From: Candidatus Rokubacteria bacterium GWA2_73_35
GTDB lineage: Bacteria; Methylomirabilota; Methylomirabilia; Rokubacteriales; CSP1-6
Direction: 5' to 3'
Length of the DNA: 35,017 bases
Assembly: GCA_001790205.1 (NCBI GenBank)
Contig: MGBU01000036.1
Location: 1-35,017 of the forward strand
The first letter of the stretch is position 1; the number at the start of each line of letters is the position of its first letter. The position numbers were made by a program, and so were the translations under genes. A model generated the notes under the pieces. That model was not told the origin of the DNA, did no database searches, and saw only the letters and a list, made by a program, of their open reading frames with translations. Shown here one piece after another: positions 1 through 35,017 of the stretch.

Positions 1-1024
1 GCCCGAGCTGGCTCACCGAGCGCGCCGTCACGGTCGCGACGAGCGGGAAGCCGACGTCCACGACGACGCGGGTGCCCGGCGCGGCGGGCGCGATGCGCGC
101 GATCCTCCCGTTCAGGCGGTTGCGCGCGCTCGAGAGGCCGGCGCGCTCCGTCGACGGCATCAGCGTGACGTCCTCCGGGCGGATGCCGACGCGCACCAGC
201 TCGCCCGGGCGCGCACGCCCGGCGACCTCGAGCTGCGCGCCCCCGATCACGACGAGCGTGACGCCCGCCTCGCTCGCGAGAACCCGGCCGGTCGCGATCG
301 TCTCGACGCCCACGAAGCGCGCGACCTCCTCCGAGACCGGGGCGTGGAAGACGCGCGCGGTCTCGTCGAGCTGGCGGACGCGGCCCCCGATCAGGACCGC
401 GACGCGGTCGGCGAACGCCTGCGCCTCGCTCCGGTCGTGGGTGACCAGCACGGTCGTCACGCGCCGCTCCCTCAGGATCGCGGCGAGGTCGGGGATCAGC
501 GTCTCCCGCGTGGGCTGGTCGAGGCTCGCGAACGGCTCGTCGAGCAGCAGGAGCTCGGGCTCCAGCACCAGCGCGCGCGCGAGCGCCACCCGCTGCGCCT
601 CGCCGCCCGACAGCGTGCGAGCCCGCTGATCGCGCAGCGGCGCGATGTTGAAGCGCCCGAGCCAGTGCGCCACGCGCGCCTCGCTCTCCGCGGGCGGCGC
701 GCCGCGGAACCGGAGCCCGAGCGCCACGTTCTCCGCGACGGTCGCGTCGGCGAGGAACGGCTGCTGGAAGACCAGGGCGATCCGCCGGCGCTCCGCGAGC
801 GCGTGCGCCGCGTCGACGGCGCGCCCGTGGAACCGCACCTCGCCCGCCGCCGGCCGGTCGAGGAACGCGAGGATCCTGAGCAGGGTGGACTTGCCGCTGC
901 CGTTCGGGCCGATGACGGCGAGGACCTCGCCCTCCCGCACCTCGAGGGCCGGCACGCGCAGCGTCTCGACCTCCCCGTAGCGCGCGCTCACGTCCGCCAG
1001 TGCGACGACGGCGGCCGCGCTCAC
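1..1024 (-). CDS. ABC transporter ATPase with C-terminal Mop/TOBE domain (partial)
   Basis: ATP-hydrolysing subunit of an importer, probably for tungstate or molybdate; the C-terminus runs off the left edge. The frame opens with GTG, whose GTGA overlaps the TGA of modC, so the two are translationally coupled. Visible motifs in order: Walker A GPNGSGKST, Q-loop FQQPF, signature LSGGEAQRVALARAL, Walker B LLLLDEPFASLD, switch His in VTHD. Near the end is SARNRLNGRI, typical of the oxyanion-binding Mop (TOBE) domain of ModC-type ATPases. As the second ATPase in an operon with two permeases, it may serve TupB, making it a TupC, but the pairing is inferred. The family assignment is firm; substrate choice is not. 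Confidence 0.88.
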   Translation of the reverse strand, partial: MSAAAVVALADVSARYGEVETLRVPALEVREGEVLAVIGPNGSGKSTLLRILAFLDRPAAGEVRFHGRAVDAAHALAERRRIALVFQQPFLADATVAENVALGLRFRGAPPAESEARVAHWLGRFNIAPLRDQRARTLSGGEAQRVALARALVLEPELLLLDEPFASLDQPTRETLIPDLAAILRERRVTTVLVTHDRSEAQAFADRVAVLIGGRVRQLDETARVFHAPVSEEVARFVGVETIATGRVLASEAGVTLVVIGGAQLEVAGRARPGELVRVGIRPEDVTLMPSTERAGLSSARNRLNGRIARIAPAAPGTRVVVDVGFPLVATVTARSVSQLG

Positions 1025-2139
1025 GACGGCAGCACGTGGATCGAGCCGCGGTGGATGGAGAGCTCCCAGTGGCGGTCGCGCTCGAGCTCGAGGATCTCGT
1101 AGACCAGGTGCGGCACCTCCACCTGGAGGTCGAAGTCGCCCTGCGCCGGCGGCCCCGCCTCGTCCAGCCGCACGCGGAGCGACCACACCGTGCCGAAGTC
1201 CGCCTCGCGGACAATCCGGCCGCGCATCACGTTCATGTGGTGCGCCGGGTCGGGGGCGCCGCGGTCCTTGCGCACCAGCCGCACGTACTCCGGCCGGATG
1301 AAGAACGCGATCGGGCTCTCCGGCGGCGGCAGGTACGAGCGCGTCGGCGAGTTCACGGCCTCGAGCGTCTGCCCGCGCCAGCGGATCTGGATGCGCTCGG
1401 GGGTCGCCTTGACCACGGAGCCGTGCAGCACGTTGGCGACGCCCATGATGCGCGCGACCGCCTCGGAGGCGGGCCGCCACAGGAGCTCGGCGCGCGGCGC
1501 CGACTGGATCACGCGCCCCGCCTCGCACACGACGATCCGGTCGGCGAGCCGGTAAGCCTCGGTGAAGTCGTGCGTGACGACGACCGCCGCCGTCCCGCAC
1601 GCCGCGAGCACCTCGCGCAGCTCGTCGCGCAGCGCGCGCCGCAGCGGCGCGTCGAGCGCCGAGAGCGGCTCGTCGAGCAGGAGCAGCGCCGGGTCGATCG
1701 CCAGCGCCCGCCCGAGGGCGACGCGCTGGCGCTGGCCGCCCGACAGCTCGTGCGGGCGGCGCCGCTCGAGCCCGGCGAGCCCGAGCCGCCCGAGCACCTC
1801 GGCGGTGCGGCGCGCGCGCTCGGCGCGCGGGCGGCCGTGCAGCCCGAAGGCGACGTTCTCGGCGACGCTGAGGTGCGGGAACAGCGCGTAGCCCTGGAAG
1901 ACGTAGCCGACGCGCCGCGCCTGGGGCGGCAGGCTCACGCCCGTGGCGGCGTCGAAGAAGACGCGGCCGTCCACGACGATCCGCCCCGCGTCCGGGGTGA
2001 CCAGCCCGGCCAGGCACTGGAGCGTGAGCGTCTTGCCGGCGCCCGAGGGGCCGAAGAGGCCGACGACCCCGTCCTGCGCCTCCCAGCGGACGTCGAGCGC
2101 GAAGGCCGGGTACCGCTTGACGATCTCGACCGAAACCAC
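1021..2139 (-). CDS. modC: Molybdate ABC transporter ATPase ModC
   Basis: ATPase that powers molybdate import with ModA and ModB. The 372-residue product shows Walker A GPSGAGKT, signature LSGGQRQRVALGRAL, Walker B LLLLDEPLSALD and the switch VVVTHD, followed by a C-terminal TOBE-like region (last ~110 residues). The frame stays open to 2280, but the added N-terminal residues are Pro/Arg/Ser-rich, unlike the family, and come from the inverted-repeat element at 2142-2420. The GTG at 2139 gives VVSVEIVKRYPAFALDV, the normal ATPase N-terminus. No clear Shine-Dalgarno precedes it, which fits an element inserted directly upstream. The gene overlaps the next ATPase by 4 bp. Confidence 0.85.
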   Translation of the reverse strand: MVSVEIVKRYPAFALDVRWEAQDGVVGLFGPSGAGKTLTLQCLAGLVTPDAGRIVVDGRVFFDAATGVSLPPQARRVGYVFQGYALFPHLSVAENVAFGLHGRPRAERARRTAEVLGRLGLAGLERRRPHELSGGQRQRVALGRALAIDPALLLLDEPLSALDAPLRRALRDELREVLAACGTAAVVVTHDFTEAYRLADRIVVCEAGRVIQSAPRAELLWRPASEAVARIMGVANVLHGSVVKATPERIQIRWRGQTLEAVNSPTRSYLPPPESPIAFFIRPEYVRLVRKDRGAPDPAHHMNVMRGRIVREADFGTVWSLRVRLDEAGPPAQGDFDLQVEVPHLVYEILELERDRHWELSIHRGSIHVLPS

Positions 2140-2141
2140 GG

Positions 2142-2420
2142 CTAATGAGGCTCGTGGAATACGGTCACGCCTGGGCCCGGAGCGCGACGGCCCCGGTCGC
2201 ACCGGGCTGGCTCGCCTGTACGCCGTCGCTCGCTCGGGCGGGGCTGCGCGCGACCCCCCATCCCCCTCCGGGGGCGGCACGAGGGCAGCCGACCCGCGGC
2301 GGCGCGCTCGCCCCGCCCTGCGCTTCGCGCGGCGACACGGCTCGCCAGACGGTGCTCCCGGGGCCCCCGCGCTCCGGGCTCGCGCCCATCGCCGTCGCCG
2401 TAGTCCGCGAGACTCATTAG
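2142..2420. repeat. Inverted-repeat (MITE/foldback-like) element between modB and modC
   Basis: Both ends carry inverted copies of CTAATGAG followed by a matching stretch (consensus CTAATGAGKCTCGYGGAM, then TACGG). The similarity continues inward with small indels: each arm has CCCGGAGCGCG, then GGCCCCGG, then a CTGGC..CGCC-type block and GGGCGGGGC. The centre is near 2268 (CCCCC TCC GGGGG). The whole 279 bp is therefore one long imperfect palindrome able to fold into a hairpin. It has no credible ORF. The modB stop codon lies inside the right end, and modC starts 3 bp beyond the left end. No target duplication could be recognised. It is either a non-autonomous mobile element or a palindromic mRNA-stabilising/attenuating element. 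Confidence 0.7.
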
Positions 2421-3070
2421 TAGCGGAGCCTCGCCACGCGGCTCAGGCCGAAGACGAGGACGACGACGATGCCGACGGCGATCAGCGCGAGCGCGTTCGC
2501 CTCGTTCATCTGCGCCGCCTGCACGCGATCGTAGATCGCCAGCGGGAGCGTCTGGGTCCGCCCCGGGATGTTGCCAGCCACCATGAGGGTGATCCCGAAC
2601 TCGCCGAGCGCGCGGCAGAATGCCAGGACGGCGCCCGCGAGGACCGCGCGCCAGGCGAGCGGCAGCGTCACGGACCAGAACACGCTCCACTCGGAGCGCC
2701 CGAGCGTCCGCGCCGCCTGCTCGAGCTGCCGGTCCACCGTCTCGAAGCCCGCCTGGGCGGACTTGATGAGGAGCGCGACCGAGCCGATGCTCGCGGCGAG
2801 CACCGCGGCCCACCACGTGAACGCCAGCTCGAGCCCGACCGCCGCGAGCGCGCGCCCGAGCGGGCCGCGGCTGCCGATGACGACGAGCAGGTAGTAGCCG
2901 AGGACCGTCGGCGGCAGCACGAGCGGCAGGACCACGACCGCCTCGAGCAGGCCGCGGCCCGCGAAGCGCGCCCGGGCCAGGAGGAGGGCCACCGGGATCC
3001 CCACCACCAGGGTGAGCGCGGTCGCGCTCAGCGCGACGCGGAGGGAGAGCCAGAGGGGAAAGAGATCCAC
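2417..3070 (-). CDS. modB: Molybdate ABC transporter permease ModB
   Basis: Integral membrane permease of 217 residues, a normal length for ModB, with about five hydrophobic segments. The EAA-type cytoplasmic loop is recognisable around [20 protein letters not shown], followed by [22 protein letters not shown], which is characteristic of ModB/CysT-family permeases. It lies 4 bp downstream of modA in the same direction and is followed by the inverted-repeat element, then modC. Its TAA stop belongs to the terminal repeat of that element, so the last residues (RLRY) may have been reshaped by the insertion. Confidence 0.9.
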
Positions 3071-3074
3071 GGGC

Positions 3075-3839
3075 TCAGAGCTCGCCGGGCATGCGGAAGC
3101 CGTAGCGCCGCAGCACCGGGCGGCCCGCGGCGCCGGTCACGAACTGGATGAACGCCAGGCCGAGCCCGGGGCGCGGGCTCCGGCGCACGACCGCGGCGAC
3201 CTGGTCGAGCGGCGCGTGGAGCGCCGGGTCGACGGGCGCCCACTCGATCTCCGGCGCGTCCGCCACCGACCGCGCGAGGATGCCCGCGTCCGCGGCGCCG
3301 GTCTGGAGGAACTGGAGCGCGTGCCGCACGTTCTCCCCGTAGACCAGCTTCGGGCGCAGCGCCTCCCAGAGACCGCGTCGACGCAGGACCTCCTCGGCGG
3401 CGCGCCCGTACGGCGCGTGGGCGGGGTTGGCGATCGCGATGTGACGGACGCGCGGGCCGCGCAGCTCGTCGAGCGCCTGGAGTCGCGGCCCCGCCCCGCG
3501 CGCCGTGGCGAGGACCACGCGTCCCTGCGCGTAGAGCGTGCGGGTCTCGCGGATCAGCGCCCCCTCGACGACGAGCCGATCCACGAACGACTCGTCGGCG
3601 GCGAAGAAGACGTCGGCCGGGCCCCCGTGCCGGATCTGCTGGGCGAGGTTGCCCGTCGAGCCGAACACGAGCGTGAGCCGCGCGCCCGTGGCCCCCTCGA
3701 AGCGGGGCGCCAGCTCCCGGAAGGCGAACGCGAGGTCGGCCGCGGCGAAGACGGTGACCGAGCGCTCCGCCGCCGCGGCGTCGCCGGCCCAGAGCGCGAG
3801 CCAGGTCGCGGCCAGGGCGAGGAGGGTCCGGCGCCGCAT
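3075..3839 (-). CDS. modA: Molybdate-binding periplasmic protein ModA
   Basis: Secreted solute-binding protein of about 254 residues. An Arg-rich n-region, a hydrophobic stretch and an Ala-rich cleavage region (residues ~1-24) form a signal peptide. The mature part starts [21 protein letters not shown], followed by [11 protein letters not shown] and ADVFFAAD, the oxyanion-binding motifs of the ModA family. ATG 3839 is preceded in frame by GTG 3842, which is also possible. It sits between tupB (35 bp upstream) and modB, so it delivers molybdate to ModBC. The family is clear; selectivity between molybdate and tungstate cannot be read from sequence alone. Confidence 0.9.
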
Positions 3840-3874
3840 CACGCGCTCATCTTACAGGCATCGGCGCGGTCCGC

Positions 3875-4570
3875 CTATCTGGCGTGGCGCTGCTGGATCG
3901 CGGTGAGCGCCCAGTTCACGAGGAACACGAGCAGGAGGAGCAGGAGCGAGAGCGCGATCGCGACCTCGAAGTTGCCCTTGCCGGTCTCGAGCACCATCGC
4001 GGTCGTGAGCGTGCGCGTCTGGCCCTTGATGTTGCCGCCGACCATCATCGAGGCGCCGATCTCCGAGATGACCCCGCCGAACCCCGCCATGACCGCGGCG
4101 AGCATCGGCAGCCGCGCCTCGCGCAGGACCACCCAGACCATCTGCGTGCGCGAGGCGCCGAGGGCCAGGAGCTGGAGCCGGAACTCCCGCGGCACGCTCT
4201 GCACGGCCGCCAGCGTGATCCCGACCACGATCGGCGAGGCGATGACCGCCTGCGCGATCACGATCGCCGCGGGCGTGTACAGGATCTCGAAGCCGCCGAG
4301 CGGGCCGCTGCGCCAGAGCAGGATCGTCACGAACAGGCCGACGACAACGGGCGGCAGCGCCATGCCGGAGTTGACGGCGCTCACGACGAGGCCGCGCCCC
4401 GGGAAGCGCGCGAGCGCGAGCGCCGCGCCCGCCGGGATCCCGAGGGCGAGCGAGATCAGCGTCGCGCTCCCCGAGACCTGGAGGGAGAGCAGGAGGATCG
4501 ACCAGATCTCCCGGTCGCCGGCGACGAGCAGGCGGAGGGCCTCGTGCACACCATCGACGAGGAGGTCCAC
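3875..4570 (-). CDS. tupB: Tungstate ABC transporter permease TupB
   Basis: Membrane permease of 231 residues, the usual TupB length, with several hydrophobic segments including a strong final one (ALSLLLLLLVFLVNWAL). The family region VISEIGASMMVGGNIKGQTRTLTTA resembles TupB/WtpB-type permeases. The start is a GTG immediately after the tupA stop codon, with no spacer, implying coupled translation. It is distinct from ModB downstream, so the operon encodes two separate permeases. Assignment to tungstate rests on the adjoining tupA and on family resemblance. Confidence 0.9.
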   Translation of the reverse strand: MDLLVDGVHEALRLLVAGDREIWSILLLSLQVSGSATLISLALGIPAGAALALARFPGRGLVVSAVNSGMALPPVVVGLFVTILLWRSGPLGGFEILYTPAAIVIAQAVIASPIVVGITLAAVQSVPREFRLQLLALGASRTQMVWVVLREARLPMLAAVMAGFGGVISEIGASMMVGGNIKGQTRTLTTAMVLETGKGNFEVAIALSLLLLLLVFLVNWALTAIQQRHAR

Positions 4571-5401
4571 TTACTTGAAGTCCTCGTCGGTCTTGCCCGC
4601 GATCGGGACGAAGAGCGTCTGGCCGTACGTGTCCACGCCGAACGTCTGGACCACGGCCTGGGTCCCGGGCGCCAGCATGAACCCGGCGAACTTGCGCCCT
4701 CCGGCCGCGTTCACGCGCGGGCCGTTGGCCGGGTTCACCTCCATCACGGAGTAGATGTTGCGCAGCCTCGGATCGCCCTCGACGAGGATCTTGAGGGCGA
4801 CGCGGCGGGTGAACGCCAGGTACGTGGCGCGGTCCGCGAGCGTGTACGCGCGGCGGTCGTCGGCGATGCCGAGCGTGGCGCCCATGCCCTGCCCCGACTC
4901 GATGTACCAGGGCGACGCCGGGGTGAGGCCCGCCGCCTTCCAGAGCGCGAGCTCGCGGGCGTGCGTGCCCGACTTGTCGCCGCGCGAGACGAACCGCGCG
5001 CCGGCCGCCGCGATGCGGCGAAACGCCCCGGCCGCCTTCTTCGCGCCCCGGAGGCCCGCCGGGTCGGCCTCGGGGCCGAGCACGACGAAGTCGTTGTACA
5101 TGACCAGGCGGCGGTTGAGTAGCTTGCCGTTGGCGACGTACGTCTTCTCGAGCGCGGGCGCGTGGGCGAGCGTCACGTCCGCCTCGCCGCGCGCCGCGAG
5201 CGCCAGGGCCTGGCCGGTGCCGACCGCGATCGTCTTGACGGTGAACCCCGTCTGCTTCTCGAACATCGGCACGAGCACGTCGAGGAGCCCCGAGTCCTGG
5301 GTGGAGGTGGTCGTGGAGAGGATGACGACCGGGGACTGCGCGGCCGCCGGAGCGGACGCCACGAGCAGGAGGCCGAGGGCCAGCAGGAGTCGGAGCGGCA
5401 T
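4571..5401 (-). CDS. tupA: Tungstate-binding periplasmic protein TupA
   Basis: Secreted high-affinity tungstate receptor, 276 residues. An N-terminal signal peptide (~22 residues, ending AAAQS) precedes the diagnostic TTTS motif (ILSTTTSTQDSGLL, residues 27-40), which contributes to oxyanion binding in TupA/WtpA-type proteins. Further family features are GTGQALALAARGEADV, FVSRGDKSGTH and WYIESGQGMG. ATG 5401 is chosen because AAGGGGGG lies 8 bp upstream and the signal peptide follows directly. It is the first gene after the ModE-like operator, so its expression, and that of the genes downstream, is probably repressed when the cofactor metal is plentiful. Confidence 0.93.
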   Translation of the reverse strand: MPLRLLLALGLLLVASAPAAAQSPVVILSTTTSTQDSGLLDVLVPMFEKQTGFTVKTIAVGTGQALALAARGEADVTLAHAPALEKTYVANGKLLNRRLVMYNDFVVLGPEADPAGLRGAKKAAGAFRRIAAAGARFVSRGDKSGTHARELALWKAAGLTPASPWYIESGQGMGATLGIADDRRAYTLADRATYLAFTRRVALKILVEGDPRLRNIYSVMEVNPANGPRVNAAGGRKFAGFMLAPGTQAVVQTFGVDTYGQTLFVPIAGKTDEDFK

Positions 5402-5438
5402 CGGAGTCCCCCCTTGATCGGTGTGGTCCCGGAACGCG

Positions 5439-5466
5439 ATCGCTATGTCAGAATGGACATAACGAT
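5439..5466. promoter_or_regulatory. ModE-type operator upstream of tupA
   Basis: Half-sites ATCGCTATGTC and GACATAACGAT flank a 6 bp spacer. They are inverted repeats matching at 10 of 11 positions and closely resemble the E. coli ModE box (CGCTATATA..TATATAACG type). The site lies between the modE stop and the tupA start, 37 bp before the tupA ATG, and covers the predicted -10. The expected effect is repression of the uptake operon by molybdate- or tungstate-loaded regulator. Confidence 0.85.
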
Positions 5467-5490
5467 AAGCGAACTGCGCCCGACGGGCAA
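5462..5490 (-). promoter_or_regulatory. Predicted sigma-70 promoter of the tup-mod operon
   Basis: On the minus strand, TTGCCC (5490-5485) and TATCGT (5467-5462) are separated by 17 bp, each matching 4 of 6 consensus positions. The -10 overlaps the upstream half of the ModE-like operator, the geometry of a repressed promoter. Confidence 0.5.
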
Positions 5491-5494
5491 GACC

Positions 5495-5833
5495 TCAGAA
5501 CTGGCGCGCGAAGGCGCGGTCGGCGGCGCGGTTGACCTGCTGCTTCACGCGCCGGAAGCGGCGGACCAGCTCGCGCGCCTCCCGCGTGAGTGCCGCGCCG
5601 CCGCCGCGGCGGCCGCCGATGCGCACGGCGAGGAGCGTGACGCCGAGGGCCCGCTCCGTCACCTTGAGGAGCCCCCACGCCGCGCGATAGGACATGCCGA
5701 GCCGGCGCGCCGCGCGCGCGAGCGAGCCCAGCTCGTCGACGGCCTCGAGCAGCTCGAGACGGCCGTCGGAGAAGATCATGCGCCCGCCCGCCTCGAGCCA
5801 GACCTTGGACTTGATCCGGAGCCGTCGCGCCAT
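5495..5833 (-). CDS. modE: ModE-like regulator, DNA-binding domain only
   Basis: Winged-helix regulator of molybdate/tungstate uptake, 112 residues. The frame is open much further upstream, but ATG 5833 begins MARRLRIKSKVWLEAGGRMIFSDGRLELLEAVDELGS, the ModE N-terminus. The helix-turn-helix SLARAARRLGMSYRAAWGLL follows, then the wing GGRRGGGAALT typical of ModE. E. coli ModE is about 260 residues with two C-terminal Mop domains. This protein stops after the DNA-binding part plus a short basic helix, so it belongs to the shorter ModE class without a recognisable oxyanion-binding domain. It lies directly upstream of the operator and tupA in the same direction. Confidence 0.88.
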   Translation of the reverse strand: MARRLRIKSKVWLEAGGRMIFSDGRLELLEAVDELGSLARAARRLGMSYRAAWGLLKVTERALGVTLLAVRIGGRRGGGAALTREARELVRRFRRVKQQVNRAADRAFARQF

Positions 5834-5899
5834 CGCCTCCGGAGTGTACCCTGACGCAGGGGCGCGCAGGGGCCCGCGCGCCGTGGGGCCGGCGCGGAT

Positions 5900-5912
5900 T
5901 ATACTCGCGCCG
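5900..5912 (+). promoter_or_regulatory. -10 element, possible leaderless start of the nagB-like gene
   Basis: TATACT (5900-5905, 5 of 6 consensus) lies only 6 bp before the GTG start at 5912 and no Shine-Dalgarno intervenes. If used, transcription would begin at or next to the start codon. No good -35 was seen. Confidence 0.4.
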
Positions 5913-6628
5913 TGAAGGTCCTCGTGTGCCGCGACGCCCCGGAGCTGGCCGAGGCGGCGGCGGACGTGTTCCGCGACCGCCTCGCCGCCAGGCCCGACCT
6001 CGCGATGGCCGTGCCGGCGGGGCGGACGCCGCGGCGGATGTACGGCCTGCTGCGCGACCGGCAGGCGCGGGCGCCCGTCGCGTACGGCGCGATGCGCGTG
6101 TTCTCGGTCGACGAGCTGTGCCCGCCGGCGCCGCGCGACGGGTACTTCTGGCGGCAGGTCCGGAGCGAGTTCCTCGCGTGGGCGCGAGTGCCCCCCGAGC
6201 GGTGCCACCCGTTCCGGGTGGACGCGCCCGACCTCGAGGCGATGTGCCGCGCCTACGAGGAGACGATCGCGCAGGCCGGCGGCCTCGACCTCGTCATGCT
6301 GGGCCTCGGGCCGAACGCCCACATCGCCTCCAACGAGCCGGGCAGCGCCTTCGACTCGCCCGCGCGTCCGGTGCGCCTGCGGCCCGAGACGGCGCGCTAC
6401 ATCCTCACCGACGAGGTCATCCAGGGCGCGGTGGGCGACCGCGCGGTCACGCTCGGCATCGGCACGATCCTCCGGGCGCGCGAGGTCGTCGTGCTCGTGA
6501 GCGGCGCGGCCAAGCGGCCGCCGCTCGACAAGCTCCTCGACGGCCCCGTGACCCCCGAGGTCCCCGCCTCGGCGCTCCGGCTGCACCCGCGCTGCACGGT
6601 CCTCGCCGACCGCGACGCCCATCCCTGA
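5912..6628 (+). CDS. Glucosamine-6-phosphate deaminase / 6-phosphogluconolactonase family protein
   Basis: Cytosolic sugar-phosphate isomerase-fold enzyme of 238 residues. It carries VPAGRTPRRMY (phosphate-loop position), FSVDELC (the region of the catalytic Asp in NagB) and GLGPNAHIASNEPGS, close to the NagB active-site block GxGxxGHIAFNEPGS with its His and Glu. This favours a NagB-type deaminase (glucosamine-6-P to fructose-6-P plus ammonia) over 6-phosphogluconolactonase, but substrate is not certain. Translation starts at GTG 5912, possibly from a leaderless mRNA. It is divergent from modE and followed by an unrelated small gene. Confidence 0.8.
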   Translation: MKVLVCRDAPELAEAAADVFRDRLAARPDLAMAVPAGRTPRRMYGLLRDRQARAPVAYGAMRVFSVDELCPPAPRDGYFWRQVRSEFLAWARVPPERCHPFRVDAPDLEAMCRAYEETIAQAGGLDLVMLGLGPNAHIASNEPGSAFDSPARPVRLRPETARYILTDEVIQGAVGDRAVTLGIGTILRAREVVVLVSGAAKRPPLDKLLDGPVTPEVPASALRLHPRCTVLADRDAHP

Positions 6629-6693
6629 TCGCCGGCGGGGGCGCGGAACCGCGGGGCCCCCGCCGCGCGTCCCAAGGAGTGGAGGATCCCACC

Positions 6694-7062
6694 ATGCGAG
6701 CTTCCGTCCTCACCCTGGCGCTCGTCCTGGCGGCCGGGGGCGCCGCGGCGCAGAACTTCGGCGCCGGCCCGCCGGAGGAGCGCCTGTTCGGCATCCAGTC
6801 GGAGACGGCGCGGACGCCTGGCGGCGAGACCGTCGTCCGCGGCTTCGTGGAGAACCGAGGGGGCGAGTGGGTGCGGCGGGTCGTGCTGCTCGTCGAGGGG
6901 CTGGACGCGGCGGGCCGGGTGGTCGGCCGGGCCTGGGTCCTCGTCGGCGGCGAGATCGGCCCGGGCGCGCGGGACTGGTTCGAGGTGCGGGCGCCCGCGC
7001 TCGGAGCGACGTTCCGCGTGCGCGTGCACTCCTTCGAGTACCTGCCCCGCGGCGCCGGCTAG
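6694..7062 (+). CDS. Small secreted FxLYD-like beta-domain protein
   Basis: 122 residues with a clear signal peptide (MRASVLTLALVLAAGGAAAQ). The remainder predicts a single beta-rich domain: VVRGFVENRGGEWVRRVVLLVEGLDAAGRVVGRAW followed by IGPGARDWFEVRAP. This resembles FxLYD-type domains, in which an unpaired comparison with neighbouring proteins is usual and function is unknown. AAGGAG and GGAGGA precede the ATG. It converges with the glycosyltransferase gene, with 13 bp between the stops. No function can be assigned; the family resemblance is moderate. Confidence 0.7.
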   Translation: MRASVLTLALVLAAGGAAAQNFGAGPPEERLFGIQSETARTPGGETVVRGFVENRGGEWVRRVVLLVEGLDAAGRVVGRAWVLVGGEIGPGARDWFEVRAPALGATFRVRVHSFEYLPRGAG

Positions 7063-7075
7063 GGCCCGGCGCCAC

Positions 7076-8704
7076 TCAGCGCCCGCTGCCCCCGCCCGGC
7101 AGGGGCTCCCGCGTCACCACCGAGACCGGGCGGAACGCGAGCCGGCCCCGGGCCACGACCACCAGGTCGTCGCCGCGCGGCAGGCGCGCGAGCGCCGCGT
7201 CGGGCAGGATCGCGACCGCGCCCGCCTCCCGCGCGAGCGTCCGCCCCAGGTCGCCCTCGGCCTCCGCCCTGAGGACGGGGCGACCGAGGTAGAAGGACAG
7301 CGGCAGCTCGTGGAGCCCGAGCGTCACGATCACCGGCGCCCGCGCGAGCGTGGGCCCGGCCTCGCGGGCGACCCGCGGATAGTCGTAGACGCCGTTGCGC
7401 CGCGGCAGCTTCCAGTGGTAGCCGCCCGCGAGCAGCACCGCCGCGCCCAGCCAGGCGGCGACGAACGCGCGCCCCCACTGCCCGCGGCGCGCGCCGAGGA
7501 GCAGGGCGCCGACGAGCAGCACGAGTCCGCCGACGAGTAGCAGCGCCTCGGTCGCCGACGCCGGCAGCGCCAGCCGCGCGTCCCGGAGCCAGCGCCCCCG
7601 GAACGTGACGACCGCGACCGTCGCCGCGAGCAGCAGGAGGCCGCCCGCGGCGTACGCCCGCCACGGGACCGGCCCCGGCCGCCGCAACCTGACGACCGCC
7701 CCGCTCCACCACCAGCCGACGAGCAGGCTCACGGGCGCGATCAGCGGCAGGTAGTAGCGGACGCGCTGCTGGCGCGCGAACGCGACGAGCACGAAGACGA
7801 CCGCCGCCCACAGGAGCACGAAGAGCACCCCGTCGCGCTCGTCGCCGCGCCCGCGCAGGAACCGCCAGGCCAGGGTGAGCGCCGGCGGCAGGAACAGCAC
7901 CCAGGGGACCAGGACGACGACCGCGTTCTGCAGCGGCGCCACGAGCGACGCGAGCGTCGGCACCCGTGGCGCGTACCAGCCGAGGTGGTCGGTGACGACG
8001 ACCTGCCGGACCGCCTCCGAGTCGGCGGCGAGCCCGGCGAGCCACCAGGGCGCGACCAGCGCCGCCACGAGCGCGAGCCCGCGGCCGGGACTGAGCCGCC
8101 GCCAGACGTCCGCCCGCCGGTGCGCCACCGCCCACGCGAGCGCCACGCCGAGCGGCAGCAGGCCCGCGGGCCCCTTGGCCCAGAAAGCCAGCGCGCCGAG
8201 CCCGTAGAAGCCGACCCAGGCGCGGCCCTCCGGGCGCCGGAGCGCGCGCCAGAGCATCCACACGCTTCCGGCGATGAAGGCGGTCATCAGCATGTCGGGC
8301 AGCGGCAGGCGCGCGTGCAGGAAGAGCCCCTGCGTCGTCACCGCGATCAGCGCCGCGTACCGCCCCGCGGCCGGGCCGAACAGCTCGCGGCCGAGGGCGT
8401 AGAGGACGCACGCGGTCGCGAGGCCCGCGGCGGCGGACGGCAGCACGGCGGTGAGCTGCGTGACCTGGCCCAGGGGCCACGAGACGAGCGCGATCAGCCA
8501 CGCGAGCAGCACCGGCTTGTTGAGGTACAGGGCGCCGTTGAGCCGCGGGTAGAGCCAGTCGCCCCGCGCCAGCACGTCCTGCGCGAGCACCGCGAAGCGC
8601 GCCTCGTCGTTGTTGGAGAGGATGCGCCCGCCCAGGTCGGTCGCGACCAGGAGCGCGGAGACGGCGACGACCAGGAGGAAGGGCCGGGCGGGCGCCCGGC
8701 TCAC
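7076..8704 (-). CDS. ArnT/PMT-type (GT39/GT83-like) membrane glycosyltransferase
   Basis: Polytopic inner-membrane protein, 542 residues, with about ten or more hydrophobic segments. The first external loop has NNDEARFAVLAQDVLARGDWLYPRLNG, containing the acidic pair required in dolichyl/undecaprenyl-phosphate sugar transferases, and LYLNKPVLLAWLIAL, typical of ArnT-like proteins. The C-terminal ~150 residues are soluble and periplasmic. The GTG start (8704) overlaps the stop of the upstream amidohydrolase as GTGA. Such enzymes move a sugar from a lipid carrier to lipid A or another envelope acceptor; the acceptor here is unknown. The open frame extends far upstream but only as a shadow of the neighbouring gene. 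Confidence 0.85.
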   Translation of the reverse strand: MSRAPARPFLLVVAVSALLVATDLGGRILSNNDEARFAVLAQDVLARGDWLYPRLNGALYLNKPVLLAWLIALVSWPLGQVTQLTAVLPSAAAGLATACVLYALGRELFGPAAGRYAALIAVTTQGLFLHARLPLPDMLMTAFIAGSVWMLWRALRRPEGRAWVGFYGLGALAFWAKGPAGLLPLGVALAWAVAHRRADVWRRLSPGRGLALVAALVAPWWLAGLAADSEAVRQVVVTDHLGWYAPRVPTLASLVAPLQNAVVVLVPWVLFLPPALTLAWRFLRGRGDERDGVLFVLLWAAVVFVLVAFARQQRVRYYLPLIAPVSLLVGWWWSGAVVRLRRPGPVPWRAYAAGGLLLLAATVAVVTFRGRWLRDARLALPASATEALLLVGGLVLLVGALLLGARRGQWGRAFVAAWLGAAVLLAGGYHWKLPRRNGVYDYPRVAREAGPTLARAPVIVTLGLHELPLSFYLGRPVLRAEAEGDLGRTLAREAGAVAILPDAALARLPRGDDLVVVARGRLAFRPVSVVTREPLPGGGSGR

Positions 8705-10299
8705 GGGTGGAGCACGCGGCCCGTGCCGGCGGCGTGGAACCGGCCGCCGTCGACGACGACCGCCCCGTTGACGAGCACCCAGGGGATGCCGGTCGGGTAG
8801 CGGTGCGGGTCGGCGAACGTCGCCTCGTCCTTCACGGTCGCCGGGTCGAAGACCGTGAGGTCGGCGGCGAAGCCCGGGCGCACGAGGCCGCGGTCGGCGA
8901 GGCGCAGGCGCGCGGCCGGCATCCCGGTCATCTTGTGGACCGCGGTCTCGAGCGGGAAGAGCCGCCGCCCGCGCGCGTACTCGCCGAGCACGCGCGGGAA
9001 GGTCCCGTAGGCGCGGGGGTGCGGCTTGCCCGGCCGGGGGCCCTCGCCCGCGAAGAGGCCGATCGAGTCGGAGCCGACCATGATGGCCGGGTGCGCGAGC
9101 ACGCGGGCCACGTTGTCGGGGCTCTGCGAGAAGACCACCATCGAGACGGTGGCGCGCTGGGCGAGAAGCAGGTTCAGCAGCGCCTCGGCGGGCGTCGTCC
9201 CCGTCTTCCGGCCGAGCGCCGCCAAGTCCATCCCCTCGACCTCGCGCCACGCGCACGTCGCGACCTGGATCTCGTCGAAGCCGACCGCGCCCAGCGACAC
9301 GTTGCGCCAGCGCTCGCCGTCCACGAGGCACTCCTCGACGATCCGGCGCCGCGTCGCGCGGTCGGCGAGCCGCTCGAGGAGCCGCTCGATGCCGCCGTCG
9401 TGGACCCACGCGGGCAGCAGGTTGTCCATCTTCGTCGAGCCCGCGTGGTACGGGTAGACGTCGCCGCTCACGTCCACGCCGCGCGCCCGCGCGGCGTCGA
9501 TCAGCCCGAGGGCCGCGCCGAGCTTCGACCAGTTCTCGCGGCCCGCGGCCTTCACGTGCGCGATCTGGGCGCCGACGCCGCCCTCCTCGCCGATCGTGAT
9601 CGCCTCCGCGATCGAGTCCATGAGCATCGAGGACTCGCCCCGGATGTGGGAGAAGTAGAGCCCGCGCCGCGGCGCCATCGAGCGCGCGAGCGCGATCAGC
9701 TCCGCGGTGCCCGCGTACGCGCTCGGCGGGTACACGAGCCCCGTCGAGTAGCCGAAGGCGCCGGCGTCGAGGGCCTCGGCGAGGAGCCGCGTCATCGCGC
9801 TGAGCTCGTCGGGCGTGGCGGGGCGGTCGTCGGCCCCGAGTGCCGCGAGCCGCAGCGCGCCGTGGCCCACGAAGTGGGCCACGTTGACGGACGGCCGCAG
9901 CGCCCGGAGGGCGTCGAGGTACTGGGCGAACGTCTCCCAGCGGAGGTCGAGCGCGGTCCCGAGCCCCCCCGCCCACACCCGGGTCGCCTCGCGGCGCGCG
10001 GGCGCGACCGGGGCCGGGGAGAACGAGCACATCCCGACGACCTCGGTGGTGACCCCCTGGCGTACCTTCGACTCCGCCGACGGGCAGCCGAAGTAGAAGA
10101 GGTCGGAGTGCGCGTGGGCGTCGATGAAGCCCGGCGCGACCACGAGCCCGCCGGCGTCGATCACGCGCCCGGCCTCGCCACGGAGCCCGCGCCCGACGGC
10201 GGCGATGCGGTCGCCCTCGACGGCGACGTCGGCGGGCGCGGCCGGCGCGCCCGTGCCGTCCACGAGCGAGCCGTTGCGGATCAGGAGCGACCAGGCCAC
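8701..10299 (-). CDS. N-acyl-D-amino-acid deacylase (D-aminoacylase) family amidohydrolase
   Basis: Metal-dependent hydrolase of 532 residues, full length for D-aminoacylases. The small beta-domain (LLIRNGSLVDGTG) leads to the first metal motif GFIDAHAHSD (His62, His64). Cys91 in VVGMCSFS lies where D-aminoacylases have a metal-bridging Cys. Further family blocks are YSTGLVYPPS, IAHVKAAGRENW, GSDSIGLF and HPRAYGTFPRVLGEYAR. It likely hydrolyses an N-acyl-D-amino acid or a related amide in the cytosol. Starts at GTG, 2 bp after the cyclophilin stop, and overlaps the glycosyltransferase start. Confidence 0.88.
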   Translation of the reverse strand: MAWSLLIRNGSLVDGTGAPAAPADVAVEGDRIAAVGRGLRGEAGRVIDAGGLVVAPGFIDAHAHSDLFYFGCPSAESKVRQGVTTEVVGMCSFSPAPVAPARREATRVWAGGLGTALDLRWETFAQYLDALRALRPSVNVAHFVGHGALRLAALGADDRPATPDELSAMTRLLAEALDAGAFGYSTGLVYPPSAYAGTAELIALARSMAPRRGLYFSHIRGESSMLMDSIAEAITIGEEGGVGAQIAHVKAAGRENWSKLGAALGLIDAARARGVDVSGDVYPYHAGSTKMDNLLPAWVHDGGIERLLERLADRATRRRIVEECLVDGERWRNVSLGAVGFDEIQVATCAWREVEGMDLAALGRKTGTTPAEALLNLLLAQRATVSMVVFSQSPDNVARVLAHPAIMVGSDSIGLFAGEGPRPGKPHPRAYGTFPRVLGEYARGRRLFPLETAVHKMTGMPAARLRLADRGLVRPGFAADLTVFDPATVKDEATFADPHRYPTGIPWVLVNGAVVVDGGRFHAAGTGRVLHP

Positions 10300-10301
10300 G
10301 A

Positions 10302-10736
10302 CTACGTCTCGAGGATCGTCACACGCGCCATCCGGTCGCCCTGCTTGATGCGGTCCACGTGCTCCATGCCGGCGACGACCCGGCCGAAGACCGTGTAGCT
10401 GCCGTCCAGGTGCGGCGTCGGCCCGTAGCAGATGTAGAACTGGCTGCCGGCCGAGTCGGGGTGCTGGGCGCGCGCCATCGCCACGGTGCCGCGCACGTGC
10501 TTCTGGGCGTTGAACTCCGCCTTGAGCGTGTGGCCCGGGCCGCCGGTGCCGTCGCCCTTCGGGCAGCCGCCCTGGACGACGAAGTCGGGGACGACACGGT
10601 GGAACGTGAGCCCGTCGTAGAAGCCCTTCTTGGCGAGCGTCACGAAGTTCTCGACGGTCCTGGGCGCGTCCTCCGGGAAGAACTCCATCCGGATCTCGCC
10701 GCCCTGCTCGAGCGCGATGGCCGCTGTCTGCTTCAC
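10302..10736 (-). CDS. Cytosolic cyclophilin-type peptidyl-prolyl isomerase
   Basis: 144-residue single-domain cyclophilin without a signal peptide. Active-site elements are FHRVVPDFVVQGG (catalytic Arg), GTVAMARAQHPDSAGSQFYI and LDGSYTVFGRVVAGME. Catalyses cis-trans isomerisation of Xaa-Pro bonds during folding. GTG 10736 is preceded by GAGGAGG at good spacing, and that motif overlaps the end of the secreted paralogue upstream. Cotranscribed with it and with the D-aminoacylase. Confidence 0.95.
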   Translation of the reverse strand: MKQTAAIALEQGGEIRMEFFPEDAPRTVENFVTLAKKGFYDGLTFHRVVPDFVVQGGCPKGDGTGGPGHTLKAEFNAQKHVRGTVAMARAQHPDSAGSQFYICYGPTPHLDGSYTVFGRVVAGMEHVDRIKQGDRMARVTILET

Positions 10737-10746
10737 GGACGCCTCC

Positions 10747-11280
10747 TCACCTGGGGTCGATCCTGACGGATTTCACGCGGTCGCCGACCTGGATCCGGTC
10801 CACCGCCTCCATGCCGCTCGTGACCCGGCCGAACGCGGTGTACTGGCCGTTCAGGAAATGCGCGGGGCCGAGCATGATGTAGAACTGGCTCCCCGCCGAG
10901 TCCGGATCGTCGCCCCGCGCCATCCCGAGCACGCCCCGGTCGAAGGGCCGCCGGTTGAACTCCGCCCTGAGCGTGTAGCCGGGACCGCCCGTGCCCATCG
11001 CGGGGTGGTCCATGGGCAGGGTCCGGGACTGCGGGTCGCCGAGCTGGACGACGAAGCCCGGGTCCACCCGGTGGAACCGCTGGCCGTCGTAGAAGCGCTT
11101 CCGCGCGAGCGCGACGAAGTTTTCGACGTGCCGGGGCGCGTCGGCGGGCCACAGCTCGAGGACGATGCTGCCGCCCCGCTCCAGCGTGATCACGGCCCTC
11201 GGCGCCCGGGCCGGCTCTCCGGCGGCGGGGAGCGCGGCCAGGAGCAGGACCGCGACGAGTGCCTGCGGGCGGCGGGACAT
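10747..11280 (-). CDS. Secreted cyclophilin-type peptidyl-prolyl isomerase
   Basis: 177 residues: signal peptide (MSRRPQALVAVLLLAALPAAG) followed by a cyclophilin domain with FHRVDPGFVVQLGDP, GVLGMARGDDPDSAGSQFYIML and LNGQYTAFGRVTSGMEAVD. It is a paralogue of the cytosolic enzyme directly downstream. The frame is open further upstream, but a perfect TATAAT lies at 11312-11317, so ATG 11280 is the sensible start. Probable role is protein folding in the periplasm, which here must handle many haem proteins (inference). Confidence 0.92.
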   Translation of the reverse strand: MSRRPQALVAVLLLAALPAAGEPARAPRAVITLERGGSIVLELWPADAPRHVENFVALARKRFYDGQRFHRVDPGFVVQLGDPQSRTLPMDHPAMGTGGPGYTLRAEFNRRPFDRGVLGMARGDDPDSAGSQFYIMLGPAHFLNGQYTAFGRVTSGMEAVDRIQVGDRVKSVRIDPR

Positions 11281-11311
11281 CGGCGGCCTCCGGGGCGCGA
11301 GAGTGGACGTC

Positions 11312-11317
11312 ATTATA
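11312..11317 (-). promoter_or_regulatory. -10 box of the cyclophilin operon
   Basis: Perfect TATAAT on the minus strand, 31 bp before the ATG at 11280 and just beyond the stop of the PilZ gene. The -35 position (about 11335-11340) is poor. Confidence 0.55.
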
Positions 11318-11324
11318 CCGTGCG

Positions 11325-11972
11325 TCAGCAGCGGCTCCCGCGGGGGCAGAACTTCACCTCGGGGAAGAGGATGACGAGCGCCACCACCAGGAAGACGACG
11401 ACGGCCACGACGAACCAGAAGTCGGCTGAGCGGAGCGCGCCCCGGTGCCAGCGCCCGGGCATCGCGGGGATCGCGTCGTCGCCGACACCGTGGTAGACGG
11501 CGACCAGGCCGCCGACGAAGCGGCGCAGGCGCGCGCGCTCGTCGGCGCGCTGCGAGAGGAACTCGAGCCCGACCGTCCGCTCCCGCACCCAGCGCACCAC
11601 CGCCCCGTCCACCTCGAGCGCGCGGTCGGCGGGGAGGTGGAGGCGCAGCCGGAGGACCGCCCCGACCACCAGGAGCGCGTCGGTCTCGAGCGTGCAGCCC
11701 GCCATGGAGATCTGGGTCACGGCGCCCTCGGCCGCGAGCGCCCCGGTGGAGAGGCTCGCGGGCAGGCGCGCCACGAGCCGGTCGAACTCGCGGCGCTCGG
11801 GCTGCTGCGTGACCCAGCGCGTGCCCGGCTGGATCGCGCGGAAGCGCCGCCCGCAGAGCTGGCAGCGGAACGGGTAGACGGACACGCGGCTCAGCAGCCG
11901 CTCGACGACCCCCGATCGGTGCGTCCGCCGGACGACGTGGCGCCCACACTTCGGGCACCGGAGCCCTCCCAT
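11325..11972 (-). CDS. Zinc-ribbon, PilZ and transmembrane protein
   Basis: 215 residues in three parts. An N-terminal zinc ribbon has CPKC (Cys6, Cys9) and CQLC (Cys37, Cys40). A PilZ-like domain (~residues 55-165) has the arginine-rich QPERREFDRL and QISMAGCTLE in place of the D/NxSxxG motif, so cyclic-di-GMP binding is plausible. One transmembrane helix follows near residues 188-207 with a short Cys-containing tail. The ribbon would face the cytosol. Divergent from typA with a 51 bp shared upstream region. Its signalling target cannot be inferred from neighbours. Confidence 0.8.
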   Translation of the reverse strand: MGGLRCPKCGRHVVRRTHRSGVVERLLSRVSVYPFRCQLCGRRFRAIQPGTRWVTQQPERREFDRLVARLPASLSTGALAAEGAVTQISMAGCTLETDALLVVGAVLRLRLHLPADRALEVDGAVVRWVRERTVGLEFLSQRADERARLRRFVGGLVAVYHGVGDDAIPAMPGRWHRGALRSADFWFVVAVVVFLVVALVILFPEVKFCPRGSRC

Positions 11973-12023
11973 GGGGAGAGGCTATCACCCTCCCCGCGGG
12001 AGAGCGTGATACATTGATGAGGG

Positions 12024-13823
<1,800 letters not shown>

Positions 13824-13862
13824 TCGCGGGGCCCCCGGGAGGGCGGCCGCCGCCGCGGGCGC

Positions 13863-13891
13863 TTGACGGCGCGGCGGGAATCGCGGATCGT
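13863..13891 (+). promoter_or_regulatory. Weak sigma-70-like promoter before the tetrahaem cytochrome
   Basis: TTGACG (13863-13868) is followed 17 bp later by GATCGT (3 of 6). Placed 30 bp before the start codon at 13923. The -35 is good, the -10 weak. Confidence 0.3.
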
Positions 13892-13922
13892 TGTCGGGGA
13901 CGACGCCAAGGAGACCCGCTCG

Positions 13923-15149
13923 ATGAGCCGACCGACGTGGTGCGCGCGCTGGCTTCCCGCCCTGTGCGGCGTCGTCCTCCTCTCCGCCGTCGGGCCGGCG
14001 TGGGCGCAGCAGCCGCCGGCGCCCCCGAAGCCGTTCGGCCCGGACTGGGCGATGTTCGCCGGCTACGACGTGTTCGTGAAGAAGGGCTGCGGCCAGTGCC
14101 ACGCGGTGCGCGGCGTGGGCGGCACGATCGGGCCGGACCTCGCGCGCGTCCGGACCGAGGCCGGCTTCTACGAGCTCGGCGCGGCGCTCTGGAACCACCT
14201 GCCCCTGATGGGCGCGCGCATGCGCCAGGAGGGGCGGGAGCGGCCCACGCTCAGCGCGCGTGACGTGTCGAACCTCCTCGCGTTCCTGTTCACGGCCCAG
14301 TACGCCGACGAGTCGGGCGACGCCCGGGCCGGCGAGCGGCTCTACGCGGCGAAGGGCTGCGTCCGCTGCCACGGCCCGGGCGGCCGGGGCGGCGACGGCG
14401 GCCCGGCGCTCGCGGCGCTGCGCCGCGCCAACTCGCCGGTGCTCGTCGCGACGGCGATGTGGAACCACGGGCCCCGGATGGCCGAGGCCATGCGCGCGCG
14501 CGGCATCCCGCGCCCGACGTTCACGGGCCGGGAGCTGGTGGACGTGATCGCGTACGTCGTCCAGGCCGGGCCTCGGCCCGAGGCGGCGGAGACCGTGCAG
14601 GTCGTGCCGGGGACGCCCGAGCGGGGCGAGAAGCTCTTCGTCGAGAAGCAGTGCGCCGCCTGCCACGCGCTCGGGGGCAAGGGCGGCACGGTCGGCCCCG
14701 CGCTCGGCCGCGCGCACCACGTGAGCCTGACGCAGTTCGCGGGCGCGATGTGGAACCACGGGCCCGCGATGTGGGCGCGGATGAAGGAGCGCGGGATCGC
14801 GGCGCCCCAGCTCTCCGGCCAGGACACCGCCGACCTCGTCGCCTACCTCTACACGACCCACTACTTCGACCACACGGCGGGCAGCGCCACGCGCGGCCGC
14901 CTGCTCGTCCAGGGCAAGGGCTGCCTCGGCTGCCACTCGGTCCGCGGCAAGGGCGGCACCGTCTCGGCCGATTTCGCGACCTCCACCGCCGTCGGGTCGG
15001 CCGCGAGCGTGATCGCGGCGATGTGGAACCACAGTCGCGCGATGGAGGAAAAGGCCGCACGGCAGGGCGTGAAGCTGCCCGTCCTCAGCGGCGCCGAGCT
15101 CGCCGACGTCGCCCGCTACCTCGGCTCGCTGGCCCCGCGGCCCCGGTAA
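13923..15149 (+). CDS. Tetrahaem cytochrome of four tandem WNHxPxM cytochrome c domains
   Basis: Periplasmic electron carrier, 408 residues. A signal peptide ends near AWAQQ. Four class-I-like cytochrome c domains follow with CXXCH at residues 56, 146, 244 and 334 (spacing 90, 98, 90). Each domain has a conserved WNHLPLM / MWNHGPRM / MWNHGPAM / MWNHSRAM segment, whose Met is the likely distal haem ligand, and most end in a (D)xVAYLY-type helix. AAGGAG lies 8 bp before ATG 13923, which decides the start over the upstream in-frame TTG. A hairpin follows the stop. It is co-linear with the protein at 19073-20251. Redox partners are unknown. Confidence 0.9.
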   Translation: MSRPTWCARWLPALCGVVLLSAVGPAWAQQPPAPPKPFGPDWAMFAGYDVFVKKGCGQCHAVRGVGGTIGPDLARVRTEAGFYELGAALWNHLPLMGARMRQEGRERPTLSARDVSNLLAFLFTAQYADESGDARAGERLYAAKGCVRCHGPGGRGGDGGPALAALRRANSPVLVATAMWNHGPRMAEAMRARGIPRPTFTGRELVDVIAYVVQAGPRPEAAETVQVVPGTPERGEKLFVEKQCAACHALGGKGGTVGPALGRAHHVSLTQFAGAMWNHGPAMWARMKERGIAAPQLSGQDTADLVAYLYTTHYFDHTAGSATRGRLLVQGKGCLGCHSVRGKGGTVSADFATSTAVGSAASVIAAMWNHSRAMEEKAARQGVKLPVLSGAELADVARYLGSLAPRPR

Positions 15150-15161
15150 TCCTCCGGCTGG

Positions 15162-15179
15162 TGGGGCGCATTCGCCCCA
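15162..15179 (+). terminator. Hairpin after the tetrahaem cytochrome gene
   Basis: TGGGGCG and CGCCCCA form a 7 bp stem around a CATT loop, 13 bp past the stop codon. No long T-run follows, so intrinsic termination is plausible but unproven. Confidence 0.5.
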
Positions 15180-15267
15180 TCCATCCCGCCTCATCCCCAG
15201 GGGTTGACCGCCTGCACCCTCTGAGAGGCCCCAACGATTCCAGCTTGTTAGGCGCCGCCGGCGCGGG

Positions 15268-15284
15268 TGGCACAGGCGTTGCGT
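15268..15284 (+). promoter_or_regulatory. Sigma-54 promoter of the UGA-containing gene
   Basis: TGGCACAGGCGTTGCGT keeps the invariant GG (-24) and GC (-12) with exactly 10 bp between them and matches most of the TGGCACG-N4-TTGCW consensus. Transcription would begin near 15293-15296, about 30 bp before the ATG at 15323. An enhancer-binding activator would be required; none is encoded in this window. Confidence 0.75.
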
Positions 15285-15322
15285 ATCCCTCCCCTTACAA
15301 ATCAGCCCGGGAGGGGGGCACG

Positions 15323-15760
15323 ATGGGGGCGCGCCGGCGAGGGCTCAGCAAGTGGTGGTGGCTCGGGCCGCTGATCGGGGCCTCGGCCCTCGCCGCGATC
15401 CTCGCCTGGCGCGGCGCAAGCCCCACCGAGGAGGCGAGGGCGCGCCAGGGCCAGGGCGGCGCGGTCCGCGTGGCCCGCCGCGAGACGCGCCCCACACTCG
15501 ATCCCGCGCGCTTCGTGGGCAAGGCGCGGCTCGCCCACCAGGTCGCGCGCGACATCCCCGACGTCCTCGACCAGCTCTACTGCTACTGCGAGTGCGACAA
15601 GACCATCGGCCACAAGAGCCTGCTCTCCTGCTTCACGGACGGCCACGCGGCCACCTGAGACATCTGCCAGGACGAGGCGCTGGACGCGTCTCGCATGGTG
15701 CAGGCGGGCTTCCGCGTGGACCGGATCCGCGCCGAGATCGACCGCAAGTACGCCCGATGA
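15323..15760 (+). CDS. PCYCGC-family protein with in-frame UGA: candidate selenoprotein (U112)
   Basis: 145 residues if TGA at 15656-15658 is read as selenocysteine. An N-terminal membrane anchor (~residues 11-30) is followed by a linker and a Cys-rich domain: CYCEC (Cys87, 89, 91), IGHKSLLSCF (Cys103), then HAAT-U112-DIC115-QDEA and a helix ending RIRAEIDRKYAR. Family members, as I recall them, have HGANCDICLDEA here, so UGA replaces the first Cys of a C-X2-C pair. After the UGA 33 sense codons continue, 31 of them ending in G or C, and the final TGA overlaps the next gene's start as ATGA. If UGA is a stop, the product is a 111-residue fragment lacking the second half of the motif. Function of the family is unknown; a thiol-redox or metal-handling role at the outer face of the membrane is inferred. 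Confidence 0.8.
15673..15693 (+). promoter_or_regulatory. Putative bacterial SECIS-like hairpin
   Basis: Begins 15 nt after the in-frame UGA. CGAG/CTCG and GCG/CGC form a stem with a 2-nt bulge (GU) on the 3' side and a CUGGA apical loop containing two G residues. CUGC (15664-15667) and GCAG (15700-15703) can extend it below. Distance and loop fit bacterial SECIS elements, though the loop lacks a G in its first two positions. Confidence 0.5.
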
Positions 15761-17685
15761 TCCGCGCCCTCCTCGCCGCGGTGCTGCTCGTGGTGGCGCC
15801 GACCGCCGCGGGCGCCCACGGCGAGCACGGCGGCGCCGAGCGGCTCGGCGCGGGCGGGATCGTCACGGTGGGCGGCTGGCAGGTCGAGCTGCTGAGCCAC
15901 CCGGCGCCGCTCGCGCGCGGCCGGCCGAGCCACGTGGTCGCCAAGGTGCTGACGGGCGCGGGGCTGGCGCCGGTCTCCGGCGGCGAGGTCGCGATCGGCC
16001 TCGGCCTCGCCGGCACCGCGCCCGAGGTGCGGCCGGCCGTCGAGACGGCGTGGGCGGGCAACTACGGGCTCGAGCTCACCCCCGGGCGCACCGGCGAGCA
16101 CGTCGTCCGCGTCGTGCTCGGAGCACTCGGCGCGCAGCGGTTCGAGCCGCCGCTCGTCGTGGACTTCCCGGTCGGCGTCGAGCGCGCGCCGGGGATGGGC
16201 GTGGCCGCGTGGACGGTCCTCGGGCTCCTCGCCGCCCTCGCCGCGCTCGCGGTCGGGGCGGGCCGGCTGCGCACGGCCCCGACGGTCGACCTCCTCACGA
16301 TCCCGTGGCTCCGGCGGCTCCTCACCTCGCTCACCTTCCAGCGCGGGCTCCAGCTCGGGATGCTCGTGGTCACCGCGGGCGTCGTGTGGATCGGCCTGGC
16401 CGACGTGCAGGACGGCGCCGTCAACCTCGCGACCAAGCTCACGTGGACGATCTGGTGGGCCGGCATCATCTTCACGTTCGTCCTCGCGGGGCGCGTGTGG
16501 TGCGTCGCCTGCCCCTTCGGCGCGCTCAACGAGTGGACCGCGCGGGCGAGCGGGGCCTGGCGCCGGCTGCCGCGGCCGTTCAGGAACATCTGGTGGGCGA
16601 CCGCCGCCTTCGTCCTCCTCACGTGGGCCGACGAGCAGCTCGGCGTCGTGCGCTCGCCCCGCATCACGGCCTGGATCATCCTGTTCTTCGTCGCGCTCGC
16701 GGTCGCGGTCGGGCTCGTCTACGAGCGGCGGAGCTTCTGCCGCCACCTCTGCCCGATCGGCGGGCTGATCGGCATCTACTCGATGACCGCGCCCCTCGAG
16801 CTCCGCGCCAAGGACGCCGCGACGTGCCGCGCGCACGCCGAGAAGGGCTGCTACCAGGGCACGGCGGAGAGCGCGGGCTGCCCGATGTTCGAGTTCCCGC
16901 AGGCGATGGACCGGAACAACTACTGCACGCTCTGCGTCGAGTGCGTGAAGGGCTGCGCGCGCGACAACCTGGCGCTCCGCGTCCGCGCCTTCGGCCGCGA
17001 CCTCTGGACGACGCGGCGGCGGGTGCTCGACGAGGCCTATCTGGCCGTGGCGCTGGTGGGCCTGACGCTGCTCGTGACCGCCCAGATGCTGAGCGCGTGG
17101 CCGGGCTTCATCTCGGCGCTGGCGCGCTGGCTGCCCCACGCGGTGCGGGCGAGCCTCAAGCCCGTCACCTACCTCACGCTCGTCGAGTCGGCGGTGCTGC
17201 TGGTCGGCGCGCTCGTGGTGATACCGCTCGTCGTGCTCGCGGGCGCCGCCCTCGCCGACCGGCTCGCGGGCGAGCGCGGGCTCGGCCTCCGGCGCACCTT
17301 CGTCGTCTTCGGGTACGTCTTCGTCCCGGTCGGCCTCGCGGTGCACCTGGCCCACAACCTCGCCCACCTCCTGCTCGAGGGCGGCGGCGTCGTCCCCGCG
17401 GTCCAGCGCGCCGCGGCGCTCTGGACGCCCTTCTCCCTCGGCGAGCCGGACTGGCGCGGCACCGCCCAGGCGCCCGAGGCGGTCGTGGGCTTCCTCCAGG
17501 TGGCGGTCCTCGTCGCGTTCTTCGTCCTCTCGCTCCTCGCCGCGCACCGCCTCTCCGCGCGCGAGTACGCCGACCCGCGGGCCGCGAGCCGCGCGGTCGT
17601 CCCGTTCGTCGTCCTCTCGCTGGCCTTCACCGTGGCCGGCATCGTCCTGCTCCAGCAGCCCATGGGCATGCGCCATGGCATGTAG
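15757..17685 (+). CDS. NapH/NosR-like polyferredoxin membrane protein with N-terminal periplasmic domain
   Basis: 642 residues. A signal peptide leads into a short His-rich stretch (HGEHGG) and a ~130-residue beta-domain resembling FixH/YtkA-type periplasmic domains. Around ten hydrophobic segments follow, with CVACP (Cys249, Cys252) and CRHLCP (Cys328, Cys332) motifs as in NapH/NosR/CcoG proteins. A ferredoxin motif CTLCVECVKGC (Cys390, 393, 396, 400) comes next. The tail ends MGMRHGM. Such proteins pass electrons between quinol and periplasmic reductases or help maturation. The ATG overlaps the stop of the candidate selenoprotein gene, so the two are coupled and probably act together. A strong hairpin follows. 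Confidence 0.85.
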   Translation: MIRALLAAVLLVVAPTAAGAHGEHGGAERLGAGGIVTVGGWQVELLSHPAPLARGRPSHVVAKVLTGAGLAPVSGGEVAIGLGLAGTAPEVRPAVETAWAGNYGLELTPGRTGEHVVRVVLGALGAQRFEPPLVVDFPVGVERAPGMGVAAWTVLGLLAALAALAVGAGRLRTAPTVDLLTIPWLRRLLTSLTFQRGLQLGMLVVTAGVVWIGLADVQDGAVNLATKLTWTIWWAGIIFTFVLAGRVWCVACPFGALNEWTARASGAWRRLPRPFRNIWWATAAFVLLTWADEQLGVVRSPRITAWIILFFVALAVAVGLVYERRSFCRHLCPIGGLIGIYSMTAPLELRAKDAATCRAHAEKGCYQGTAESAGCPMFEFPQAMDRNNYCTLCVECVKGCARDNLALRVRAFGRDLWTTRRRVLDEAYLAVALVGLTLLVTAQMLSAWPGFISALARWLPHAVRASLKPVTYLTLVESAVLLVGALVVIPLVVLAGAALADRLAGERGLGLRRTFVVFGYVFVPVGLAVHLAHNLAHLLLEGGGVVPAVQRAAALWTPFSLGEPDWRGTAQAPEAVVGFLQVAVLVAFFVLSLLAAHRLSAREYADPRAASRAVVPFVVLSLAFTVAGIVLLQQPMGMRHGM

Positions 17686-17692
17686 CTCATGA

Positions 17693-17719
17693 GCGCCGAG
17701 GGGCGCGTCCCCTCGGCGC
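17693..17719 (+). terminator. Strong GC hairpin after the polyferredoxin gene
   Basis: An 11 bp perfect stem, GCGCCGAGGGG with CCCCTCGGCGC, and a 5-nt loop, starting 8 bp after the stop codon. It marks the end of the sigma-54 operon. Confidence 0.7.
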
Positions 17720-17741
17720 GCGCGCGGTGAGGTGTTCGCAC

Positions 17742-17791
17742 CGGGCCCTTCCGGCCGTTCGGGCCCGACCGAGTTGCTTATTTGGGTCGGG
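17742..17791 (+). promoter_or_regulatory. Two mutually exclusive hairpins upstream of the octahaem gene
   Basis: CGGGCCC (17742-17748) pairs with GGGCCCG (17761-17767). CCCGACC (17764-17770) pairs with GGTCGGG (17785-17791). They share 17764-17767, so only one can form fully. This could be an attenuator-like leader if transcription starts upstream; chance pairing in GC-rich DNA is possible. Confidence 0.3.
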
Positions 17792-17849
17792 AGCCGGGTG
17801 TGCTAGGAGACAGGGAGCGAGGGCCGCCGCCCTCGCGAGGAGGCGAGTC

Positions 17850-18971
17850 ATGCGATTCGTCCAGTTGGCACGGCTGCTCGGCTGTTGCGCCCTCGGGATC
17901 GCCGCCGCAGTGCTTCTCCTGTCCGGCGCCGCCGACGCCCAGGGCGGAAAGGTCCTCCCGCTGCCTTCCGAGAAGGTCTCGCCCCAGGCCCAGGCGAAGG
18001 GCTACGCGGGGCCCCAGGCCTGCGTGCAGTGCCACAGCGAGAAGTACGACGACTACCGGGCCAGCGGGCATCCGAAGAAGCTCCGCCCCGCCGCCGAGGC
18101 CCGCGCCTGGGGCGTGCCGCTGCCCGAGGGCTGGGAGTGGGACGACATCAGCTACGTGGTCGGCGCCCGCTGGAAGGCGCGGTTCATCGACACCCAGGGC
18201 TACCTCGTCACGTCGACGGGTCCGAAGAAGGACAAGCCCGGGAAGAACCAGTACAACCTCGCCACGGGGCGCTGGGTCAACTACGAGGCGGGGAAGAAGC
18301 TGCCGTACTCGTGCGGCCCGTGCCACATGACGGCCTACAGCAAGGCGGGCAACCAGGACGGGCTTCCCGGCATGGTCGGCACGTGGGCGTTCCCGGGCAT
18401 CACGTGCGAGGAGTGCCACGGCCCGGGCGCCGCGCACGCGAGCGCACCCAGCAAGACGAACATCAAGGTGGACAAGAGCCCGGCGGCGTGCGGCAAGTGC
18501 CACATCCGCGGCGCGCCCGACAAGATCCCCGCGGGCGGCGGGTTCATCCAGCACCACGAGCAGTACAACGAGTACCTCGCGGGGCCGCACGCGGGCAAGG
18601 TCTCCTGCGCGACGTGCCACGACCCGCACAAGCGGGCGGCGGTCTCGATCAGGAAGCAGTGCGCCGACTGCCATCCCTCGCAGGCCAAGAACTTCACGGG
18701 CAGCAAGATGCAGCGCTCCGGCGTCACCTGCGTCAACTGCCACATGCCGCCCGGCGGCAAGAGCGCCGAGGCCTTCGGCAAGTACGTGGGCGACGTGAAG
18801 ACCCACATCGCGAAGATCTCGACGAACCCGGCCGACAGGATGTTCAGCGACGACGGCAAGCTCGCGACGGGCAAGCTGACGCTCGACTTCGCGTGTCTCG
18901 CCTGCCACGGGAGCCGCGACATGGCCTGGGCCCTGGCGAACGCCAAGGGGATCCACACCAGGGGTAAGTAG
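17850..18971 (+). CDS. Secreted octahaem c-type cytochrome
   Basis: 373 residues with a signal peptide (to about residue 30, ending GAADAQG) and eight CXXCH motifs: CVQCH, CGPCH, CEECH, CGKCH, CATCH, CADCH, CVNCH and CLACH. A ~75-residue haem-free insert between the first and second motifs contains WEWDDISYVVGARWKARFI and QYNLATGRWVNY, a pattern known from multihaem cytochromes that precede NrfA- or c554-like electron-transfer modules. AGGAGG lies 6 bp before the ATG. No membrane anchor is present beyond the signal peptide. It is flanked by hairpins on both sides, so it is probably its own transcription unit. No catalytic site could be recognised; an electron-transfer role is inferred. Confidence 0.88.
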   Translation: MRFVQLARLLGCCALGIAAAVLLLSGAADAQGGKVLPLPSEKVSPQAQAKGYAGPQACVQCHSEKYDDYRASGHPKKLRPAAEARAWGVPLPEGWEWDDISYVVGARWKARFIDTQGYLVTSTGPKKDKPGKNQYNLATGRWVNYEAGKKLPYSCGPCHMTAYSKAGNQDGLPGMVGTWAFPGITCEECHGPGAAHASAPSKTNIKVDKSPAACGKCHIRGAPDKIPAGGGFIQHHEQYNEYLAGPHAGKVSCATCHDPHKRAAVSIRKQCADCHPSQAKNFTGSKMQRSGVTCVNCHMPPGGKSAEAFGKYVGDVKTHIAKISTNPADRMFSDDGKLATGKLTLDFACLACHGSRDMAWALANAKGIHTRGK

Positions 18972-19005
18972 CCCCGGCGTGGGGCCTTCGGACCACGAGC
19001 GTCGT

Positions 19006-19037
19006 GCAATCGGCGAGGGGGCGCCCTCGCCGATTGC
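19006..19037 (+). terminator. 14-bp perfect hairpin after the octahaem gene
   Basis: GCAATCGGCGAGGG and CCCTCGCCGATTGC pair perfectly around a 4-nt GGCG loop, 35 bp past the stop codon. It is the strongest stem in the window. It has no T-tract but is a very likely transcript end. Confidence 0.75.
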
Positions 19038-19072
19038 GCCCGGCCGCCGCGGGCGCGTAGGATAGCGGGATC

Positions 19073-20251
19073 ATGCGGCCCGTCCTCCTCGCGCTCGGCC
19101 TCCTCGTGGCCCTCGCCGGGCCGGCCCTCGCGCAGTCCCTCTTCGGCGCGACCCAGGATCCGCTCGCCGGCTCCCGCGTGTTCGGCGCGCGCGGCTGCGT
19201 CAAGTGCCACGCGGTGAACGGCGTCGGCGGCATGGTCGGCCCCGATCTCGGTCGGATCGAACGGCCGCGCTCGTTCTTCGACCTCGCGGCGGCGCTCTGG
19301 AACCACGCCCCGCGGATGGCCGAAAGGATGCGGCAGCAGGGCATCGCGCGTCCCCGGCTCGACGCCCGCGAGATGGGCGACCTCGTCGCGTTCCTCTTCA
19401 CGCTCGACTACTTCGATCCCCGCGGCGACGTCGACGCGGGCCGGCGCCTCTTCACCGAGAAGCGCTGCGTGGTCTGCCACCAGGTCGGGGGCACCGGCGG
19501 CGTGGTCGGCCCGAACCTCGACGCGCTCCGGCAGTACGCGTCGCCGATCTACCTCGCCGCGCAGATGTGGAACCACGGCCCGCAGATGGCCGCGGTGATG
19601 GCGGCCCGGAAGATCCCGCGGCCCTCGTTCAAGGACGCCGAGCTCCGCGACCTGATCGCCTACATCGGCGCGGCGTCGCCGGTGATCGCGCAGGGGCCGC
19701 TCTACGTGCTGCCCGGCCGCGCGGGCCGGGGCCGCGCGCTCTTCGCCCAGAAGCGCTGCGCCGAGTGTCACAGCGCCGCGGGGCAGGGCGGCACGCTCGG
19801 CCCCGACCTCGCCGAGCGGAGCGTCACCCTGAGCCTGACCCAGTTCGCGAGCGCGATGTGGAACAAGACGCCGGCGATGCTCGCGGCGATGAAGAGCCGC
19901 GCGATCCCGGTGCCCCAGCTCCAGCCCGACGAGATGGCGGACGTCGTCGCCTACCTCTACTCCGTCCGCTACTTCGCCCAGGGCGGCGACCCGAAGAAGG
20001 GCGTCGCGGTCGCGAACGCCAAGGGCTGCCTCACCTGCCACGCCCTCGCGGGGGAGCGGGGCAAGCCCGCGGGCGACCTCGCCCGGGCGAAGGGCCTCGA
20101 CTCGCCGGCCGCCGTCCTCGCGGCGCTCTGGGACCACTCATTCATCGCGGACCCGCGGCCCGCGCGCGCCAAGGCGCCCTGGGCGGAGATCCGGCCCGGC
20201 GAGATGGCGGACCTCGTGGCCTTCCTCCAGTCGCTGCGCCGCCCGCAATGA
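19073..20251 (+). CDS. Tetrahaem cytochrome of four tandem WNHxPxM domains, last domain degenerate
   Basis: 392 residues with a signal peptide ending near ALAQS. CXXCH occurs at residues 42, 132, 229 and 319 (spacing 90, 97, 90), co-linear with the protein at 13923-15149. Domains 1-3 have LWNHAPRM, MWNHGPQM and MWNKTPAM. The fourth has LWDHSFIADP and no Met at the ligand position, so its haem may have a different distal ligand. TAGGAT at 19058-19063 could be a -10 for a nearly leaderless transcript. The stop overlaps the next ATG as ATGA, placing this gene at the head of the nonahaem-Rieske-cytochrome b set and making it a likely soluble electron acceptor of that complex. Confidence 0.9.
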   Translation: MRPVLLALGLLVALAGPALAQSLFGATQDPLAGSRVFGARGCVKCHAVNGVGGMVGPDLGRIERPRSFFDLAAALWNHAPRMAERMRQQGIARPRLDAREMGDLVAFLFTLDYFDPRGDVDAGRRLFTEKRCVVCHQVGGTGGVVGPNLDALRQYASPIYLAAQMWNHGPQMAAVMAARKIPRPSFKDAELRDLIAYIGAASPVIAQGPLYVLPGRAGRGRALFAQKRCAECHSAAGQGGTLGPDLAERSVTLSLTQFASAMWNKTPAMLAAMKSRAIPVPQLQPDEMADVVAYLYSVRYFAQGGDPKKGVAVANAKGCLTCHALAGERGKPAGDLARAKGLDSPAAVLAALWDHSFIADPRPARAKAPWAEIRPGEMADLVAFLQSLRRPQ

Positions 20252-21618
20252 CGCACGCGCGACGCTTCGTCCGCCGGGCGCCGCTCCTGCTGCTGCTGAC
20301 GCTCGCCGTCTGGGTGGCGCCGGCGACGGCGCAGCCCACGAAGGCCCCGCCGGCCAAGCCCCAGCCGGCGGCGGCGCAGCCCGCGAAGAGCCAGCCCGCG
20401 ACCGCGCAGCCCGCGAAGGCCGCGGTCGAGGGCTGCGCCACCTGCCACCGGGACACCGGCGACGAGCGGCTGGCAGGCCCCGTGAAGCTCTTCGACGGCG
20501 ACATCCACAAGGCCAAGGGGTTCGGCTGCGTCGCCTGCCACGGCGGCGACGGCAAGAGCGCCGAGATGGACGCGATGGACCCGGCGAAGGGCTACGTCGG
20601 CAAGCCGGGTCGCGGGCAGCTCACGCAGCTCTGCGGCCGCTGCCACTCGGACGCGCGCTTCATGAAGCAGTACAACCCGGCGCTGCGCGTGGACCAGGTG
20701 GCCGAGTACGCCACGTCGGTGCACGGGCGGCGCCTGCGCGAGCTCAACGACCCGAAGGTGGCGACGTGCGCCAACTGCCACCCGGCGCACTCGATCAAGC
20801 CCCCCTCGGACCCCGCCTCGAGCGTCCACCCGCTGCGCGTCGCCCAGACGTGCGGCCAGTGCCACGCGGACGCGAAGTACATGGCGGGCTACAAGATCCC
20901 CACCGACCAGCTCGCGAAGTACACGCAGAGCGTCCACTGGAAGACGATGTCGGCGAAGGGCGACCTCTCGGCGCCGACGTGCAACGACTGCCACGGCAAC
21001 CACGGCGCGGCGCCGCCGGGCGTTTCCTGGGTCGGCAACGTCTGCGGGCAGTGCCACACGGTCATGGCCGACCTCTTCGGCAAGAGCGTGCACGCCCGCG
21101 CGTTCCGCGACCTGGGCGTGCCCGGGTGCGCGACGTGCCACGAGAACCACGACATCAAGCCGGCCAGCACCGAGATGCTCGGGCTCGGCGGCCCGGCCGT
21201 GTGCTCGACGTGCCACGACGCGGGCAGCAAGGGCGGCCGCGCCGCCGTGGAGATGCGGGCGCTGATCGACGGCCTCAGGACGGAGCGCGACCGCGCCTCG
21301 GAGATCCTCGCGCGGGCGGAGCAGGCGGGCATGGAGGTGAGCCAGGCCCGCTTCGAGCTCGGTGGGGCCAACGACGAGCTCGTCAAGGCGCGCGCCGCCG
21401 TGCACGCCTTCCAGGTGGCGGCCGTGAAGAAGGAGGCGGAGGCCGGGCTCACGATCGCGCAGAAGGTCTACGCGCGCGGCGTGAGGGCCCTCGAGGACCT
21501 CCGCTTCCGGCGCACCGGCCTCGTCGTCTCGCTGGTCATCATCGTCGTGCTCATCGCCGCCCTGGTCTTGAAGATCCGCCAGATCGAGCGCCGCACGAGG
21601 TCACCGATCCAGGGCTGA
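20248..21618 (+). CDS. Nonahaem cytochrome with C-terminal coiled coil and membrane anchor
   Basis: 456 residues. A signal peptide and a Pro/Ala/Lys-rich linker (QPAK-type repeats, residues ~30-57) are followed by nine CXXCH motifs: CATCH, CVACH, CGRCH, CANCH, CGQCH, CNDCH, CGQCH, CATCH and CSTCH. Repeated YATSVHG, YTQSVHW and FGKSVHA segments supply probable distal His ligands. After the haem region come ~90 residues of predicted coiled coil (MRALIDGLRTERDRA onward), then one transmembrane helix near residues 425-445 and a basic cytoplasmic tail. The start overlaps the upstream stop. Its position before Rieske and cytochrome b suggests it takes the place of cytochrome c1 or f (inference). 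Confidence 0.9.
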   Translation: MTHARRFVRRAPLLLLLTLAVWVAPATAQPTKAPPAKPQPAAAQPAKSQPATAQPAKAAVEGCATCHRDTGDERLAGPVKLFDGDIHKAKGFGCVACHGGDGKSAEMDAMDPAKGYVGKPGRGQLTQLCGRCHSDARFMKQYNPALRVDQVAEYATSVHGRRLRELNDPKVATCANCHPAHSIKPPSDPASSVHPLRVAQTCGQCHADAKYMAGYKIPTDQLAKYTQSVHWKTMSAKGDLSAPTCNDCHGNHGAAPPGVSWVGNVCGQCHTVMADLFGKSVHARAFRDLGVPGCATCHENHDIKPASTEMLGLGGPAVCSTCHDAGSKGGRAAVEMRALIDGLRTERDRASEILARAEQAGMEVSQARFELGGANDELVKARAAVHAFQVAAVKKEAEAGLTIAQKVYARGVRALEDLRFRRTGLVVSLVIIVVLIAALVLKIRQIERRTRSPIQG

Positions 21619-21695
21619 GTGACCGTGGACAAATCGCGTTGTCGAGGGGCGCCACGGCGCAGCATGGGCGTCCCGAGGGCCGGGGTCGGGGGAGT

Positions 21696-21721
21696 CCGAG
21701 GGGGGCGTTAGCCCCCTTCGG
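21696..21721 (+). terminator. Hairpin between the nonahaem and Rieske genes
   Basis: CCGAGGGGGGC and GCCCCCTTCGG form an 11 bp stem (one G-T pair) with a GTTA loop. A second weaker stem (GGGGGC/GCCCCC) follows near 21735-21755. They may partly separate expression of the cytochromes from the Rieske/b genes. Confidence 0.5.
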
Positions 21722-21781
21722 CTGAACAATTGGGGGGCGCCCGGAGCCCCCGATAAATCGAGGTCGAGCCGGAGGCGCACG

Positions 21782-22237
21782 ATGGAGCACACGCTCGGAG
21801 GACCCGACGCGACGCGCCGGGGAGTGATCGGCTGGCTGCTCGGAACGAGCGCGGTGGCGTTCGCGCTCTCCGTGATCTATCCGATGGCGCGCTACCTGAT
21901 CCCCCCGACGGCCGGCGAGTCGCAGGCGGCGTCGGTGACGCTCCCGATCAAGCCCGCCGAGGTCAGGCTCAACAGCGGCCAGATCTTCAAGTTCGGCAAC
22001 CGGCCGGGGATCCTCGTGCGCACGCCCGCGGGCGACCTGCGCGCCTTCTCCGCGGTGTGCACGCACCTGAACTGCACGGTCCAGTACCGCGCCGACCTCT
22101 CCCACATCTGGTGCGCGTGCCACAACGGGCACTTCGACCTGAACGGCCAGAACGTCGCGGGCCCCCCGCCCCGCGCGCTCGACGCCTACGTCGTGAACGT
22201 GCGCGGCGCGCAGATCGTGGTGAGCAAGGGCGCCTGA
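21782..22237 (+). CDS. Rieske iron-sulfur protein of a cytochrome bc-type complex
   Basis: 151 residues with one N-terminal transmembrane helix (~residues 17-38) and a compact Rieske domain. Cluster-binding motifs are CTHLNC (Cys93, His95, Cys98) and CACHNGHFD (Cys111, Cys113, His114). Cys98 and Cys113 would form the disulfide. The small domain resembles b6f/menaquinol-type Rieske proteins rather than mitochondrial ones. GGAGG precedes the ATG. It transfers electrons from quinol at the cytochrome b Qo site to a c-type haem. The cytochrome b gene follows after 2 bp. Confidence 0.95.
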
Positions 22238-22239
22238 GC

Positions 22240-23337
22240 GTGGCCTCGTCCGGCGCCCCGCGCGGCCGCCTCTGGACCTGGCTCGACGAGCGCATCGGGC
22301 TCGCCGACATCGAGAAGCTCGCGCGCAAGAAGCAGATCCCGGTCCACCGCCACTCGCTCTGGTACTACTTCGGCGGCATGACGCTGTTCCTGTTCGTGGT
22401 CCAGGTGGCGACGGGCATCCTGCTGCTCCTCTACTACCGGCCGAGCGCGGAGGAGGCGTACGAGTCGGTCCAGTTCCTGATGGCCGAGGTCCAGTTCGGC
22501 TGGCTGATCCGCTCGATCCACGCGTGGTCGGCCAACCTCATGATCTTCGCGCTGTTCGTCCACATGTTCAGCGTGCTGCTCCTCAAGGCGTACCGGCGGC
22601 CGCGCGAGGTCACCTGGTTCTCGGGCGTCGGGCTCCTCGGGCTCGCGCTCGGCTTCGGCTTCACCGGCTACCTGCTGCCGTGGAACGAGCTGTCGTACTT
22701 CGCGACGAAGGTCGGCACCGAGATCACCGGCGCGGTCCCGGTCGCCGGCGCGTTCCTGCTGCGGCTCCTCCGGGGCGGCGACGAGGTGACCGGCGCGACC
22801 CTCACCCGCTTCTACGGGATCCACGTCGCGATCCTGCCGGCGATCACGACGGCCCTGCTCGGCCTCCACCTCTTCCTGGTCCAGAAGCACGGCATGAGCG
22901 TGCCGCCGTCGGTGGAGCGGCGCGGCGAGGGCGGGCGCACCACGCCCTTCGTCCCGAACTTCCTGCTGCGCGACATCGTCGGCTGGCTCTCGGCCCTGGC
23001 GGTCCTGGCCGCGCTCGCCGCGTTCCTCCCGACCGAGCTCGGCAAGAAGGCCGACCCGTTCACGCCGGCGCCGGTCGGCATCAAGCCCGAGTGGTACTTC
23101 ATGTTCATGTTCCAGACGCTCAAGTACCTGCCGGCCCACATCCTGGGCATCGAGGGGGAGGTCGTCGGCATCCTCGGGTTCGGCCTCGGCGGCGTGGCGC
23201 TGCTGCTCGTGCCGCTGCTCGACCGGCGCGCCGCGCGCGGCGAGTCGAGCCGCCTGTTCAGCGCGGCCGGCATCGCCCTCATCCTCTACATGCTGCTGCT
23301 CACGTACCTGGGCTACACGGTGAGCCCGACCAAATGA
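22240..23337 (+). CDS. Cytochrome b (b6 plus subunit IV-like fusion)
   Basis: 365 residues, GTG start 2 bp after the Rieske stop. Haem ligands are His94/His108 and His195/His210. The 14- and 15-residue spacings and the 101-residue distance match cytochrome b6 rather than bc1. The segment WYYFGG lacks the Cys that binds haem cn covalently in b6f-type proteins. The C-terminal part has the Qo motif PEWY in [19 protein letters not shown], so both halves are in one chain. Expected to be polytopic in the inner membrane and to oxidise quinol together with the Rieske protein. Confidence 0.93.
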
Positions 23338-23431
23338 ACCAGTCGACCGGACGAGCCGGCTGAATGGGGGACGCGCCCGCATCGGTCAGACTGACAGGGG
23401 CAGGTACATCCACAGGGAGGAGGAGCTAGCG

Positions 23432-23794
23432 ATGAAGCTCTCACGTTCCGGAATCTGGCTGCTCGTGGCCGCGCTCGCCGTGGTCCTGGCGGGCACGGCG
23501 CCCGTCGGCGCGCAGCCGAAGATTCCCGCCGACCTCACCTTCGACCAGGGCAAGGACAGCCCGGGCAAGGTCACCTTCAGCCACGTGAAGCACAAGGAGA
23601 CCAACGAGAAGTGCACGGCCTGTCACACCAAGATCTTCAAGATGAAGAAGGGCCAGACGGGCCCGCTCACCATGGAGGCCATGAAGAAGGGCACGCAGTG
23701 CGGCGCCTGCCACGACGACAAGACCAAGGCCGCGACCAAGGTCGTCTTCGGCGTGATCGACAAGGCGAGCTGCGAGAGGTGTCATAAGAAATAG
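23432..23794 (+). CDS. Trihaem c7-type cytochrome
   Basis: 120 residues, secreted (signal peptide to about residue 27), with CTACH, CGACH and CERCH. The layout SPGKVTFSHVKH before the first haem is typical of c7/c3-type small cytochromes, where those His residues are distal ligands. GGAGGAGG precedes the ATG. A clear paralogue lies at 24606-24965. Probable soluble electron shuttle for the Rieske/cytochrome b complex upstream. A strong hairpin follows. Confidence 0.92.
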   Translation: MKLSRSGIWLLVAALAVVLAGTAPVGAQPKIPADLTFDQGKDSPGKVTFSHVKHKETNEKCTACHTKIFKMKKGQTGPLTMEAMKKGTQCGACHDDKTKAATKVVFGVIDKASCERCHKK

Positions 23795-23810
23795 CCGCCG
23801 TTCCCCCCGC

Positions 23811-23841
23811 ATCGCCGGGTGCCGGCGGGGCACCCGGCGAT
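23811..23841 (+). terminator. 13-bp perfect hairpin after the trihaem gene
   Basis: ATCGCCGGGTGCC and GGCACCCGGCGAT with a 5-nt loop, 16 bp past the stop. Likely end of the Rieske/cytochrome b transcript. Confidence 0.7.
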
Positions 23842-23959
23842 CCCGCTTCGTCCGCGCCTGGGGAGCCCGCGCCACGGACATGACGCGACCGACGTGAGCC
23901 AATTCTCCTGATGCTCCCCGCCGCGATTCTCGCTAGACTCTGGGATCGGTCCAGTCCTG

Positions 23960-24586
23960 ATGGGACCCGCACGAAGGACCCCAGCGCTTCCGGGCGTCGC
24001 GCTCCTCGCGGCGGCTCTGGCCGCGATGCCCGCATGGGCCGAGCCGCCCGGCGACGCCGCGCGGGGCTCACGCGTGTTCGCGAGCAAGCAGTGCGCGAGT
24101 TGTCACCGGCCGAGCGGCCAGTCGGGCGTCGGGCCGGCGCTCGAGCGGCTGCGCCACCCCCAGGGCGCCTACGAGCTGGCGGGACGGCTGTGGAACCACG
24201 CGCCCGCGATGTTCACGGGCCTCACGCAGGAGCGACTCGAGTGGCCGCGGATCAACGCCGCCGAGATGGCGGACCTGATGGCCTACCTCGGGGCCGACCC
24301 GACGCGCGACCCCGCGCCGGATCTCGTGAAGGGCCGGCTGGCGCTGGTCGCCAAGGGCTGCCTCAAGTGCCACGCCTTCAGGGGCGAGGGCGGGCGCATC
24401 GGCCCCGACCTCGCCGAGGGCCGCGAGCGCTACGCGCCGCCGGCGACGTGGGCGGCCGCGGTGTGGCGCCACACGCCGCGCATGGCCGCCGTCGCGATCC
24501 AGCGCGAGGTGCTGTATCCGCGCTTCTCGGGGGACGAGATGGTCGACCTGCTCGGGTTCCTCCGGAGCGGCACGGGGACGCCGTGA
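23960..24586 (+). CDS. Dihaem cytochrome of two WNHxPxM domains
   Basis: 208 residues, signal peptide ending AWAEP, with CASCH (Cys45) and CLKCH (Cys134), 89 residues apart. Domain 1 has LWNHAPAM and domain 2 VWRHTPRM, both with Met as probable distal ligand. It is a half-length relative of the tetrahaem proteins at 13923 and 19073. The C-terminal YPRFSGDEMVDLLGFLRS closely matches the partial gene at the right edge (34913-35017). It heads the second cytochrome series, 19 bp before the next gene. Confidence 0.9.
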   Translation: MGPARRTPALPGVALLAAALAAMPAWAEPPGDAARGSRVFASKQCASCHRPSGQSGVGPALERLRHPQGAYELAGRLWNHAPAMFTGLTQERLEWPRINAAEMADLMAYLGADPTRDPAPDLVKGRLALVAKGCLKCHAFRGEGGRIGPDLAEGRERYAPPATWAAAVWRHTPRMAAVAIQREVLYPRFSGDEMVDLLGFLRSGTGTP

Positions 24587-24605
24587 GCGCCGCCGGGGCC
24601 GCACC

Positions 24606-24965
24606 GTGAGCCGGCGCTCCGCGCGCCTGGCACTCCTCACGCTCGCCGCGGGTCTCGGCCTCCTGCTGCTCGCCGACGGCGCGAGCGGCGCCGAGGTCAA
24701 GCTCCCGCCGGACTTCCCGATCAGGAAGTCGGAGTCGAGCCCCGGCCAGGTGACGTTCAGCCACGCCCGGCACGTGGCGAAGGTCGACACGTGCAGCGCC
24801 TGTCACATGCGCGACCTCAAGATGAAGCGCGACGCGTCGGGGCCGATGACGATGGCCGCGCTCGAAAAGGGCAAGCTCTGCGGCGCCTGCCACGACGGCA
24901 AGACCACGCTTCGCGGGACCAGGGTGTTCCCGCTCGACCAGTGCGACGCGTGCCACAAGGACTGA
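24606..24965 (+). CDS. Second trihaem c7-type cytochrome
   Basis: 119 residues with signal peptide, GTG start. CSACH, CGACH and CDACH and the segment SPGQVTFSHARH align with the protein at 23432-23794, showing a local duplication. Probably a soluble shuttle for the multihaem/Nap module that follows. Its last codons overlap the predicted start of the 13-haem gene. Confidence 0.92.
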   Translation: MSRRSARLALLTLAAGLGLLLLADGASGAEVKLPPDFPIRKSESSPGQVTFSHARHVAKVDTCSACHMRDLKMKRDASGPMTMAALEKGKLCGACHDGKTTLRGTRVFPLDQCDACHKD

Positions 24966-26338
24966 GCCGCGCGCTCGTCGCCGCGGCCGTCCTCGGCGCC
25001 GCGCTCGCCTCCGGCGCGGCCGAGGCGGCCGCGCAGGCCCCGACGACGGAGGACTGCCTGGCCTGCCACGCCGACCGCGACCTCAAGCGCGAGAAGCCCG
25101 CGCGCGGGCAGCCCGCCTCGCTCTTCGTGGACGGCACGGCGCTCGGGGCCTCCGCGCACGGCGCGCTCGAGTGCGTCGCCTGCCACAGGACGGCGACGGC
25201 CCCCCACGAGCGGCTCCCCCGGGTGCGCTGCGCCGACTGCCACGACAAGGTGGAGCCCGCGCTCGCCGAGGGCGCCCACGGGCGCCGTGGTGCGCAGGCG
25301 CGCGCGCCGGCGCCGACGTGCACCGCGTGCCACGGCACGCACGACGTCCGCCCGGTGGCGGCGTTCTCCATCGACACGTGCGCGACGTGCCACGCCGGCC
25401 AGGTCCGCCAGTACCGGGAGAGCATCCACGGCGCGTCGCGTCGGCGCGGGGACTCCGAGGCCGCGACCTGCCGGTCGTGCCACGGCGCGGCCCACGCGCT
25501 GCTCGCCAAGTCGGACCCGCGGGCGCCCACGTACCACCTGAACCTGCCCCGGACCTGCGCCGCGTGCCACGCCGACCCGGAGCTGGCGAAGCGCCACAAC
25601 ATCGCCGTCGGCGCCGTCTACCAGCTCTACATGGACTCGATCCACGGCCGCGCCGTCACCCGGAGCGGCCTGCTCGTCGCCGCGAACTGCTCGGACTGCC
25701 ACGGCGCCCACGACATCAAGCCGCACACCGCGCCGACCTCGCGGGTGTTCCGCGCGAACGTCCCGGGCACCTGCGGCGCGTGCCACGCGGGCGTCCTCAA
25801 GGACTACGCGCAGTCGATCCACGGACGCGAGGCGGCGCGGGGCAGCGCGCGCGCGCCCGTCTGCACCGACTGCCACTCGGCGCACCAGATCCGGCGCACC
25901 GAGGCCGCGCCCTGGCAGCTCGACGTCATCCGGGAGTGCGGCACGTGCCACGCGGAGTCGCTCCGGACCTACCGCGACACCTTCCACGGCAAGGTCACGA
26001 CGCTCGGGTTCGCCCGCGTCGCCAAGTGCGCCGACTGCCACGGCTCGCACACGATCCAGTCGACGTCGGACCCGCGCTCGGCGGTCGCGAGCGCCAACAT
26101 CGTCGCCACCTGCCGCCAGTGCCATCTCGCCGCCACGCCGAAGTTCACCCAGTTCCAGCCCCACGCCGACCCGACGAACCGGGCGCGGTTCCCCGGGCTC
26201 TACTACGTCTGGCTCTTCATGACCCTGCTCCTCGTGGGCACCTTCAGCTTCTTCGGCCTCCACACGCTGCTCTGGCTGCCTCGCTCGCTGGCCGATCGGC
26301 TGCGCCGGGGTCGCTCGCAGCCCGACCCGGAGCCATGA
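24950..26338 (+). CDS. 13-haem membrane-anchored cytochrome
   Basis: About 462 residues with 13 CXXCH motifs (first CLACH, last CRQCH). Four YRESIHG/YMDSIHG/YAQSIHG/YRDTFHG segments recur between haem motifs and provide likely distal His ligands, as in the nonahaem protein at 20248-21618. A C-terminal transmembrane helix (LYYVWLFMTLLLVGTFSFFGLHTLLWL) and a basic tail follow. No ATG begins the frame. GTG 24950, inside the preceding gene, gives a signal peptide, and CTG 24962 is an alternative. The ATGA overlap with the b561-like gene suggests the two form one membrane complex moving electrons from the quinone pool outward (inference). Confidence 0.88.
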   Translation: MPQGLSRALVAAAVLGAALASGAAEAAAQAPTTEDCLACHADRDLKREKPARGQPASLFVDGTALGASAHGALECVACHRTATAPHERLPRVRCADCHDKVEPALAEGAHGRRGAQARAPAPTCTACHGTHDVRPVAAFSIDTCATCHAGQVRQYRESIHGASRRRGDSEAATCRSCHGAAHALLAKSDPRAPTYHLNLPRTCAACHADPELAKRHNIAVGAVYQLYMDSIHGRAVTRSGLLVAANCSDCHGAHDIKPHTAPTSRVFRANVPGTCGACHAGVLKDYAQSIHGREAARGSARAPVCTDCHSAHQIRRTEAAPWQLDVIRECGTCHAESLRTYRDTFHGKVTTLGFARVAKCADCHGSHTIQSTSDPRSAVASANIVATCRQCHLAATPKFTQFQPHADPTNRARFPGLYYVWLFMTLLLVGTFSFFGLHTLLWLPRSLADRLRRGRSQPDPEP

Positions 26339-27147
26339 GCGACCGCTACTACTTCCGCTTCAACCTCTACCACCGGATCCTGCACGGGATGGTGATCGTG
26401 AGCTTCCTCGGGCTGGCCCTGACCGGCCTGCCCCTCAAGTACGCGCACACGGGCTGGGGCGCGGGGCTCTCGCGCGCGCTCGGTGGGCCGTTCACCACCG
26501 GCTACCTGCACCGCTTCTTCGCGATCATCACGTTCACGTACTTCAGCCTGCACCTCGGCTACGTCCTGCGTCTCGTGCTCCAGCGCCGGCCCGGGATCTT
26601 CTGGGGCCCGGGCTCGATGGTGCCGCAGCCCCACGACCTCGTGCAGTTCGTCCAGCACGTCCGCTACTTCGTCGGGCTCGGCCCGCGGCCGCGCTTCGGA
26701 CGCTGGGCGTACTGGGAGAAGTTCGACTACTGGGCGGTCTTCTGGGGCGTGTCCATCATCGGCGGGTCCGGGCTGCTCCTCTGGTTCCCGACGTTCTTCG
26801 CCCGCTTCCTGCCCGGCTGGGTCTTCAACGTGGCCATCGTCGTCCACAGCGACGAGGCCCTCCTCGCCGTGGGCTTCATCTTCACGATCCACTTCTTCAA
26901 CGGCCACCTCCGCCCCGAGAAGTTCCCGCTGGACCCCGTCATCTTCACCGGCCGCGTCTCCGCGGAGGACTGGCGCCACGAGCACCCCGAGGAGTACGAG
27001 CGGCTCGAGCGCGAGGGGCGCCTCGGCGAGGTCGCCGCCGATCCGCCGCCGCTCTGGATGCGGAACTTCTCGCGGGTCGTCGGATTCAGCTCGCTCGCGA
27101 TCGGGATCACCCTCATCTGGCTGATCATCTGGACGGCCCTCCGATGA
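26335..27147 (+). CDS. Cytochrome b561/FdhI-like membrane quinol-oxidising subunit
   Basis: 270 residues with about five transmembrane segments. FNLYHRILHGMVIVSFLGLALTGLPLKY and GYLHRFFAIITFTYFSLHLGY hold the His residues that ligate two haems b in the formate dehydrogenase gamma / cytochrome b561 family. HSDEALLAVGFIFTIHFFNGHLRPEKFPLD is also family-typical. It overlaps the 13-haem gene upstream and the NapC-like gene downstream (ATGA), so stoichiometric production is likely. It should pass electrons between membrane quinone and the multihaem partners. Confidence 0.9.
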   Translation: MSDRYYFRFNLYHRILHGMVIVSFLGLALTGLPLKYAHTGWGAGLSRALGGPFTTGYLHRFFAIITFTYFSLHLGYVLRLVLQRRPGIFWGPGSMVPQPHDLVQFVQHVRYFVGLGPRPRFGRWAYWEKFDYWAVFWGVSIIGGSGLLLWFPTFFARFLPGWVFNVAIVVHSDEALLAVGFIFTIHFFNGHLRPEKFPLDPVIFTGRVSAEDWRHEHPEEYERLEREGRLGEVAADPPPLWMRNFSRVVGFSSLAIGITLIWLIIWTALR

Positions 27148-28079
27148 GCCCGGGAGCGCCCGTGGACGACCCCACCGTCACGTCGCGGCGGCACCGCCGC
27201 GGCCTCGTGATCCTCGTCATCGTCGGCCTCGTCCTGGTCGTCGGCGTCGCGGGGGGCGCGGGGCTCTGGCAACTCAGCACGAGCCCGCTCCTCTGCAACT
27301 CGTGCCACATCATGAAGCCCTACGTGGAGGCCTGGCGGACGTCCAAGCACAACCAGGTGACCTGCGTGCAGTGCCACTACCCGCCCGGCTTTCGCGACAC
27401 GATCTGGGTCAAGTACCAGGCCCTCGCCCAGGTGGCGAAGTGGGCGACGCAGACGTACAGCTCCAAGCCCTTCGCCGAGATCGAGGACGCGAGCTGCCTC
27501 CGCTGCCACGAGCGGCGCCTGCTCCAGGGCAGGGTCACGTTCAAGCGCGGGATCATCTTCGACCACAAGCCGCACCTCGAGGAGGTCCGCCGCGGGCGCC
27601 AGCTCCGCTGCACGAGCTGCCACTCGCAGATCGTCGTCGGCACCCACATCGAGGTCACGCAGGAGACGTGCTTCCTCTGCCACTTCAAGGGCCTGAAGAC
27701 GGCCCGCGAGATCCGGCCGATCGGCGGCTGCACGGGGTGTCACCAGCCGCCCCGGGGCGACGTCAGGGTCGGCTCCCTGACCTTCAACCACGCCGACATC
27801 CTGCGCCGGCGCGTGGCGTGTGAGAGCTGCCACCTGAACGTCGTCCAGGGCGAGGGTGAGGCGCCGCGCGAGCGCTGTTTCACCTGCCACAACCAGCCCG
27901 AGAAGCTCCAGCGCTACCCCGACACGCCGTTCATCCACGACTTCCACGTGGCGGGGCGCAACATCGAGTGCCTCCGCTGCCACACGGCCATCCAGCACAA
28001 GCTCCCGCCGATGATCGGCGTGCCGAGCGCCGCGGCGCCCGGCGACCCGGCGCTGGCGGCGGCGAGGGCGGCGCGATGA
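27144..28079 (+). CDS. NapC/NirT-like nonahaem cytochrome
   Basis: 311 residues. An N-terminal membrane anchor ([23 protein letters not shown]) is followed by nine CXXCH motifs: CNSCH, CVQCH, CLRCH, CTSCH, CFLCH, CTGCH, CESCH, CFTCH and CLRCH. The first, [24 protein letters not shown], with CVQCHYPP next, is the NapC/NirT/NrfH signature. NapC and NrfH normally have four haems, so this is an extended relative. Probable role: quinol dehydrogenase feeding electrons to NapAB. Overlaps both neighbours by 4 bp. Confidence 0.9.
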
Positions 28080-29428
28080 GCCGGGCCGCGCTCGCGGGAG
28101 CGCTGCTCGCGCTCGCGCTCGCCGCCGGCCTGGCCGGCGCCCAGGAGCGTCCCCCCGCCGCGCCGCCGCCAGCACCCATGCACCCCGGCCTCCGCCCGCT
28201 GCCCCCCGAGACGCCGGCCACGCCGCAGCGCCGCGGCGAGCTGGACTGCGCCGCGTGCCACGTGAGCAAGCACCAGGGCGTCGTCCGCATGTACCTCGGG
28301 ATGGGCGGGCACGGCACCCCGATGATCCCGAGCCACATGTTCCAGGTCCGGGTCGAGTGCGTGGCCTGCCACATCGCGCCGAAGGAAGCCGAGGAGCTTC
28401 GGAAGGGCCTCGTCGGGCAGACGTTCAGGCCGAGCGAGCAGGCGTGCCTCGGCTGCCACGGCGAGCGCTACCGCGGGATGCTCCGGCAGTGGACCGACAC
28501 GCTCGAGCGGATGTCGGCGGTGCTCGCGCCGAAGCTCGAGGCCGCGCGCGACGTCCTCCGGGCCGCCGACCCCCGGAACCCGAAGCTCGAGCGCGCCAGG
28601 AAGCTCGTGGACGACGCCGAGTTCAACGCCCGCTTCGTCACGTTCGCCAAGGGCGTGCACAACGTCTTCTACGCCGCCGACCTGCTCAAGCTCGCCAACG
28701 CCTGGCTCGACGAGGCCGTCGGGCTGCTCGGCCGGCCGCCCATCAAGAGCGACGACCAGCTCGTGCGCGGCGGGTACTGCGCGACGCTCTGCCACCAGGC
28801 GGCCGGCGTGAAGCAGACCGAGACGGTGACGTTCCGGAAGCAGAAGGTGCCGCACGTCCGGCACGTCAGCGAGTTCGGCGCGACCTGCACCTCCTGCCAC
28901 TCGGCGGAGACGCACAAGGCGGTGACCGCGACGCCGGCGACGTGCACCGCGTGCCACCACAGCCCGCAGAACGAGCGGTGCGAGAGCTGCCACCGCGAGC
29001 AGAGCGCCTTCTACCGCGGCAAGACGGCGACGGCGCTCGCGACGCTCACGCCGAACCTCATGGCCGAGACCGTCGCGTGCACGAGCTGCCACGACCGCTC
29101 GCGGAAGCCCTCACGCGCGGCGCTCGCCGAGGCCTGCCTCGGCTGCCACGAGCCGCAGTACACTCTGATCCTGCCCGAGTGGACCGCCGGGTTCGGCGAC
29201 GAGGTGCGCCGGACGGCGGCGGCCGTCGGGAAGGCGGAGGCCGCGCTCGCGCGCGTCCGCCGGGCCGGGCGCAAGAACCCCGAGGCCGAGGCCCTGCTCG
29301 CGCGCGCGCGCGAAGCGCTGGCGCTCGTGCGCAAGGGCGGCGCCGCCCACAACCCGCTCGCCGCCGACGCGCTGCTCTCCGCGGCGCGAGAGGCCGCGGC
29401 GCAGGCGGCCGCGGGCGTTCGTCAGTGA
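28076..29428 (+). CDS. Nonahaem cytochrome with one CX3CH site and helical inserts
   Basis: 450 residues, signal peptide to about residue 22. Eight CXXCH motifs plus one CX3CH ([11 protein letters not shown] 28778-28795). A helical stretch between the third and fourth haem sites (WTDTLERM to EAVGLLG) includes [18 protein letters not shown], a pattern also found in NrfA-like and NapM-like cytochromes. The C-terminal ~80 residues are Ala/Arg/Glu-rich helix. No membrane anchor beyond the signal peptide. Directly upstream of napA (14 bp), it is the likely immediate electron donor of NapAB, but no catalytic role can be excluded. Confidence 0.87.
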
Positions 29429-29442
29429 AGGAGGGTCGAGCG

Positions 29443-31797
29443 ATGAAGATCCATCGCCGGGAGTTCATCAGGGCGACCGTCACCGCCGGCGTCGCGTCCG
29501 CGGTCGGCGCGGACCTCCTCGTCCCGCCCGAGGCCCAGGCCGAGCCGCCGGTCGATCGCTGGCAGAAGGCCCCGTGCCGCTTCTGCGGCACGGGCTGCGG
29601 CGTGCTGGTCGGCGTGCGCCGGGGACGGGTCGTCGCGGTGCGCGGCGACGCGGAGAACGCCGTGAACCGGGGGCTCCTCTGCGTCAAGGGCTACAGCCTG
29701 CCGAAGATCCTCTACGGAAGCGACCGGCTCACCACACCGCTGCTCAGGAAAGGCGAGCGGTTCGTGCCGATCACCTGGGACGCCGCGCTCGACCTCGCCG
29801 CACGCAAGATCAAGGACGCGATCCGTGCGCACGGCCCCGAGTCCGTGGCCGCCTACTTCTCGGGCCAGTCCACGATCTTCGAGGGCTACGCGATCAACAA
29901 GCTGCTGAAGGGCGGGCTCGGCACGAACAACCTCGAGGGCAATCCCCGCCTCTGCATGGCCTCGGCCGTCGCCGGCTTCTACTCGACCTTCGGCATGGAC
30001 GAGCCGATGGGCTGCTACGACGACCTCGACCTGGCCGACGTGGTCTTCGCCTGGGGCTCGAACGTCGCGGAGATGCATCCGGTCCTGTACTCGCGCATCA
30101 CGGCGCGCAAGCTCCAGGACCCGCGCGTCGTGCTCGTGAGCCTGCAGACCTTCACGAACCGCACCTCGGACGAGCCGGCTGACCTCGCGGTGGTCTTCAA
30201 GCCGCACTCGGACTTGGCGCTCGCCAACGCGATGGCCCACGTCCTCGTCAAGGAGGGCCTGGTCGACCGCGAGTTCGTCACCCGGCATACCGTCGCCAAG
30301 CGGGGGCTCGAGCAGATCGGCTTCGGCCTCCGGGACACCGACGAGTACGGCGGCCGGCCGCCGAGCTGGGCGACCTACAAGCCCTTCGCGGACCGCGGGA
30401 CGACGATCGGCTTCGACGAATACGTGAAGTTCCTCGAGCCGTACACGCCCGAGCACGCCGAGCGGGTCTCGGGCGTACCCGCCGACCAGATCAGGCGGAT
30501 GGCGCGCCTCTACGGCGACCCCGGGCGCAAGGTCGTGTCCCTCTGGACGATGGGCTTCAACCAGCACACGCGGGGGACCTGGATCAACAACCTCGTCTAC
30601 AACCTCCACCTGCTCACCGGGAAGATCTCGGCGCCGGGCAACGGCCCGCTGTCGCTCACCGGCCAGCCCTCGGCCTGCGGCACCACGCGCGAGACGGGCG
30701 CGCTCTCGCACCTCCTGCCCGCCGGCCACTTCGTCGCCAACCCGGAGCACCGGAAGAAGGCCGCGGAGATCTGGAAGGTGCCGTTCGAGCGGATCTCGCC
30801 CCGCCCCGGCTACCACACGATGGAGATGTTCCGCGCCCTCGACCGCGGCGACATCCGGGTCATCTGGATCAACACGACGAATCCCTTCCAGACGCTCCCG
30901 CACGTCAGCCGCTACCGTGCGGGCGCGCGTCGTGGCGGCGAGCGCTTCGTGATCGTCTCGGAGGTCTATCCGAGCGAGACCTCGCGCCTGGCGGACCTCG
31001 TCCTGCCCTCGGCGATGTGGGTCGAGAAGGAGGGGATGTTCGGCAACACCGAGCGGCGGACCCAGCACTGGGCGAAGATGGTCGACCCGCCCGGCCAGGC
31101 CCGCGACGACCTCTGGCAGATCGTCGAGCTGGCCAGGCGGCTCGGCCTCGGCAGCCTGTTCGAGTACGGCGGGGAGCCACTGCGCAAGGCCCTGTTCGAG
31201 GAGTACCGCCAGTGGGGCCTCGGCAAGGGCAAGGACCTCGCGCCCTACGAGGTCTACACGAAGGTGCGCGGCGGGCTCCGCTGGCCCGTCGTCGACAACC
31301 GGGAGACGCGCTGGCGCTACCGCGAGGGCTTCGATCCGTACGTCAAGAAGGGCGAGGGCGTGCGCTTCTACGGCAACCCCGACGGCCGCGCGGTGATCTG
31401 GGCTCGCCCGTGGGAGCCGCCGGCGGAGGCGCCGGACCCGGAGTACCCGTTCTGGCTCACGACCGGCCGGGTGCTCGAGCACTGGCACACGGGCACGATC
31501 ACGCGGCGGGTCCCGGAGCTGCACCGCGCCGTGCCCGCGGCGCCCGTCTGGCTCAACCCCGAGGACGCCCGGGCCCTCGGCCTGACCGACGGCGCCCGCG
31601 TGCGGGTGGCCTCGCGGCGCGGCGAGGTGGTGGCCCGCGCGCAGGTCGGCGGGCGGAACACGCCGCCGCGCGGGACGGTGTTCGTCCCCTTCTTCGACGA
31701 GAGCGCGCTGATCAACCTGGCCACCCTCGACGCCTACGACCCGATCTCCAAGCAGCCCGACTTCAAGAAGTGCGCCGTGCGCGTGGCGAAGGCGTGA
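29443..31797 (+). CDS. napA: Periplasmic nitrate reductase catalytic subunit NapA
   Basis: 784 residues. A twin-arginine signal ([13 protein letters not shown]) exports the folded protein. The 4Fe-4S site is CRFCGTGCG (Cys45, 48, 52) plus Cys80. Molybdenum is expected on Cys171 in [11 protein letters not shown]; it is Cys, not Sec. Diagnostic NapA blocks are [24 protein letters not shown] and the C-terminal [14 protein letters not shown]. It reduces nitrate to nitrite with a bis-MGD cofactor. It is a full-length, ordinary NapA; GAAGGAGGG precedes the ATG. napB follows after 16 bp. No napD chaperone gene is visible. Confidence 0.95.
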
Positions 31798-31813
31798 GAG
31801 GGAGGGCACGACC

Positions 31814-32131
31814 ATGAGGCACGCAAGCTGGAACACCGGGGTCGTGGCGGGCACGGCGCTCGCGCTCGTCGTCGGGCTCTTCACGGGCATCGCCCAGGGA
31901 CAGGCGCAGACCGGCCCGAGCAAGCGGCTGCCCCGGGCCTACGCGGGCGCGCCGCCGCTCGTGCCGCACGAGGTCGAGGCCCGCAAGGGGCTCTGCCAGG
32001 AGTGCCACGCGACCGGCGCCGACGGGGCGCCGATCACGCCCCATCCCGAGCGCGCGGCGTCCTGCGTCCAGTGTCACGTGGAGCAGGACCTCGCCGTCAA
32101 ACCGTTCGTGCCGTCGACGTGGCGCCGCTGA
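31814..32131 (+). CDS. napB: Dihaem NapB subunit
   Basis: 105 residues, signal peptide (to about residue 32), then RLPRAYAGAPPLVPHEVE, CQECH, APITPHPERAASCVQCHVEQ, all diagnostic of NapB. It is shorter than most NapB proteins but keeps both haems and the His ligands. It receives electrons from the upstream multihaem proteins and passes them to NapA. Its 3' end overlaps the 3' end of the opposing nrfD-like gene by 35 bp. Confidence 0.93.
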   Translation: MRHASWNTGVVAGTALALVVGLFTGIAQGQAQTGPSKRLPRAYAGAPPLVPHEVEARKGLCQECHATGADGAPITPHPERAASCVQCHVEQDLAVKPFVPSTWRR

Positions 32132-33329
32132 GCGCCTTCCCCCGGGGCCCCTCCGTCGGCAGGAGCTTGAGCAGCACGTAGAGGACCACGAACGGCAGCG
32201 CCAGCAGGACGAGCGCGGCGAGGAGCCCCTCGATCCCCATGACCTCCATCTTGTAGGTCGTCAGCCCCCGGAAGCTCTTCGAGAAGAGCTGGCCGCCGAT
32301 CACGACGTTCCAGCGGGTGGCGAAGATGCCGATCTGGATCAGGATCACCGCGGTGAAGTAGAGGAGCTTGCGCAGCTCGGCGCCGAAGCCGCACGCTTTC
32401 GCGAGCACCAGGATGCCGAGGGGGATGAACATCCCCAGCAGGATCTGGACCACCCACAGGCTCATGAAGAGCTTGTGGGTGATGAGGCTGCCCAGGATCT
32501 TGACGGACTCCTCGCTCTGGTACAGGCGGTGGACGAAGTCGAGCGCCTCGAGCGAGAAGTCCACGATGACCGCGTAGAAGAGGTACGAGGTGATCCGGTC
32601 CAGGCACGGCATGTCGATCGGCTCGCCCCGCACCCCCGCCCGCACCATGTAGATCAGGATGACGAGCGCGATCCCGGACACAATCGCCGACATGAGGAAG
32701 ACGATCGGCATCAGCACGCTGCCCCACCAGGGGTTCGCCTTCACGGAGCCGAAGATGAAACCGACGTAGCCGTGGAGGAGGAAGGCGGACGGGATGCCGA
32801 TGATCGTGATGACCTGGGTCGCCTTCCGGTCGAACGCGAGCGACGCCTCGCTCGTGTCCTTCGAGTACAGCGACAGGACGCGGTAGACCCAGTTGAGCGG
32901 GAAGCGCGAGGTCTGGGCCAGCTCGATGAGGTCGCGGCGGTACTCGAACCAGATCTCCAGCAGGAGGACCCCCATGAGGTACCAGGCGTACACGAAGCCG
33001 AACATCGCCATCGCGGAGGTCGGGTTCGGGGTCAGGAGGATCTCGTAGAACCGTTGCGGCTGGCTCAAGTGCAGGAGCAGGGGCAGGGGCGCGATCAGCA
33101 GGAAGGCGAGCGCGGTCAGCAGGGACAGCCGGTACGTCGGCTGGACCTCCTTGATCCTGAACACCTTCACCAGCGAGGCGAGGATGAACGCGCCCGCCAC
33201 CAGACCCGTGACGTACGGGTAGACCACGATCAGGATCGACCAGTGGACCTCGATCTCGTTGGGGTAGATGAATCCCGTGACCTGCCCGAGCAGCTCGGCC
33301 AGGCCGTCCGCGCCCTTCGTGAGGCTCAT
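32097..33329 (-). CDS. NrfD/PsrC-family membrane subunit
   Basis: 410 residues with about ten hydrophobic segments, beginning after an N-terminal stretch (GFIYPNEIEVHWSILIVVYPYVTGLVAGAFILASL) typical of NrfD-type quinone-interacting proteins. No haem motif. In this family the subunit binds quinol without haem and passes electrons to a ferredoxin-like partner, which is the gene immediately upstream (ATGA overlap). The tail runs 35 bp into napB on the opposite strand. Confidence 0.9.
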   Translation of the reverse strand: MSLTKGADGLAELLGQVTGFIYPNEIEVHWSILIVVYPYVTGLVAGAFILASLVKVFRIKEVQPTYRLSLLTALAFLLIAPLPLLLHLSQPQRFYEILLTPNPTSAMAMFGFVYAWYLMGVLLLEIWFEYRRDLIELAQTSRFPLNWVYRVLSLYSKDTSEASLAFDRKATQVITIIGIPSAFLLHGYVGFIFGSVKANPWWGSVLMPIVFLMSAIVSGIALVILIYMVRAGVRGEPIDMPCLDRITSYLFYAVIVDFSLEALDFVHRLYQSEESVKILGSLITHKLFMSLWVVQILLGMFIPLGILVLAKACGFGAELRKLLYFTAVILIQIGIFATRWNVVIGGQLFSKSFRGLTTYKMEVMGIEGLLAALVLLALPFVVLYVLLKLLPTEGPRGKALSGATSTARTV

Positions 33330-34129
33330 CGCACCTCTCCGTCGAGATTGGCGTAGTACACCTTCGGGTCCGTGTTGAGCTGGGGCTTGAGGACGTGGAG
33401 CTTGTTGAGCCGCCGGAAGCGCACGAGCCGGCTCGCGTGGCTCCGGAGGTCGCCGAAGATCCGGGCCTGGGTCGGGCAGACCTCGACGCAGGCGGGCTGG
33501 AGCCCCTTGACGAGGCGGTGCAGGCAGAAGGTGCACTTGTCGGCGACCCGGGTCTTCGGGTGCAGGTAGCGCTGCCCGTACGGGCACGCCTGGATGCAGT
33601 AGCGACAGCCGATGCAGCGCTCGGCGTCGATGATGACCACGCCGTCCTGCGTCGTGAACGTCGCGTTCACGGGGCACACCTGGACGCAGGGCGGCTTCTG
33701 GCACTGGTTGCAGAGCTTCGGGACGAAGAAGGTCCGCACGACCTCGCGGGCGTCCTGCACCGGCTCCCGCATCGGCTCGCGCGCCGTGCCGAGGCTGATG
33801 TTCCCGACGCTGACCTCCCCGTCGCGGGTGATCGTGTAGCGCTCGACCCAGGTCCGGAAGTAGAAGGGCTCGTCGGGCACGTCGTTCTCGACCTTGCACG
33901 CGACGGCGCACAGGTTGCAGCCGATGCACTTGTCGATGTCGATGCCCATGCCGTAGTAGTGGGCGCTGGGCTCGTAGCCGTTCTTCGCGTTCGGCGCGGC
34001 GGCCGGCTGCTTCGCGGCCGGCTCCTTCGCCGCGGTCTCCTTGCCGGCCGCGTGGCGCGCGACGGCCCCCAGCACGCCGGCGGCGGGGATGAAGACGACG
34101 GCGCCCTTCAGGAACTCGCGCTTGTTCAT
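33326..34129 (-). CDS. Four-cluster ferredoxin subunit (NrfC/DmsB-like) with Tat-like signal
   Basis: 267 residues. The N-terminus MNKREFLKGAVVFIPAAGVLG resembles a twin-arginine signal with KR in place of RR. An Ala/Lys/Pro-rich linker follows. Four 4Fe-4S motifs are seen: CIGCNLCAVACK, CNQCQKPPCVQVCP, CIGCRYCIQACP and CTFC..PACVEVCP. This is the standard electron-transfer partner of NrfD-type proteins and lies between that gene and an octahaem cytochrome with overlaps on both sides. No molybdopterin subunit accompanies the set. Confidence 0.92.
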   Translation of the reverse strand: MNKREFLKGAVVFIPAAGVLGAVARHAAGKETAAKEPAAKQPAAAPNAKNGYEPSAHYYGMGIDIDKCIGCNLCAVACKVENDVPDEPFYFRTWVERYTITRDGEVSVGNISLGTAREPMREPVQDAREVVRTFFVPKLCNQCQKPPCVQVCPVNATFTTQDGVVIIDAERCIGCRYCIQACPYGQRYLHPKTRVADKCTFCLHRLVKGLQPACVEVCPTQARIFGDLRSHASRLVRFRRLNKLHVLKPQLNTDPKVYYANLDGEVR

Positions 34130-34866
34130 GGCCGCCCCTCGGGGAGGTGCGGATAGTGGCACTCCCAGCAGAGGTTGCGCGCCCCGTGCGTGGCGATGTC
34201 CACCTTCGGCGCCTCCTTCGGCGTGCCCGCTCGCCCCTGGCCGTGACACGTCGCGCAGAACTCCCGCGAGTCGGGCTTCGACGGCAGGGCGGTTCTCGGC
34301 GCGGTCTTGTGCCGCTCGGGCGCCTTGTGGCACGTGGTACAGGTGAGGAGCGCGTGGCTCGACACCGCCTTCGTCCGCTCGATCTGGGCGTGGCACGCCG
34401 CGCACTCCTTCGGCACCTTCGGGGGCACCGGATCGTGCGGGTTGTGGCACGTGGAGCAGGACTTCAGCGGGTTGTGCGTCGTCAGGTTGATCTGCGGGAA
34501 GCCCGTCGGTCTGGACGGGTCGTAGGCGTGGCACCTGGCGCACGTCGTGCGATCGCGCGGGATCACGGGCTTGGCGGCCGACGGGTCCTCGGCGTGCTTG
34601 ACGGACGGGGCGTGGCAGCCCTCGCACGCCAGCACCCGGTGGAAGCTCTTCGCCTTCTTGGCCGCGATGTCGTCGTGGCAGTCCTGGCAGGCCGTCGAGC
34701 CCGCGAACTTCACCGGCTTGGCCGACTCGCGCTGCGTGGTGAGCGACCAATGCAGGGAGGTGGACGTGAGCGAGCGCGGAATGAGAACGAAGCGGGCGAC
34801 GAGCGTGAGCGCGACGAGGACGCCGATGACGATCGCGAGCCGTTTGACCTGCTCAGGAATTCTCAA
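34126..34866 (-). CDS. Membrane-anchored octahaem cytochrome
   Basis: 246 residues, starting with TTG 34866, preceded by AAGGAGG with a 6 bp gap. One N-terminal transmembrane helix (~residues 8-28) and eight CXXCH motifs: CQDCH, CEGCH, CARCH, CSTCH, CAACH, CTTCH, CATCH and CWECH. It overlaps the ferredoxin gene as ATGA. In a quinol:cytochrome module of the NrfD type it would accept electrons from the iron-sulfur subunit (inference). No substrate site was recognised. Confidence 0.9.
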   Translation of the reverse strand: MRIPEQVKRLAIVIGVLVALTLVARFVLIPRSLTSTSLHWSLTTQRESAKPVKFAGSTACQDCHDDIAAKKAKSFHRVLACEGCHAPSVKHAEDPSAAKPVIPRDRTTCARCHAYDPSRPTGFPQINLTTHNPLKSCSTCHNPHDPVPPKVPKECAACHAQIERTKAVSSHALLTCTTCHKAPERHKTAPRTALPSKPDSREFCATCHGQGRAGTPKEAPKVDIATHGARNLCWECHYPHLPEGRP

Positions 34867-34912
34867 CCACCGCCTCCTTCGTCGCTGTCCTTCGTCGCCG
34901 GGCCGGGCCGCG

Positions 34913-35017
34913 TCAGCGCCGCGGCGCCGGGCCGCGGGGCGTCGCCGACGCGCTCCGCAGCAGCCCGATCAGGTTCACCATCTCGTCGCCCGCGAAGCGC
35001 GGGTAGGCGATCCCCTG
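34913..35017 (-). CDS. C-terminal end of a WNH-type dihaem cytochrome (partial)
   Basis: Only the last 34 codons are in the window. YPRFAGDEMVNLIGLLRSASATP matches the C-terminus of the dihaem protein at 23960-24586 (YPRFSGDEMVDLLGFLRSGTGTP). It is therefore very likely another member of the same family. No CXXCH is visible in this piece. It heads the octahaem-ferredoxin-NrfD series on the minus strand, as the paralogue at 23960 heads its own series. Confidence 0.8.
   Translation of the reverse strand, partial: QGIAYPRFAGDEMVNLIGLLRSASATPRGPAPRR

Follow-up and report, generated by a model that had tools for sequence, protein, structure and literature searches.

The 35,017-nt stretch of Candidatus Rokubacteria DNA analyzed here (the window) carries a selenoprotein gene followed directly by a gene for a membrane polyferredoxin, and the question raised by this locus is how the two-gene unit is turned on. 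A first-pass annotation had placed a sigma-54 promoter in front of it. The reading that we consider very probable is that the unit has a sigma-54 core promoter, a palindromic site upstream to which an NtrC-type regulator would bind, and an IHF-type bend between them, and that it belongs to a stress or low-energy regulon.

The selenoprotein gene and its polyferredoxin partner

The selenoprotein gene (15323 to 15760, plus strand) contains an in-frame TGA at 15656 to 15658 and ends with a TGA stop codon at 15758 to 15760. Its 145-residue product, with the internal TGA at residue 112 (Sec112), matches PF13798 and scores above the cut-off for the CYCXC family (seleno)protein, hypothetical protein OS_HP4 (NF041379; 130.1 bits, cut-off 90). 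The TGA position and the motif CYC.C...HAATU..C were kept in all 17 aligned homologues; close homologues have one TGA each, and some deltaproteobacterial proteins have Cys instead. The genome encodes a tRNA-Sec (C82:9921-10014; 69.8 bits, gathering threshold 47) and, on the same contig, SelB (C82:5354-7228; 371.7 bits, cut-off 242). A SECIS-like hairpin with an 8-pair stem lies 3′ of the Sec codon (15673 to 15693, plus strand). Its synonymous positions, including a serine codon TCT, are invariant in 11 genomes; the stem is the same throughout and hence shows no covariation. Folding energy downstream of the TGA was unremarkable (z, −0.40); for this hairpin, the synonymous-site conservation is more telling than the folding energy.

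The polyferredoxin gene (15757 to 17685, plus strand; Fer4_5 and NapH-like segments) has a start codon that overlaps the selenoprotein stop codon (ATGA), and the same pairing is seen in Rokubacteria and some Deltaproteobacteria. A 2026 review lists the CYCXC family with a UxxC motif and as a hypothetical protein (PMC13188914); the portion of its text that was searched makes no mention of CYCXC selenoprotein regulation or of a polyferredoxin partner.

Some features of the surroundings were also apparent. Multiheme c-type cytochromes abound elsewhere in the window, and a BipA/TypA gene lies directly upstream of the cytochrome-selenoprotein cluster (12024 to 20251), as it does in G076. In two relatives (G073 and G080), the selenoprotein and polyferredoxin genes flank a cassette of multiheme cytochrome c7, Fer4, and NrfD genes (L092:5262-8087). 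The window encodes, at a distance of 17 kb (34126 to 34866, minus strand), a cytochrome that resembles the first one of that cassette in its N terminus and shares its Pfam families. Many Rokubacteria also have a second, divergent class of TGA-bearing proteins, the PCFCGC/PCYCGC proteins, without a sigma-54 core (L142, L147, L152, L154, L155, and L159).

A sigma-54 core promoter precedes the unit

The sequence TGGCACAGGCGTTGC at 15268 to 15282 (plus strand) is a perfect sigma-54 core, with a −24 element TGGCAC and a −12 element TTGC. Within TGGCACAGGCGTTGCGT (15268 to 15284, plus strand), GG at 15269-15270 is followed by ten bases and then GC at 15281-15282, which bears out the GG-N10-GC promoter of the first-pass annotation. 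TGGCAC-N5-TTGC has a single match with 0 or 1 mismatch in the 35-kb window, and it is this site. Having at least one site at up to one mismatch is by itself unremarkable, as 76 of 100 window shuffles have one; a perfect core in the 173-nt intergenic region has a probability of about 0.00025 by dinucleotide shuffle. In the genome to which the window belongs (G000; 3.54 Mb, 77% complete), there are 24 perfect matches, compared to 2 for a reversed control, and many of the 24 are followed 40 to 120 nt later by a plausible start codon. Given the standard spacing of sigma-54 promoters, transcription is predicted to start at about 15294 (plus strand), about 12 nt after the −12 element. The leader to the ATG at 15323 would then be 29 nt, in agreement with the earlier assertion that the distance to the ATG is right, and it includes a GGAGG-type ribosome-binding site, GGAGGGGGG, at 15310 to 15318 (plus strand). 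The genome also encodes RpoN (C123:4972-5445; PF04552, 208 bits) and has 17 strong matches to activator ATPases (PF00158), the two components that the annotation had proposed looking for. Its mention of sigma-70-like promoters at the neighboring cytochrome genes was not reproduced: a strict sigma-70 scan of 11900 to 20300 found no promoter, a result of little weight given how GC-rich the genome is. About 300 nt upstream, weak resemblances to the core (TGGAACCACAGTCGC) stem from a repeat (MWNH) in the coding sequence of the cytochrome gene and are not promoters.

The annotation had further proposed checking whether the site is conserved upstream of homologous pairs, and the comparison showed that it is. 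TGGCA[CT]N5[AT]TGC was present no more than 250 nt ahead of the selenoprotein gene at 14 of the 17 homologous loci with upstream sequence, compared to a mean of 0.014 and a maximum of 1 in shuffles. The three loci without it are G094, which has no core in the 2.4 kb of contig available, and G018 and G019, where the core has another place (see below); the closest relative, G074, was left out of this test since its contig ends at the gene. Across the 14 promoters GG and GC are invariant, and the core columns are 94% identical compared to about 29 to 33% for the anchored flanks. This conservation amid unconserved flanks is the decisive support for the core being real. The core also moves together with the unit. 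In G019, where the gene order is swapped and the polyferredoxin comes first, the core (2329) precedes the polyferredoxin gene, with the palindrome described below 101 bp before it. In G018, an activator gene is followed by palindrome and core, 207 bp apart, and then by a co-directional run of multicopper oxidase, universal stress protein (USP), small protein, selenoprotein, and polyferredoxin genes. The core was found in none of the 12 divergent Methylomirabilis-type homologues, nor at the TGA-bearing PCFCGC paralogues used as a negative control, and it is missing from most deltaproteobacterial and Nitrospirota homologues; one of these homologues, L125, has a core at the right place without such a palindrome. 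By every feature that can be tested in sequence, the site appears to be an enhancer-dependent sigma-54 promoter.

A conserved palindrome and an IHF-like element lie upstream of the core

A dyad search upstream of the core yielded TGGGG-N8-CCCCA. In the window this is the 18-bp palindrome TGGGGCGCATTCGCCCCA (TGGGGCG-N4-CGCCCCA) at 15162 to 15179, which is symmetric with respect to strand, starts 106 bp before the core, and is centered at about −123 from the predicted start. All 14 homologous promoters have it 99 to 106 bp before the core, within the span of about 80 to 200 bp expected for a sigma-54 activator site, and amid unconserved flanks; all 10 specified bases are kept in 10 promoters, 9 in three, and 7 in one (L012). 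Only two exact copies exist in the genome, the one in the window and one at C221:2322-2339, and a perfect sigma-54 core follows both; the probability that an exact copy precedes a core by chance is about 0.0008 each. When 95 genomes of the phylum were searched for palindrome and core at this spacing, 31 matches were found in 19 genomes, compared to none for a reversed control. Judged by its conservation, spacing, and co-occurrence with cores, the palindrome is a candidate enhancer-like activator site. At the C221 copy (C221:2246-2339), the core is 79 bp away, and the gene after it encodes a small secreted protein that matches no Pfam family.

Between palindrome and core, at 15238 to 15250 (plus strand; about −56 to −44), lies TTCCAGCTTGTTA, which has 7 of the 9 specified bases of the IHF-like motif WATCARNNNNTTR. 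Every one of the 14 homologous promoters contains a match of 7 or more of the 9 bases (mean of 4.0 promoters and maximum of 9 in shuffles), as do 10 of the 22 other sigma-54 sites in the genome (mean of 2.5 and maximum of 8 in shuffles); the motif had been picked post hoc, after inspection, for both tests. Its position shifts between promoters, and in some the best match is on the opposite strand. Owing to shifts of 1 or 2 bases, ungapped identity in the region (35%) does not exceed that of the flanks (33%), and the evidence for the element is the motif test. The genome encodes an IhfB-like protein that is over one NCBIfam cut-off (117 versus 115) and under another (109 versus 120). An IHF-like element here is thus a prediction from the motif, held with moderate confidence.

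An NtrC-type response regulator is the likeliest activator

Activator-dependent control had been assumed in the first-pass annotation. The conserved palindrome and a plausible cognate activator now support it, with the dependence itself a prediction. The candidate is a response regulator, referred to here as C208 (C208:5243-6637), with a receiver domain, a sigma-54 AAA+ domain containing GAFTGA, and HTH_8. In this architecture it is like the NtrC-family response regulators AtoC, NtrC, and ZraR. Its best NCBIfam scores are to AtoC (469 of 714 bits) and NtrC (432 of 559 bits), yet these are below every curated cut-off shown, and going by these scores, C208 would not count as an accepted member of a named regulator family. 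An adjoining gene encodes a membrane histidine kinase with PAS, HisKA, and HATPase_c domains.

Two lines of evidence, adjacency and co-occurrence, point to C208. First, its gene is followed by a palindrome with 9 of 10 bases (AGGGGCTGCCCGGCCCCA), a core 72 bp from it, and a USP gene. Most of the 30 orthologue loci inspected have palindrome-like sites and a core downstream, a USP gene usually comes next, and paired palindromes 19 bp apart are common. A good example of adjacency to the selenoprotein unit itself is G018, where the NtrC-type regulator gene directly preceding palindrome, core, and operon encodes a protein 59 to 61% identical to C208 with the same HTH recognition region. Second, a C208 orthologue was found in 14 of 18 selenoprotein-bearing genomes compared to 23 of 77 others (P = 0.0003, ignoring the relatedness of the genomes; 17 candidates were scored per genome, and some genomes without an orthologue are incomplete). 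At the threshold used, no orthologue was detected in G066 or in G080, G084, and G019, the last three of which have selenoprotein, palindrome, and core. On balance, and with reasonable though not strong confidence, we take C208 to be the likeliest activator, and the selenoprotein promoter is probably turned on by a dedicated two-component signaling system.

The alternative that survives best keeps the same promoter and enhancer and assigns them to another NtrC-family activator, such as a second type that in G073 and G080 is encoded two genes before the selenoprotein, with a TGGGG-N8-CCCCA palindrome directly after its gene. This type has a partial orthologue in the window's genome (C23; 82% identical). 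However, it is present in 7 of the 18 selenoprotein genomes compared to 14 for the C208 type, and it is absent from G076, G065, G093, and G019, all of which have palindrome and core. The promoter beside it, TGGGG-N8-CCCCAGGTG-GGCA with a CGGCA-type core, is slightly unlike the selenoprotein promoters, and the activator directly beside the operon in G018 is of the C208 type (59% identical). We therefore regard a different activator as unlikely, although it deserves some weight, and the second type might also act in addition to C208. Separately, a longer, related enhancer-like motif, TGGGG-N8-CCCCAGGTGRGGCA, was seen with a CGGCA-N6-TTGC core (L087:8017-8160, L092:2709-2850, and L089:5587) preceding a gene for a small membrane protein upstream of a cytochrome gene; it is possibly the site of the second activator type.

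Other explanations for the palindrome and the core

A GC-rich palindrome just after the stop codon of the upstream cytochrome gene (15147 to 15149) could instead be a terminator or RNA hairpin of that gene, with the core real and the enhancer elsewhere, and half-site changes do often keep the symmetry. Against this, the length (18 bp) and the distance to the core (99 to 106 bp) are fixed, no T-run follows, and a terminator scan does not list 15162 to 15179. The palindrome is also kept where the upstream gene differs (L005, L009, and L016) and before the polyferredoxin gene in G019, and there remain the cores adjoining both exact copies and the 31 composites versus 0 reversed. The terminator was dropped on the fixed length and spacing, the lack of a T-run, and the differing upstream genes, and this explanation is very unlikely. 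Least probable, to the point of being negligible, is a core that arose by chance, with the unit transcribed either as read-through of the co-directional cytochrome gene or from a promoter of another sigma factor. Some of the genome's perfect cores may indeed be coincidental, as a few of them overlap long coding-like frames, but this one is kept in 14 of 17 loci amid unconserved flanks, with or without that cytochrome gene upstream, and together with the palindrome.

A candidate regulon of stress and electron-transfer genes

Returning to the sigma-54 promoter with an upstream NtrC-type activator, the 31 palindrome-core matches in the phylum give an indication of what else it may control. Eleven precede the selenoprotein gene or, in G019, its polyferredoxin partner. 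The others precede genes for Hsp20, USP, CBS-domain, DUF6335, and phosphoribosyltransferase-hydrolase proteins, as well as genes for a molybdopterin oxidoreductase, a pyruvate:ferredoxin oxidoreductase-type (PFOR) enzyme, a thiolase, an ethylbenzene dehydrogenase-type heme protein, and a histidine kinase; for some of these genes the calls came from a simple script and may be in error (e.g., L175). This target set resembles stress and low-energy regulons.

The elements, their conservation, spacing, and co-occurrence, and the gene neighborhoods are observed, and they suggest the following mechanism, in which binding, activation, the identity of the activator, and the role of IHF are predicted. 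RpoN polymerase would wait at 15268 to 15282. A phosphorylated NtrC-type regulator, most likely C208 switched by the adjacent PAS-domain membrane histidine kinase, would bind at 15162 to 15179, and an IHF-type protein would bend the DNA near 15238 to 15250 so that the regulator meets the polymerase at the core. ATP hydrolysis by the activator would open the promoter, and a transcript from about 15294 would carry the selenoprotein and polyferredoxin genes. The same switch would control USP genes and, in relatives, Hsp20, CBS-domain, DUF6335, and oxidoreductase genes; being common to stress and oxidoreductase genes, it would place the selenoprotein pair in a stress or low-energy regulon.

These features are like those of known NtrC/RpoN-type sigma-54 promoters: a TGGCAC-N5-TTGC core, a palindromic site about 120 bp upstream, an IHF-like site between them, and rpoN and NtrC-family activators in the same genome, although here they are known from sequence alone. 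In the Desulfovibrio vulgaris sigma-54 regulome (PMC4641369), too, activator genes adjoin sigma-54 targets and sites were inferred by comparative genomics; that organism belongs to a different phylum, and the part of the text searched does not mention a universal-stress or selenoprotein regulon. The kind of promoter is thus already known, and what is new is the regulon. We lean, by a narrow measure, toward an undescribed two-component sigma-54 regulon in Rokubacteria/Methylomirabilota, in which a histidine kinase, an NtrC-type regulator, and a TGGGGCG-N4-CGCCCCA enhancer would couple the selenoprotein-polyferredoxin electron-transfer unit to USP, Hsp20, CBS-domain, and oxidoreductase genes; in function it would resemble a dormancy or low-oxygen regulon. 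No description of this palindrome, its regulator, or its regulon in Rokubacteria/Methylomirabilota was found in the literature searched, and a search linking selenoproteins, sigma-54, and Rokubacteria returned nothing relevant.

Rokubacteria are uncultured, and their RpoN and its targets were likewise not found described in the literature searched. In the present case, the sequence spells out an entire enhancer-dependent promoter, which can be tied to a candidate two-component system and a conserved target set. The CYCXC selenoprotein, so far hypothetical, gains a fixed partner, the membrane polyferredoxin, and a regulatory context of stress and electron-transfer genes; its role therefore becomes testable.

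Other perfect cores of the genome were also seen in suggestive places. Three lie within 8 kb on one contig (C154; L045 to L047), near small secreted or metal-related and Rieske-like genes, and others (L032, L048, and L052) precede genes that by eye are type IV pilus-like (PilB-like and PilX-like) or HflK-like.

Follow-up and report, generated by a model that had tools for sequence, protein, structure and literature searches.

The right end of this DNA raises the question of what a quinol-type membrane module that lacks a catalytic subunit of its own does beside a periplasmic nitrate reductase. The window, meaning the whole stretch of 35,017 nucleotides that we analyzed, is an entire contig that ends at position 35017, and no Rfam family or tRNA was found in it. 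Gene calls and motifs confirmed the minus-strand unit described in an earlier note, which comprises a quinol-type NrfD protein, a four-cluster protein and an octahaem cytochrome; no molybdopterin gene was seen in this unit. The WNH-type cytochrome that the note also placed there is indeed a gene of the unit, but the window holds only its 34-codon tail, a piece with neither WNH nor CXXCH. The relevant features are as follows:

21782–23337, plus strand: Rieske protein and b6-type cytochrome b (best NCBIfam matches b6f Rieske and cytochrome b6, both below cut-off)
26335–27147, plus strand: membrane protein resembling cytochrome b561 and formate dehydrogenase gamma (TIGR01583 42.8 bits, PF01292 23.3 bits, both below cut-off)
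27144–28079, plus strand: NapC/NirT-type quinol dehydrogenase with a cytochrome c7-like extension, nine CXXCH motifs (PF03264 and PF14522 above cut-off)
28076–29428, plus strand: second octahaem cytochrome, mhc8, eight CXXCH motifs, co-occurring with the NrfD module and MtrB
29443–31797, plus strand: napA, periplasmic nitrate reductase catalytic subunit, 784 aa (NCBIfam matches above cut-off)
31814–32131, plus strand: napB, di-haem cytochrome, 105 aa (PF03892 30.0 bits, cut-off 25.1)
32097–33329, minus strand: nrfD, NrfD-type membrane quinol subunit, 410 aa (PF03916 141 bits)
33326–34129, minus strand: four-[4Fe-4S] electron-transfer subunit, 267 aa (16 cysteines in four motifs; Fer4_11 among the domain matches)
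34126–34866, minus strand: octahaem cytochrome c with an N-terminal anchor helix, 246 aa, TTG start (eight CXXCH motifs)
34913–35017, minus strand: C-terminal 34 codons of a di-haem 'WNH' cytochrome c, the rest being on contig C23
34943–35017, no strand: exact 75-base overlap with the start of contig C23, from a comparison of contig ends

The nrfD, iron-sulfur (FeS) and octahaem genes overlap their neighbors by 4 bp each. The nrfD product, whose C-terminus is its variable part, belongs to the NrfD/PsrC superfamily (PF03916 141.4 bits against a cut-off of 25.8), and its structural model (mean pLDDT 72, pTM 0.76) came closest to ActC in Foldseek (6btm_C, 8k9e_C and 6f0k_C, TMq 0.70–0.73; E 2e-7 to 1e-6 and 15–16% identity for these best three ActC matches), suggesting that the protein adopts the NrfD-like fold of ActC. 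A sequence-profile search with NrfD against PDB chains returned nothing at E≤10, and neither NrfD nor the FeS subunit reached any of the NCBIfam cut-offs shown by the search, NrfD missing them by a wide margin. A plasmid collection contained five matching records, all haloarchaeal and 31–35% identical. Given its Tat-like N-terminus (NKREFLKG, with RR in some homologues), the four-cluster FeS subunit is probably periplasmic.

In the octahaem cytochrome, all eight CXXCH motifs and eight further histidines were invariant across 45 aligned sequences, a pattern that fits eight bis-His haems and makes the protein look like a wire rather than an active site. Its structural model, with a helix at residues 5–28 and a low pTM of 0.47, had no match in the PDB at E below 1e-3. 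Parts of its sequence match eight-haem nitrite reductases and, weakly, MccA (E 0.0012 and 0.0023), which could be read as a sign that this cytochrome is itself a terminal reductase of either kind. However, these profile matches span about 32–95 positions each, the protein is 246 aa long compared to about 495–732 aa for MccA and the octahaem nitrite reductases, and the eight extra invariant histidines leave no obvious open haem site; on these grounds a terminal-reductase role is disfavored and, in our judgment, very improbable. The size and the marginal MccA matches likewise set the unit apart from MccACD, with its large octahaem catalytic subunit MccA.

A dedicated molybdopterin subunit just beyond the right edge would have undone the earlier note's description of the module. 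The last 75 bases of the window recur exactly at the start of contig C23 and nowhere else in full length in the same genome, which links the window to the genes encoding VKOR, MtrA and MtrB. C23 (8.96 kb; 8958 bases) continues the right end of the window and encodes the rest of the WNH cytochrome, including the WNH and both CXXCH motifs (L077:1-504), VKOR, a decahaem cytochrome, a porin and a two-component system. The decahaem cytochrome belongs to the DmsE/MtrA family (TIGR03508 266.8 bits, cut-off 192.2) and the porin to the MtrB/PioB family (TIGR03509 309 bits, cut-off 240.05); together they form an adjacent MtrA-MtrB pair at L077:2199-5397, both above cut-off. The nrfD unit thus converges on napAB and is transcribed away from VKOR-MtrA-MtrB, and the same gene order was found in a genome of the same genus, G003, across a 94-bp contig overlap. 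Neither the genes called on these 8958 bases of C23 nor G003 showed a molybdopterin subunit. Contig C16, which carries an octahaem-like match, was rejected as a neighbor of the window because their ends do not overlap.

We then compared 99 related genomes, 19 with the NrfD module and 80 without. MtrB was present in 16 of the 19 module genomes, or 15 if a weak match in genome G014 is dropped, compared to 18 of the 80 others (p 9e-7), and the MtrA protein in 14/19 versus 18/80. Within the family, MtrB accompanied the module in 13/13 genomes versus 3/44 without it, and mhc8 in 12/13 versus 2/44; counted by genus, MtrB occurred in 8/8 with and 3/16 without the module. For NapA, the counts were 6/19 versus 13/80 overall, 4/13 versus 2/44 within the family, a weak association (p 0.02), and 2/8 versus 2/16 by genus (p 0.58). 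These patterns suggest that the module tracks the MtrAB porin-cytochrome conduit better than NapA. MtrB was not found in three of the 19 module genomes, and hence the conduit is not obligatory for the module.

Based on these data, we propose, at a probability of roughly 60%, that the minus-strand unit is a Mo-free quinol:multihaem-cytochrome oxidoreductase that mainly serves a porin-cytochrome conduit, with Nap being a lineage-specific neighbor and possible extra acceptor. NrfD would bind and oxidize quinol, and electrons would travel by way of the four clusters in the periplasmic FeS protein to the octahaem cytochrome on its membrane anchor, and on to a periplasmic multihaem pool (the di-haem WNH cytochrome and the octahaem protein of 28076–29428). 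The main outlet would be the MtrA-MtrB-type conduit in the outer membrane, that is, extracellular electron transfer, to judge from the genes that follow on C23 and from the co-occurrence. NapAB would have joined this electron-transfer locus at the level of the genus and may tap the same multihaem pool.

The earlier note had instead suggested NapAB as the module's acceptor, providing the reductase with two different quinol routes. The locus does offer several candidates for a quinol dehydrogenase (Rieske/cytochrome b; the b561-like protein with the NapC-type protein; and NrfD), and its NapA is well supported (NF010055 1060.1 bits against 904; TIGR01706 1031 against 931), while NapB passes the Pfam cut-off but not that of the NCBIfam equivalog (20.8 against 230 bits). 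A Rieske/cytochrome b route towards Nap, proposed for Caldithrix in a passage of PMC5317091, means that a non-NapC route to Nap has already been suggested elsewhere. The module and napAB are also adjacent and convergent in both the window and G003, in keeping with the weak family-level association. Nonetheless, 13 of the 19 module genomes had no NapA match at E≤1e-150, no significant association was seen by genus, and the module and Nap lie apart in genome G002, while in G014 the end of nrfD meets mhc8 without an intervening napAB. Nap also lies in an operon with the NapC-type protein. Furthermore, SirCD, a pair of FeS and NrfD proteins, serves the pathways of CymA except nitrate, according to an excerpt of PMC11434368. 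We therefore consider it unlikely that the module supplies the neighboring NapAB with a second path from quinol.

The tail overlap of napB and nrfD, for which the note had raised the possibility of antisense interference, is exactly 35 bp and has the same length in G003. The convergent arrangement is only partly conserved, being present in two of the four genomes of the genus, with both genes apart in G002. No terminator- or promoter-like sites were found in 31600–33500, where shuffled sequences averaged 0.5 and 0.1, respectively; without a terminator-like site, read-through between the two genes is possible. A regulatory antisense device could make use of such an arrangement, but napB ends in the same way (FVPSTWRR) in G002, which carries nrfD at another place, and the antisense of that nearly identical napB tail already reads SAATSTARTA followed by the stop that ends nrfD in the window. 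The C-terminus is also the variable part of NrfD. Antisense interference is unsupported and a regulatory role of the overlap highly implausible.

Pio systems take electrons up, and the family name of the C23 porin is MtrB/PioB. The module might accordingly run in reverse, with multihaem cytochromes, fed from outside or by another donor, reducing quinone via NrfD, which would amount to extracellular electron uptake. A portion of PMC8076601 lists the related Nhc complex among cytochrome:quinone oxidoreductases, while the sequence features favor neither direction of electron flow. We regard reverse operation as rather unlikely and retain quinol oxidation towards the conduit as the preferred reading.

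Gene order in relatives was assessed with a codon-usage gene finder combined with tblastn or blastp, and home-made profiles were built from the proteins it called; trained on the GC-rich genes of the window, the gene finder failed to call most genes of L043, L086 and some other loci. Of 80 named loci from many phyla, 68 have room upstream; in 67 of these the octahaem, FeS and NrfD genes follow each other in this order on the same strand and thus form a near-fixed cassette. The home-made profiles found MtrB in 1/80 and MtrA-like proteins in 6/80 of these loci, and Rieske/cytochrome b lay within 8 kb in 30/80, so that beyond this class it is mostly Rieske/cytochrome b to which the module is visibly linked. 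A Mo/NapA match within 3.5 kb of nrfD occurred in 4/80, although these profiles may miss other Mo enzymes.

Rokubacteria and their relatives are largely uncultured, and electron export from them has so far mostly been inferred. With this result, a seemingly orphan module beside a nitrate reductase becomes a testable hypothesis, namely that of an NrfD-type gate in the inner membrane that leads to a conduit in the outer one and is built from a cassette that is common to many phyla in near-fixed order yet lies outside the curated families searched. More tentatively, and with considerable doubt, the cassette could be a distinct and deeply conserved respiratory complex, a stripped-down Mo-free relative of alternative complex III that, across many uncultured phyla, serves in the inner membrane as the gate to outer-membrane conduits. 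Its genes often accompany those of a Rieske/cytochrome b/multihaem complex, a pairing that might offer cells a choice of low- or high-potential quinol exits into one multihaem pool, with nitrate reduction plugged in later in Rokubacteria of this genus.

Several known systems share parts of this architecture. With no molybdopterin subunit seen, the module differs from complex iron-sulfur molybdoenzymes of the Psr, Ttr, Dms and Nar type. DsrO of DsrMKJOP provided the nearest curated cut-off for the FeS protein (173.4 against 200 bits, which is close), while NrfD scored 36.5 against 350 bits for DsrP. NrfABCD nitrite reductase shares the FeS, NrfD and multihaem arrangement, but the scores remained far below cut-off for NrfD (TIGR03148, 62 against 347.6 bits) and NrfC (TIGR03149, 141.4 against 377.6 bits). 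Alternative complex III (ActABCDEF) has the same multihaem, FeS and NrfD core, but the FeS protein here, with 267 aa and ferredoxin-type domains only, lacks the molybdopterin-like domain found in ActB. Ohc is an octahaem complex of sulfate reducers; a literature search for Ohc with octaheme and NrfD found no paper. A table in PMC6295460 gives one ImcH homologue in Rokubacteria, and the table itself does not mention NrfD.

Other likenesses are to Mo-free units. In Melioribacter roseus (Mros1572-1571; PMC3534657, in the relevant passage) and candidate phylum MBNT15 (PMC9386147, likewise), units with a four-cluster-type FeS protein and NrfD, and no Mo subunit, have been proposed to play the same role, as quinol:acceptor reductases feeding periplasmic multihaem cytochromes for Fe(III) reduction; in MBNT15 the multihaem cytochrome replaces the Mo subunit. 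Two loci titled Melioribacter sp. (L132, L134) carry the octahaem-FeS-NrfD cassette, which does not imply orthology to Mros1571-1572 themselves. Unlike these units as described, the module lies between napAB, with which it converges, and VKOR-MtrA-MtrB, from which it diverges. By its description in part of PMC11434368, Cbc4 (CbcSTU) of Geobacter, linked to extracellular electron transfer, similarly combines a c-type cytochrome, an FeS protein and a membrane subunit without a catalytic subunit, although CbcU is a b-type cytochrome according to a figure legend, unlike NrfD here. Nhc (NhcABCD), as portrayed in part of PMC8076601, matches the module in its multihaem cytochrome, four-cluster protein and NrfD-like subunit without a Mo enzyme, but differs by its nine haems and the extra subunit NhcD. 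Judged by its combination of multihaem cytochrome c, four-cluster FeS protein and NrfD, the module thus appears to be of an already known type, a putative member of the Mo-free quinol:multihaem-cytochrome oxidoreductases that include Nhc, Cbc4 and the Melioribacter-type units.

As the earlier note had described, the right end of the window carries a minus-strand unit of NrfD, a protein with four [4Fe-4S] clusters and an octahaem cytochrome. Each of the three genes overlaps the next by 4 bp. Of the WNH-type cytochrome that the note had counted with them, the window holds the end of the gene; the WNH motif is encoded past the window's edge, on another contig of the same genome (C23).

Genes of the minus-strand unit, and mhc8 of the facing plus-strand run
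32097-33329, minus strand, nrfD
33326-34129, minus strand, four-[4Fe-4S] protein (FeS subunit)
34126-34866, minus strand, octahaem cytochrome, with a TTG start and an N-terminal helix in the structure model
34913-35017, minus strand, a di-haem cytochrome, its final 34 codons
28076-29428, plus strand, mhc8, a second octahaem protein

The plus-strand run facing this unit comprises genes for c-type cytochromes, for b561-like and NapC-type proteins and for mhc8, followed by napA and napB; neighbouring genes in it overlap by 4 bp or lie 14-19 bp apart, and napB and nrfD overlap tail to tail by exactly the 35 bp reported before. Each facing unit holds one of two di-haem WNH cytochrome paralogues (23960-24586 and 34913-35017), and paralogous tri-haem c7 proteins are encoded at 23432-23794 and 24606-24965. 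At the other end of the window (1021-5833, minus strand) lies a molybdate/tungstate uptake set, in which ModB and ModA score above their cut-offs and the ModC-like, TupB-like, TupA-like and ModE-domain proteins below theirs.

The window spans a whole contig (C36). Its last 75 bases are identical to the first 75 bases of C23, and a search of the window's genome found this stretch at full length and identity nowhere else; a further match (24515-24569, 84% over 55 bases) falls in the paralogous cytochrome. C23 (8958 bp) carries on the di-haem cytochrome, with the WNH motif and two CXXCH, followed on the other strand by a VKOR-like protein, a decahaem cytochrome above the DmsE-family cut-off, a porin above the MtrB/PioB cut-off, a 112-aa protein, a histidine kinase and a response regulator truncated by the contig end. 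We saw no molybdopterin gene on these 8958 bp; the subunit past the right edge that would have refuted the note's reading was thus looked for and not found. The same order, NapC-mhc8-NapA-NapB facing NrfD-FeS-octahaem-cytochrome and then VKOR-MtrA-MtrB, is found in a second genome of the genus, Rokubacteria bacterium RIFCSPLOWO2_02_FULL_73_56 (G003, MGCF01000122.1), where contigs C122 and C168 share a 94-base overlap inside nrfD and consecutive parts of one contig align with the end of the window and the start of C23. The module's tie to a porin-cytochrome conduit, which we count among the more interesting facts here, was hidden by a contig break.

We then compared gene content across 99 related genomes, the window's own included, scoring the module as present where NrfD matched with at least 300 bits. 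It was present in 19, and 18 of these also had a strong octahaem match (>90 bits); in the remaining one, G014, the contig stops inside nrfD. MtrB/PioB (PF11854) occurred in 16/19 module genomes (15/19 without the weakly matching G014) versus 18/80 others (p = 9e-7; this and the following p values are rough because the genomes are incomplete and related), in 13/13 versus 3/44 inside the window's family, and in 8/8 versus 3/16 when counted by genus. The MtrA query matched in 14/19 versus 18/80, and mhc8 was found in 12/13 versus 2/44 within the family. For NapA (E<=1e-150), the corresponding figures were 6/19 versus 13/80 (p = 0.19), 4/13 versus 2/44 inside the family (p = 0.02) and 2/8 versus 2/16 by genus (p = 0.58). 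Both MtrA and MtrB share a contig with module genes in five genomes (G003, G024, G021, G041 and G033), MtrA also does so in G002 and G043, and in the window's genome both are linked to the module through the C36-C23 overlap. The earlier note, which had proposed NapAB as a possible acceptor, was correct in its observation and partly correct in its reading.

Conservation of the napB-nrfD convergence was partial among the four genomes of the genus. It is present in the window's genome and G003, with an overlap of 35 bp in each; in G002 both nrfD and nap are present, on different contigs with other neighbours; and in G001 (77% complete) neither an NrfD of the module's subfamily nor NapA was found. 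What faces the nrfD tail changes: napB in the two convergent genomes, mhc8 across 28 bp and without napAB between in G014, a formate-dehydrogenase-like set in G024 and a four-haem cytochrome in G002. The napB tail of G002 is nearly unchanged, though nrfD is not opposite it, and its antisense strand already has the stop codon that ends nrfD in the window's genome and G003, so in the overlap nrfD seems to run into a reading frame that already existed. The comparison leaves the order of events unfixed, as G002 could have lost the arrangement.

In an alignment of 45 octahaem sequences, chosen from 70 candidate references plus the window's own, all eight CXXCH are invariant, as are eight further histidines (H76, 91, 131, 144, 171, 186, 227 and 240), which fits eight bis-histidine haems with no open catalytic haem, the ligation itself being deduced. 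The structure model of the octahaem protein had no significant match in the PDB. The best match of the NrfD model was ActC of alternative complex III, and NrfD reached no cut-off among the curated NCBIfam families; the FeS subunit came nearest to DsrO, scoring 173 bits where the cut-off is 200. The N-terminus of this subunit is Tat-like (KR in the window, RR in G024, G086 and G085), so the protein should face the periplasm. Most likely, NrfD oxidises quinol and electrons pass through the four FeS clusters and the octahaem protein to a pool of multihaem proteins in the periplasm, for which the MtrAB conduit would be the main outlet; Nap, with its own operon including a NapC-type protein, may tap the same pool.

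Searching genome_contigs with a profile built from 14 NrfD sequences gave at least 515 relatives. By record names, the best 80 of these (62-91% identity) belong to Rokubacteria, Methylomirabilota, Eisenbacteria, Deltaproteobacteria, Acidobacteria, Ignavibacteria/Melioribacter, Aminicenantes, Calditrichota, Neomarinimicrobiota, Planctomycetota, Zixibacteria, Gemmatimonadaceae and others. Among these best 80, the order octahaem-FeS-NrfD on one strand is kept in 67 of the 68 loci with room upstream of nrfD, the sole exception being a second Rokubacteria copy (L099), and this near-fixed order across phyla is also among the more interesting facts. The 80 loci held 72 octahaem-profile matches, 69 with eight CXXCH, two with seven and one with five. 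A Rieske or cytochrome b gene is a frequent neighbour across phyla (within 8 kb in 30/80 of these best loci), with a Rieske gene directly downstream of nrfD on the same strand in 21/80. MtrB was found in 1/80 and MtrA-like proteins in 6/80 of these loci by home-made profiles built from few sequences, which limits the generality of the conduit reading.

Several further neighbours were seen. In the window itself, Rieske and b6-type cytochrome b genes come after cytochromes with four and nine haems (19073-23337), and G013 holds two NrfD copies of the subfamily (L087 and L045), of which one precedes a Rieske/cytochrome b set and the other belongs to a full cassette. A cytochrome with 13 CXXCH (24962-26338) has multihaem profile relatives (9-19 CXXCH) near the cassette in other phyla. 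The stretch 15323-17685 encodes a small protein whose PCYCGC match stays below threshold, and a membrane protein of 642 aa that carries Fer4_5 and weakly resembles NapH; relatives of this membrane protein adjoin the module in L042, L044 and L045. Upstream of the cassette, TtrA-like and ArrA-like molybdoenzymes (both matches under cut-off) with their own FeS subunits are found at L034:5836-9288 (G032) and L035:6227-9597 (G043), so differing candidate terminal reductases adjoin the same module in different genomes.

In the parts of the literature searched, we found no description of the cassette in Rokubacteria or of its link to MtrAB. The module belongs to an already known kind of unit: PMC3534657 and PMC9386147 assign the same role to FeS-NrfD units without a molybdenum subunit, related multihaem complexes are listed in PMC8076601, and Cbc4 and SirCD are described in PMC11434368, according to which SirCD serves the pathways of CymA except nitrate.
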